Positions 1-44,074 of a DNA stretch of 44,074 bases are shown here, in pieces. The translations under genes and the position numbers were made by a program. Each line of letters starts with the position of its first letter. Within the stretch, counting starts at the first letter, position 1. The notes beneath the pieces were generated by a model. The model was given only the letters and a program-made list of their open reading frames with translations. It made no database searches and was not told where the DNA came from. The stretch is from assembly GCA_026196105.1 (NCBI GenBank), contig JAPHRK010000035.1:66341-110414 (forward strand). Reading direction: 5' to 3'. This DNA comes from Rhodospirillales bacterium. GTDB taxonomy: Bacteria > Pseudomonadota > Alphaproteobacteria > Rhodospirillales > JAPHRK01.

Positions 1-202
1 CATTGATGACTTTGATGGCACTGTTTTTGCGCAAACGCTTCATCACGCTGGGAATCAAAGCAGGCCCCTGCCCGCCCAAACGACCAACTCCATGGCAAGA
101 TAGACAATGCTCTTCATAGAGCTTTCCAGCGTCCATCTCGGCAGCTTGGCTCGCCAAGGGAAAAATGATTGCGGCCACAAATAAAGATTTCACCAATTTC
201 AT
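1..202 (-). CDS. nirN: NirN-like c-type cytochrome, N-terminal part (cut by window edge)
   Basis: Only the first 67 residues are inside the window; the gene continues past position 1. The start ATG is at 202. Residues 1-21 form a Sec signal peptide ending Ser-Gln-Ala-Ala, and C33-L-S-C36-H37 is a CXXCH heme c site, so the product is an exported cytochrome c. In the canonical nir order the gene after nirJ or nirE is nirN, a periplasmic protein with a c-heme domain followed by a d1-type propeller, which acts as dihydro-heme d1 dehydrogenase in the last step of heme d1 synthesis. The gene starts 15 bases after nirJ stops, so it is in the same operon. The propeller domain is not visible, so a second small NirC-like cytochrome is possible. 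The assignment to NirN rests on gene order. Confidence 0.72.
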   Translation of the reverse strand, partial: MKLVKSLFVAAIIFPLASQAAEMDAGKLYEEHCLSCHGVGRLGGQGPALIPSVMKRLRKNSAIKVIN

Positions 203-217
203 AACTTACACCCCACC

Positions 218-1357
218 TTATAAGCCAATTTCAGCATCGGTTAAATAACACCCCGGATCTTCCGCCCAGGCATCTCCCGTCGTACGTTCAGCGCGAACTC
301 TCGTATTACCGTTACAAATCGCTTGATATTTACAGTCACCACAGCGCCCTTTTAGGAGCCGAGGGCGTTGTTTTAGACCTGCCATTAATGGATTAGATAC
401 ATCAGACCAAATCTCTGAGAATGGGCGGTCTTTGACATTACCAAGGGTATGATGGCTCCACATGGTATCTGGATGCACATTACCCCGGTTATCAATATTT
501 GACACATTCACACCAGTAGCGTTTCCACCCCACTGGATGAGCTTTTGCTCCATGTGCTCAGCATGTTCTGGATGGTGCTTTTTGATCCACTGCAGCATGA
601 ACACCCCATCGGCGTCATTGTTTCCAGTGACATATTCCCGCTCAATGCCCGCCCGTTGAGCCTTAAGGCTCCGTTCAAACATCACTTCCATGGCATCGCG
701 GGTCATGGAGAAGAAGGCATCATCTTCTCGCGCTGCATTTCCACGCCCAGCATAATTAAGATGAGAGAGATAGAATTTATCAACTTCTAGCTCATCCATC
801 AGGTCGAGCATCTTGGGTAACTCTTCTGCATTGTCCTGAGTCATCGTGAAACGCAAGCCAACCTTAATCCCAGCGTCTTGGCACAGCTTGACCCCTCGGA
901 CAGCGGCATCATAAGCCCCTTCCATCACGCGGAACTTATCATTTGTCGCTCCAATGCCGTCGATGCTGACACCAACGTAATTGTAATCCATGGCGACAAT
1001 ATCACCGATATTATCTTCGGTAATTTTCGTACCATTTGAAGAGAGGGCGACATAGAACCCCATATCTTTGCCGCGTTTTGAAATCTTGAATATATCAGGG
1101 TGTAGCAGTGGTTCACCGCCTGAAAGAATTAAAACAGGAACGCGAAAACTCTTTAGGTCTTCCATCACCGTGAACAACTCTTCCGTTTCCAACTCACCAC
1201 TGAAATCTTTGTTCGACGACGACGAATAACAATGCTTGCAGCCAAGGTTACATTTCCTCAGCAAATTCCAGATAACAACAGGCCCAGGAGGATTGCGGAA
1301 CGGTTTTACAGGAGTTGGATTATCAATCTCACGAATAAACTGTGATAGACGAAACAT
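218..1357 (-). CDS. nirJ: Radical SAM heme d1 biosynthesis protein NirJ
   Basis: The 379-residue protein has the radical SAM cysteine triad C36-X3-C40-X2-C43 following a V-I-W-N-L strand, and a C-terminal SPASM-type cysteine cluster (CGDCKYQAIC followed by a distal Cys). NirJ installs the oxo/propionate changes on rings A and B of the 12,18-didecarboxysiroheme intermediate during heme d1 synthesis. It acts in the cytoplasm. An open frame continues upstream to 1522 but overlaps nirH. The ATG at 1357 is preceded by AAGGA and gives the usual NirJ N-terminus, so I use it. It lies 13 bases after the nirH stop. The family and role are well established and the call is firm. Confidence 0.95.
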   Translation of the reverse strand: MFRLSQFIREIDNPTPVKPFRNPPGPVVIWNLLRKCNLGCKHCYSSSSNKDFSGELETEELFTVMEDLKSFRVPVLILSGGEPLLHPDIFKISKRGKDMGFYVALSSNGTKITEDNIGDIVAMDYNYVGVSIDGIGATNDKFRVMEGAYDAAVRGVKLCQDAGIKVGLRFTMTQDNAEELPKMLDLMDELEVDKFYLSHLNYAGRGNAAREDDAFFSMTRDAMEVMFERSLKAQRAGIEREYVTGNNDADGVFMLQWIKKHHPEHAEHMEQKLIQWGGNATGVNVSNIDNRGNVHPDTMWSHHTLGNVKDRPFSEIWSDVSNPLMAGLKQRPRLLKGRCGDCKYQAICNGNTRVRAERTTGDAWAEDPGCYLTDAEIGL

Positions 1358-1370
1358 AAGCTTAGTATCC

Positions 1371-1850
1371 TTACTTCTTCCCGCCCAATCGCAGGCCAGT
1401 TTTCTTAAGTATCTTAGTACTGAACAAAACCATATGACCTTGGTTATGCTCGCCAAGAACTTCAGCAATTTGCTCAACCCCTGCCTCTGCCGTTTCCTTA
1501 TCCTTACCGTGAACCATGGCAAAAATATTGTAGGGCCAATCGGGTAAATGGCGGGGCCTTAAGTAACTATGGGTAACGCAATCTAAAGCGCCAATCTTTT
1601 TTCCTAATTCACGGGCTTTTTCATCAGGTACGTTCCAGGTAGTCATGCCGTTGAACTTGTAACCAAGAGCATAATGGTTAGGCACCAAGCCGATACGCCT
1701 GATCATGCCGTTTTCTAGCATGGCTTCCATACGCTTAATCACTTCGGCTGAAGAAATCTCAACAATTTCCCCAACAGCTTCATAAGGTTTGGCAACGAGG
1801 GGGAGGCCGCCTTGAGTTGCTAGGACAATTTTACGATCAATTTCATCCAT
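1371..1850 (-). CDS. nirH: Siroheme decarboxylase subunit NirH (AsnC/Lrp-like)
   Basis: The 159-residue protein has an N-terminal winged-helix AsnC-like domain and the AhbB/NirL/NirH signature RPRHLPDWPYN followed by A-M-V-H-G. NirD, L, G and H together remove the ring C and D acetate groups of siroheme to give 12,18-didecarboxysiroheme. The frame could begin at a TTG at 1859 overlapping the nirG stop. I prefer ATG 1850 because GAGG lies 10 bases before it and only 1 base before the TTG. The fourth of four related subunits in a row, it is called NirH by position, directly before nirJ. H and L are close relatives, so the letter could be argued, but the family is not in doubt. Confidence 0.9.
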   Translation of the reverse strand: MDEIDRKIVLATQGGLPLVAKPYEAVGEIVEISSAEVIKRMEAMLENGMIRRIGLVPNHYALGYKFNGMTTWNVPDEKARELGKKIGALDCVTHSYLRPRHLPDWPYNIFAMVHGKDKETAEAGVEQIAEVLGEHNQGHMVLFSTKILKKTGLRLGGKK

Positions 1851-1855
1851 AGAAC

Positions 1856-2323
1856 TCAAGCCTCAAACTTGAGTTCAACAAAGAACTCTTCTTCTTTAGG
1901 CATATTATAAACCTTATACCCCGTCACCTCTTCAATTTCACCGACAACTTCATCAATGCGTTCCGGCGTTTCTGTGGCTAAAACAAACCACATATTTAAG
2001 GCGTGTTGGCGCTCATAATTATGAGCGACTTCAGGAAATTTATTCACTTTTTCAACGACTTCATCAAAATACTCAGGAGGAATTTTCATTGCGGCCAAAG
2101 TCAAACCACCGCCCATACGCTCGGCATGATAAAGTGGCCCAAAGCGGGTAAGAACACCTTCATCAAGAAGCCGTTTGATGCGTGTAATAGTTTCATCTTC
2201 AGACAATCCAACCACCGCGCCAACAACAGCAAAGGGGTTTTCACAGAGCGGAAAACCACCTTGATAAGCATTGATCAAAGCCCGGTCTTTGTCGTCGAGT
2301 AGATGGGTTTTATCTTCTCTCAT
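1856..2323 (-). CDS. nirG: Siroheme decarboxylase subunit NirG (AsnC/Lrp-like)
   Basis: The 155-residue protein carries the AhbA/NirD/NirG signature H-N-Y-E-R-x-H-A-L-N-M-W-F-V in its C-terminal half and an AsnC-like helix-turn-helix at the N-terminus. It pairs with a NirH/NirL-type partner in the siroheme decarboxylase of the heme d1 pathway. The start at ATG 2323 follows the nirL stop by 4 bases; an open frame extends to 2398 inside nirL but is unlikely to be used. No strong ribosome binding site is visible, which fits translational coupling to nirL. The stop overlaps the alternative TTG start of nirH. Confidence 0.9.
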   Translation of the reverse strand: MREDKTHLLDDKDRALINAYQGGFPLCENPFAVVGAVVGLSEDETITRIKRLLDEGVLTRFGPLYHAERMGGGLTLAAMKIPPEYFDEVVEKVNKFPEVAHNYERQHALNMWFVLATETPERIDEVVGEIEEVTGYKVYNMPKEEEFFVELKFEA

Positions 2324-2327
2324 AGAT

Positions 2328-2819
2328 TTATTGCGATGCGGCCATGCCGTACCGCGCTCCTCGTTGTTTAAAGCGTCGACCGCTAAATAATACGTCACGA
2401 TTGATGTCTTCTAGTCCACAATCTTTCACCAGCTGCGCCGCCTGTTCCAAAACTGCTTCGCGCTCTTTGCCATGAATCATACAAAACAAACTATATGGCC
2501 AATCGGGGAGACGCCGAGGGCGTCGATAACAAAGAGTGACAAAATCGTAAGAACTAAATTTCTCAGCGATTTCTTCAATACGGTCATCAGGAATATCCCA
2601 GACGCACATGGCATTAGCTTTGTAGCCTAATTCATGGTGACGGACGACAACACCAAAGCGCTTGATTGTGCCTTCTGAACAAAGATCAGCTAGACGGAGG
2701 ATAACTTCTTCCTCACTCAAACCAATTTGACGACCAACTTCTTCGTAAGGACGGGAAATAATAGGGAGACCCTTGGCAACAATTCCCACCAACAGTTTGT
2801 CTGTATCACTTAGTTCCAT
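2328..2819 (-). CDS. nirL: Siroheme decarboxylase subunit NirL (AsnC/Lrp-like)
   Basis: The 163-residue protein has the AsnC-like N-terminal fold and the AhbB-type signature RRPRRLPDWPYS followed by C-M-I-H-G-K. The two subunit types alternate along this operon (D, L, G, H), as expected for two related heterodimers. It starts at ATG 2819 and overlaps the end of nirD by 10 bases, indicating coupled translation. In Paracoccus and others NirD and NirL are fused into one chain; here they are separate, as in Pseudomonas. The sequence likens these subunits to transcription factors, but the conserved signature and gene neighbourhood point to the enzymatic role. Confidence 0.9.
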   Translation of the reverse strand: MELSDTDKLLVGIVAKGLPIISRPYEEVGRQIGLSEEEVILRLADLCSEGTIKRFGVVVRHHELGYKANAMCVWDIPDDRIEEIAEKFSSYDFVTLCYRRPRRLPDWPYSLFCMIHGKEREAVLEQAAQLVKDCGLEDINRDVLFSGRRFKQRGARYGMAASQ

Positions 2820-3262
2820 TTGATTTTGAATCCCAAGTCAAGATGGAATCCTTTAAGCATGGGAAGGTTGAGCACTTTACAGCCCGTTTTTTCTTCAATT
2901 TCAGCAAGGGTACGATCTACCCCTTCTGGATCATCTGCGGTAACCACGAACCATAGATTAAAAGCATGTTCACGTTCATAGTTGTGATTTACTTCTTTAA
3001 AATCACTAACGATTTTTGCCACCGACTCGAGAGTTTCTTCAGGCGCAGAAAGAGCGGCTAAAGTGCTAGCCCCGACACTGTGAGGCTTAAAAACCGCCCC
3101 AATACGACTGATTGTCCCAGTTTCACAAAGTGCCTGAAAAATTTCTAAAACCTCGCCTTCGCTTACCCCTAAATCTTCAGCAATATCAGCATAAGGGGTT
3201 GCGCTAAACGGAAAGTCTCGCTGATATTCTTCTAGGAGGCGTTGCTTAAGGTCTTCGTCCAT
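2810..3262 (-). CDS. nirD: Siroheme decarboxylase subunit NirD (AsnC/Lrp-like)
   Basis: The 150-residue protein shows the AhbA/NirD signature H-N-Y-E-R-E-H-A-F-N-L-W-F-V and an N-terminal winged-helix segment. It is the first of four siroheme decarboxylase genes that follow nirF. A longer frame reaches 3442 within nirF, but ATG 3262, 7 bases after the nirF stop, gives the normal family N-terminus and is used here. Its stop overlaps the nirL start by 10 bases. The product is cytoplasmic and works with NirL, NirG and NirH on siroheme derived from NirE-made precorrin-2. Confidence 0.9.
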   Translation of the reverse strand: MDEDLKQRLLEEYQRDFPFSATPYADIAEDLGVSEGEVLEIFQALCETGTISRIGAVFKPHSVGASTLAALSAPEETLESVAKIVSDFKEVNHNYEREHAFNLWFVVTADDPEGVDRTLAEIEEKTGCKVLNLPMLKGFHLDLGFKIKWN

Positions 3263-3269
3263 ATAAGTT

Positions 3270-4451
3270 TTACAAACCAATTTTATGGGCACGATTGGTG
3301 AAGAAAATACCACTCGGGCGTTTTGCTTCAAAATGCCCGAGACGCTCAAAGGTCGAGGTATCATAAATATCCACTCGATTAGCGTCACGCACTGACATCC
3401 ACACCTTATCTCCACGTGGTGTGAACTCCATGTGAAGAACACCTTTGCCTGGTTTTAAGGTTTTGATGACTTTCAAAGTCTCCACATCAATGACCTGGAT
3501 AGTATCGTTGTGGGGCAGAGCAAAGTTGACCCAAATGTATCTACCATCTGGTTGGCCCATGGCAAAGACAGGTTGCCCATGAATAGGAACACGGCCGACT
3601 TCTTCCCACGTGCGGCGGTTAACTACCAAGAGTTCATGTCGGCCAATAGCAGGAAGGAAGGCAAGATCATCAGCCACAGCCCATCCTTCTAGATGAGGCA
3701 TTTTATAGACTGGCAAAGCTTTTTCGCCTTTGCCATAACCTCCAAGGATTCGTTTTACGCCTTTATCCGTGTGCCAGAGATCAAGAAGAGAAAGACCATC
3801 TTCACCGAAAAGGCCAGAAATATAATAACGGCCTTCTGGCGTGATAAGCCCATCATAAGGCTGGGTGCCAGTATCCCGGTATTTGGTAATTTTTGGTGTT
3901 CTGCCTTTTGAAAAATCAAGGGACCAGATCTCGCCCGCATCATAAAGGCCATATACAAATTTATTACCAGGTGCATCAACCAAACCAACGGTTTTTGAAC
4001 CTTTTGTCTCGCCAGCTTCTTTGGCTGGAACATCGGCAACTAGATCAAGAGTTTTAGAATCAAAAACCTTAACACCACCGGGTTTATAGTTAGAAACCGC
4101 AACTAAACTACCGTCTTGCGAGATCGCCCCGCCAATTGAGTTGCCGCCTTGAATAACCCGACCAACAATCTTGCGAGTTAGAATATCAACCTTGGTCAAT
4201 CCACCATCACGGCCAAAGATATAGGCATACCGTTCGTCACGAGAATAAACAGCCGAGGCATGGCTTAGGTCACCTAAACCTTCGATTCGGCCTAATGATT
4301 TACCTACCGAATGGTCGACGATTAAAATAGAGCCATCAGTACGTTCTATAACCAACCCCATATCGCCTGTACCGCGCAATCCTTCGTGGACACAGCCACT
4401 GAGCAGGAGAGCAAAGAGGGTTAATACATAGGGGCGAAACTTAACCATCAT
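3270..4451 (-). CDS. nirF: Heme d1 biosynthesis protein NirF, predicted lipoprotein
   Basis: The 393-residue protein starts with a short hydrophobic stretch and a clear lipobox L-S-G-C with Cys20, so it should be anchored at the periplasmic face of a membrane. The rest is made of repeated beta-strand segments like the eight-bladed d1 propeller of NirS and NirN (for example repeats with A-Y-I-F-G-R-D-G and V-W-M-S-V-R-D). No heme c motif is present. NirF is essential for heme d1 formation, probably acting late with NirN and as a partner of NirS. The start is ATG 4451 in a tandem ATG-ATG, overlapping the nirC end by 11 bases. Confidence 0.93.
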   Translation of the reverse strand: MMVKFRPYVLTLFALLLSGCVHEGLRGTGDMGLVIERTDGSILIVDHSVGKSLGRIEGLGDLSHASAVYSRDERYAYIFGRDGGLTKVDILTRKIVGRVIQGGNSIGGAISQDGSLVAVSNYKPGGVKVFDSKTLDLVADVPAKEAGETKGSKTVGLVDAPGNKFVYGLYDAGEIWSLDFSKGRTPKITKYRDTGTQPYDGLITPEGRYYISGLFGEDGLSLLDLWHTDKGVKRILGGYGKGEKALPVYKMPHLEGWAVADDLAFLPAIGRHELLVVNRRTWEEVGRVPIHGQPVFAMGQPDGRYIWVNFALPHNDTIQVIDVETLKVIKTLKPGKGVLHMEFTPRGDKVWMSVRDANRVDIYDTSTFERLGHFEAKRPSGIFFTNRAHKIGL

Positions 4452-4791
4452 AGTCTTTGCCTTTTCTTATGAGCTTAATTAAATAGTGGACTTCATCCTG
4501 GGAAAACAGAGGTTTCCAAGATGGCATAGGCGTACCTGGAATACCGTTCATAATTACATCGAAGAGGGTTTCATCATCGGTTTCGGCAACAGTCTCTGGT
4601 GTCAATGGAGAACCAAGCCCCCCTTGACGGGTAAGTCCATGACATGACCCACAGTCTTGTTCCAGAAAATATGCTAATTCTGACTTGCGTTCATCAGAAA
4701 GTTCCGCTTTCGCAGAAACAGGCGCAAAAAGCGCTAAGGACAGGATGGCAACACAAAGCCATGTCCTTGAGGACAGGCAGAAAATTTTCAT
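4441..4791 (-). CDS. nirC: Periplasmic cytochrome c NirC
   Basis: The 116-residue protein has a signal peptide ending near V-S-A-K-A (residue 29), one heme c site C47-G-S-C50-H51 and a likely axial Met89 in G-T-P-M-P. NirC is a small class I cytochrome c that can accept electrons in heme d1 maturation or donate to NirS. It starts 20 bases after the nirE stop and overlaps nirF, so it belongs to the heme d1 operon. Length and placement before nirF match NirC of Pseudomonas. Confidence 0.9.
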   Translation of the reverse strand: MKIFCLSSRTWLCVAILSLALFAPVSAKAELSDERKSELAYFLEQDCGSCHGLTRQGGLGSPLTPETVAETDDETLFDVIMNGIPGTPMPSWKPLFSQDEVHYLIKLIRKGKDYDG

Positions 4792-4811
4792 TTTATATTT
4801 TACTCGGCTTA

Positions 4812-5591
4812 TTAACCAACGATTCTTAAACCACCATCAGCATCTTCAAGGGCAGGGTTCAATTGTTTTGCCAGGGTAACAACTTTACCGACGATAAACA
4901 GAGTTGGTGGCTTGAAGCCTTCAACACGAACCCGCCCCTCAAGATCAGACAGGGTTGTTATACAGCAACGCTCGTCTTCAGTGGAGCCTTTTTCTACAGC
5001 AGCAACCGGAGTGTCTCCAGGGAGCCCTGCGGCTATCAGGTTAGACGTAACTTCACCAATGGTGCCAAGCCCCATATAGATAACAAGTGTTGTATCCGGA
5101 TCAGCAAGGCTTTTCCAATTGAGGTCTAACTCACCATTGTTCCGGCTATGACCAGTTACAAAACGCACACTTTTGGCGAGGCCACGGTGCGTTAGAGGAA
5201 TCCCTAGTGAACTCCCACAACCCATTCCAGCCGTAATACCAGGGATAATTTCAAATTGGATACCATGTTCAGCAAGAAATAGTGCTTCTTCACCACCGCG
5301 GCCAAAAACAAAAGGATCACCACCTTTTAAGCGGACAACTTTGCGCCCTGACAGAGCCACTTTGACCAACATTTCATTAATTTCATCTTGGGAGACATAA
5401 TGTCGCCCAGGCGCTTTTCCAGCATAGATGCAGCTCGTTCCCTTAGGGATAAGCTTGAGAATACCTTCAGAAATCAAACGATCAAGAATGACAACTTCTG
5501 CTTCTTGCAAAAGACGAACAGCCTTCACGGTCAATAGTTCCGGGTCTCCCGGACCACCTCCGACCAAATGTACGTTGATGCCCTTGCTCAC
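4812..5591 (-). CDS. nirE: Uroporphyrinogen-III C-methyltransferase NirE
   Basis: The 259-residue enzyme uses S-adenosylmethionine twice to turn uroporphyrinogen III into precorrin-2, the entry point of heme d1, siroheme and cobalamin. The SUMT fold is shown by the N-terminal V-G-x-G-P-G-D-P-E-L-L-T loop and the V-R-L-K-G-G-D-P-F-V-F-G-R-G motif. It lacks the CysG dehydrogenase/chelatase domain. The start is a GTG at 5591 preceded by GGGGAG 6 bases upstream. It is the first gene of the heme d1 operon, so it is called nirE rather than cobA. An FNR/NNR-type box lies 114 bases before the start. Confidence 0.92.
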   Translation of the reverse strand: MSKGINVHLVGGGPGDPELLTVKAVRLLQEAEVVILDRLISEGILKLIPKGTSCIYAGKAPGRHYVSQDEINEMLVKVALSGRKVVRLKGGDPFVFGRGGEEALFLAEHGIQFEIIPGITAGMGCGSSLGIPLTHRGLAKSVRFVTGHSRNNGELDLNWKSLADPDTTLVIYMGLGTIGEVTSNLIAAGLPGDTPVAAVEKGSTEDERCCITTLSDLEGRVRVEGFKPPTLFIVGKVVTLAKQLNPALEDADGGLRIVG

Positions 5592-5704
5592 AGCAACTCC
5601 CCTTTATGCCGAGCTCCTTTAACTTAAAAGGAGTCTAAAAACACTGTTCCGCGTCATACCACGGGCCGTAGACATCGCATAGCATTGCCTCCGGATTACT
5701 CACA

Positions 5705-5718
5705 TTGATGTTGGTCAA
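5705..5718. promoter_or_regulatory. FNR/NNR-type box before nirE operon
   Basis: The site reads TTGAT-GTTG-GTCAA inside a longer inverted repeat CATTGA/TCAATG. Its centre, 5711.5, lies about 42 bases upstream of a possible minus-strand start near 5669, served by an extended -10 element TG-C-TATGCG (TATGCG at 5676-5681). That is the class II position for FNR-family activators. The box matches the E-xx-S-R recognition helix of the two regulators encoded at 13.7-15.2 kb. The transcription start is inferred. Confidence 0.75.
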
Positions 5719-5822
5719 TGTTTCACCTAGGCCTTATTAGGGACATCCCTTATATAAAAGTCAAAAGTAAAAATCTACCAAATGTACTTTATACTACTGA
5801 TTGCTTTGTATCGACCTCTTTT

Positions 5823-5853
5823 TAACCAAACACCTATTTTTTAGCCAAACACC
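5823..5853. repeat. Imperfect direct repeat TARCCAAACACC, 19-base period
   Basis: TAACCAAACACC (5823-5834) and TAGCCAAACACC (5842-5853) are spaced by 19 bases, close to two helical turns, so both copies would face the same side of the DNA. They sit midway between the two FNR-type boxes. This could be a binding site for a second regulator, or chance in AT-rich sequence. Confidence 0.4.
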
Positions 5854-6004
5854 GATTCTACCAAAAATAATAATGAATCAGCCTGAAAAAACCAATATGT
5901 ATCCGGTTCCAGTACATTATTCGTTCAAAGTTGGCTAAATAAAAACCTTGGGAAGTCTCCGGTTTAACCCAACATAGGGTTTCCCTGTAGATGTTTGGGA
6001 AAAT

Positions 6005-6018
6005 TTGACCAAAGTTAA
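6005..6018. promoter_or_regulatory. NNR/DNR-type box before nirS
   Basis: TTGAC-CAAA-GTTAA, which read on the other strand is TTAAC-TTTG-GTCAA, matches the TTAAC-N4-GTCAA form known for Paracoccus NNR. The centre at 6011.5 is about 42 bases before a predicted start near 6054, which follows a weak -10 element AGTAAT at 6042-6047. This is the classic class II activator arrangement and leaves a leader of about 115 bases before the nirS ATG. Confidence 0.8.
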
Positions 6019-6168
6019 GGTGGACCTGTAGGCTCGCGAGTAGTAATTTGTGGACGTTGTTCCTTGAGCGTACGCAAGCCGTCGAGACTCTTAGGTTTTT
6101 ATGTTTGCATGTATTCAGGAAATGACATGAGATTAGCGATCTATTTTAATTTTGTGGGGGCATACTTT

Positions 6169-7779
6169 ATGAAGAAAGTAGCACTTACCGGCGCCTTGTT
6201 TGGCTTGGCTGCCGGCCTAACTCTAGGAACCGGGGCCGCAGCACTTGCTGCAGAACCAACTCTATCCAAAGAAGCTTTTGAAGCATCAAAAGAGCTATAC
6301 TTCCAGCGTTGTGCTGGTTGTCACGGTGCTCTGCGTAAAGGCGCTACAGGTAAGGGCCTGTTGCCTGAAGAAACAAAGAAACTCGGTCAGAAGCGTCTTG
6401 AAAAGATCATTACGCTCGGTACCGAAGGTGGCATGAACAACTTTGATGATATTTTCACCAAAGACCAAATCAGAGATATGTCTACCTATATCCAAATGGA
6501 TCCTCCTCAACCACGTGAAATGTCAATCGCTGACATGAAGAAAACTCACAAGGTTTATGTGGATCCTTCCAAATACCCAACCAAGCCAATGCATGGTCGG
6601 AACTGGGAAAACTTCTTCGTCGTTATCTTGCGTGACGCAGGTAAAATGGCTGTCATTGATGGCGATACCAAAGAAGTTATCACCAAAATTAACTCTGGTT
6701 ACGCTGTTCACGTGACCAAAGAATCTTCCGATGGTCGTTTCTGGTACACCATTGGTCGTGACGGTAAAATGACCAAGATCGATCTCTGGATGGATCCTCC
6801 TCAAACCGTTGCTGAAACTCAAATTGCATACGATGCTCGTGACGTTGCTGTTTCCCACTATGGTAAGTGGAAAGACAAATACGTTATCGGTGGCGGCTAC
6901 TGGCCTCCTCACTTCGTTATCCTTGACGCTGTAACCATGGAACCTATGAAAGTTATTTCTACCCGTGGTGTTAACGTAGACGGCGTATATGTAAACGAAG
7001 CTCGTGTTGCTGCTATTTACAATACACCTACCGCTCCTACCTGGATCGTAGCTGTTAAAGAACTTGGCCAACTTTGGCAGGTTGATTACTCCGATATCGC
7101 TAACCTGCGTATCGAACAAATCGACAGCCACAAGTTCCTTCACGATGGCTTCTTCGATCCAACCTTGCAGTACTTCCAAATTGCAGCTAACGCTTCTAAC
7201 CGTATGGAAATCATGGACGCAACCAACCGTAAGTTTGTTGCTTCTATCGAAACCGGCAAGATGCCTCACCCAGGACCAGGTGCTAACTGGATTGATCCTA
7301 AGTGTGGACCTGTTGGTGGTACTGTTCACCTCGGTGAAGGTATGATCACAGCTTGGGGTAACGATCCTAAAGGTAATCCTGACAAAGCTTGGAAAATCTG
7401 CTACAAAACAGCTACCGATGGCGCTGGCCTGTTTATTCGGACCCATCCGAACAGCCCATACGTCTTTGCTGACCAAACCAAGCACCCTGAGCCTGAAGTA
7501 CAACAGTCTATCAAGGTTCTTGATAAGAAAACCGGCAAAATCGTTAAAACCATTAGAGTTACAGAGCGTGAAAAATCTGTTGCTGTACACCAAGAGTTCA
7601 ACAAAGACGGCACCGAAGTTTGGGTTTCCGTTTGGGCTCGTGGCGGTAAGAAAGACTGGTTGAACGGTGAAATCGTAGTTTATGATGTGAAAACTCTTAA
7701 AGAGATCAAACGCATCAAAAACCTCGAAACACCTACTGGTAAGTTCAACGTTTGGAACCGGAAAAAGCACATAACCTAA
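6169..7779 (+). CDS. nirS: Cytochrome cd1 nitrite reductase NirS
   Basis: The 536-residue periplasmic enzyme reduces nitrite to nitric oxide. It has a signal peptide ending A-L-A-A (residues 1-28), a cytochrome c domain with C48-A-G-C51-H52 and likely axial Met89 in G-G-M-N-N, and an eight-bladed heme d1 propeller. His181 in G-Y-A-V-H aligns with the proximal d1 ligand; His325 (F-L-H-D-G) and His367 (P-H-P-G-P-G-A-N) align with the two active-site histidines. The start is ATG 6169, with GGGGG placed before it; an in-frame extension to 6064 has no ribosome binding site. A strong terminator follows, so the gene is probably transcribed alone. All key residues are present and it should be functional. 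Confidence 0.98.
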   Translation: MKKVALTGALFGLAAGLTLGTGAAALAAEPTLSKEAFEASKELYFQRCAGCHGALRKGATGKGLLPEETKKLGQKRLEKIITLGTEGGMNNFDDIFTKDQIRDMSTYIQMDPPQPREMSIADMKKTHKVYVDPSKYPTKPMHGRNWENFFVVILRDAGKMAVIDGDTKEVITKINSGYAVHVTKESSDGRFWYTIGRDGKMTKIDLWMDPPQTVAETQIAYDARDVAVSHYGKWKDKYVIGGGYWPPHFVILDAVTMEPMKVISTRGVNVDGVYVNEARVAAIYNTPTAPTWIVAVKELGQLWQVDYSDIANLRIEQIDSHKFLHDGFFDPTLQYFQIAANASNRMEIMDATNRKFVASIETGKMPHPGPGANWIDPKCGPVGGTVHLGEGMITAWGNDPKGNPDKAWKICYKTATDGAGLFIRTHPNSPYVFADQTKHPEPEVQQSIKVLDKKTGKIVKTIRVTEREKSVAVHQEFNKDGTEVWVSVWARGGKKDWLNGEIVVYDVKTLKEIKRIKNLETPTGKFNVWNRKKHIT

Positions 7780-7805
7780 GTGCACATCACATAAAATAAG
7801 GAACA

Positions 7806-7838
7806 GGCGGGTATGATGGATTTCATGCCCGCCTTTTT
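7806..7838 (+). terminator. Rho-independent terminator after nirS
   Basis: An 11-base-pair stem (GGCGGGTATGA with TCATGCCCGCC, one G-U pair) with a six-base loop is followed by five T. It lies 27 bases after the nirS stop and separates nirS from the NapC-fusion gene. Confidence 0.92.
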
Positions 7839-7860
7839 CTCAAATATATTTTTAAAAGAA

Positions 7861-7904
7861 ACTAATTCATTTTGTAATTTTGACTAATTCGTTTTGTAAT
7901 TTTT
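7861..7904. repeat. 22-base tandem repeat before the NapC-fusion gene
   Basis: ACTAATTCATTTTGTAATTTT (7861-7881) is repeated as ACTAATTCGTTTTGTAATTTT from 7883, with one base changed. The AT-rich pair sits between the nirS terminator and the ribosome binding site of the next gene and may contain its promoter or an upstream activating element. Confidence 0.6.
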
Positions 7905-7935
7905 GTTCGTCGTAATCTTCCGGGGGGAAGTAAAA

Positions 7936-10626
7936 ATGGCCAATGGCGGTTTAATATCTCGTATCCTTTCATGGCGTCCCTTAGGGGCCTCATTAACGGC
8001 TGCAACCGTATTTTTTGTTGTCGGTATTCTCTTTTGGGGTGCCTTCAACACAGTAATGGAAGCAACCAACACCCTACCTTTCTGTATTTCTTGTCACGAA
8101 ATGAAAGACAACGTGTACGAAGAATATAAAGAAACATCTCACTACCAGAACCGCAGTGGTGTTCGTGCTAGCTGCTCTGACTGTCACGTTCCTCGTCCTT
8201 GGGTTTACAAAATTATTCGTAAAATTGAGGCTTCCAGAGAGGTTTATCATAAAGTCCTCGGGACCATTAATACCCCCGAAAAATTTGAAGCTCACCGCTA
8301 TCAGCTTGCTAAGAACGTCTGGAAAGCAATGAAGGAAACGGATTCCAGAGAGTGCCGCAATTGTCACTCTTGGGATTCCATGAAACAAGACAAGCAGATT
8401 AAACGCGCCTGGAAAAATCACCAATTGGCTCAAGCCGATGGCATGACCTGTATCGATTGTCACAAAGGCCTCGCCCACAGGGACGTGAGTGGATTGATAA
8501 AAGAAGGTGAAGACCCCTATGACGGTAGAGCCGTTGATGATCGCCGCTTGCCTCCCAAACCAACCAAGGCAGAACTAAAAGCTGCTGCGGACGCAAAAAT
8601 GGCAGAAGAAGCTAAAAAAGCGGAAGAAGCTAAAAAAGCTGCCGCAGCAGCAGCTCCTAAAGCCGCTGCGGCACCCACATCAGCAGGTAGTGGAGGTGCC
8701 GAAGGTGTCGCATGGGACGGTGTTACAGGTAAGGACATTACCCTCCTCTATCCTGGCATTGCCTCTCTTGAGTGGGTTTACAAGGGTTCTGACCATGGCG
8801 GTGCACGTGCTCTCAAGAAGCTGGGAGATCGTTGCATTGAGTGTCACGAAGGTGAACAGGATAAGATGGGCGCTAAAATTGTCTCTGGTGAAAAAGCCGA
8901 GCCAACCCCAATTCCTGGCAAACGCGGACACATTAAAGTTAATGTAAAAGCTGCCAACGATAGTGCTAATCTTTACATGCGCTTTGAATGGGATGATGTA
9001 GGCCATACCCCTGCTCCATTCGTTGATGGCGGTAAAATGGATCCTGCTAACCAAATGAAACTTGCTGTGATGTTTGACCATGGCAAAGTTGAAAAAGCTG
9101 ACCATGCCGGTTGCTGGGCAACCTGTCACCATGACTCACGCTATATGCCTGATCATCCTAAAGACCAAGATGCGGTTAAAGCTGGTGTCACCAAATACTT
9201 GCTTGAAAGCAAAACTGAGTGGGAAGTCAACGGCAACGATGGCAAACCGCGCGGTGCTTGGGATAAAGCTCGTCCACAAGCTGAAATCGATGGTTACATG
9301 AAAGACGGTGTCTTCCTTGAACTTATTCGCTACAAAAGTGGTGATAAAAAAACCGAATCTGGACACGTGCTTGAAAAGCGTGTCATGGAAGGTGGAGCAA
9401 AATCTACTATCACCGCAAAATTGGTTGATGGTAAATGGGTTGCTTTCTTAACCCGTCCGCTCAAAGCCTCTGACGGTTTTGTTTCTTTCGAAAAAGACAC
9501 GCTCTACACCATGGGTTTTGCTATTCATGATGACTTCACTGATGCTCGTTTCCACCATGTATCTTTGGAATACAAGCTTGGTATTGATAATGCTGAAGCC
9601 GAAGTGAATGCAGCAACTGTTGCGGCACCTGCTGGTGGTTCTGCCGCGGCACCTACTGCTGCAGCAGCCCCTGCTAAAGCTGCAGCGACTTCAAGTGGCG
9701 GTGCCGTTGACTGGAGCAAAGCAACAGCCAAAGACATCACCTTCCTCTATCCTGGTCAGGCTTCCCTTGAGTGGGTTTACAAAGGCTCCGACCATGGTGG
9801 TGCTCGCGCCATCAAGAAACTGGGTGACCGTTGCATCGAATGTCACGAAGGTGAAGAAGATAAAATGGGCGCCAAGATTGTCTCCGGTGAAAAAGCCGAG
9901 CCAACACCAATCCCTGGCAAGCGGGGTCACATCAAAGTAAGCGTCAAAGCCGCTAACGATGGTGAAAACCTCTATATGCAGTTCCAGTGGCCTAATAAAT
10001 CCCACTCCCCCGTACCTTTCGTTGACGGCGGCAAAATGGACCCTGCGAACCAAATGAAGTTCGCTATGATGATTGATGACGGTAAAGTTGAAAAAGGTGA
10101 CAGTGCTGGTTGCTGGGCAACTTGTCACCATGATTCACGTTATATGCCTGACCATCCTAAAGACCAAGATGAGGTAAAAGCTGGTGTCACAAAATACCTG
10201 CTTGAAGCCAAAACTGAATGGGAAGTCAACGGCAACGATGGCAAACCTCGTGGTGCATGGGATAAAGCCAAACCACAAGGCGACATTGATAGCCTTAAAA
10301 GCGGTGGTCAATTTATGGACTTGACCCGTTTCTTAAGCGGCAATGGTGGTAAATCTGAATCAGGTATCGTTCTCGACAAACGAGACATGACTGGTGGCCA
10401 AGCCATAGAATATACTGGAGCCCTTGCAGATGGTGTGTGGACTGTAAACATGAAACGGCCTTTAAAAGCCGCTAATGGTTTGGTTTCACTTGAACCAGGT
10501 AAACTCTACACCGTTGGCTTTGCCATTCATGATGACTTTACAACAGCTCGCTTCCATCACGTTTCTTTGGAATACAGGCTAGGCATCGATAATGCTGATG
10601 CTGAAATCAACGCAATCAAAAATTAA
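7936..10626 (+). CDS. NapC/NirT tetraheme cytochrome fused to two ethylbenzene-dehydrogenase-like heme domains
   Basis: This 896-residue protein has an N-terminal membrane anchor (about residues 18-42) and four CXXCH sites (C50, C80, C140, C172) typical of the NapC/NirT quinol dehydrogenases. An Ala/Lys-rich linker (about 205-260) leads to two near-identical domains, about 267-558 and 598-890, joined by an Ala/Pro linker. Each has one CXXCH (C300; C633) and one CX3CH (C393-W-A-T-C397-H; C726-W-A-T-C730-H). The domain resembles the heme-binding subunit family of ethylbenzene/DMSO dehydrogenases (EB_dh). I infer it carries electrons from quinol to periplasmic NirS or the cupredoxin. ATG 7936 follows GGGGGGAAG. 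It lies between nirS and a signalling gene. Confidence 0.9.
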   Translation: MANGGLISRILSWRPLGASLTAATVFFVVGILFWGAFNTVMEATNTLPFCISCHEMKDNVYEEYKETSHYQNRSGVRASCSDCHVPRPWVYKIIRKIEASREVYHKVLGTINTPEKFEAHRYQLAKNVWKAMKETDSRECRNCHSWDSMKQDKQIKRAWKNHQLAQADGMTCIDCHKGLAHRDVSGLIKEGEDPYDGRAVDDRRLPPKPTKAELKAAADAKMAEEAKKAEEAKKAAAAAAPKAAAAPTSAGSGGAEGVAWDGVTGKDITLLYPGIASLEWVYKGSDHGGARALKKLGDRCIECHEGEQDKMGAKIVSGEKAEPTPIPGKRGHIKVNVKAANDSANLYMRFEWDDVGHTPAPFVDGGKMDPANQMKLAVMFDHGKVEKADHAGCWATCHHDSRYMPDHPKDQDAVKAGVTKYLLESKTEWEVNGNDGKPRGAWDKARPQAEIDGYMKDGVFLELIRYKSGDKKTESGHVLEKRVMEGGAKSTITAKLVDGKWVAFLTRPLKASDGFVSFEKDTLYTMGFAIHDDFTDARFHHVSLEYKLGIDNAEAEVNAATVAAPAGGSAAAPTAAAAPAKAAATSSGGAVDWSKATAKDITFLYPGQASLEWVYKGSDHGGARAIKKLGDRCIECHEGEEDKMGAKIVSGEKAEPTPIPGKRGHIKVSVKAANDGENLYMQFQWPNKSHSPVPFVDGGKMDPANQMKFAMMIDDGKVEKGDSAGCWATCHHDSRYMPDHPKDQDEVKAGVTKYLLEAKTEWEVNGNDGKPRGAWDKAKPQGDIDSLKSGGQFMDLTRFLSGNGGKSESGIVLDKRDMTGGQAIEYTGALADGVWTVNMKRPLKAANGLVSLEPGKLYTVGFAIHDDFTTARFHHVSLEYRLGIDNADAEINAIKN

Positions 10627-10648
10627 TCTGTTCAATTTAGATTGCTTT

Positions 10649-10676
10649 CTGTGGCGAGGGACGGCCCTCGCCACAG
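10649..10676. terminator. 12-base-pair perfect hairpin, terminator-like without T-run
   Basis: CTGTGGCGAGGG and CCCTCGCCACAG pair perfectly around an ACGG loop, 22 bases after the NapC-fusion stop and 3 bases before the GTG start of the next gene. No T-tract follows, so it is not a standard intrinsic terminator. It may protect the upstream mRNA 3' end or reduce read-through and translation into the signalling gene. Confidence 0.6.
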
Positions 10677-10679
10677 GTT

Positions 10680-13232
10680 GTGAAAGAAAGAATTTTGAGT
10701 AACCAAGAACTATTTACGGATGAATGGCCTGTAATATCGAAACAATCTTTGGTCGATCAACCCATAGCAAAGATTGTAAATCGGGAACTTTTGTTTTGTA
10801 GTCCTGAAGAACGCCTCTCCGACGCCGCACACAGAATGCAAGAAAGCGGCTGTAGCTCAATTATTGTTCAAGAGAATAATATCCCTATCGGCATTTGGAC
10901 CGAGCGAGATGCCTTAGCGGTTGATTGCTCAAATCTAATTGCTTTGGACCAACCAATCCGCTCGTACATGCGCTCCCCGGTTAAGACGATAAATCATAAC
11001 GTCAGCGTTGGTGCCAGTGCGGTTCGTTTTAAAGAAGAAGGTGTTCGCCATCTTCTCGTTGTAGATGATAACTCACAAACCATTGGAATCATTACTCAGA
11101 CTGACGTCATCCTCAAACATGGCGTTGAATACTATCTCGGTGTTAAAGACGTTCGATCAGCTTTGACCGTATCTGCACCAGTTGTTTCAGCAAGTGCTTT
11201 ACTGCAAGAAGTTGTTGCCGCTATTAGAGCCTCCAAACAATCGGCAGTTTGTGTTGAGTATGCGGAAGGTGATTACGGAATTGTCACCGACAAAGACATT
11301 ACCCACCTTATTGCAGAAAAAAAAGTTGCAAAAACAGCTCGAGAAATTGGTACACGTCATTTAGTTACGGTCTCGACCAACGCTTCTCTCTTAGAAGCTC
11401 GGAACAAGCTTGCTCATCATGGCTTTAGGCATTTAGGGGTCGTTGATCCAAGCCGTAAGCTTGTGGGGCTTCTCAGTTATTCTGGCATCTTGAACAGCCT
11501 TCAATACGAGTACCTCAAACAGATTGATATTGTTCTTGGTGAGCGGGACAAAGCGCTTAAGCAGTTTCAATCTAACCTTAGGTTAGCCCATAAAATTATT
11601 GAATACTCTCTTGATGGGATCATCTTGCTCAATGCTGATGGTATCATCGAATACGTCAACCCAACCTTCACCAATGTCACTGGTTACTCAGCAGATGAAG
11701 CCATCGGGAAAACGCCTAACCTCTTAAAATCAGGTCGCCACGACCAAGAATATTATACACAAATGTGGCAAACATTATCTGAAACAGGTTATTGGCAAGG
11801 AGAGATTTGGAATAGACGGAAAAATGGATCTATCTATCCAGAATGGCTTACCATCACTGCAATTAGGGATGATGAGGGGCAAATTCAGCAATACGCAGGA
11901 ATTTTTGCTGATATATCCGACCGTAAGGAAAAAGAAAAAGCGATTCGTAAGATGGCCTTTTTTGATGACCTAACGGGCCTCCCGAACAGGCGGCTTTTCA
12001 GAGATCGTTTGATGGTCGCGCTCGCCAGAGCAAAGCGGCACAATGAATATCTCGCTATTATGTTTCTAGACCTGGATCACTTCAAAAAGATCAACGATAC
12101 CCTAGGACATGTTGTAGGCGATACCTTGCTTGTTGAGGCCTCACAGCGCATCAAAGAATGCCTGCGGGAAGAAGATACCGTTGCACGCCTTGGAGGGGAT
12201 GAGTTTATTCTTCTTTTCCCAGACATTGAAAACATTGATGAAGTCATCAAGATTGCTGAACGGGTAAACCATTCATTCAACCAACCATACACGATTGATG
12301 GCCATGAACTTTATGTAACCAGCAGCATTGGGATCAGCATATCCCCTGATGATGGAAACGATGCCGACACCCTTATCAAAAATGCTGATGCGGCGATGTA
12401 TCGCTCTAAAGATGAAGGACGAAACAAATTTAATCTGTTTAGCCCTATCTTCACAGCTCATGGGAAAAGACATTTACAAGTAGAGAATGCCCTTCGGCAA
12501 GCCCTCAAAAATGATGAACTCACCATGGTCTTCCAGCCAAAAGTTAAGGCTTGGAATGGCGAGATTACTGGTGTTGAAGCTCTCGCCCGTTGGGAAAATA
12601 AAGAACTCGGGTTTATTTCGCCTGTTGAGTTTATTCCATTGGCTGAAAACATTGGTTTAATTAGTAAAATTGGCGTTTGGGCTCTTCGCTCTGCATGTAA
12701 AATCATGAAAGAGTGGCGAGAAGCCGGGCACCCGTTAATAAGTGTGGCTGTCAATATTTCAGCAATACAAGCGGTCGAGTCTACGTTTCCTCAATCCGTA
12801 GCAGCCATTCTATCTGAATTTGAAATTCCTGCGAAATACCTTGAAATTGAAATCACAGAAAGTACCTTCCTCAAAGATTTTGATATCGTCCGAAACAATC
12901 TTGAAGCTCTTAAAGGACTCGGTGCGAGCATTTCTATGGATGACTTTGGCACAGGATTCTCTAGCCTCAGTTATCTCAATAGAATTCCTTTGGACTACTT
13001 AAAGATTGACCGCAGTTTCGTCAGCAAAATGTTCATGGAAGAAGAAAGCCTCGAATTGGTGGCAACAATCATTTCTATGGCCAAAAACCTTGGCTTAAAA
13101 ACCATTGCTGAAGGTGTTGAAACTCAAGAGCAAGCTGACCTCCTTAATGACAAAGGATGCCACCTTCTCCAAGGTTATCTTTATTCAAAACCAATTTCTG
13201 CAAAAGAAATTGCTAAAAAATATTGGAAGTAG
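10680..13232 (+). CDS. CBS-PAS-GGDEF-EAL cyclic-di-GMP signalling protein
   Basis: The 850-residue cytoplasmic protein has two CBS pairs (about residues 28-150 and 155-280), a PAS domain (about 300-415), a GGDEF domain with intact G505-G-D-E-F and an inhibitory site R-E-E-D five residues before it, and an EAL domain starting at E633-A-L with D-D-F-G-T-G further on. It could both make and break cyclic-di-GMP; both catalytic motifs look intact. CBS pairs usually bind adenosine nucleotides and PAS may bind heme, flavin or a metabolite, so it may link energy or redox state to behaviour. The start is uncertain: GTG 10680 is used, and TTG 10695 is an alternative with a similar weak ribosome site. 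It lies after the NapC fusion and just before the cupredoxin. Confidence 0.92.
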   Translation: MKERILSNQELFTDEWPVISKQSLVDQPIAKIVNRELLFCSPEERLSDAAHRMQESGCSSIIVQENNIPIGIWTERDALAVDCSNLIALDQPIRSYMRSPVKTINHNVSVGASAVRFKEEGVRHLLVVDDNSQTIGIITQTDVILKHGVEYYLGVKDVRSALTVSAPVVSASALLQEVVAAIRASKQSAVCVEYAEGDYGIVTDKDITHLIAEKKVAKTAREIGTRHLVTVSTNASLLEARNKLAHHGFRHLGVVDPSRKLVGLLSYSGILNSLQYEYLKQIDIVLGERDKALKQFQSNLRLAHKIIEYSLDGIILLNADGIIEYVNPTFTNVTGYSADEAIGKTPNLLKSGRHDQEYYTQMWQTLSETGYWQGEIWNRRKNGSIYPEWLTITAIRDDEGQIQQYAGIFADISDRKEKEKAIRKMAFFDDLTGLPNRRLFRDRLMVALARAKRHNEYLAIMFLDLDHFKKINDTLGHVVGDTLLVEASQRIKECLREEDTVARLGGDEFILLFPDIENIDEVIKIAERVNHSFNQPYTIDGHELYVTSSIGISISPDDGNDADTLIKNADAAMYRSKDEGRNKFNLFSPIFTAHGKRHLQVENALRQALKNDELTMVFQPKVKAWNGEITGVEALARWENKELGFISPVEFIPLAENIGLISKIGVWALRSACKIMKEWREAGHPLISVAVNISAIQAVESTFPQSVAAILSEFEIPAKYLEIEITESTFLKDFDIVRNNLEALKGLGASISMDDFGTGFSSLSYLNRIPLDYLKIDRSFVSKMFMEEESLELVATIISMAKNLGLKTIAEGVETQEQADLLNDKGCHLLQGYLYSKPISAKEIAKKYWK

Positions 13233-13285
13233 TTTCATCTGAACTATATCATCTTTTAGGAACCTCATTTGTGGTAGGAAAAAAG

Positions 13286-13708
13286 ATGCTCAAAAAAAAC
13301 CTTCTTGCATTAGCAACAATTACAATTATGGCTTTACCTGCAACTGTTCAGGCAGGTGGAAAAGATGCTGAAATAGCCATGATCTGTGAAAAAGCTGCAG
13401 CTCGATATCAAGAACTGTTTGGCAAAGAAAAACTTCCCGACAACACGGTAGTCGTGACAACCTACAAATTTAATTTCTGTCCTAAAACTATCACCGTCAA
13501 GCCAGGAACAACCGTTCGCTGGGTAAATGTTGACAAGCGAACAAGCCATAGTGTTTGGCCCAAAGAAGCCAATATGCCAGAATCAGAGAGGTTCTTCCCT
13601 GACGAATCCTTTGAAATTAAGTTTGATGATGAAGGAACTTATCCATACCTCTGTGGCCCACACTGGGAACGAGATGGAATGATTGGCAATGTAAAGGTAA
13701 CGAAGTAA
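13286..13708 (+). CDS. Periplasmic type 1 copper protein (cupredoxin)
   Basis: The 140-residue protein has a signal peptide ending V-Q-A (residue 23) and a cupredoxin fold with a full type 1 copper set: His88 (T-S-H-S), Cys123, His126 (C-G-P-H) and Met132 (G-M-I-G). Two further cysteines, 34 and 65, may form a disulfide. Small blue copper proteins donate electrons to nitrite or nitric oxide reductases; the position inside the denitrification block suggests that role, but the partner is inferred. ATG 13286 follows TAGGA and the frame is open 63 bases upstream into the previous gene. It converges on the regulator gene, whose stop starts at the next base. Confidence 0.9.
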   Translation: MLKKNLLALATITIMALPATVQAGGKDAEIAMICEKAAARYQELFGKEKLPDNTVVVTTYKFNFCPKTITVKPGTTVRWVNVDKRTSHSVWPKEANMPESERFFPDESFEIKFDDEGTYPYLCGPHWERDGMIGNVKVTK

Positions 13709-14413
13709 TTACTCTTCGCCGCAGAATATCCTGAGAGCGTTGATATCATTAATATCGACGTTACGGCGCTCGCATATAACTCCGATGTCTCTAAGGCGTG
13801 CCATAGCCCGTGACAGGCTTTCAGGTTTCATACCTACATGGCTGGCAATAAGGGTTTTATCAAAAGGAAGCTTCACTTGTGCCCTGCCCTCTAACTTCTC
13901 AGTCAGCGACAAAAGAAACGATCCTAGCCTTTGTCCTGGGGATTTTAGTTTAAGGTCGGAAATTTGTCTTAACAAACGACGATGGCGACGAGACATAGCT
14001 GCCATAATTTTAAATGCGAGGACTGTATTTTGAGAGAGTTCTCTAAAGAAGGGTTCCGCACTAACTTGAACTAAGACTGAGCTTTCTACAACTTCAGCAT
14101 TCACAGGGAAACGACCAGAGGCAAACATAGCCGCCTCCGCAAAGGTGTGGACAGGTTCAACAATTTCCACCACCCCTTCATCACCGCTTTCCATCGCCGT
14201 AAAGAGCTTAACTTTACCCTCAAGAACCACATAAAACCGGTCAGCAGCATCGCCTTGACTAAAAAGAAGGGTGTGGCGAGGCATTGTGCGAGCAGATGCA
14301 CCCGCCATAAGTCGTTCAACGTCCTCCTCAGGCAGCTCTACAAAGGTTGGCGATTTACATACCAAGGCCAAATCATCATCGCTTAATAATCGAGATGCAC
14401 TCTTCGAACTCAT
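13709..14413 (-). CDS. CRP/FNR-family regulator, DNR/NNR-like (first copy)
   Basis: The 234-residue protein has an N-terminal cyclic-nucleotide-binding-like beta roll, a long dimer helix and a C-terminal helix-turn-helix. The recognition helix reads P-E-S-L-S-R-A, with Glu, Ser and Arg in the same spacing as FNR residues that read TTGA half-sites. It lacks an FNR-type N-terminal cysteine cluster, which places it with the DNR/NNR type that senses NO through heme. ATG 14413 follows AGGGG; a TTG at 14422 is less likely. It sits 22 bases downstream of a paralogous regulator and converges with the cupredoxin gene without spacer. Probable role: NO-dependent activation of the nir and NO-reductase promoters in this window. 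Confidence 0.88.
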   Translation of the reverse strand: MSSKSASRLLSDDDLALVCKSPTFVELPEEDVERLMAGASARTMPRHTLLFSQGDAADRFYVVLEGKVKLFTAMESGDEGVVEIVEPVHTFAEAAMFASGRFPVNAEVVESSVLVQVSAEPFFRELSQNTVLAFKIMAAMSRRHRRLLRQISDLKLKSPGQRLGSFLLSLTEKLEGRAQVKLPFDKTLIASHVGMKPESLSRAMARLRDIGVICERRNVDINDINALRIFCGEE

Positions 14414-14435
14414 ATTTTTCAAACCCCTAAATCAC

Positions 14436-15155
14436 TTAAGCTGGTTGCGACAAATCTGAATCTTGGCAGAAATCCCTTAAGGTTTCCACATCTTCCAGAA
14501 TTAGAGAATCGTGATCCCCCACCACACCAACTTCGCGTAATTTTCCAAGAGCCCGCGACAGGCTTTCCGGTTTCATTCCTAAACGGTTCGCTAGCAGTTT
14601 TTTATCATAAGGAAGTTTTACTTGAGCTTTCCCAATCTCAACATCTGTGAGACCTAAAAGGAAACTTCCTAAGCGCTGCCCAGTTGTTTTCAGTTTCAAT
14701 TCGCTCACCTGGCGAACAAGGGAACGAAGGTGGAAAGACATACTCGCCATCATATCCTTAATCAAAGGGAAGTTACCTTCCAAATGTTCAAGGAATGGCT
14801 CAGCAGGCATAACCACAAGTTTGGCACCCTCAACGACTTTTGCCCCGTTTTGGAAAGCCCCTTTTTCAAAAATTGGGGCAATGCCAAAATATTCACCCGG
14901 ACCAATAATATCTATAATGCTTTCTTTATGTTTCACTGACTCAACAAAAAGCTCAACACGACCACTCAGGATTAGATAGAAACGGTCAGCGTCTTCATCT
15001 TGTCGAAACAAAACTTGATCGTCGGAAACTTCTTCAACACTTGCACCTCGAAACAAGGCCGCAATTTGCTCCTTCGGTAACCTTTTAAAAAGGGCTGTCC
15101 CTTTAAGAGCATGAAGAGCGATATCTGGTAGGTCTTGGGAATTTATTTCCGGCAC
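14436..15155 (-). CDS. CRP/FNR-family regulator, DNR/NNR-like (second copy)
   Basis: The 239-residue protein is a paralogue of the next gene: same beta roll, dimer helix (Q-V-S-E-L-K-L-K) and recognition helix P-E-S-L-S-R-A. It also lacks an FNR cysteine cluster. There is no ATG near the N-terminus. GTG 15155, with a GAG 7-10 bases before it, gives an N-terminus similar in length to the paralogue; TTG at 15170 or 15191 are alternatives. A perfect TTGAC-N4-GTCAA box at 15227-15240 lies upstream and may mediate autoregulation. Two adjacent copies suggest either different signals or heterodimers. Confidence 0.87.
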   Translation of the reverse strand: MPEINSQDLPDIALHALKGTALFKRLPKEQIAALFRGASVEEVSDDQVLFRQDEDADRFYLILSGRVELFVESVKHKESIIDIIGPGEYFGIAPIFEKGAFQNGAKVVEGAKLVVMPAEPFLEHLEGNFPLIKDMMASMSFHLRSLVRQVSELKLKTTGQRLGSFLLGLTDVEIGKAQVKLPYDKKLLANRLGMKPESLSRALGKLREVGVVGDHDSLILEDVETLRDFCQDSDLSQPA

Positions 15156-15192
15156 GAATTTCTCAGCCAATGTTATAAGACAAAAGAGCAAG

Positions 15193-15213
15193 AAGCGCCG
15201 AAAACCGACGCTT
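15193..15213 (-). terminator. Possible minus-strand hairpin terminator
   Basis: On the minus strand AAGCGTCG pairs with CGGCGCTT (one G-U pair) and is followed by a T-rich stretch CTTGCTCTTTTGTCTT. The plus-strand copy has a C-A mismatch, so the structure belongs to minus-strand RNA. It may end the NO-reductase accessory transcript before the regulator genes. Confidence 0.5.
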
Positions 15214-15226
15214 CCCTTAGTTATAC

Positions 15227-15240
15227 TTGACAGAAGTCAA
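15227..15240. promoter_or_regulatory. FNR/NNR-type box before the regulator pair
   Basis: TTGAC-AGAA-GTCAA is a perfect palindrome. A -10-like TATAAC at 15220-15225 (minus strand) would put the box about 20 bases before the start, a repressing position. Another TATAAC on the minus strand at about 15172-15177 would place it near -67. The sign of control cannot be read from the sequence. Confidence 0.75.
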
Positions 15241-15271
15241 GTAATCCAGCCTTCTTCGGATATGTTTTGTA

Positions 15272-15874
15272 TTAATAAACTTTGAAATTTTGATTTTGTT
15301 CATCAAATGTGACTACAAAATTCCTGCCACTGACCAATTCTATTTTTTCTTTATATTCAAAGTCATAACCTTCATCCCTCACACTGTCGCGCATCTGAAT
15401 ACTCACCTCATGAACACCAGTAGGTACTACGAGTTTTTGATAAAAGATAGAAGCACCATCTTTAGAAAGCCCTTTGGGTCGCGAGACATGACGATAGACT
15501 TCTTCATCATTAACAGTCATGACTAAAAGTACGGGGGTTCTCTCGCGCTCACACGACATGGCTGCCCTCATATTTGGGGGCAGTTTCTTCAGTTCTGCTT
15601 TCGTGCGTTTCTTGCATTCAGTAATTCTTTTACCGCTATGGCTAATACTTACCTTAATCATTGCCTGGTTTTCTGCCAGATAATGGTAAGCTAAAGGATT
15701 AGGAGATGTTTCTGATGTTAAGAAATGCCCTGCCGCAGAGAAAAAACCGAGAATAAACATTGTAAGAATAGCAAACACAGATAACCCGATAATTCGCCGA
15801 ATTAAGACGGCAAGTGTTACCTTTTCCTCGATTCCTTTAGGAAAATACTTATCGGGGGTAATTTCTGATCTCAT
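15272..15874 (-). CDS. Membrane-anchored protein of unknown function in the NO-reductase cluster
   Basis: The 200-residue protein has one membrane helix at about residues 28-50 and a soluble C-terminal part rich in beta strands with two cysteines (C87, C107), probably in the periplasm. I do not recognise a family. It starts 10 bases after the stop of the cytochrome b/iron-sulfur fusion gene, so the two are co-transcribed and likely work together. The beta-rich extracytoplasmic part recalls domains that assist assembly of membrane redox complexes, but that is only an analogy. Confidence 0.75.
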   Translation of the reverse strand: MRSEITPDKYFPKGIEEKVTLAVLIRRIIGLSVFAILTMFILGFFSAAGHFLTSETSPNPLAYHYLAENQAMIKVSISHSGKRITECKKRTKAELKKLPPNMRAAMSCERERTPVLLVMTVNDEEVYRHVSRPKGLSKDGASIFYQKLVVPTGVHEVSIQMRDSVRDEGYDFEYKEKIELVSGRNFVVTFDEQNQNFKVY

Positions 15875-15884
15875 TTATTTTCCC

Positions 15885-17459
15885 CTATTCACCAGCAACA
15901 GATTCAAGTTCAACACGAGAATCATGAGTTAGTTTTTTTTTGGAATTGGTAACATCTTGGACAAATTCACCAAGTTCTCGCCTAATTTTACCCATTTCAG
16001 TTGGTCGAGCCCAACTAACACGAATGGCATCACGCGGTATTTTTGGACGCAGATAAGGGTCGCGGTATCCAGTCAAGCGCTCTTCAGTCCAATGGACACC
16101 CAGACGGTGATAACAATCCCCAGGACGGCAAGCAGACAAGACAAGACCATCAAATCCAGCCCTGGATAAAGCGTATTCAATAAACGCAGGAGGAACCTGA
16201 GCAATACACGACATCTGAACTGTCCCTACCACATCACTCTCAAGCTCTTTTAAAGCACCACCGAACTCACACCCAAAGACAACGATTTTAACATCCCCAG
16301 TAAGGCGCTTAGCTTCAGCATTAAGTCTTGCACGAACAGCTGTCAGCGGCACATCAGGAAGATCGATACCAGTGATCAGTTCTTCGCCACGGCGATATGG
16401 GCTTGAAGAAGGGCATGCACCAGAACAGGTACCACATGCCGTACAGAAGCTCTCTTTAACAATAGCCTCAAATTCATAACTTGGATGCCCGTCCGTACGA
16501 GGTTGCATCGTCACTGCCCCGAAGGGGCAATCTTCAAAACAACGACCACAACCATTGCAGTTATCTAAATTGACGACAGCAGGAGTCGGTGCCCGATGAG
16601 GAATGATAAATGGCATTATAGATAGGACAACGGAGAAAATAATCGCCGTGGCCCACATAGCCCCTGCCCCCATCCAATCCAAGGCCGGATAAACAAATAG
16701 ATACCACCAGTCTAAATTAAGGACGACAGGAACTTTGCTCAGGTCAGCAGGAGGATGGCTCACTGCAGGAAAGACCAAAGATAAAACCATCAACAAGCCA
16801 AAAGCACCCCACGCAATAGCTTTGGGAGGGTTAATTTCAGCCCGCGCCATACGCAACAAGTGGATCCACATAACAAATAGCAAGGCGAGCGGCACAAAAA
16901 TGTGAATGAAGATCAACAGTGTAAAGAAGCGATCGCCCAGACTACCTTCACGCAGGAAGTTATTGGCAATTGGTTCGCTGAAAATTGAGAGCCAATCAAG
17001 CCATTCAAATGAAGCAATAGCCATGTATTGGGCGAGTTCGTCCCAGACCAGCCAATAACCCGTTATACCAGAGGTCAACAAAAGCCAGATAATGGGAACA
17101 CCTGTGAACCAAGCGAACCAACGCACACCATGATAACGATCCAAAGCGAATTCACGGAGCATATGGATCAGCATGGCAAAAACCATAGCGTCAGAAGCAT
17201 AACGGTGCAGGCTACGTGCAATACCCCCCAACCACCATTGATCATGAGTTAACCACTCAATGGAGTCGTAAACAACATTTACCCCAGTATCAAAGACCAA
17301 AAAGAGGTAAATACCGGTAATGGAAACAATCCAATAGAAAAACCAGCAGAGTGCCCCAAGATGGTAAACCGGGTTAAACCGCTGCCCAAAAATTGCATCA
17401 AGTAGTCCTTCAAAATACAAGAATGGGACCCTGATTCCGGTCTTTAATGCGTCTAACAA
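15885..17459 (-). CDS. Cytochrome b / two [4Fe-4S] / MvhD-like iron-sulfur fusion protein
   Basis: The 524-residue protein begins with a cytochrome b-type membrane part. The four heme ligands are visible as His85/His99 and His186/His200, each pair 14 apart as in cytochrome bc1. After two further helices come two bacterial-ferredoxin clusters (C301, C304, C307, C311 and C339, C342, C345, C349) and a domain like the MvhD/FlpD iron-sulfur subunit with C397, C418, C444 and C449. It should move electrons between the quinone pool and a cytoplasmic iron-sulfur or flavin partner. No Rieske or cytochrome c1 gene is nearby. The start is TTG 17459 with AAAGG 8 bases upstream; no ATG is available. It follows the SCO gene on the same strand. 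Confidence 0.9.
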   Translation of the reverse strand: MLDALKTGIRVPFLYFEGLLDAIFGQRFNPVYHLGALCWFFYWIVSITGIYLFLVFDTGVNVVYDSIEWLTHDQWWLGGIARSLHRYASDAMVFAMLIHMLREFALDRYHGVRWFAWFTGVPIIWLLLTSGITGYWLVWDELAQYMAIASFEWLDWLSIFSEPIANNFLREGSLGDRFFTLLIFIHIFVPLALLFVMWIHLLRMARAEINPPKAIAWGAFGLLMVLSLVFPAVSHPPADLSKVPVVLNLDWWYLFVYPALDWMGAGAMWATAIIFSVVLSIMPFIIPHRAPTPAVVNLDNCNGCGRCFEDCPFGAVTMQPRTDGHPSYEFEAIVKESFCTACGTCSGACPSSSPYRRGEELITGIDLPDVPLTAVRARLNAEAKRLTGDVKIVVFGCEFGGALKELESDVVGTVQMSCIAQVPPAFIEYALSRAGFDGLVLSACRPGDCYHRLGVHWTEERLTGYRDPYLRPKIPRDAIRVSWARPTEMGKIRRELGEFVQDVTNSKKKLTHDSRVELESVAGE

Positions 17460-17578
17460 ATTACGTAACCTTTCGAACCATATTATACCGCGAAACCATT
17501 GATTGGCCTTGGTATAAGTTCCTTATTTAATATTAGCAGTTCTATATGGTCACAGGGGGTTTTCCGCCTTGACCACCG

Positions 17579-18466
17579 TCAAACTAGTTTTTCTTTTCGT
17601 TCTTTTCGTTCTCTTTGGGTTCTACGTATAGTTCTGACCATTACCCAGGCAGGAATTATCATCACAGTTATTCCTGCAAATAGGTTGATGAAATAGGCAT
17701 AATCAAAATAATAGCGGTCAGTATCTGGGTCATAAACTGTGCAATAGAATTTTATTTTTTTGAACAGGCCTTCAGGTGTAAAAACTGATTTCTCAGTGTG
17801 GTAAATAATATCTTTGAGGGGTTCAATCAGATGTGGCGTATCAAAGGTTTCGCCATATACCTGCTTGTACACTTTGCCTTCTTTATTGATCACTGTAACC
17901 TGGGCTAAATGATCAAAACCATCAGGAGTTCGGTAAAAAAAGAATCCTAAATCATCTGCTAGCTGAGAAACATTGAGAATATCACCACTCAAGAATTTCC
18001 AGTTCTTACCACCAGCATCTTGTCTCTCAGCAAACTCACCCATGCTTTCAGGCGTATCAAAGCTGGTATCAAAACCGATAGTCAGAATATTGAATTCATT
18101 TTCTCCGAATGTCTCATTAGCAACATCCAAAGAGTGCAGCAAGCTGTCTGTTATAGTAACACAAACTGAGACACAGCTTGTATAAACAAAGCTAACTACA
18201 AGAGGCTTACCTCTGAATTCTTCTAAAGAAATCGGAGTTCCATTTTGATCTGTAAATTTAGCATCTCTGATCACGTGTTTAAGGGCGCTTTGGCTATATT
18301 TAAAAGCGGCCTTTTGATCCATATCTCTAGCATCAGGCGGCCAAGCATCTATGACTGCAGCGGGCGCAGCAAAAGCTGTACTCGCCATCATAACCGTTAA
18401 GGTAAAAACAGCAGCAATAAAGCTAGATAGGGCTTTTGCAATATTTGTTATCATCATGCTCAGCAT
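17579..18466 (-). CDS. SCO1/SenC-family copper chaperone with C-terminal membrane helix
   Basis: The roughly 295-residue protein has a signal sequence (to about residue 34), a thioredoxin-like domain with the SCO copper motif C98-x3-C102 and distal His186 (F-D-H-L), and a C-terminal membrane helix (about 255-280) followed by a basic tail. SCO proteins load the CuA centre of subunit II; a CuA subunit is encoded just upstream. Classic SCO proteins are anchored at the N-terminus, so the C-terminal helix is unusual. Start choices are ATG 18466, ATG 18457, or TTG 18478, which sits 3-4 bases after an AAAAGGAA sequence. That ribosome-site-like sequence is buried in a long inverted repeat (18481-18527). 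Confidence 0.9.
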   Translation of the reverse strand: MLSMMITNIAKALSSFIAAVFTLTVMMASTAFAAPAAVIDAWPPDARDMDQKAAFKYSQSALKHVIRDAKFTDQNGTPISLEEFRGKPLVVSFVYTSCVSVCVTITDSLLHSLDVANETFGENEFNILTIGFDTSFDTPESMGEFAERQDAGGKNWKFLSGDILNVSQLADDLGFFFYRTPDGFDHLAQVTVINKEGKVYKQVYGETFDTPHLIEPLKDIIYHTEKSVFTPEGLFKKIKFYCTVYDPDTDRYYFDYAYFINLFAGITVMIIPAWVMVRTIRRTQRERKERKEKLV

Positions 18467-18480
18467 CTTAAGTTTCAAAT

Positions 18481-18527
18481 TTCCTTTTGGGATTGTTCTT
18501 GGTCAACTAGAACAATCCCAAAAGGAA
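18481..18527 (-). promoter_or_regulatory. 19-base perfect inverted repeat covering the SCO ribosome binding site
   Basis: Bases 18481-18499 and 18509-18527 are exact reverse complements with a nine-base loop. In minus-strand RNA the 3' arm ends with AAAAGGAA, the only good ribosome binding sequence for the SCO gene, so the folded hairpin would hide it. It comes directly after two terminator hairpins. It may act as a translational gate or, with the T-rich flank on the plus strand, be a terminator of unwanted plus-strand transcripts. Confidence 0.65.
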
Positions 18528-18543
18528 TATTTCTTTTCATTTC

Positions 18544-18583
18544 TTAAAAAAGAAGGGCGCCTCCGTATACCGGAAAGGCGCCC
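18544..18583 (-). terminator. Rho-independent terminator, second of a tandem pair
   Basis: On the minus strand GGGCGCCT/AGGCGCCC arms (18576-18583 and 18555-18562) with further inner pairing are followed by TTCTTTTTT. It should end or attenuate the NO-reductase subunit transcript before the SCO gene. Confidence 0.85.
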
Positions 18584-18589
18584 CCCTAA

Positions 18590-18626
18590 AAAAAGTTGGC
18601 TGGGCAATCGGTTTAAACGATTGCCC
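18590..18626 (-). terminator. Rho-independent terminator, first of a tandem pair
   Basis: GGGCAATCG (18618-18626 on the minus strand) pairs with CGATTGCCC (18602-18610) around a seven-base loop and is followed after five bases by CTTTTTTT. It lies 13 bases after the subunit I stop. Confidence 0.7.
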
Positions 18627-18638
18627 TTACCGCAGCTC

Positions 18639-20321
18639 TTAGCTGAGGATCCAGACTTCTGACAGGTACTTCCAGTTCACGAAGTAGTAGAGAACGAAAG
18701 TTGTCAGGAAGATCAAAGCCAATACAAAGGTTCCTGGAACCGCAAGGCCAGCGCCATGACCATGACCGGTCAAAGCTTCTGCTGCTGGTGCTGCTGGAGC
18801 TTCTGCAGGAGCTGCTTTTTTCTTACCAATAATGGTAAGGACCATTTGGATACAGAAGAGACCACCGCCGATGGCTGCAATGATAGCGAACACGCCATTC
18901 AAAGCCATCATCAAGTGAGCTGCTGCTGGGTAGTCATAGGTCAACGTAGCATCTGCGAAGGTCATATCCCAGTGACGACGGGAAACACCCAAGGTACCAG
19001 CACCCATTTGGAACAGAGCGATACCAGTAACACCGATACCGAACAGGTAAGGCTGAATTTTAGCCAGACCAGGTGCCCAAAGTTCACGCTGCCATAAGGT
19101 TGGAACCAACCAATAAGACAAAGCCATGAATGCCAAGGTTGTACCGCCAGCTGTTGTAGCGTGGAAGTGACCAGGGACGTAGATGGTGTTGTGCATGATC
19201 AGGTTCAACTGCTCGGTCCCCATAACAACGCCAGTGATACCACCGAGGAAGCCAAAGATAACGATAGACAGGAAGGTGCCTGAGAATGCTGGGTTGCCCC
19301 AAGGAGCTTTCCTCAACCACTCAAATAGCCCTTTGGTGTAGCCCTTGCGGCGCTGCGCCAATTCCATAGCACCAGGAACGGTCAAACCATGCATCATGGA
19401 ACCGAATACGGCGAGATAGAAAGCGTAAGAGGTGTTGAAGATCTTGAATTCTGAAGTCAGGCCTGGTTCCACGAGAAGGTGGTGAGCAGACGCAAGCTGC
19501 AGGAACAAGATGTACATGAGGAATGCTGTACGGCAAACTTTCTCAGAAATTGGCTTCGCACCGAAGACAATAGCTGCAACAGCGTACCAGCAAGCAATCT
19601 GAGCTGAAACGTTGATCTGTTGAGAAGAGTGACCGAGGCCCCACCAGATAACCTTATAAAGAAGGGTATCTATGTAAGGTATAAGCCCTAAGGACCATGC
19701 CAATGTCGGGATCAGGATTACAGCGCCGGAAACGATAGTGTAAACAGCGATAATCGCAGCAACTATAGCACCGAAAGTAACCAGAGGAACTGATCCTTCA
19801 TAGGTTTTCTCTTTTTTCGCAATGACCAAAGTGCCGAAGAAGACAAAGCAAACGATCAGTGCACCAACGGCAAAGAGGATCAGCCCCAAGTAGAACAAGG
19901 GAGAAGCCTTCATTGGCACGTAAGAGGTGAACATAACGCTAGATTCACCCATGAGAACAGCAACGTTACCCATTGCAGCTCCACCAAGCATCAGCCAATA
20001 AGCAAGCCAACCGAATTTCGGTGTGGCCAAACGGCATTGCAAGAGAACACTTGAGCAGAAGTAAAGCAGGGCCATCTCAAAGAAGATCAGCCATACCAAA
20101 AGGATGTCCACACCATGTGCAGTCAGAGCCAGATAGAAGAGTTCAGCGTCCAGTAAGTGTACTGTCGGCCAACGTGTCAGAGCTACCAGGAGGCCAAAGA
20201 AACCACCAATGAGCAAAAACACTACGGCTGACACGGCATTCCATTTGATCAGCTTATCAGCATTAAGATCAATTTTGAATCCGGTGTCAGGACATGTGCG
20301 ATATTCGTAAGTCGCAGCCAT
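18639..20321 (-). CDS. Heme-copper oxidoreductase subunit I lacking the active-site Tyr; probable CuA-type NO reductase (eNOR-like)
   Basis: The 560-residue membrane protein has about 14 helices. Ligands typical of the superfamily are present: His69 for the low-spin heme, His231, His280 and His281 for CuB, His385 for the active-site heme and His387 for the low-spin heme. Oxygen reductases have H-P-E-V-Y at the first CuB ligand, with Tyr cross-linked to His. Here it reads H231-S-S-Q-Q235, so the Tyr is replaced by Gln. Loss of that Tyr marks NO reductases. The neighbour is a CuA subunit II, not NorC. The gene lies in a nir block without norB, so I infer reduction of NO to N2O by a NOR related to the eNOR group. 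An Ala-rich loop near residue 505 precedes the last helix. ATG 20321 lies 12 bases after the subunit II stop. Confidence 0.85.
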   Translation of the reverse strand: MAATYEYRTCPDTGFKIDLNADKLIKWNAVSAVVFLLIGGFFGLLVALTRWPTVHLLDAELFYLALTAHGVDILLVWLIFFEMALLYFCSSVLLQCRLATPKFGWLAYWLMLGGAAMGNVAVLMGESSVMFTSYVPMKASPLFYLGLILFAVGALIVCFVFFGTLVIAKKEKTYEGSVPLVTFGAIVAAIIAVYTIVSGAVILIPTLAWSLGLIPYIDTLLYKVIWWGLGHSSQQINVSAQIACWYAVAAIVFGAKPISEKVCRTAFLMYILFLQLASAHHLLVEPGLTSEFKIFNTSYAFYLAVFGSMMHGLTVPGAMELAQRRKGYTKGLFEWLRKAPWGNPAFSGTFLSIVIFGFLGGITGVVMGTEQLNLIMHNTIYVPGHFHATTAGGTTLAFMALSYWLVPTLWQRELWAPGLAKIQPYLFGIGVTGIALFQMGAGTLGVSRRHWDMTFADATLTYDYPAAAHLMMALNGVFAIIAAIGGGLFCIQMVLTIIGKKKAAPAEAPAAPAAEALTGHGHGAGLAVPGTFVLALIFLTTFVLYYFVNWKYLSEVWILS

Positions 20322-20333
20322 TGTTAGTGCCCC

Positions 20334-20915
20334 CTATTTCACGTAAATTTTGCCGAGCATGTTGTGGTGCCCGATGCCGCAAAATTCATTACAAACAACG
20401 CCGAATTCACCAGTTTCGGTGGGCGTTACGTTAAAGATCATCTCGTAGCCAGGATGAACCTGGATATTGATGTTCGTAGGCTGAAGAGACCAGCCGTGCA
20501 GCCAATCAAGAGAGGAAAGGTGGAAACGATAGCTTTTGCCTTTTTCAAGCTCAAGAATCGGATACCAGTCCCATAAGCGACCCAGCATATACACGTCACC
20601 GCTGTCAGTAGCCTTAACTACTGGAATACCAGTGTCGCCTTCTTCGCGAATTGTATTCGCAGCAACATAGGCTTCAACTTTTGCTTCATAAGCTTCGCCA
20701 ACGAATCTTTGTGAAGGGTCACTCTCAGCACCTTGGTCTGCAAGCGGAATCTTATAAGCTTCATTAGAAAGGTTTTGCTGACCAACGATATGCCAATAAG
20801 GCATCATGAAGAAGAGAATCATTGCCCAAACAAGGCAAATACCGATCCAGAGAGCTTCAGTTCTCTCTACCGGTTCATTCCACCAGACTTTCTCTGATGG
20901 GGGAAAAATAGCCAT
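20334..20915 (-). CDS. CuA-containing subunit II of heme-copper NO reductase
   Basis: The 193-residue protein has one membrane helix (about residues 22-42) and a periplasmic cupredoxin domain. The CuA site is complete: His in W-L-H-G-W and then C-N-E-F-C-G-I-G-H-H-N-M near the C-terminus, giving two Cys, a His and a Met. Subunit II receives electrons from a soluble cytochrome or cupredoxin and passes them to subunit I. Conventional cNOR uses a heme c subunit (NorC) instead, so this arrangement sets the complex apart. It lies between a 52-residue membrane protein and subunit I. Confidence 0.92.
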   Translation of the reverse strand: MAIFPPSEKVWWNEPVERTEALWIGICLVWAMILFFMMPYWHIVGQQNLSNEAYKIPLADQGAESDPSQRFVGEAYEAKVEAYVAANTIREEGDTGIPVVKATDSGDVYMLGRLWDWYPILELEKGKSYRFHLSSLDWLHGWSLQPTNINIQVHPGYEMIFNVTPTETGEFGVVCNEFCGIGHHNMLGKIYVK

Positions 20916-20933
20916 TGTGCGATCTCCTATCCC

Positions 20934-21092
20934 TTATTGACCAACAGGAATCGACATAACATCCACGATCCCCCAGATGGTGTACAGAACCGATGGAAGA
21001 GCGACGCCAATGAACAGCAGCAAGAACGGGTTGTCTAAAAGCTGTTGCATGAACGGAACAGGTCCATCCTCAGTGTTATTGGGTTCGGTCAT
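20934..21092 (-). CDS. Small single-helix membrane protein, likely accessory subunit
   Basis: The 52-residue product has a short acidic N-terminus and one membrane helix (about residues 24-45). ATG 21092 follows GGAGG, which rules out an upstream TTG at 21116. It is the first gene of the NO-reductase operon, 18 bases before subunit II. Small one-helix subunits are common in heme-copper complexes, so it may be a subunit or an assembly factor. Confidence 0.75.
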   Translation of the reverse strand: MTEPNNTEDGPVPFMQQLLDNPFLLLFIGVALPSVLYTIWGIVDVMSIPVGQ

Positions 21093-21488
21093 AATAGAAC
21101 CTCCCTCAAATCCCAAATAAAAATTCGGTTCGCCCCATATTAGGAAAGAGACTTACCAGCTAAGTGTTAAGCGGAATTAGTTTATTCTGTTGCACGGAAT
21201 TTGCCCCCCCTTGGGCGCAACCGTAAACATCTTCCCAAACAATGCTACCGCCGATTAAATCAATCTTGCATACCATCGTCTTTTTTTCGCCACATTTCCA
21301 CGAAAAAAGACATATTAGATTGCGTGATTTGACACAAAAGACCATTTTGGTCGAAAAAGGACCTTAACCTTCGTCAAGAAATCTCCCTCCTAGACGCAAA
21401 CTTTTGTCTTGTTTTTCACAGAACTGCTCCGAAGAAAGCGATTTATTTTCAATACCTTTGGATAAAATCGCTCTTTAGGTGATTATCT
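21093..21488. other. Intergenic region before the NO-reductase operon (396 bases)
   Basis: The region holds the NNR-type box at 21364-21377, a -10-like TAATAT on the minus strand at 21312-21317, and a short hairpin AGCGATTT/AAATCGCT (21437-21472) that could weakly terminate the upstream gene. A 61-codon minus-strand open frame (21160-21345) has no good ribosome site and looks spurious. No gene is seen. Confidence 0.7.
21364..21377. promoter_or_regulatory. NNR-type box before the NO-reductase operon
   Basis: TTAAC-CTTC-GTCAA is the form known for NNR sites in front of nir and nor genes of Paracoccus. A minus-strand TAATAT at 21312-21317 would start transcription near 21305, placing the box around -65 (class I). 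No good -10 is seen at the class II distance. Confidence 0.75.
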
Positions 21489-21677
21489 TCAACCATTTGC
21501 CCCAAGAAGATACTTACTCCCTTCAAAGACAATAAGGAGCATCCCAAGAAGTAATCCAAAGAAAATGACACTTCGGTAGGGAAAACGCCTGCCAGCCATC
21601 TCTTCGATTCGCTCTAATAAGGCATTCGCGATAACCCAAGCTACGATTCCAGCAGCTGTAAAATATAATAATTCCAT
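21489..21677 (-). CDS. Small two-helix membrane protein of unknown function
   Basis: The 62-residue product has two hydrophobic helices (about residues 5-20 and 37-58) joined by a charged loop E-R-I-E-E-M-A-G-R-R. Similar short proteins are common in alphaproteobacteria, as far as I recall, but no function is known to me. It lies 43 bases after the heme A synthase gene on the same strand, so co-transcription is possible. Confidence 0.65.
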   Translation of the reverse strand: MELLYFTAAGIVAWVIANALLERIEEMAGRRFPYRSVIFFGLLLGMLLIVFEGSKYLLGANG

Positions 21678-21720
21678 AACTTAATTCATTCCCTCAAACA
21701 CCTCAGATACTGCGGACAGC

Positions 21721-22776
21721 CTAGTCTTTGGCACAATTCGCTTCATGCGCAACCCAAAGAGACAGGCAAAAAACAACAACAGCCCCCCCTTGGTGGATTA
21801 CCGCAATTGACACAGGCACAACCAGTAACAAGGTGGCTACCCCCAATCCGACTTGAATCCAAATCATGCCAAAAAGCAAATTAATCGCAACTCTTCCACT
21901 TTGATGAACCTCGATTTTCCTAGCTCGCCACCATAAGAATATGACGATTACAAATAATAATTCAGCAAGAATGCGATGATTAAATTGAACCGTCGTTATG
22001 TTCTCAAAAAGGTTGATGTACAGCGGTTCCATTTGACCAAGACCATCTGGTATCAATTGTCCATCCATCAACGGGAAGGTATTGTAAGTAAATCCTGCAT
22101 CAAGTCCTGCTACAAATCCGCCAGAAAGAATGGTCACAAAAGCCCATGCCGCTACAAGAAATGCATGACCCGACAAAGAGCCTACAGAGCCTTTTGCCTG
22201 TTCTGAAGGTCGATGAAGCAGATCAAGCGCTAACCAGATAAGGTAACCAATAATAACTAGGGCTGCTCCTAAATGAGCCGTTAAGCGATATTGGCTAACA
22301 TCCGGGTTATCTACAAGCCCACTCTTAACCATATACCATCCCAAAACGCCTTGAAGTCCCCCAAGAACAAAACCAACAACAAGTTTGAGTTTCAACCCAC
22401 CGTGAACCCAACCCATGGCAAAAAAAGCAACCATAGGGATGAAATATGCAAGACCAATCGTCCTGCCCCATAAACGGTGTAGAAATTCAAACCAAAAAAT
22501 GGATTTGAAACCCTGTAAGTCCATATCAAAATTCTTTTCATGGAATTCAGGGAACTGCTGGTAATTAGAAAACTCTGCCAGCCAATCAGCTTCATTCAGA
22601 GGTGGGAACCACCCAGTAATCGGATGCCAGTTGACCATGGACAGCCCAGATTGGGTTAACCTTGTCACACCACCCAAGACAATCATGGCAAAAACCATGA
22701 CACAGACTAACAATAACCACCTCGCCATGATAATGTTCCGGCGCTGGTTAATATCCTCAACTGAATTTATGGACAT
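21721..22776 (-). CDS. ctaA: Heme A synthase (COX15/CtaA)
   Basis: The 351-residue protein has eight membrane helices in two four-helix halves, each with a pair of heme-ligand histidines (F-L-H-R-L-W-G-R, T-A-H-L-G, F-N-H-R-I, I-H-Q-G-G). It oxidises heme O to heme A for a-type oxidases. Length and motifs match the alphaproteobacterial COX15 type. It lies upstream of the NO-reductase operon, separated by a small gene and a regulated promoter. Whether its heme A serves that reductase or a separate aa3 oxidase elsewhere cannot be told. Confidence 0.95.
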   Translation of the reverse strand: MSINSVEDINQRRNIIMARWLLLVCVMVFAMIVLGGVTRLTQSGLSMVNWHPITGWFPPLNEADWLAEFSNYQQFPEFHEKNFDMDLQGFKSIFWFEFLHRLWGRTIGLAYFIPMVAFFAMGWVHGGLKLKLVVGFVLGGLQGVLGWYMVKSGLVDNPDVSQYRLTAHLGAALVIIGYLIWLALDLLHRPSEQAKGSVGSLSGHAFLVAAWAFVTILSGGFVAGLDAGFTYNTFPLMDGQLIPDGLGQMEPLYINLFENITTVQFNHRILAELLFVIVIFLWWRARKIEVHQSGRVAINLLFGMIWIQVGLGVATLLLVVPVSIAVIHQGGAVVVFCLSLWVAHEANCAKD

Positions 22777-23005
22777 TCTATATAAATACCTACATACAAA
22801 AGTTTCGGTAAATTAGAGTACTTTATCCCCTTATGAAAGTATTTGATGGCGACAACTATGAGGTTGGTCAAGGCAGGCATGCTCAAAGCAGTTTCGAAAT
22901 CTAATTTTTAGAGTGTATATTTACAAATACCGTTATGCTACAAGAAGTTACATTTTTTATACCCTGAAGATGAATGGGGGTTTTTAGAGGCTATGGATCG
23001 CATCA

Positions 23006-25102
23006 GTGAGTGAAAAACCGCTTAACGAAATAAATAAAAACCTTGAATCGTCGAGGCTAGTTATTTTCGAAGGGTTGTCTAAACTTATCGAAATGAGCGA
23101 AGAAGCGGCGACTGACACCATCATGGATGTGATGGGCGCAATTGATGAGTACTTTAGACAGACACAAACATCTGAAGCACAATCAAATTTGCTCGAAAAA
23201 GCTTTTAACTCTCTCTCTCCTGGCTTTGCTCTCTATGACAATGAAGAACGGCTTATTCTTTGTAATGCAGCGCTCAAAACAGCTTTAAATCTGCCCTCTG
23301 AGTTAGCGCAACCCGGCGCATCGATAAGAGATCAAATTACTTATATTTCTCAAGCGGGTGAATTTTTAACTGAAAGCAGCCTAGAGTTATTTAATAGTTT
23401 CATTGATACAGCCAAGGGCAAGCCAGCCTTTTTTGAACATTATCGCCCCAGTGGGGAAATTGTTGAAATTCGTCATGACCCTTTAGAGGACATTGGTTTT
23501 ATCCTCAGCATTCGGGGTATTACGGATTATAAAAACAAAGAAAGAGAACTCACTAAGGCTTTGCAAATTGCCGAGCATGCTAACCAAGCGAAATCAGAGT
23601 TTATGTCGGCAGTTAGTCATGAGTTACGGACCCCAATGAATGGGGTGATTGGTATGACTGAGCTTTTATTGCAAACCAACTTGGACAATACTCAAGCAGA
23701 TTTTGCTAAATCCATTCAAGATTCAGCCCAAGCCCTTCAGATTGAGATCAATGAAATACTCACCTTTTCCGATTTAGAGTTTGGGAAAGCACAGGTTCAT
23801 TCAGAAGAGTTTGAACTTGTGGATGTTATTGAAGCGACACTTCTTTTCTTAAGAGCTCGAGCAGAAGCAAAAGGCTTACCTATTGATTACAAAATTGACC
23901 CCCTACTGCCTTCCACATTTATCGGTGATAGTGAAAGTTTCCGTAAAATTCTGACTAATCTTCTAAGTAATGCCATCAAATTTACGGATAAAGGGAAGGT
24001 AACTATTTCTCTATCTCAGATGTTGCGGACAAGGAACCTCATCACTGTAAAGCTAGAAGTTACTGATACCGGTATTGGTATTCAGCCTGAGATGGCAGAT
24101 AAACTTTTTTCTGCTTTTACCCAGGGGGATTCATCCACCGCCAGAAAATATGGCGGAATGGGGATTGGGTTAACCTTATGCCAAAAACTCGTCGAGTTAC
24201 TCAAAGGTGAGATCGGATTTAGGAGTGACCTTGGAAAAGGGAGTACTTTTTGGGTCACGATCCCTTTCACAGTACCAGATGAAACAGTTCCAATAACCAC
24301 TAAATTACAATCAAAAAAAGAAGCAAGACCATCGAATCACCTTATACTTGTTGCCGATGATAACACGATCAATCGCCAAGTTGCTCAAGGGCTCTTAAAG
24401 TCTATCGGCTATGAGTCAGAAATCGCATCTGATGGTCTCGAAGCATTAAAAGCTGTTCAAGGCAAATCTTATGCAGCCGTGTTGATGGATGTTGAAATGC
24501 CCCAAATGGATGGGATTGAAGCAACAAAAGCTATCAGGGCTCTTACAAGCAGTGAAAAAAATATCCCTATCATTGCGGTTACGGGCCATTCAACTAAAGA
24601 AGATTTCGAGCAATTCTTAATCCATGGTGTCAGCGATTGTCTTCCAAAGCCCATTAAAAGAGAATCCCTGAATGCAATCCTAATCAAATGGGTAGAAAAC
24701 TCTTCAGAAGATCATCAGCAAAAATCTAACCTGGGAACTGAGAACCAAGAAGCCCTTGAGGGTGCTGAAATCAATCAAGATACATTGGCCGAACTTAGGC
24801 AAGCCTTAGGTGATGATATCCTAGCCGACCTGATGCAGGCATTTATTGAAGATGCACGTAATCGTCAGAGAGAGATCAAAAGAGCCGTTGAAACCAGTGA
24901 TTACAAGCTTTTAGAAGAAGAATGCCATAGCCTGCAAGGAGCTTCAGGTAATATGGGTATTATGGGTGTTTCAGAGTTTGCCCGAAATATGGTGGCCCTT
25001 TGCCGTAGCGAAAAAGGAGCAGAAGCCGTAGCTTTAGGTCCTGAGATTGACGACCGGATTAATCAAGCGATTACGGCTCTGGGGACCCTCGGGTTTCAGT
25101 AA
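23006..25102 (+). CDS. Hybrid sensor histidine kinase (PAS-like, HisKA, ATPase, receiver, HPt)
   Basis: The 698-residue protein has no membrane helix. After an N-terminal helical part and a PAS-like sensor (about 65-175) come a HisKA domain with His205 (S-H-E-L-R-T-P), an HATPase domain (N-box at 318-323, D-T-G-I-G-I at 354, G-G-M-G-I-G-L at 383), a receiver with phospho-acceptor Asp495 (L-M-D-V-E-M-P), and a C-terminal HPt domain with His641 (E-C-H-S-L-Q-G). It can run a full internal phosphorelay. The start is GTG 23006; a close ATG is out of frame. No response regulator is next to it, so its target is unknown. Confidence 0.92.
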
Positions 25103-25189
25103 TTTTATTTTGAATAAGAATCGACCTTTGAAAACCCAAACATGTTGGTTTAGAACCATTGAAACTTTTCCAGCAAGGACTTCCAAAGC

Positions 25190-26188
25190 ATGACAACTGA
25201 ACACCCCTTCGCCCAGTACATCCGTATCATCGGTAAGGGCCCTCGTCTCTCTCGCCCTCTGACACGAGAAGAAACTGCTGAAGCTTTTGCTCTCATCCTG
25301 CAAGGCAATGTGGAGCCTGCTCAACTAGGAGCGTTTCTCTGCCTCTTAAGAGTTAGAACAGAAGAACCTGAAGAAGCGGCTGGCTTTATTGATGCCGTAC
25401 GCAAAACATTCTCTCGGCCGGATAATGCACCGCGGGTAGACCTGGATTGGCCCACCTATGCGGGGAAAAAACGTCAACTTCCTTGGTATATCCTCTCAGC
25501 CCTCCTCCTTTCACAAAATGGCAATCGGGTTTTCATGCATGGCGCTGATGGTCATACGGAAGGCCGGGTCTACGCCAAACAAATCCTTGAAGGGTTTGGT
25601 ATCAATCCCGTTACAAATTTTGCTGATGCAGCCTCACGCTTAGAGAGTGATAATTTTGCTTTTATGGCCTTGAAGCATTTGAGCCCTCGCCTTTCTGAGA
25701 TAATGGACCTTAAGGCAATCCTTGGATTACGTTCTCCAATCAATACCTTTGCCCGTATGCTCAACCCATTTGGGGCTACACATGAAATACAGGGTATTTT
25801 TCATCCTAACTACAAAGACGTCCATCGCGTCGGGGCTGATATGACGGGGCAACCTCACCTAGCCGTTTTTAAGGGCGAAGGTGGCGAAGCTGAACTACGC
25901 CCCCATAAATCTGTTATGATCCAGTTTTTGCACAATGGTGAAATGACTGATGAAGAATGGCCGCCAATGATGGATGGCACTGAAGCCGCCCACGATGAAG
26001 TCATGGATACGTCAAGACTAACAACTCTATGGCGCGGTGAAACCAATGAAATTTATGGCGAAGCTGCTGTTATTGGCACCACTGCCGTTGCTTTAAAACT
26101 TATGGGCCAAGCATCTTCTATTGACGAAGCCGAAGCAAAAGCCAAAACTCTTTGGGACCAACGCAACAAGAGCTTTTTAGGAGCATAG
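25190..26188 (+). CDS. TrpD-like glycosyl/phosphoribosyl transferase family protein (YbiB type)
   Basis: The 332-residue protein has the N-terminal helical and C-terminal nucleoside-phosphorylase-III fold of anthranilate phosphoribosyltransferase (T-R-E-E-T-A-x-A-F at the start; G-A-D-G-H-T-E-G-R in the centre). It lacks the K-H-G-N-R motif of true TrpD and resembles YbiB proteins, for which nucleic-acid binding has been reported. It is directly followed by a CbiX-type gene with 5 bases between, and I infer a link to tetrapyrrole or nitrogen metabolism from such pairings. ATG 25190 follows AAGGA. Confidence 0.85.
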   Translation: MTTEHPFAQYIRIIGKGPRLSRPLTREETAEAFALILQGNVEPAQLGAFLCLLRVRTEEPEEAAGFIDAVRKTFSRPDNAPRVDLDWPTYAGKKRQLPWYILSALLLSQNGNRVFMHGADGHTEGRVYAKQILEGFGINPVTNFADAASRLESDNFAFMALKHLSPRLSEIMDLKAILGLRSPINTFARMLNPFGATHEIQGIFHPNYKDVHRVGADMTGQPHLAVFKGEGGEAELRPHKSVMIQFLHNGEMTDEEWPPMMDGTEAAHDEVMDTSRLTTLWRGETNEIYGEAAVIGTTAVALKLMGQASSIDEAEAKAKTLWDQRNKSFLGA

Positions 26189-26193
26189 TTAAA

Positions 26194-27033
26194 GTGTCAT
26201 CCCTTTCTGTTTTTCCCTGGAAAAACAATCCGCCAAAGGCATGGAAAGAGGCAACTCTTGTTCTCGCTGCTCACGGTTCAAGCAAACACCCCATGGGTGC
26301 AAAGGCTGTTAATATCCATGCGAAAACCATTAAAAAAGCATGTCTTTTCAAGGCGGTTCGCACAGCTTTTTGGAAAGAGGCGCCTAGACTTTCAGAAGCC
26401 CTTAATGGTGTGAGCACAACAAAAACCTATATTGTTCCCGTCCTGGCCAGTCGGGGTTATATCACGAATGAAGTCCTCCCTAAGGAATTAGGTTTTCAGA
26501 ATAGCTCTGGAGATGAAAACACAATAATTTGTTCACCGATTGGCACCCACTCTTTACTACCTTCTTCATTAGCAAAAGCCTGCGAAAGTTCAATAATATC
26601 AGCAGGTTTAAATACATCTAAAACATCAATTCTTCTAGTTGGGCATGGCAATGCCACCAACCCGGCATCGGCTCAACAAACAGAACTTGTGGCAGAATAT
26701 ATCAGGCAAAACACCTCTTTAAACCAAGTCTCAACAGCCTATCTCGACCAAGAACCTCAAATTGAGAACTGGCGTGACTTGGTTTCAAACCCAGATGTCC
26801 TGACTATTCCTTTTATGATCTCGGGAGGACTTCACTCGGCACACGACATCCCCTTAGCCCTTGGTATTTTGAGCCATCTGGAAAATGTGAGTTCGTTAGA
26901 AGACAGCCAGCAACTTTTAGGCCCCTACCCTTCTGGCAGCGGCCAAAATTTATGGTACACCCGCCCCATCGGGTGTGAACCCTTCATCACAGATTTGATT
27001 CTGGATCAGGTCTACAAATCTTCTCACAAGTAA
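26194..27033 (+). CDS. Sirohydrochlorin chelatase, two-domain CbiX family
   Basis: The 279-residue protein has two tandem CbiX-like halves, each starting with a strand and a metal/substrate His: V-L-A-A-H-G-S-S near residue 26 and L-V-G-H-G-N near residue 160. CbiX enzymes insert cobalt or iron into sirohydrochlorin. The nirE product feeds that pathway, and no other siroheme chelatase is in the window, so it may make siroheme for heme d1. GTG 26194, 10 bases after AGGAG, is preferred over an in-frame ATG at 26152 that overlaps the previous gene. Confidence 0.85.
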   Translation: MSSLSVFPWKNNPPKAWKEATLVLAAHGSSKHPMGAKAVNIHAKTIKKACLFKAVRTAFWKEAPRLSEALNGVSTTKTYIVPVLASRGYITNEVLPKELGFQNSSGDENTIICSPIGTHSLLPSSLAKACESSIISAGLNTSKTSILLVGHGNATNPASAQQTELVAEYIRQNTSLNQVSTAYLDQEPQIENWRDLVSNPDVLTIPFMISGGLHSAHDIPLALGILSHLENVSSLEDSQQLLGPYPSGSGQNLWYTRPIGCEPFITDLILDQVYKSSHK

Positions 27034-27043
27034 GTACAATACT

Positions 27044-28318
27044 CTAAATTCGTTTAAGAATAAGAATTTTAGCAATGCACCATTTTATTGCTGTAGCCAA
27101 AAAGCTTACCTCTGTTCCAGAACGCATCTCGAACTCTTCATATGAAAGCTTAAAATCGTTTTGCAGCGCCTTACGCATAGCTTTCGGTCCGCAAAAACTG
27201 AATTTCACATTCTTCAAATCGGTACCAAGATTTTCTTCTAAGAGACGGGCGTTCAAGCGCTGGCCCTTTGCAGAATCAATGATGTGCAAGCTAACATTAG
27301 ACTGTTTCAGTTGGTTCACAAAAGGAACTCTCTCTTCCACACTTCGGATACAATAAAAGAGATGAATGGTCTTATCTTGCTCCGGCTTTAATGTTTCTGC
27401 CCAGGCTAAAAACGGGGTGATACCAATCCCTCCGGCGATCCAGCATTGAGTCTTTGCTTTTGGAAGGGTGAAATGTCCAAAAGGTCGCGAAACTGAAACT
27501 CGATCACCAACCTTCAGTTCAGTCCCAAGAGATCTTGAAAAATCTCCTAAGGCTTTAACGCAAAATTTTATTTCTCTTTGGCTATTTGGGCCACAGGCTA
27601 TTGTGAAAGGGTGTTTCTCACCATTGAACTCTAGGAAAGCAAATTGCCCTGCTTTATGCTTAATACCTTTTCCAATGGGCTGTAGGGATAGTTCAACAGT
27701 ATCGTCAAGCATGACAGTATTAGCGACTTTGTATGCTGAAGGTCGATCAACAAAGCCAGAAAAAACAAGCATATAGATATAACAAACCAAGCCAAGAATA
27801 CAGAAAACCATAATATAAAGACCCAGTGGGTCTAAGAGAGTAAATGGTTTCAAAATATAAAGATAATGGAAGGCGCTAAGAACGAAAAAGGCTCCTATGA
27901 ATTTATGTGTCTTTTTCCACAGTTCATAAGGAATAAAAGTAATAAGAGACAGCATGCCCAAAATGAGCAAACCATAAAGGGCAATTTCACCACTTTCTTC
28001 AGCGATATCTGCTAACCAAGTTTCACGGCCTAGACCTTTAATTTCCGCATCAATAGTGTCATGCAGCATCATTGCCGAAACAGCAAAAATACCGATCCAT
28101 TTATGCAGAAGGTAAACTTGATCCAGCCCACCAAAAATTAATTGAATACCGGGAAACCTTGTCGAAATTAACTGGCTTATCGCCATCAAAATTATGGCAA
28201 TTGACCCTAAATAATGACTAAAGAGTGCCTCATTATCAAACCGAGGGAAAAGCTCCACATAGTAAGGGAAGGGGAAAATAACGGCCAAAAGAATAAGGAT
28301 TAAACCCAATGGTCTCAT
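27044..28318 (-). CDS. Ferric-reductase-like transmembrane flavohemoprotein
   Basis: The 424-residue protein has six or so membrane helices with histidines typical of two-b-heme ferric reductases (L-L-H-K-W, M-L-H-D, H-K-F-I-G, F-H-Y-L-Y), then a ferredoxin-reductase domain: FAD part H-P-F-T-I, NAD part G-G-I-G-I-T-P-F and a C-terminal F-C-G-P-K-A-M. It should pass electrons from NAD(P)H through FAD and heme across the membrane. The true acceptor (iron, a quinone, oxygen) is not known. It converges with the CbiX gene, 10 bases apart. Confidence 0.9.
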   Translation of the reverse strand: MRPLGLILILLAVIFPFPYYVELFPRFDNEALFSHYLGSIAIILMAISQLISTRFPGIQLIFGGLDQVYLLHKWIGIFAVSAMMLHDTIDAEIKGLGRETWLADIAEESGEIALYGLLILGMLSLITFIPYELWKKTHKFIGAFFVLSAFHYLYILKPFTLLDPLGLYIMVFCILGLVCYIYMLVFSGFVDRPSAYKVANTVMLDDTVELSLQPIGKGIKHKAGQFAFLEFNGEKHPFTIACGPNSQREIKFCVKALGDFSRSLGTELKVGDRVSVSRPFGHFTLPKAKTQCWIAGGIGITPFLAWAETLKPEQDKTIHLFYCIRSVEERVPFVNQLKQSNVSLHIIDSAKGQRLNARLLEENLGTDLKNVKFSFCGPKAMRKALQNDFKLSYEEFEMRSGTEVSFLATAIKWCIAKILILKRI

Positions 28319-28350
28319 ATTAATTTCTCAAACAAATTTTCACTGAAAAT

Positions 28351-28929
28351 CTAGGATTTCTTAACAAACTCAGTCAGTATAACGATCTGTTGCCCACTGA
28401 CGCGACCTTCAATTTGCTTGGCGTTATCTCGAACAAGAGAAATGCCCCGAACAGCCGTTCCGCGTTTAGCGGTAAAGTTGGCACCTTTAACGTTTAAATC
28501 TTTAATCAGGGTAACTGTATCTCCGGCTTCAAGAACTGCCCCGTTGCTGTCGAGGTGTTTGACCGTTTGTTCCTCAGCATCACCAGAACTCCCAGACTGA
28601 GCCCAAGCTAAAACATCATCTTCCAGATAGAGCATATCAAGCTGATCTCTGGCCCATACTTCTCCACTCAGTCTTGTAAGCATTCGCCAAGCCATAACTT
28701 GAACGGCGGGAACCTGACTCCACATGCTGTCGTTAAGGCAGCGCCAGTGTTTTACATCAAGATCACCTAGGTTTTCGATCTCGTTTTTGCAAGTATCGCA
28801 AACCAGTATGCTCTGCTCAGCGCTTCCGTCAGAAGTTGGTGGGATTTCATAAACATCAAGGGCATTGGTAGCAGTGCAGAGCTCACATTTCGATTCACTG
28901 CGCTCAAACAAGCTGTCTTTAACGCTCAC
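28351..28929 (-). CDS. PhnA-domain (YjdM-like) zinc-ribbon protein
   Basis: The 192-residue protein has an N-terminal zinc ribbon (C-E-L-C and C-D-T-C) and the C-terminal PhnA/YjdM barrel with D-S-N-G-A-V-L-E-A-G-D-T-V. The name is historical; a role in phosphonate use is not proven for this family. The start is GTG 28929, which gives the normal family N-terminus. It sits in a run of four minus-strand genes with spacing of 12-32 bases, so it is likely co-transcribed with gamma-carbonic anhydrase. Confidence 0.87.
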   Translation of the reverse strand: MSVKDSLFERSESKCELCTATNALDVYEIPPTSDGSAEQSILVCDTCKNEIENLGDLDVKHWRCLNDSMWSQVPAVQVMAWRMLTRLSGEVWARDQLDMLYLEDDVLAWAQSGSSGDAEEQTVKHLDSNGAVLEAGDTVTLIKDLNVKGANFTAKRGTAVRGISLVRDNAKQIEGRVSGQQIVILTEFVKKS

Positions 28930-28947
28930 TTTATTTCACACCCAGTT

Positions 28948-29487
28948 TTATTTCATACCCAATTCGACCAAGAGCTTATTGTATTCCTGCCCCAAATCTT
29001 TGTAGTCACCTGTGTATTTGGGGAACATGGCAACCTGTTCAGGCGTGAGATCACGCATTTTTTTACCTGGGTTACCAGCCCAAAGCTCGCCTTTACGAAC
29101 CACCTTGCCCGGTGCAATCAGTGTACCTGCAGCAACCATAGCTCCGCTTTCTACCACCGCACCGTCGAGCACCGTCGAGCTCATGCCGATGAAGCTATCA
29201 TCTTCAATGGTACAGCCGTGAATCAGAGCCGAGTGCCCGATAAGAACATTTGAACCGACATAGCAACCAAACATACCGCCGGTCACATGAAGAACGGTCC
29301 CGTCTTGAATATTAGTATTCTCACCCACCCGAATTTCATGAACATCGCCACGCAAAGTACAGCTAAACCAAATGCTCGCACCAGATCCAATTTCCACATC
29401 GCCGATAATTGCAGCATTTGGCGCAATGAAAGCGTCATCTGCAATCTTTGGAGTTTTCCCCCGCCAGGGCATGATAATTTTTGACAT
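28948..29487 (-). CDS. Gamma-carbonic-anhydrase-family protein
   Basis: The 179-residue protein is a left-handed beta helix of hexapeptide repeats with the three zinc-ligand histidines: His67 (V-L-H-V-T), His85 and His90 (G-H-S-A-L-I-H-G). Relatives in proteobacteria (YrdA/PaaY) are carbonic anhydrases or close relatives; activity cannot be judged here. It starts 12 bases after the stop of the hydrolase gene and precedes the PhnA-like gene. Confidence 0.92.
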   Translation of the reverse strand: MSKIIMPWRGKTPKIADDAFIAPNAAIIGDVEIGSGASIWFSCTLRGDVHEIRVGENTNIQDGTVLHVTGGMFGCYVGSNVLIGHSALIHGCTIEDDSFIGMSSTVLDGAVVESGAMVAAGTLIAPGKVVRKGELWAGNPGKKMRDLTPEQVAMFPKYTGDYKDLGQEYNKLLVELGMK

Positions 29488-29499
29488 CTAACTTCCTTG

Positions 29500-30186
29500 T
29501 TATCCTTTTAGCCACTTAAGCAGAGCCTGATTGACCTCTTCAGGGCGTTCCATGGTGGACATATGCCCGCATTTTTCAAGAACCACAAGGGTCGCACCTG
29601 GAATTTTCTCTGCCATTTCTTCATGGGCAGATAATGGCGTGAGCAAATCATATCGTCCGCAAAGAACGAGGGTTGGGCAGGAAATTTCGGATAAAAGCGG
29701 TACACTATTTTGACGGCTCATAATCGCTTTTTGCTGATTGAAATAGGACCGAACTGAATTATTTTCGTCCATTGCTACAAGGGCATCAATGAGTTCTTGA
29801 TCCTCAATCCGTTCTTCATAAATCATCATAGGGAAAATCGACATAATACTAGCTTTCCCAGATTTCTTTGCCTCATCCATCATCTGATGTCGGAAGACCG
29901 TCTGTTCTTCGGTATCGGCATAAGGCGCCGTATCCAGTAGAGCTAACTTCGAAACCCGCTCAGGCGCTTGGCGCATTATCTCAAGGGAAATATAGCCTCC
30001 CATTGATAATCCGGCTAAAGCAAACTTTGGTGGAGCCTTACTCAGAATATCCGCCGCCAAAGCCGCCATGTCATCATGGCTCTTATGATCCGGAATGGTG
30101 ATATTAACCTCACCCTCAAGAACCTTAACCTGCTCAGCCCAAAGAGAATCATCACACAACAGACCGGGTATCAATAAAAGTTCCAT
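29500..30186 (-). CDS. Alpha/beta-fold hydrolase
   Basis: The 228-residue protein carries the nucleophile elbow G-L-S61-M-G-G, an acid residue in G-R-Y-D-L-L-T-P and a catalytic His in C-G-H-M-S near the C-terminus, so a complete Ser-Asp-His triad. Substrate cannot be read from the sequence. It is the first gene of a minus-strand group with gamma-carbonic anhydrase, PhnA-like protein and a ferric reductase-like protein. Confidence 0.9.
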   Translation of the reverse strand: MELLLIPGLLCDDSLWAEQVKVLEGEVNITIPDHKSHDDMAALAADILSKAPPKFALAGLSMGGYISLEIMRQAPERVSKLALLDTAPYADTEEQTVFRHQMMDEAKKSGKASIMSIFPMMIYEERIEDQELIDALVAMDENNSVRSYFNQQKAIMSRQNSVPLLSEISCPTLVLCGRYDLLTPLSAHEEMAEKIPGATLVVLEKCGHMSTMERPEEVNQALLKWLKG

Positions 30187-30351
30187 GATGTTTCCTTAGT
30201 TGATGTGAGGGCGACCTCTTCAGTGAGATAGAGATTATAATACATTCTGCTCTTAGACAGAAGTTGCAACCCATAATGTATATACTTAAATCAAGCTCCA
30301 AGTTAAACTCACGATTTGATGAATGCTCTTTAGCATCAAACGGAGAAATTA

Positions 30352-30903
30352 TTGGAAACAATCTCATATATCTTAGAGTGGATTGAGGCACATCCAGCTC
30401 TTATGCAAATTTTAGGTATTCTTACAGGTGCCATAATAGCTTTATTCGCTGCAAAAAAGGCATATGAGGGAGTCCTTGAGCAAATAAGAACAACTTTTTT
30501 GATTGATCAACACTCTAAAGATGTTGAGAGAATAGCAATTTATAGTGCCTTTGCAGCGGATTTAGATGCCCTAGATAAATCACTAACAGGTATCCATGAG
30601 GCACTAAATAGTAATGACGTCAATGAAGGGCGTCTCATAACTAAAAGTGTAATCCTCGCAACAAGAAACGTGGTTTGGGAAAGTTGTGCACCAAAAATTG
30701 GCACGATTGATCCAAATCATGCTGCTAATATTATTGAAACTTATCGATTTATTGAAGCTATTACAGGCAGAGTTAAAGAATTGGACTTAGGGGAGGCCAC
30801 TCATAGGAAAGATCTTTCCGATTTGATTGAGGGTGCTATCGAACAAATACGCATTGTTAATAAACAGCTTCCTATTCGGCCTGATAGAGAAAAAATCAAC
30901 TGA
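30352..30903 (+). CDS. Membrane-anchored protein of unknown function
   Basis: The 183-residue product has a single N-terminal helix (about residues 17-35) and a helical soluble part with no recognised domain. Its start is a TTG at 30352 with GGAG 8 bases upstream. It is AT-richer by eye than its neighbours and stands alone between opposite-strand genes, which could mean a gene acquired separately. No homologues come to mind. Confidence 0.6.
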   Translation: METISYILEWIEAHPALMQILGILTGAIIALFAAKKAYEGVLEQIRTTFLIDQHSKDVERIAIYSAFAADLDALDKSLTGIHEALNSNDVNEGRLITKSVILATRNVVWESCAPKIGTIDPNHAANIIETYRFIEAITGRVKELDLGEATHRKDLSDLIEGAIEQIRIVNKQLPIRPDREKIN

Positions 30904-30946
30904 TCAAATAATAAAGCCGCTTGGGATTTCAGAAATGAAGGCATCG

Positions 30947-31489
30947 CTACTTTATCAATGCACTAAGCTCTTTGAACTCTGGAGTTCCTGCTTTTTCTAA
31001 CCATTCAAACACCACCATCTCAGTTGTGACCAAATGAGCGCCAGCGTCACGCATCCTAACAAGGGCGGCTTCTTTGTTGGCTTGGGTTCGGGAGGATATT
31101 GCATCGGCTACCACATAAACGTCTTTGCCTTCACTACGAAGCCCTAGCACCGTTTGTAGAACACATACGTGGGCCTCCATCCCAGCAACCACAATTTTCT
31201 CTCGACCTAAACCGTTCACTTGTTGGGTAAAACCCGGTTCCTGAGTGCAGGCGAAATGGGTTTTATCAAAAACCGCTCCTTGGGGGGTTAAAGCTGCAAT
31301 ATCTGGGACGCTATCACCTAACCCTTTTGGATATTGGCGGGTCACTACTTGGGGGACTTCCAATCGAGTGGCTGCCTTCATTAAGATAACCCCATTGGCG
31401 ACGGCTTTGTCGCCTTCGTGAATAGCCGGAGCAAGGCGTTCCTGCATATCGATAAGAATTAGGCAACATTGGTTGGCGGTAAGCAGCAT
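30947..31489 (-). CDS. Isochorismatase-family cysteine hydrolase
   Basis: The 180-residue protein has the Asp-Lys-Cys triad of the family: Asp14 (I-D-M-Q), Lys76 (F-D-K-T) and Cys109 (A-H-V-C-V). Relatives include nicotinamidase and YcaC; the substrate cannot be named. ATG 31489 with GGGGA upstream is preferred over ATG 31504. It is a single gene divergent from the helicase. Confidence 0.9.
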   Translation of the reverse strand: MLLTANQCCLILIDMQERLAPAIHEGDKAVANGVILMKAATRLEVPQVVTRQYPKGLGDSVPDIAALTPQGAVFDKTHFACTQEPGFTQQVNGLGREKIVVAGMEAHVCVLQTVLGLRSEGKDVYVVADAISSRTQANKEAALVRMRDAGAHLVTTEMVVFEWLEKAGTPEFKELSALIK

Positions 31490-31594
31490 GATGATTCCCC
31501 ACATAAAAAAAGGCCTATTAAGACCCTAACCGAACAAAAATGCCGCGCCAACCACCAAAACGGCCTCATATAGACATGTTTTTGCGAGGAAAGA

Positions 31595-31622
31595 TTGACA
31601 GCAGCGGCGGAAAGCCTAATAT
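31595..31622 (+). promoter_or_regulatory. Sigma-70 type promoter for the DEAD-box helicase
   Basis: TTGACA (31595-31600), 16 bases, then TAATAT (31617-31622) is close to consensus. The expected start near 31629 gives a leader of about 90 bases with an inverted repeat GACTCTAA/TTAGAGTC at 31640-31664. Helicase genes of this type often have structured, cold-responsive leaders. Confidence 0.7.
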
Positions 31623-31639
31623 CCGGTCTCGCAATTACT

Positions 31640-31664
31640 GACTCTAATATAAGATTTTAGAGTC
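31640..31664 (+). repeat. Inverted repeat in the helicase leader
   Basis: GACTCTAA (31640-31647) and TTAGAGTC (31657-31664) are exact reverse complements around a nine-base loop. The hairpin would lie near the 5' end of the predicted helicase mRNA. It has no T-run and is not a terminator. Confidence 0.55.
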
Positions 31665-31718
31665 CCCAACTTCACAGCGCGCACATAGCGCCAGAGATAT
31701 AGGTTTAAGCCTTACCAT

Positions 31719-33800
31719 ATGAGCTTTTCCGAGCTAGGACTTACTGAAGACGTCCTCAAAGCTGTCGACGATGCCGGATATACGGAACCGACACCGATTC
31801 AGAAACAAGCAATTCCTATCGTTCTCATGGGACGTGACGTTCTGGGTTGCGCCCAAACAGGAACGGGGAAAACCGCTTCCTTCACTTTGCCATTGATTGA
31901 CATTCTTGCCTCCGGGCGAGCCAAAGCCCGCATGCCACGCACTCTTATCCTGGAACCAACCAGAGAGCTTGCAGCCCAAGTTGCGGAAAATTTTGAAACC
32001 TATGGCAAATATAACAAACTCAACATGGCCCTGCTGATCGGTGGCGTTTCCATGGAAGAGCAAAAAGCAAAACTCGACCGTGGCGTCGATGTGCTTATTG
32101 CCACGCCTGGACGCTTGCTTGATCTCTTTGAGCGTGGTGGTTTGCTCCTCAATGATGCCAAAGTATTGGTTATTGATGAAGCTGATCGCATGTTGGATAT
32201 GGGTTTCATCCCAGATGTAGAGAAAATCGTTTCTTTCCTTCCTAAAATCCGTCAAACCCTTTTCTTCTCAGCAACAATGCCACCTGCGATCCGCAAGCTG
32301 GCAGATATGTTCCTGATGAACCCAAAAGAAATTACCGTTGAAGCCCCTTCAAGTGCCTCAACCAATATCATCCAAGGGCTTTATCGCCTGAGTGGTCGTG
32401 GTCAAGGGGGACAAACTCAATGGCGCAAAAGAGCGGTACTTCGTAAACTGCTCCATAATGATAATGTTAAGAACGCCATTATCTTTTGTAATCGCAAGCG
32501 CGATGTTGGCATTTTACACCGTTCCCTAACCCGGCACGGTTTTAATGCGGCGCAACTCCATGGTGACATGGTGCAATCTGCCCGTATGGAGACTTTGGAC
32601 CAGTTTAAAGCTGGCGACTTCACCATGCTTGTATGCAGTGATGTTGCTGCCCGGGGTATCGATATTAAAAGCATGAGTCATGTATTTAACTTCGATGTTC
32701 CCACACATGCTGAAGATTATGTCCATCGAATCGGTCGAACAGGACGCGCTGGCAATGAAGGCCATGCTTTCACCTTAGCAACCAGTGACGATACCAAATA
32801 CCTAGGCTTCATTAATAAGCTTATTGGCATAAATATCCCAGAACTTGACCTAAAAGAACTCATGGGTTCTGAATATGATGAAGTTTTTTCATCCTCAGGC
32901 AATAGCGATGACAGCCGAGGTCGCCGGGACAACAACCGGAATAGTCGTGGTCGTAAACCACGCGAAAATAACAAGCCTCGTGAAGAGCAAGCCCCAGCAC
33001 CTCAAACTGATGTAGAAGTCAAAACAGAACAAAAGCCCGAGCCAAAGCAACCTGAGAAAGCAACCTCCAATGAGGATCGGGCTCCACGTAACAACAACCG
33101 CAATAACCGCAACAACAACGACCGAAACAACAATGACAAACGTCGTGGACGTGGTCGCTATCGGGATAATTACGATGATGAGCCCGATATTCCTGTAAAA
33201 GGATTCGGAGACAATCCTCCAGCCTTTATTCTTGAAGCGGCAATTCTTGTCCCAGAGAATAAGGCCACTGAAGAAAAAGCGAAGCCTAAGCGGAAGCCAC
33301 GCAAAGCAGCACCTCGCCGCAAAAAAGCGGAGATAAAGGAAGAAACACCAACTGTTGAAGCAGAGACTACCTCTGAAGCAATAGAAGTTGTTGAAATTCC
33401 TATCGTTGAAGTTGATGCTGTTGCTGAAAGTACGCCTGAAGCCAACGTCACTGAAGCTGCTGTCCCTGAAGAAGTTCAAGCTCCTGCAAAGAAAGCGGAA
33501 GAAGCAGAAGACGCAATGGTAGAAGAGGTTTCTGTTAAAGAAACTGCAGAACCTGCGACTGTTGAGCAAGCTGCTGCGATTGTTGAAAAAGCAGCTAAAT
33601 CAGTTGACGAGAAGCTTCTTCCTGCTGAAGTAGATGAAGAACCTGTAAGTGTTGAATCTGCTGCAGCCCTAATTGAAAAAGCAGCAAAAGCATTTGAAGC
33701 GGCTCAACAAAAATCAGCGACTGAAGAAAAAGAAAATTCTACGCCGGAAGTAGTTGAAGTTACCCCGGCAATAGAGGAAACTTCTGAACCTTTAAAGTAA
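31719..33800 (+). CDS. DEAD-box RNA helicase with long disordered C-terminal tail
   Basis: The 693-residue protein has a RecA-like helicase core (about 1-385): Q-motif at residues 23-28, Walker A A-Q-T-G-T-G-K-T at 45-52, D153-E-A-D, S-A-T at 184-186, and H-R-I-G-R-T-G-R. From about residue 390 it is low-complexity: an RGG/Asn-rich patch, then a long acidic Glu/Ala/Val tail that contains a twice-repeated Ala-rich helix (near residues 620 and 650). It unwinds RNA in ribosome assembly, decay or cold adaptation. It is followed 14 bases later by a small Lrp-type domain gene. Confidence 0.93.
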   Translation: MSFSELGLTEDVLKAVDDAGYTEPTPIQKQAIPIVLMGRDVLGCAQTGTGKTASFTLPLIDILASGRAKARMPRTLILEPTRELAAQVAENFETYGKYNKLNMALLIGGVSMEEQKAKLDRGVDVLIATPGRLLDLFERGGLLLNDAKVLVIDEADRMLDMGFIPDVEKIVSFLPKIRQTLFFSATMPPAIRKLADMFLMNPKEITVEAPSSASTNIIQGLYRLSGRGQGGQTQWRKRAVLRKLLHNDNVKNAIIFCNRKRDVGILHRSLTRHGFNAAQLHGDMVQSARMETLDQFKAGDFTMLVCSDVAARGIDIKSMSHVFNFDVPTHAEDYVHRIGRTGRAGNEGHAFTLATSDDTKYLGFINKLIGINIPELDLKELMGSEYDEVFSSSGNSDDSRGRRDNNRNSRGRKPRENNKPREEQAPAPQTDVEVKTEQKPEPKQPEKATSNEDRAPRNNNRNNRNNNDRNNNDKRRGRGRYRDNYDDEPDIPVKGFGDNPPAFILEAAILVPENKATEEKAKPKRKPRKAAPRRKKAEIKEETPTVEAETTSEAIEVVEIPIVEVDAVAESTPEANVTEAAVPEEVQAPAKKAEEAEDAMVEEVSVKETAEPATVEQAAAIVEKAAKSVDEKLLPAEVDEEPVSVESAAALIEKAAKAFEAAQQKSATEEKENSTPEVVEVTPAIEETSEPLK

Positions 33801-33814
33801 GAATAGGCTGGTCC

Positions 33815-34054
33815 ATGCAAACCATCTTTGTTCAATTAAAATGCGAGCTCGGTCAGGTTTATGAAGTTGCCGACAGTGCGGTGGAAGTGGAACAAGTTTC
33901 TGAAGTCCACTCCACATCAGGTAAATATGATCTGATGATTAAGTGCTACCTCGGTGACGACGAAGATATCGGTCATTTTGTTACCGAGAGCATCCAAAAA
34001 CTCCCCGGCATAAAAGATACCTTCACAATGGTTGCTTTTAAGGCCTTTGCTTAA
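33815..34054 (+). CDS. Stand-alone Lrp/AsnC ligand-binding (RAM) domain protein
   Basis: The 79-residue protein is only the C-terminal ligand-binding domain of Lrp/AsnC regulators, without a DNA-binding part (V-Q-L-K-C-E-L-G-Q start, H-S-T-S-G-K-Y-D-L-M, and the final V-A-F-K). Such small RAM proteins form rings and bind amino acids or modulate Lrp. It follows the helicase gene by 14 bases and precedes fetA. Confidence 0.88.
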   Translation: MQTIFVQLKCELGQVYEVADSAVEVEQVSEVHSTSGKYDLMIKCYLGDDEDIGHFVTESIQKLPGIKDTFTMVAFKAFA

Positions 34055-34080
34055 GAGCCAATCTAAAGGAGCCATTGGCT

Positions 34081-34692
34081 ATGACAGATAAGGTGGTATT
34101 GGAGATTAAAGACCTCCGTCGCCTTGGCTTGTCACCTCTCTCCTTTAGCCTCTCAAGCGGTGAGTGCCTAGCTGTTCAAGGCCCTTCTGGGGCAGGAAAA
34201 TCTCTGTTACTTCGTGCAATTGCAGATCTCGATCCAAATGATGGCTCTGTTGCTCTCAACGGCATTTCGCGTAATCAACGAACAGGCGCTCAATGGCGAC
34301 AACAAGTTGCCTACCTCCCTGCTGAAAGCGGCTGGTGGTCTGAGCTTGTTCAGGACCACTTTGAAGATTGGGTAAGCGTTCGCAAAAAACTCCCTACAAT
34401 CCTTATGCCCGATGATGCGGGTGGTTGGGCTATCCAACGCTTGTCCACAGGCGAGAAACAACGCCTCGCCCTGCTCCGCGCCTTGGAAGAAAAACCCAAA
34501 ATTCTCCTATTGGATGAACCAACAGCGGCCTTAGACCCTGAAACAACTGCTGCCGTTGAAAGCATCGTTTCTACTTTCCTTGAAAATGGCGGCTCAGCGA
34601 TCTGGGTCAGCCATGATCGTGCTCAAGCTGGCCGGATGGCAAAACGTCTTCTCTCCTTAGAGAACGGAAATATGACGGAGAGTACGATATGA
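34081..34692 (+). CDS. fetA: ABC transporter ATP-binding protein FetA/YbbL
   Basis: The 203-residue ATPase has Walker A G-P-S-G-A-G-K-S (34-41), signature L-S-T-G-E (121-125), Walker B I-L-L-L-D-E (141-146) and switch His178. It pairs with the membrane protein encoded next. The E. coli FetAB pair is linked to iron export and oxidative stress tolerance. ATG 34081 is 9 bases after AGGAG; the TTG at 34075 is too close to it. It overlaps fetB by 4 bases (ATGA). Confidence 0.88.
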   Translation: MTDKVVLEIKDLRRLGLSPLSFSLSSGECLAVQGPSGAGKSLLLRAIADLDPNDGSVALNGISRNQRTGAQWRQQVAYLPAESGWWSELVQDHFEDWVSVRKKLPTILMPDDAGGWAIQRLSTGEKQRLALLRALEEKPKILLLDEPTAALDPETTAAVESIVSTFLENGGSAIWVSHDRAQAGRMAKRLLSLENGNMTESTI

Positions 34693-35486
34693 GTTACATC
34701 GCTCTCACCTATTGGGACTTGGCCTTTGTTTCTCTGCTTGTTCTTATCAATGCAGGAATATCCCTCTACCTCCAACTTGGTGTTGCTAAAAAACTGCTCA
34801 TAGCAGCAGTTAGAACCGCTATCCAACTTACTCTAATGGGGTTTGTCCTCAAGGCCCTCTTTGCCTTAACCTCTCCTCTCTGGACAGCACTTGCTGCCAT
34901 TTTCATGATCTTGTTTGCCGGACGAGAAATCATGGCCCGACAGGAACGACGGTTTAAAGGCTGGTGGTCATATGGGCTTGGCACCATCAGCATGACGATG
35001 GCTTCGTTCATCGTCACCATTGTTGCGCTCACAGCTATTGCTCCCGACCCTTGGTACGCCCCTCGTTTTGCCTTGCCTATGCTCGGTATCATTATCGGCA
35101 ATACGATGACAGGCATCAGCTTAGGCCTACATAATCTGCTTGAAGGCGTCACCAGAGAGAGAGCTGCTGTTGAAGCGCAGCTTTGCTTAGGGCGAACTAT
35201 TTGGGTAGCAACACGTCCCGTTATTCGCAAAGCCCTGCATAGCGCCTTTATGCCAATTATCAACTCAATGTCCGCTGCTGGCCTAGTCTTAATCCCCGGC
35301 ATGATGACAGGTCAAATTCTTGCAGGGGCAGACCCCATAGAGGCGGTAAAGTATCAAATTTTGGTTATGTTCGTTATTGCTGGCGGCACAGCTCTAGGCG
35401 CCGTCTCCGCCGTCTTTGGCGGTATCTCACGCCTTACAGACGCCCGCCATCGCTTACGGTTAGACCGCCTGGCAGAAAAGTCTTAA
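34689..35486 (+). CDS. fetB: ABC transporter permease FetB/YbbM
   Basis: The 265-residue protein has about seven membrane helices and the UPF0014 signature (G-N-T-M-T-G-I-S-L-G-L and R-A-A-V-E-A-Q-L-C-L-G). Together with FetA it forms a half-size exporter reported to move iron. Its start overlaps the fetA stop by 4 bases. Its stop shares a TTAA with the stop of the opposite-strand hydrolase gene. Confidence 0.9.
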   Translation: MSYIALTYWDLAFVSLLVLINAGISLYLQLGVAKKLLIAAVRTAIQLTLMGFVLKALFALTSPLWTALAAIFMILFAGREIMARQERRFKGWWSYGLGTISMTMASFIVTIVALTAIAPDPWYAPRFALPMLGIIIGNTMTGISLGLHNLLEGVTRERAAVEAQLCLGRTIWVATRPVIRKALHSAFMPIINSMSAAGLVLIPGMMTGQILAGADPIEAVKYQILVMFVIAGGTALGAVSAVFGGISRLTDARHRLRLDRLAEKS

Positions 35487-36265
35487 GCAAGACCTTTAAT
35501 AAAACTGACCATTGCTTCTAACGTTTCTTCTGGTTTGGTGTTATGAGGTGAGTGGCCACAATCAGGCAGGATACAAGTTTCTATCTTACCACCAATACCA
35601 GCTTCGGTTCTCACCACTTGTTCCATAGTGCCATACTCATCCCCTTCTCCTTGGATAATCAAAGTAGGAACAGTAATTTTTGGTAGGTATTCTTCGATAT
35701 TCCATTCAAGAAAATCTGGATCGAGCCAGATATCATTCCAACCCCAAAAAGCGTTATCCACATTAAGGCCATGATAACGACGTAGTTTTTTACGTAGGTC
35801 CGTATTGAGATAAGTTTCACGGGTTTCACTTATGGCGTCAACGGCAAATTTTTCGACGAATACATGGGGCGCTTCAAGGATCAGAGCTTGCACCCGGCCA
35901 TCTTTGACACCGCCCGCATTGATCAGGGAAATTGACGCACCATCGCTGTGACCAATTAAAATGGCTTTTTCAATCCCTGCCGTTTCCAGAACTTGGGGTA
36001 AAATTTCCAAGCCTTCAGTATGCATGAATTCAACGGCCCGTGGTAGACGTGCATATGAGGAATGCCCATAACAGGAGCGGCTATAAACCAACCCACGTCT
36101 GCCGGCAGCAGCAGCGACCTTATCGGGGAAATCTTTCCATAAAGCAGCACACCCTAAACCTTCATGGAGGAAAACCAATACAGGACCTTCAGCGTTTTCG
36201 TCACCAACCCAGCGATATTCCAATTCTTCATTTGGTAGAACTAAGCGCTCAACTACGTCATCCAT
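35483..36265 (-). CDS. Alpha/beta hydrolase, proline-iminopeptidase/esterase-like
   Basis: The roughly 260-residue protein has an alpha/beta hydrolase fold with the oxyanion region H-E-G-L-G, nucleophile elbow G-H-S-D-G, an acidic residue in G-E-G-D-E-Y and a catalytic His in C-G-H-S-P-H. The S-D-G elbow is unusual but known in some esterases. I chose ATG 36265, with AAGAG 6 bases before it; ATG 36271 lies directly after the same site. It follows the amidotransferase by 14 bases. Confidence 0.88.
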   Translation of the reverse strand: MDDVVERLVLPNEELEYRWVGDENAEGPVLVFLHEGLGCAALWKDFPDKVAAAAGRRGLVYSRSCYGHSSYARLPRAVEFMHTEGLEILPQVLETAGIEKAILIGHSDGASISLINAGGVKDGRVQALILEAPHVFVEKFAVDAISETRETYLNTDLRKKLRRYHGLNVDNAFWGWNDIWLDPDFLEWNIEEYLPKITVPTLIIQGEGDEYGTMEQVVRTEAGIGGKIETCILPDCGHSPHNTKPEETLEAMVSFIKGLA

Positions 36266-36279
36266 CACCATCTCTTAAA

Positions 36280-37050
36280 TCAGTTAAAAACAGATATACC
36301 TTCATGGAACACCAGGAAATCTCCAGGTGTTAAAACTGTCCATTCTTCATTATCGGTAAGGGGCCTCGTTGCCACCATAGTCACCACGTCGTTCGGGGTG
36401 GTTTCCTTGGCAAAATCAACCGTCATTTCCGTATCAATAAGACTAGCTTCCCCAAAGGGCGCCCGACGGGTCACCCAAGCCAGATGAGTACTGCAATAAG
36501 CATACAGATATTTTGAATCACTAAGCAAACCATTGAACACCCCTTGCTCATCCACTTTGGCAAAAAGCTTCTTGATAGTCCTCCATAAAGTTTCTGGCTT
36601 AGCCGGAGGCTTAGGGTATTTTTGGCGCAGTTGGTCCAGAACCCAACAAAAGGCATATTCACTATCTGTGGTACCGATGGGTTTGTAATACTTAAGCGGC
36701 CAGCGCTTAACCCCTTTAAGCTTGCCATTATGAGCGAACGCCCAATTACGACCCCAAAGCTCACGGGTAAAGGGGTGGGTATTTTCCAGGCAAACTCGAC
36801 CGTGGGTAGCTTGACGAATATGGCAAACTACATTGAGGCTTTTAATAGGATAGCCCTTAACCAACTTCGCGACTTCAGAGTCAGCACTGGCAAGAGGGTC
36901 ATGAAAAGTTCGGCATCCTTTACCTTCATAGAAGGCGATACCCCATCCGTCTTTGTGGGGGCCTGTACGCCCTCCTCGCTCCATAAGCCCTGAAAAACTA
37001 AAGCAAATATCCGTGGGAACGTTGGCATTAAGCCCTAACAACTCACACAT
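36280..37050 (-). CDS. Class II glutamine amidotransferase (YafJ-like)
   Basis: The 256-residue protein has the N-terminal nucleophile Cys2 and the Ntn-hydrolase motifs of class II amidotransferases (R-Q-A-T-H-G near residue 79, F-A-H-N-G near 105 and T-D-S-E-Y near 126). It hydrolyses glutamine to supply ammonia, but no acceptor domain is present and the substrate is unknown. It starts 3 bases after the dCMP deaminase stop. Confidence 0.92.
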   Translation of the reverse strand: MCELLGLNANVPTDICFSFSGLMERGGRTGPHKDGWGIAFYEGKGCRTFHDPLASADSEVAKLVKGYPIKSLNVVCHIRQATHGRVCLENTHPFTRELWGRNWAFAHNGKLKGVKRWPLKYYKPIGTTDSEYAFCWVLDQLRQKYPKPPAKPETLWRTIKKLFAKVDEQGVFNGLLSDSKYLYAYCSTHLAWVTRRAPFGEASLIDTEMTVDFAKETTPNDVVTMVATRPLTDNEEWTVLTPGDFLVFHEGISVFN

Positions 37051-37053
37051 ATT

Positions 37054-37527
37054 TTAATCAGTGCTTTCATCATCTTTGGGCATGGCGACAATTTTAATCT
37101 CGACACCCGCTTCATTAAACATCTCTCGAGAGATTTGCCGTCCCTCACCCCAGCGCTCACCAAAATCACCGCCCAGGCTGGCTTCATCAACAATGACCTT
37201 TTTCATACCAACTTGGATAATTGCCCGGGTGCAATCGGTGCAGGGGAAATGGGTAACGTAGATACTGCAGTCTTCCAACGGCACTCCGATTCGAGCTGCG
37301 TTAAAGATAGCATTGCGCTCTGCGTGCTCAGTCCAGTCATATTTATTGGGGCGCTCGTGGCGGTCTTCTCGATCATCATCGACTGAACGAGGAAAACCGT
37401 TATATCCGTAGGGGCCTGGGGTCCTATCTGGACGAATAACAACGGCCCCGACTTGGGTTGAACGGTCTTTTGACCAACTTGCGACCTCATGGGCCAAACG
37501 AAGGAAACGCACGTGCCACTTGGACAT
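37054..37527 (-). CDS. Deoxycytidylate deaminase-like zinc enzyme
   Basis: The 157-residue enzyme has the zinc motif His68-A-Glu70 and P-Cys96-T-D-Cys99, so it deaminates dCMP to dUMP for thymidylate synthesis. Some family members act on cytidine or other substrates; the length and motif favour dCMP. An open frame runs to 37587, but ATG 37527 has a GAGG/GGA site before it and gives the family N-terminus. It is followed closely by the amidotransferase. Confidence 0.9.
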   Translation of the reverse strand: MSKWHVRFLRLAHEVASWSKDRSTQVGAVVIRPDRTPGPYGYNGFPRSVDDDREDRHERPNKYDWTEHAERNAIFNAARIGVPLEDCSIYVTHFPCTDCTRAIIQVGMKKVIVDEASLGGDFGERWGEGRQISREMFNEAGVEIKIVAMPKDDESTD

Positions 37528-37600
37528 AATTCCATCCTCTGATAGTAACGGTGGGCACAACTTGCCATAAACTTTCCAACTGTTCAAAGGAGTCCTACCT

Positions 37601-38146
37601 GTGCCTTTAGCTTTTCAGTCGTTAAGCCACGGCGAAGTTGCTTTTGGTTTCTACAATATCGAAACCGATGCCCTTCTATTGGACAATTTATTCTTTTTTG
37701 CGACAGATTTTTGCCCTGCGGTTGTTACTCTTAAGGAAAAGCAATCTCAAGCAACGATTCATGGACATACCATTGAAACAAGGGAAAAAATGGGCGATTT
37801 GATGGGAGCTATTCATGGTCTCCACCATGCGGGTTATCTAGGTGAGCTCTATCAACTCTGGCCCTTTCCAAGAGACCCAAGCCTCTTTAGGCAAAAACTT
37901 GACGGACACCAACGGCGAAAAGAAACTCTCGCTGTTTTAGAAAAATACGCCGAGCCACAAGAAGTAACCTTAGGCCCTTTGAGCCCAGAACAAATTTCAA
38001 TTGGGCCATATATTTTTACCGAAGCGCAATTCCAAGAGCTTGTCGCCTATATTTGGCGCGGAGGTCATCCGACTTGGGAAGGTTTTGAGAAGGGTAAATG
38101 GCCTGATTATATGCAGGAAATGGTTCAGCTTTACGGGTTGGCTTAG
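37601..38146 (+). CDS. Conserved hypothetical protein
   Basis: The 181-residue protein starts at GTG 37601, with AGGAG 8 bases upstream. No known domain is visible; it has several histidines (H-G-H-T, G-L-H-H-A-G) that might bind metal. It is divergent from dCMP deaminase with a 73-base spacer and converges with the DUF2336 gene, overlapping it by 4 bases (TTAG). Function unknown. Confidence 0.75.
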   Translation: MPLAFQSLSHGEVAFGFYNIETDALLLDNLFFFATDFCPAVVTLKEKQSQATIHGHTIETREKMGDLMGAIHGLHHAGYLGELYQLWPFPRDPSLFRQKLDGHQRRKETLAVLEKYAEPQEVTLGPLSPEQISIGPYIFTEAQFQELVAYIWRGGHPTWEGFEKGKWPDYMQEMVQLYGLA

Positions 38147-39210
38147 GTAATATCCATCCAAGAATCGTCATTGATCCCATCGCCACCTGTTTCGTCAAAG
38201 GTATTTTGAGTCATCCCTACATAGACAGTTTTTCCACCACCGGCACCATAGAGAGTTTCAACCCGACCTTGGCACCAATCAAACTCTTCCATCGGCAAGT
38301 AGGCTTGTTTATAAAGCGCAAGAAAACCCGTACTCCCTTGATCTTTAAGAAGTATTCTTGCGTTTTGAACTGGGATTTTCGCCTTAATTGCGATGCCATA
38401 CTCGAAGAAATCTAAATCCATAATCTCCAGAGCTTTGAGAATAATTGAGGAAGTTAAGCGCCCGGTTTCTTCCATTTGAGTAATCAAAGCTGCAACATCT
38501 CTTACAGGCTTATTACTTCGCTCTAATAGGTTGGCAACTGTGTTTTCGCGCCCTTGTAAAACGGCTTCTTCCAGAATGCTGTCGCGCACATCATGCGTAG
38601 ATACGAGATACATGCGAAGCTCATCTGCAACAGTCGCGACCAAACGTTCCGCAATGTTGATAGGAAGAGAATTCCGAAAAACCATCCCGCTATTAATTTC
38701 TTCTACGTCCGAGTAGTTATCAATAACCTTATGGAAGGTTTCTTCTTCAATATCAGCCCCTTTATTATGGACAAGGGCTGTAACCACAACTTGATCACCA
38801 TGAACCACGAGGGCATCAGCTATAGCTGAGGATACGTTTTTACGTTTAGCAATTGCAGTTTGTTCTTCAGTGGCTCTCGTCTCAATGATATGTGAGAGCT
38901 CTTGATCAGTCAGGAGCTCTGAAAATTCCAGCACAGGAACAGAAACATCCGCCACATCATTGGCTAATTTCAGAGCTAATTCATGGGGAATATCTTTATT
39001 GTCTTTGAGACTTTCAGCAAGAGAAGCTCTTACTTTAACGGCTAAATCTTCAGAAAGAATTTTGAATAAGGAATGAGCAAGTTCACGGTCACTCTCTGAG
39101 AGGGTTTCCGTAGAATATTGATCTGCGAGCTTCTTGGCGACTGCGGCCCGTTCCCCGCGTGATACTTCGTCAAGAATTCGTTCTAAATCTTGCCCTAAAA
39201 GTAGGCCCAT
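38143..39210 (-). CDS. DUF2336-domain protein
   Basis: The 355-residue protein is all-helical with repeated Leu/Ala-rich helices (about residues 5-280) typical of DUF2336, a family found mostly in alphaproteobacteria. Its function is not known. Helical repeats of this type often bind proteins. It stands alone between a long spacer and the GTG-start unknown gene and overlaps that gene by 4 bases at the 3' end. Confidence 0.87.
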   Translation of the reverse strand: MGLLLGQDLERILDEVSRGERAAVAKKLADQYSTETLSESDRELAHSLFKILSEDLAVKVRASLAESLKDNKDIPHELALKLANDVADVSVPVLEFSELLTDQELSHIIETRATEEQTAIAKRKNVSSAIADALVVHGDQVVVTALVHNKGADIEEETFHKVIDNYSDVEEINSGMVFRNSLPINIAERLVATVADELRMYLVSTHDVRDSILEEAVLQGRENTVANLLERSNKPVRDVAALITQMEETGRLTSSIILKALEIMDLDFFEYGIAIKAKIPVQNARILLKDQGSTGFLALYKQAYLPMEEFDWCQGRVETLYGAGGGKTVYVGMTQNTFDETGGDGINDDSWMDIT

Positions 39211-39356
39211 ATTTTGCGACTCTTTTTCATATAGTCGTTATAATTATTTCACACTATTAAAACTCTAGCAAAAAACAACGCCTCTTCCTAGAAACTTATT
39301 CTCTTCGTTCAATAGCTTGAACTTCTCTGTAGAAACAAACTAAATTCAGATTACCT

Positions 39357-40784
39357 CTAAATTGAGAAACCACCTAATTTAGTTTCTAAATATTCAAGAA
39401 TACCATCACGCGCACCTTCACGACCCAAGCCACTTTCTTTCATACCACCAAAGGGTGCGGCGGCGGAGGTTGGGTTTATATCATTGATACCTATGATACC
39501 AAAGCGGAGCCCCTCATACATGCGCATAGCTCGTGAGATATCACGGGTATAAACATAGGCAGCAAGGCCGTAACTGGTGTCATTGGCCATTTCCAGGACA
39601 TCTTCTTCATTTTCAAATGGGATAATTGGCGCTACGGGACCAAAGGTTTCTTCACGATAAATAGCCATTTTTGAAGTAACACCAGCCAAAACAGTTGGAG
39701 CATAGAAATACCCTTTTTCTAAGCCATCGTTCGCCAGAACTTGACCTCCAGCAATAAGTTCAGCCCCCTTTGCCAGAGCATCCTTCACTTGGTTATCTAC
39801 CTTATCAATAGCAGCCTGATTAACCAAAGGGCCAATGACAACACCCTCTTCAAAACCACTTCCCGCCTTCATTTTTGCGACTCGGGCCTTAAAAGTTTCA
39901 ACAAAACGGTCATAAATAGAGGCATGAACAAAGAATCGGTTCGGGCTGATACAGGCTTGGCCCGTGTTAAGGAACTTAACCAATGAGCCCCCTTTAGCCG
40001 CATGTTCTGGGTCGGCGTCATCAAAGACAACAAAAGGCGCATGCCCCCCTAATTCTAAAGAAATTCGCTTCATATTTTTGCCAGCTTCACCTGCCAGCAT
40101 TTTTCCAACGCCTGTAGAACCGGTGAAAGTAAGTTTGCGAACCGCCGGGTTTGAGGTGAATTCAGCCCCAATAGGTTTAGGGTCTTCAGCCGTCACTAAG
40201 TTAACGACTCCAGCAGGAATACCAGCGGCTTCAAAGATTTTAAACATAGCAACAGCACACAAAGGAGTTGCTTCAGCCGGTTTTAAAACCACTGTACAAC
40301 CTGCCGCCAAAGCAGGGCCGACCTTACGAGTAATCATAGAAATGGGGTAATTCCAGGGGGTTACAGCAGCTACGACTCCGACTGGCTGCCGAATAACCAT
40401 AAAACGTTGGTCTGCACGACTTGAAGGGAGAATTTCTCCATTCACCCGCTTAGCTTCTTCAGCATACCAGAGAAGAAAATCTGCCCCATACTGGACCTCA
40501 TTGCGCGCCGCTTTGAGAGGTTTACCTTGTTCCTCCGTCATGGTGCGAGCAAGTTCTTCTTTCTGCTCAATCATCAACTGATAAGCTTTATAAAGGTAGG
40601 CTGAGCGTTGATAAGCTGTGGTCTTTGACCAATCCTTGAAAGCAACATCGGCAGCTTCAATAGCTTCACGAGCCTCTTTTATGCCCCCGTTAGGGACCTC
40701 GCGAATTTTCTCTCCATTAGCTGGATTAAAAACTGCGAAAGTTGTTCCGTCGCTTGAATCTTTCCATTGCCCATCAATAAACAT
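39357..40784 (-). CDS. gabD: NAD(P)-dependent aldehyde dehydrogenase, succinate-semialdehyde-type
   Basis: The 475-residue enzyme has the full aldehyde dehydrogenase set: Asn145 (T-P-W-N-Y-P), Glu244 (L-E-L-G-G), catalytic Cys278 (G-Q-A-C-I-S) and the cofactor loop F-T-G-S-T-G-V-G-K. Overall it resembles succinate-semialdehyde dehydrogenases of the GabD branch, which oxidise the aldehyde to succinate; an aliphatic or lactaldehyde substrate is possible. ATG 40784 follows GGGGTAG, so the upstream frame to 40817 is not used. Confidence 0.88.
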   Translation of the reverse strand: MFIDGQWKDSSDGTTFAVFNPANGEKIREVPNGGIKEAREAIEAADVAFKDWSKTTAYQRSAYLYKAYQLMIEQKEELARTMTEEQGKPLKAARNEVQYGADFLLWYAEEAKRVNGEILPSSRADQRFMVIRQPVGVVAAVTPWNYPISMITRKVGPALAAGCTVVLKPAEATPLCAVAMFKIFEAAGIPAGVVNLVTAEDPKPIGAEFTSNPAVRKLTFTGSTGVGKMLAGEAGKNMKRISLELGGHAPFVVFDDADPEHAAKGGSLVKFLNTGQACISPNRFFVHASIYDRFVETFKARVAKMKAGSGFEEGVVIGPLVNQAAIDKVDNQVKDALAKGAELIAGGQVLANDGLEKGYFYAPTVLAGVTSKMAIYREETFGPVAPIIPFENEEDVLEMANDTSYGLAAYVYTRDISRAMRMYEGLRFGIIGINDINPTSAAAPFGGMKESGLGREGARDGILEYLETKLGGFSI

Positions 40785-40933
40785 AATAACTACCCCAATT
40801 AAAACTGTCTGTTGCAACTTTCCTAATTGAAAAACTGTTTGGGAACAAACTTTTTTAGCGGAAAACCTTTGTTAACTTGCTGTGTATATACTGATTGTCT
40901 TTCGAAATGCCATGATGAGAGCAGGTTTTTAAA

Positions 40934-41524
40934 TTGGACGTTCATAATCCAACTCCCGATGAGCGAGCTGAAGTTATTATCAAGCAGCTTGAGATGTTTA
41001 TCCGTGAAGGACGAAGTGAAAAAGGCGGCATGAACTTTCGTAAGTGGCAAGAAATGGCTCGGGTTGAAATTGTCCACGCTATTCTTGAAGACGAAAAAGA
41101 TTGGCGTGAAAATGACAACTTTGTCACTAAAGTCCTGGCTATGGCAGCTTCAGGGGTCATCACTGTCGGAATGTGGGGTACTGTGCTCGCCTTCTCAAAC
41201 TCCCCCAACAAAACCCTGGAAGGTATTGCCTTTTTTGCCGGCGGCATGCTGTTGATGGGGTCTTTAAGTTCTTATTTCGTATGGAAAGCTTTTCGGCGCT
41301 ATAAAGCCAACCGCCGGGAAGGACGCCTTGCAAATATCAAGAGTCTGGATTGGAAATTGAAAAAACTCGACAAGCTGTTAGCTGACCGAGTTAAGGATAT
41401 GGAAGATTCTGCCAAAGAAATGGTAAAGCAAAAAGAAAAACGTGAAGAAGGAACGGAGCTTCGCAACAAGCTAACTGCTCAGGTCAGCACCTTACGCAAG
41501 CAGCTTGAAACTGCGGCGAAGTGA
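40934..41524 (+). CDS. Membrane protein with coiled coil, unknown function
   Basis: The 196-residue product begins at a TTG at 40934, with GCAGG about 10 bases upstream. It has two membrane helices (about residues 66-88 and 96-115) and a long charged C-terminal coiled coil (about 135-195). No family is recognised. Its last 33 bases overlap the 3' end of the opposite-strand gene. The start is not certain. Confidence 0.7.
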   Translation: MDVHNPTPDERAEVIIKQLEMFIREGRSEKGGMNFRKWQEMARVEIVHAILEDEKDWRENDNFVTKVLAMAASGVITVGMWGTVLAFSNSPNKTLEGIAFFAGGMLLMGSLSSYFVWKAFRRYKANRREGRLANIKSLDWKLKKLDKLLADRVKDMEDSAKEMVKQKEKREEGTELRNKLTAQVSTLRKQLETAAK

Positions 41525-41857
41525 TTGCAACTCAGCAATTTCAAAGTCTAAATTATCTTTTTGCATACCCTCAAGTTTTTGGGTCTTCATCACACCCTTC
41601 ATTTGAACGATGACCCCGTCTATAGCTTTAAGGACTTGCTTGAGATCGTCTTTTGCAACCTCTTCGAACACCACATTCTGGTTCATCATCAGATCGGAAA
41701 AAGCTTCGAAATCACTTTCGCTTAACTTGGCGAGTTTTTTATCTAAATCCTGCCAGATATCCCCCCAGCGCTTGAGCAACTCATTTTTTGCATCTTGCTC
41801 TTCAAGGTAGACCATTACCCGAACAAGCTGCCAAGTATCAAACTCAAGTTGGAGCAT
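41492..41857 (-). CDS. Small helical protein of unknown function
   Basis: The 121-residue protein is acidic and nearly all helical, with no recognised domain. It starts 4 bases after the YciB stop, so it is translated from the same mRNA. Its 3' end overlaps the convergent coiled-coil gene by 33 bases, which is unusual for two real genes; both have good context, so I keep both. Confidence 0.7.
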   Translation of the reverse strand: MLQLEFDTWQLVRVMVYLEEQDAKNELLKRWGDIWQDLDKKLAKLSESDFEAFSDLMMNQNVVFEEVAKDDLKQVLKAIDGVIVQMKGVMKTQKLEGMQKDNLDFEIAELQSLRRSFKLLA

Positions 41858-41861
41858 TGGC

Positions 41862-42422
41862 TTATTCCTCTTTGGCAGTATTGTAGCGAGTGAGTAATGG
41901 AGTTTGCGTTAAAACAAAAACCATCGTCAGGCCCATAATGCCAAAAACTTTATAATTCACCCAAAAATCAGTTGATTGAGTTCGCCAAACAACTTCATTG
42001 ATGACAGCCATAGCAGCAAAGAACAGCGCAAACCGCACTGTTAATTTCCGCCAACCTTCATCTTCCATTTGCCAAGCTGCCCCCATGAGGGATTTGAGAA
42101 AAACTTTTCCAAAAGCCAAACCGCCAAAAAGAATAATTGAAAACGCAGCCTGTATAATCGTTGGCTTCATTTTGATAAATGTATCATCTTTAAGCCAAAG
42201 GGTTAATCCACCAAAAACTCCAACGACAATGGCGGTAATCAACGGCATCATAGGGATACGCCGTTCAAAAATATAAGACATGATCAAGGCAACAGCAGTT
42301 GTAACCATAATTGCCGCTGTCGCCGCAAAGAGCCCGTCAATGTAATATGCGGCGAAAAATACGACAATTGGCCCGTAATCGACGGTTGGCCTCAGCCAAC
42401 CTGGTGCTTGTTTTTTATCCAT
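41862..42422 (-). CDS. yciB: Septation protein A, YciB/IspZ family
   Basis: The 186-residue inner-membrane protein has about five helices and the YciB signatures P-x-x-x-D-Y-G-P-I near the N-terminus and W-M-E-like Q-M-E-D-E-G-W-R-K-L-T later. YciB helps cell envelope and septum integrity. A much longer frame reaches 42671, but ATG 42422 follows AAGGGA and gives the family length. Its start codon overlaps the ATG of the opposite-strand gene within a single CCATGG. Confidence 0.92.
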   Translation of the reverse strand: MDKKQAPGWLRPTVDYGPIVVFFAAYYIDGLFAATAAIMVTTAVALIMSYIFERRIPMMPLITAIVVGVFGGLTLWLKDDTFIKMKPTIIQAAFSIILFGGLAFGKVFLKSLMGAAWQMEDEGWRKLTVRFALFFAAMAVINEVVWRTQSTDFWVNYKVFGIMGLTMVFVLTQTPLLTRYNTAKEE

Positions 42423-42468
42423 GGTTCCCTTATCGAAGATTATCTTTTCGTCTGCAAGAGTAGAAATT

Positions 42469-43320
42469 GTGAAACATATAGAAGATGTCTCGTTTTGGCA
42501 GCAACTCAACCCTTCATTGGAAATTGAATCTACCCAACCATTCCCGACTCCAATTATCTTTAGTGAAGAGCGTTTAAGTGAAATATCAGATATCTTCTGG
42601 CGCGAAGGGTACCTCCACCTTCCTCCCGTTTTTGAACAGGGGGAACTCACATCGCTAAAGCAAGCGATCATAAAGCTAACTAACGAAGGTTTCCCTCCTG
42701 TTTTTATCTATCTTTATGATGCGCCTTGGATTGTCTTCCATCGTTTAAAAAACCTCATCACCCATTTCCTTGGTGGGAAAACAGCCCTTCTACCTCACCT
42801 TTGGGCTTGGCATATTAATATGGACCAGGAAAGTGCTGGGTGGCCTCCCCATGTGGATTGTGTCGGGGAAACACGGTTTGATGATTTACTGATGAGCCTA
42901 TCTCTTTGGGTCCCCTTAACAGATACCACCCCTGAGAATGGCTGTATGCACGTGCTGCCCCGTCCCTTTGAGACTCAGTATAATCCTTCTGTAAGCGATG
43001 CTGATCAGATAAAGCTACAAGATGTCAGAGCGCTACCAGCAGAAACCGGCTCTGTCCTCGGTTGGCCTCAAGATTTATGGCATTGGAGCGGACGCAGTTC
43101 TGTTTTGGCAAATGAACCACGTATCAGCCTGTCCCTTGAATTTCAGAACTCAAGTTTTGAGGCGATGGCAGAACCGTTACTTGATACATCTAAGCCACCA
43201 TCATTTGAGAATCGACTAACCCTTATTGCCCAACAATTCGGCAAATACACTCACATGGTTGAGACACCAGAGCACTTAAAGGACTTTATTTCAGCTCGTC
43301 TTAAACAGAGTGATTCATAA
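42469..43320 (+). CDS. Phytanoyl-CoA-dioxygenase-family Fe(II)/2-oxoglutarate enzyme
   Basis: The roughly 283-residue protein has the double-stranded beta-helix features: iron ligands in H-V-D-C and a distal His in D-L-W-H-W-S-G, plus a 2-oxoglutarate-binding Arg in E-P-R-I-S-L. It should hydroxylate a small molecule with oxygen and 2-oxoglutarate; the substrate is unknown. I prefer GTG 42469, with AAGAG 8 bases before it. ATG 42421 is also in frame but overlaps the yciB start codon and lacks a ribosome site. It converges with the pterin dehydratase gene, overlapping by 20 bases. Confidence 0.85.
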
Positions 43321-43588
43321 AGCGAGCTAAGAATAAATCTTTTTCTGTTACGCCACCAGCATCGTGAGTGGTCAAGGTCACTTCAACACGATTATAAACA
43401 TTGAACCATTCAGGGTGATGATCCATGATTTCAGCTTGAGCCGCACACTTGGTCATAAAACCAAAAGCTTCTGTAAAATTTTTGAACTTATAGGTTTTGT
43501 TAATAGCCTCACGATCGTTAGCTCGTTGCCACCCTTCAAGTTCCTGAAGAGCCTCATCTACCTGAGATAACGCTAATTTCACAGCCAT
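43301..43588 (-). CDS. phhB: Pterin-4a-carbinolamine dehydratase
   Basis: The 95-residue protein has the family motif with His57, His58 (H-H-P-E-W) and His75 (T-T-H-D-A-G-G), all three dehydratase histidines. It dehydrates 4a-hydroxytetrahydrobiopterin-type products; in bacteria without phenylalanine hydroxylase it may act elsewhere, and none is seen here. ATG 43588 is chosen over an upstream TTG at 43609 because it has AGG at a fitting distance. It starts after the Arg/Glu-rich small gene. Confidence 0.93.
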
Positions 43589-43605
43589 GTATGCAAACCT
43601 AACCC

Positions 43606-43878
43606 TCAATTACGACGACTATACTCGCTCCGTCGATCTTCCCCATGACGCCGTTCTTCTAGGGTACGCGGCTCAAAACAGTCGCCCCGCTTCATAACTT
43701 CTTGCTGTTCATCTAAGGATAGATCAACACTGTTCCATTGGGACTGTCCTCCCTGTCTTCTTTCCATAAGTTGACGCCGCCCTTGTACAAGGCGTCTTTC
43801 TTCCTCAGCACGTCGTTCTTCTGCAGAACGTCCCTCTATCTGCATATGCCTCGCTAATTCCTGACGTGAATACCTCAT
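43606..43878 (-). CDS. Small Arg/Glu-rich protein of unknown function
   Basis: The 90-residue product is almost entirely charged, with repeated E-R-R and D-R-R motifs (for example [10 protein letters not shown] near the end) and no hydrophobic helix. It may bind RNA, membranes or a nucleotide regulator, but nothing firm can be said. It begins at ATG 43878 and is followed after 17 bases by the pterin dehydratase gene. Confidence 0.6.
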
Positions 43879-43988
43879 GCATACACCCCTATTTCAGCCA
43901 TAATGAATACCCCCGAACGGAGTACTTACCTCATTAGAAATGGGAACTTTGAAGGCGTTTTCCAGCGATAAAATTCAGTTTCTTTCTT

Positions 43989-44074
43989 TTACCCGTACAG
44001 GTAAGAGCAAATTATTACAGCTCCCGCTATTCCTGCGACATCTGCTGTCAAAGCTGCGATCATCGCGTGGCGAA
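43989..44074 (-). CDS. C-terminal end of a membrane protein (cut by window edge)
   Basis: A minus-strand frame open to the window edge reads about 28 residues ending R-H-A-M-I-A-A-L-T-A-D-V-A-G-I-A-G-A and then V-I-I-C-S-Y-L-Y-G before a stop at 43989. It looks like a last membrane helix. The family cannot be named from this piece, and chance is not excluded. Confidence 0.4.
   Translation of the reverse strand, partial: RHAMIAALTADVAGIAGAVIICSYLYG

Follow-up and report, generated by a model that had tools for sequence, protein, structure and literature searches.

The window, by which we mean the whole 44,074-nucleotide stretch of the Rhodospirillales contig that was analysed, carries on its minus strand an operon of three genes which the ORF list places in the order 52-aa gene (20934..21092), subunit II (20334..20915, 193 aa) and subunit I (18639..20321, 560 aa) of a heme-copper enzyme. 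The length of the first is counted from an ATG with GGGAGG immediately 5' of it, while the mechanical ORF begins at a TTG farther up. A first-pass annotation had described a one-helix gene of 52 residues heading the operon and a full CuA site in subunit II, and both descriptions hold. Homologues of each gene are found at 80/80 related loci (the best 80 of 402 from a contig scan, all titled Pseudomonadota). Residues Q16, D20, Y37 and W40 of the small subunit are each present in at least 99% of 111 aligned rows, and its place and size are reminiscent of subunit IIa of the ba3 oxidases. Subunit II consists of one helix, placed by eye, and a CuA domain which scores 21.5 bits against the COX2 profile, slightly below the cut-off of 22, and the CuA ligands H140, C175, E177, C179, H183 and M186 each reach 99% conservation or more across 113 rows. 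It should be noted that rows for these counts were filtered on bits and coverage (leaving 123 for the fusion described below, 118 for orf200, 113 for subunit II, 111 for the small gene and 107 for SCO), and that the sets possibly hold some genomes twice under two locus identifiers.

Three further genes follow on the same strand. The first encodes an SCO1/SenC-like copper chaperone (17579..18478; PF02630, 3.9e-15) with conserved C102, C106 and H190 plus an extra C246, and has a homologue at 78 of the best 80 of 402 loci, the remaining two contigs stopping less than 400 bases from subunit I. Profiles and alignments identify the second (15885..17459) as a fusion of a cytochrome b, two [4Fe-4S] ferredoxin motifs and an MvhD/FlpD domain, and conservation, profile and fold searches describe the third, orf200 (15272..15874), as one helix and a beta domain which is probably extracytoplasmic. 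The fusion lies downstream at 76 and orf200 at 71 of the same 80 loci (best 80 of 402), the other contigs stopping too early, and the gap between SCO and the fusion has a median of 14 bases in the 76 loci.

On the plus strand are nirS (6064..7779; PF02239, 6.2e-116, with a cytochrome c domain), whose cytochrome cd1 nitrite reductase is the likely source of NO, and a profile match to a cupredoxin of the plastocyanin/azurin family (13223..13708), a possible electron donor. The window also carries a second cytochrome-d1-fold gene, a tetrapyrrole methylase and a radical-SAM gene. Upstream of the operon, on the minus strand, are a CtaA-like heme A synthase (21721..22776; 1.1e-93, under the curated cut-off) and orf62 (21489..21677), a small membrane protein which recurs in these gene sets, with tblastn matches at 35 of the best 80 of 402 loci by hand count. 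Look-alikes of orf62, recognised by eye, adjoin the fusion or nirS at three loci (L235, L237 and L241).

Profile searches also found two CRP/FNR-family regulators on the minus strand, one with FtrB as its best NCBIfam match, below cut-off (14436..15191), and the other at 13709..14422; TTGACAGAAGTCAA is located at 15227-15240, upstream of the start of the former. The FNR/NNR box TTG-N8-CAA occurs in the 400 bp preceding the small-subunit gene at 41 of 77 loci drawn from the best 80 of 402, compared with 6.3 expected from mononucleotide shuffles, which we count in favour of the eNOR reading given below. On the other side of the balance, it is absent from this interval in the window, and likewise at 36 of the 77 loci including L007, the window's nearest relative; upstream of the window operon there is one match to TTGAT-N4-ATCAA with two mismatches (21479-21492). 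Over the whole window TTG-N8-CAA is not enriched (29 found, 22.9 expected), and 54 two-mismatch matches to TTGAT-N4-ATCAA were counted where 34.5 were expected, a number reached in 0 of 100 shuffles.

Active site and family of subunit I

The six metal-ligand histidines of subunit I (His69, 231, 280, 281, 385 and 387) align with those of other oxidases, and Gln235 in the motif H231-S-S-Q-Q aligns with their cross-linked Tyr, just as had been read from the window alone. Gln-Gln at 234-235 is found at all of the best 80 of 402 related loci, at 29/29 loci of a second set and in three named plasmids, and the six histidines are kept in 113/113 subunit I rows except for H387, which is a Lys in L148, a row from Thermus, and also in L226. 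As the gene matches the COX1 profile with E = 1.6e-64, and the six histidines and Gln-Gln recur across the 80 loci, these features are not due to chance. The residue at H+4 is Tyr in all eight aligned Tyr-type B oxidases and Glu in 7/7 rows labelled cNOR or qNOR, labels which we assigned from size and score.

We aligned 137 rows, taking heme-copper oxidase rows which scored over 100 bits and were 480 aa or longer and adding 13 outgroups picked by hand, and built a tree from 62 hand-picked rows, consisting of 57 of these and five more named plasmids and leaving out L195 and most eNOR rows. In this tree the 35 chosen Gln rows, including those from Thermus and Thermomicrobium, form one clade (support 100/99) set apart from cNOR/qNOR and from the Tyr-type B oxidases, with the deeper joins unsure owing to long branches. 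Among its rows there is none from the enzyme characterised in Rhodothermus marinus and none labelled sNOR or bNOR. At the level of sequence, alignment and tree together establish the membership of subunit I in the eNOR family and its change from Tyr to Gln, and in our judgement the three genes very probably encode eNOR, a CuA-bearing heme-copper enzyme of the B family. The tree and the H+4 residue thereby bear out the earlier reading of the operon as an NO reductase and point to the eNOR group. This group was reportedly described by Hemp and Gennis in 2008 and by Murali et al. in PNAS in 2024.

The enzyme itself is a further eNOR, of a family already published though little studied, and shares with published members the Gln at the Tyr position, a CuA subunit II, a B-family subunit I and a nearby SCO gene. 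The family is also named ba3-a1 (PMC6431628, PMC8879329). The first-pass annotation had spoken of CuA-bearing NO reductases, the eNOR group among them, as proposed only recently; NO reductase activity is reported for eNOR in PMC8879329 and PMC11388526, which takes the family beyond a proposal. By analogy with its characterised members, NO would be the substrate of the enzyme encoded here, and this, with a place in denitrification, is what it would have in common with cNOR and qNOR.

Subunit I differs from cNOR and qNOR in its H+4 residue (Gln, not Glu) and is far from both in the tree, and neither assignment was retained. These enzymes have no CuA. Our first thought had been sNOR, given that ammonia oxidisers have the gene order norSY-senC: like bNOR/CuANOR it is a CuA-bearing B-family NO reductase, and sNOR has a SenC/SCO gene too. 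However, the active-site position is Asn in sNOR and bNOR according to Table A4 of PMC8756737, and Gln here, and sNOR was therefore rejected.

A B-family O2 reductase was likewise rejected on the H+4 residue (Gln, not Tyr) and the tree, and we consider it quite improbable that subunit I is a high-affinity enzyme of this type with a displaced active-site Tyr and NO reduction as a side reaction. Relocation of this Tyr is known from the cbb3 oxidases, and the nearest solved structures to subunit I are O2 reductases, namely the Thermus ba3 type, which has identical ligands but Tyr at H+4. Moreover, Y299 is fixed in 113/113 and Y302 in 112/113 eNOR rows and neither is fixed in the Tyr-type B oxidases, so that judging from conservation Tyr299 and Tyr302 might be relocated redox tyrosines of eNOR; a similar argument has been made for the Nitrosomonas sNOR (PMC6967387). 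Against this stand the separate clade with its invariant Gln, the NO reductase activity reported for eNOR, and the further genes of this genome which resemble A1, A2 and cbb3 oxidases.

The latter are among the six genes of the COX1 family which the assembly (99.03% complete) contains, none of which is a cNOR or qNOR, in agreement with the view that the operon stands in place of norCB. A caveat is L005, one of the six, an unusual CuA-type heme-copper oxidase gene with Glu at H+4 which groups apart from cNOR/qNOR and whose product could be responsible for NO reduction in part or entirely. The enzyme encoded by the operon would reduce 2 NO to N2O, with the NO coming from NirS and the electrons from a cytochrome c or cupredoxin of the periplasm, by way of CuA. 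We infer both this donor and the proton coupling. S308, H311 and Y246 of subunit I and E20 of subunit II are conserved at what we take to be the place of the ba3 K channel, and His311 and Asn237 are replaced by Thr and Trp, respectively, in Tyr-type B rows.

Association of the fusion and orf200 with eNOR

What distinguishes the Pseudomonadota operons from published eNOR is that they continue into the fusion and orf200, while the eNOR plasmids of Thermus and Thermomicrobium are without the fusion. A plasmid of the cultured Defluviimonas sp. SAOS-178_SWC also has the set. The cytochrome b part of the fusion aligns with complex III cytochrome b across about 290 columns, with four invariant heme histidines (H85, H99, H186 and H200) and an invariant D250-W251 where the Qo PEWY motif sits, placed by eye; it is a di-heme cytochrome b with a Qo region, as in Rieske/cytochrome b complexes. 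The C-terminus aligns with MvhD, and the fusion is the sole FlpD of the genome. Compared with cytochrome bc1/b6f and HdrA2/MvhD, it has all parts in one chain. Anammox Rieske/cytochrome b complexes (PMC12954380) connect cytochrome b with Fe-S and flavin/NAD(P) reductase subunits on the cytoplasmic side, and they share with the fusion the link between cytochrome b and cytoplasmic Fe-S, but the fusion is without a Rieske gene among the neighbours searched.

No Rieske protein was found among the window proteins scanned, and no flavoprotein partner of the fusion was found. A search of the genome for an HdrA-like partner of the MvhD domain returned 18 matches, which were the fusion itself or otherwise short stretches of the ferredoxin or FAD parts of the profile, so that the HdrA flavoprotein expected of an electron-bifurcating system of the HdrA/Mvh type was not found. 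For orf200, in which C87, C108, R110, R112 and D139 are conserved, there was no convincing Pfam or NCBIfam family (matches had one to three members and E of at least 0.02), nothing in PADLOC, and no match below E 0.9 in the PDB sequence search; the fold search gave weak matches, the best to the HGSNAT group with a TM of about 0.33, from which we draw no inference. We found no fusion beside eNOR in the titles or abstract openings among the literature matches listed, and do not claim that it is absent from print.

Among 398 Pseudomonadota genomes, the fusion is present in 30/31 with eNOR compared with 4/367 without, the sole exception being G069, and orf200 is present in 33 of the 34 genomes with the fusion. 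These sets were compiled by hand from search tables (eNOR was taken as E below 1e-190 plus the G227 fragment), and as many of the 31 eNOR genomes are from one family (f48), the Fisher p-value in this set overstates independence. A cleaner test is provided by 31 relatives with 31 different family codes. In these, length and score served to tell eNOR apart from the remaining COX1 genes; in 11 of the 13 with eNOR a piece of it next to the fusion also matches subunit I of the window, the window's own genome being a twelfth. Together, the fusion and orf200 make up a unit linked to eNOR.

Possible roles of the fusion and orf200

We doubt strongly that the fusion works for NirS or in making heme d1 and travels with eNOR only since both belong to denitrifiers, and after cytochrome d1 searches a partnership with nirS was not favoured. 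It is true that in G045, G073, G065 and G085, where the fusion is away from eNOR, a strong cytochrome-d1 gene is no farther than about 2 kb from it. However, it occurs in 3/27 of the 398 genomes which have such a gene and no eNOR, compared with 4/4 which have eNOR and no strong d1 gene (these are 74-88% complete), and among the relatives the equivalent counts are 1/5 and 1/1. Here nirS stands for any strong d1-fold gene (best E of 1e-50 or better), a family which also includes NirF and NirN. The fusion follows eNOR more closely than nirS, even when unlinked.

By analogy with CcoG, the cupric reductase of cbb3 oxidases, the fusion and orf200 might instead be assembly factors which deliver electrons through the membrane so that copper or the SCO/CuA cysteines can be reduced during maturation, a role we regard as unlikely but to be taken seriously given the position of the fusion directly behind SCO and the conserved Cys pair of orf200. 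The invariant four heme ligands and Qo-like D-W pair have no obvious need in assembly, and G034, G073, G065 and G085 keep SCO with eNOR while the fusion is located elsewhere. We come closer, if still short of an even chance, to our best guess, in which the unit supports NO reduction by transferring electrons between the quinone pool and a cytoplasmic Fe-S partner, be it acceptor or donor. Against the unit count the absence of a Rieske gene among the window neighbours searched, the failure to find an HdrA-like protein in the genome on which an MvhD domain could dock, and G069 with eNOR but no fusion. A more specific form of this reading, in which the fusion and orf200 work with eNOR as a quinol-bifurcating partner that needs no Rieske protein, seems to us rather improbable. 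Oxidation of quinol would then take place at the periplasmic Qo-like site; one electron would reach CuA and NO through orf200 or some other carrier in the periplasm, and the second would pass hemes bL and bH on its way to the iron-sulfur domains in the cytoplasm, where a low-potential reductant would be made. If this were true, NO reduction would drive reverse electron flow.

Annotation presents eNOR genes as cytochrome oxidases, with the labels 'cbb3-type' or 'b(o/a)3-type' on the Gln-type plasmid genes, so that genomes of this kind appear to have NirS but no NO reductase. Recognising eNOR genes alters the list of N2O producers, and the redox unit beside them raises the questions of what feeds eNOR and whether its NO respiration, unlike that of cNOR, conserves energy.

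Active site and family of the heme-copper enzyme

Three ORFs on the reverse strand encode subunit I (18639–20321), subunit II (20334–20915) and a 52-residue small protein (20934–21092), placed as in the first-pass annotation, which had read the complex as a CuA-type NO reductase. Subunit I is a COX1 family member (PF00115, 1.6e-64) and its nearest solved structures are ba3-type cytochrome oxidases (best E 6.9e-46). An alignment of 137 heme-copper subunits bears out the active-site residues claimed for it, with all metal-ligand histidines kept (69, 231, 280, 281, 385 and 387) and the cross-linked Tyr (H+4) replaced by Gln235 in H-S-S-Q-Q at 231–235, and subunit II has the complete CuA ligand set. 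Gln-Gln at 234–235 was found in all 80 related loci (the best 80 of 402 matches), in 29/29 loci of a second set and on named plasmids from Defluviimonas, Thermus (L148) and Thermomicrobium, a count of 113 rows with the window included. H+4 is Tyr in all eight Tyr-type B oxidases aligned, taken from plasmids and two genomes, and Glu in seven rows labelled cNOR or qNOR from size and score. Q234, Q235, N237, N296, Y299 and H311 are among the residues that set the Gln rows, where they are invariant, apart from the Tyr rows, which have Trp in place of N237 and Thr in place of H311. The His387 position is a low-spin heme ligand in other heme-copper oxidases (HCOs); in the eNOR of two Thermus thermophilus plasmids (L148 and L226) it is replaced by Lys (G-H-F-K-A-T).

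The first-pass annotation had named a tree of subunit I and the residue at H+4 as a way to check its reading. In our maximum-likelihood tree of 62 hand-chosen rows, which included neither Rhodothermus nor any row labelled as sNOR or bNOR, the 35 Gln rows were placed together on one side of a branch (support 100/99) and distant from cNOR and qNOR, with the deeper order unsure. Their nearest neighbours are a small H-N-x-H-Y group (98/96), whose placement may be a long-branch artefact, and the Tyr-type B oxidases. COX1-like proteins at loci L192, L194 and L155 (an Azospirillum plasmid) form an odd group with H-N-x-H-Y and a His-His pair in which the first residue is Tyr instead.

The active-site table in PMC8756737 assigns Gln to eNOR, Asn to sNOR and CuANOR, and Glu to cNOR and qNOR, so that eNOR is defined by this Gln, and the same paper reports it from alpha-, beta-, gamma- and deltaproteobacteria. 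The type had been described in PMC6431628 as ba3-a1 in Magnetospirilli, with SCO in the operon and the catalytic Tyr absent; ba3-a1 is equated with eNOR in PMC8879329, where NO reductase activity is stated as reported, and PMC11388526 places eNOR with the biochemically characterised NORs. Given this definition and the Gln clade, the window enzyme is a member of the known eNOR family, and its reading as an NO reductase holds, with NO as the predicted substrate.

Other heme-copper and nir genes

The genome to which the window belongs (99.03% complete) contains six COX1-family genes, assigned from motif and tree as A1-like, A2-like and cbb3-like oxidases, the degenerate L006, the window eNOR and L005. 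None of the six is a cNOR or qNOR, in agreement with the suggestion that the CuA-type enzyme stands in place of norCB. L005 (G000:C43:31034–32326) encodes a further CuA-type HCO subunit I, in which the motif reads H-N-L-M-E and the 387 position lacks His; its pattern, like that of locus L193, is unlike cNOR/qNOR, eNOR or normal oxidases. L006 (G000:C21:21060–22229), L245:9491–10867 and L244:3127–4557 are COX1-like proteins (459–477 aa), the last two located near the fusion described below in eNOR gene sets; L006 lies behind the A2-like oxidase, lacks the His-His pair by eye and has no match in NCBIfam.

The window further encodes NirS, a radical-SAM protein, a tetrapyrrole methylase and a second protein of the cytochrome-d1 fold, whose position resembles that of nirF, together with two CRP/FNR-family regulators and one cupredoxin. 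A 907-aa protein (7903–10626) with a NapC/NirT tetraheme domain and two ethylbenzene-dehydrogenase-type heme domains adjoins nirS, and a large CBS-PAS-GGDEF-EAL signalling protein (10680–13232) separates the nir genes from the eNOR set. Of two extra cytochrome-d1-fold genes in the genome (G000:C56:46930–48111 and G000:C74:65013–66152), one is a second nirS-like gene elsewhere and the other lies just left of the window.

The extended gene set and its co-occurrence with eNOR

The operon extends past the three genes placed by the first-pass annotation to include a SCO1/SenC-like copper chaperone gene (SCO; 17579–18478), a cytochrome b–two [4Fe-4S]–MvhD/FlpD protein (the fusion; 15885–17459) and an unnamed protein (orf200; 15272–15874), all on the reverse strand. 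The 80 related loci, being the best 80 of 402 hits, represent nearer kin. All of them have the small gene and subunit II, 78 have SCO, 76 the fusion and 71 orf200, always on the same strand, and in every locus without one of the last three the contig stops before the gene or within the fusion. Subunit I and SCO are more than 700 bases apart in 40/78 loci, and on the Defluviimonas plasmid this space contains heme O synthase (the order being small gene, subunit II, subunit I, cyoE, SCO, fusion, orf200, hemerythrin). The named Thermus and Thermomicrobium plasmids have eNOR with the small gene and subunit II; a protein search of all plasmids for the fusion (E up to 1e-10) matched Defluviimonas only, and not these. 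A 62-aa membrane protein (21489–21677) has matches in 35/80 related loci, and look-alikes adjoin nirS or the fusion in other loci.

Of the 77 loci in which the upstream region is long enough, 41 have a TTG-N8-CAA box, a motif of the FNR/NNR type, ahead of the small-subunit gene (mononucleotide shuffling predicts 6.3), by eye mostly as TTGA(C/T)-N4-(A/G)TCAA at about -75 to -150; it is absent there in the window and in its nearest relative locus, L007. Near-matches to TTGAT-N4-ATCAA (up to two mismatches) number 54 on both strands of the window vs 34.5 expected, above all 100 shuffles.

Among 398 Pseudomonadota genomes, eNOR was found in 31, the fusion in 34 and both in 30, with eNOR lacking the fusion in G069 alone (97% complete) and the fusion lacking eNOR in G121, G137, G145 and G278 (three of them 69–82% complete, the fourth 96% complete and 6% contaminated). 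All 33 genomes that have orf200 are among the 34 with the fusion (E up to 1e-5). The fusion occurs in 26/27 genomes with both eNOR and a strong cytochrome-d1 gene, 4/4 with eNOR only, 3/27 with the d1 gene only and 1/340 with neither. In 31 relatives of the same order, each of a different family code, eNOR was found in 13 and the fusion in these and G408, which is 82% complete (Fisher p 7e-8). This link is more than operonic, because the two are on separate contigs in G045, G034 and G073 (53 to 158 kb, at least 8 kb from contig ends) and share a contig at distances of about 19 and 14 kb in G065 and G085, respectively. In G045, G073, G065 and G085 the unlinked fusion is within about 2 kb of a strong d1 gene. 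Separate contigs in the remaining genomes may reflect fragmentation only.

Nature and possible role of the fusion and orf200

All 53 aligned fusion members match the cytochrome b, 4Fe-4S and FlpD/MvhD families, and a search with the fusion profile finds cytochrome b6 (1.9e-27), mitochondrial cytochromes b up to residue 286–301, MvhD (2.5e-12) and ferredoxin domains. The cofactor ligands, with four His for heme, eight Cys in the ferredoxin motifs and four Cys in the MvhD domain, are 99–100% conserved across 123 rows, and D250-W251 lies by eye at the place of the complex III Qo motif PEWY. The AlphaFold2 model is confident (pLDDT 88.5, pTM 0.86) and was aligned by Foldseek with complex III cytochrome b over ~290 columns (E about 1e-7; TM 0.42 by query length and 0.56 by target length); from the helix count, the Fe-S part would be cytoplasmic. 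orf200 is modelled confidently as one helix plus a beta domain (pLDDT 90.6), with C87 and C108 invariant in 57 rows, and no named family was found for it. The fusion occurs as two adjacent paralogues in G136, G201, G227, G278 and G366 (loci L244 and L245 are among these).

We suggest that a cytochrome c or cupredoxin would deliver electrons to CuA, and that the fusion and orf200 would form one redox unit serving eNOR. Such a unit fits with quinol being oxidised and electrons leaving on both sides, or with a cytoplasmic reductant feeding the quinone pool; the data also fit a role in the assembly of copper or CuA. A precedent comes from anammox, for which PMC12954380 describes complexes that join cytochrome b to Fe-S and flavin subunits in the cytoplasm and are proposed to carry out quinol electron bifurcation towards NAD(P), but the analogy is loose as those complexes include Rieske proteins, whereas the neighbouring genes searched here gave no Rieske match. 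The literature matches listed, which did not extend to the main eNOR paper, contain no description of a fusion–orf200 unit beside eNOR. It is this putative redox unit co-occurring with eNOR that deserves attention.
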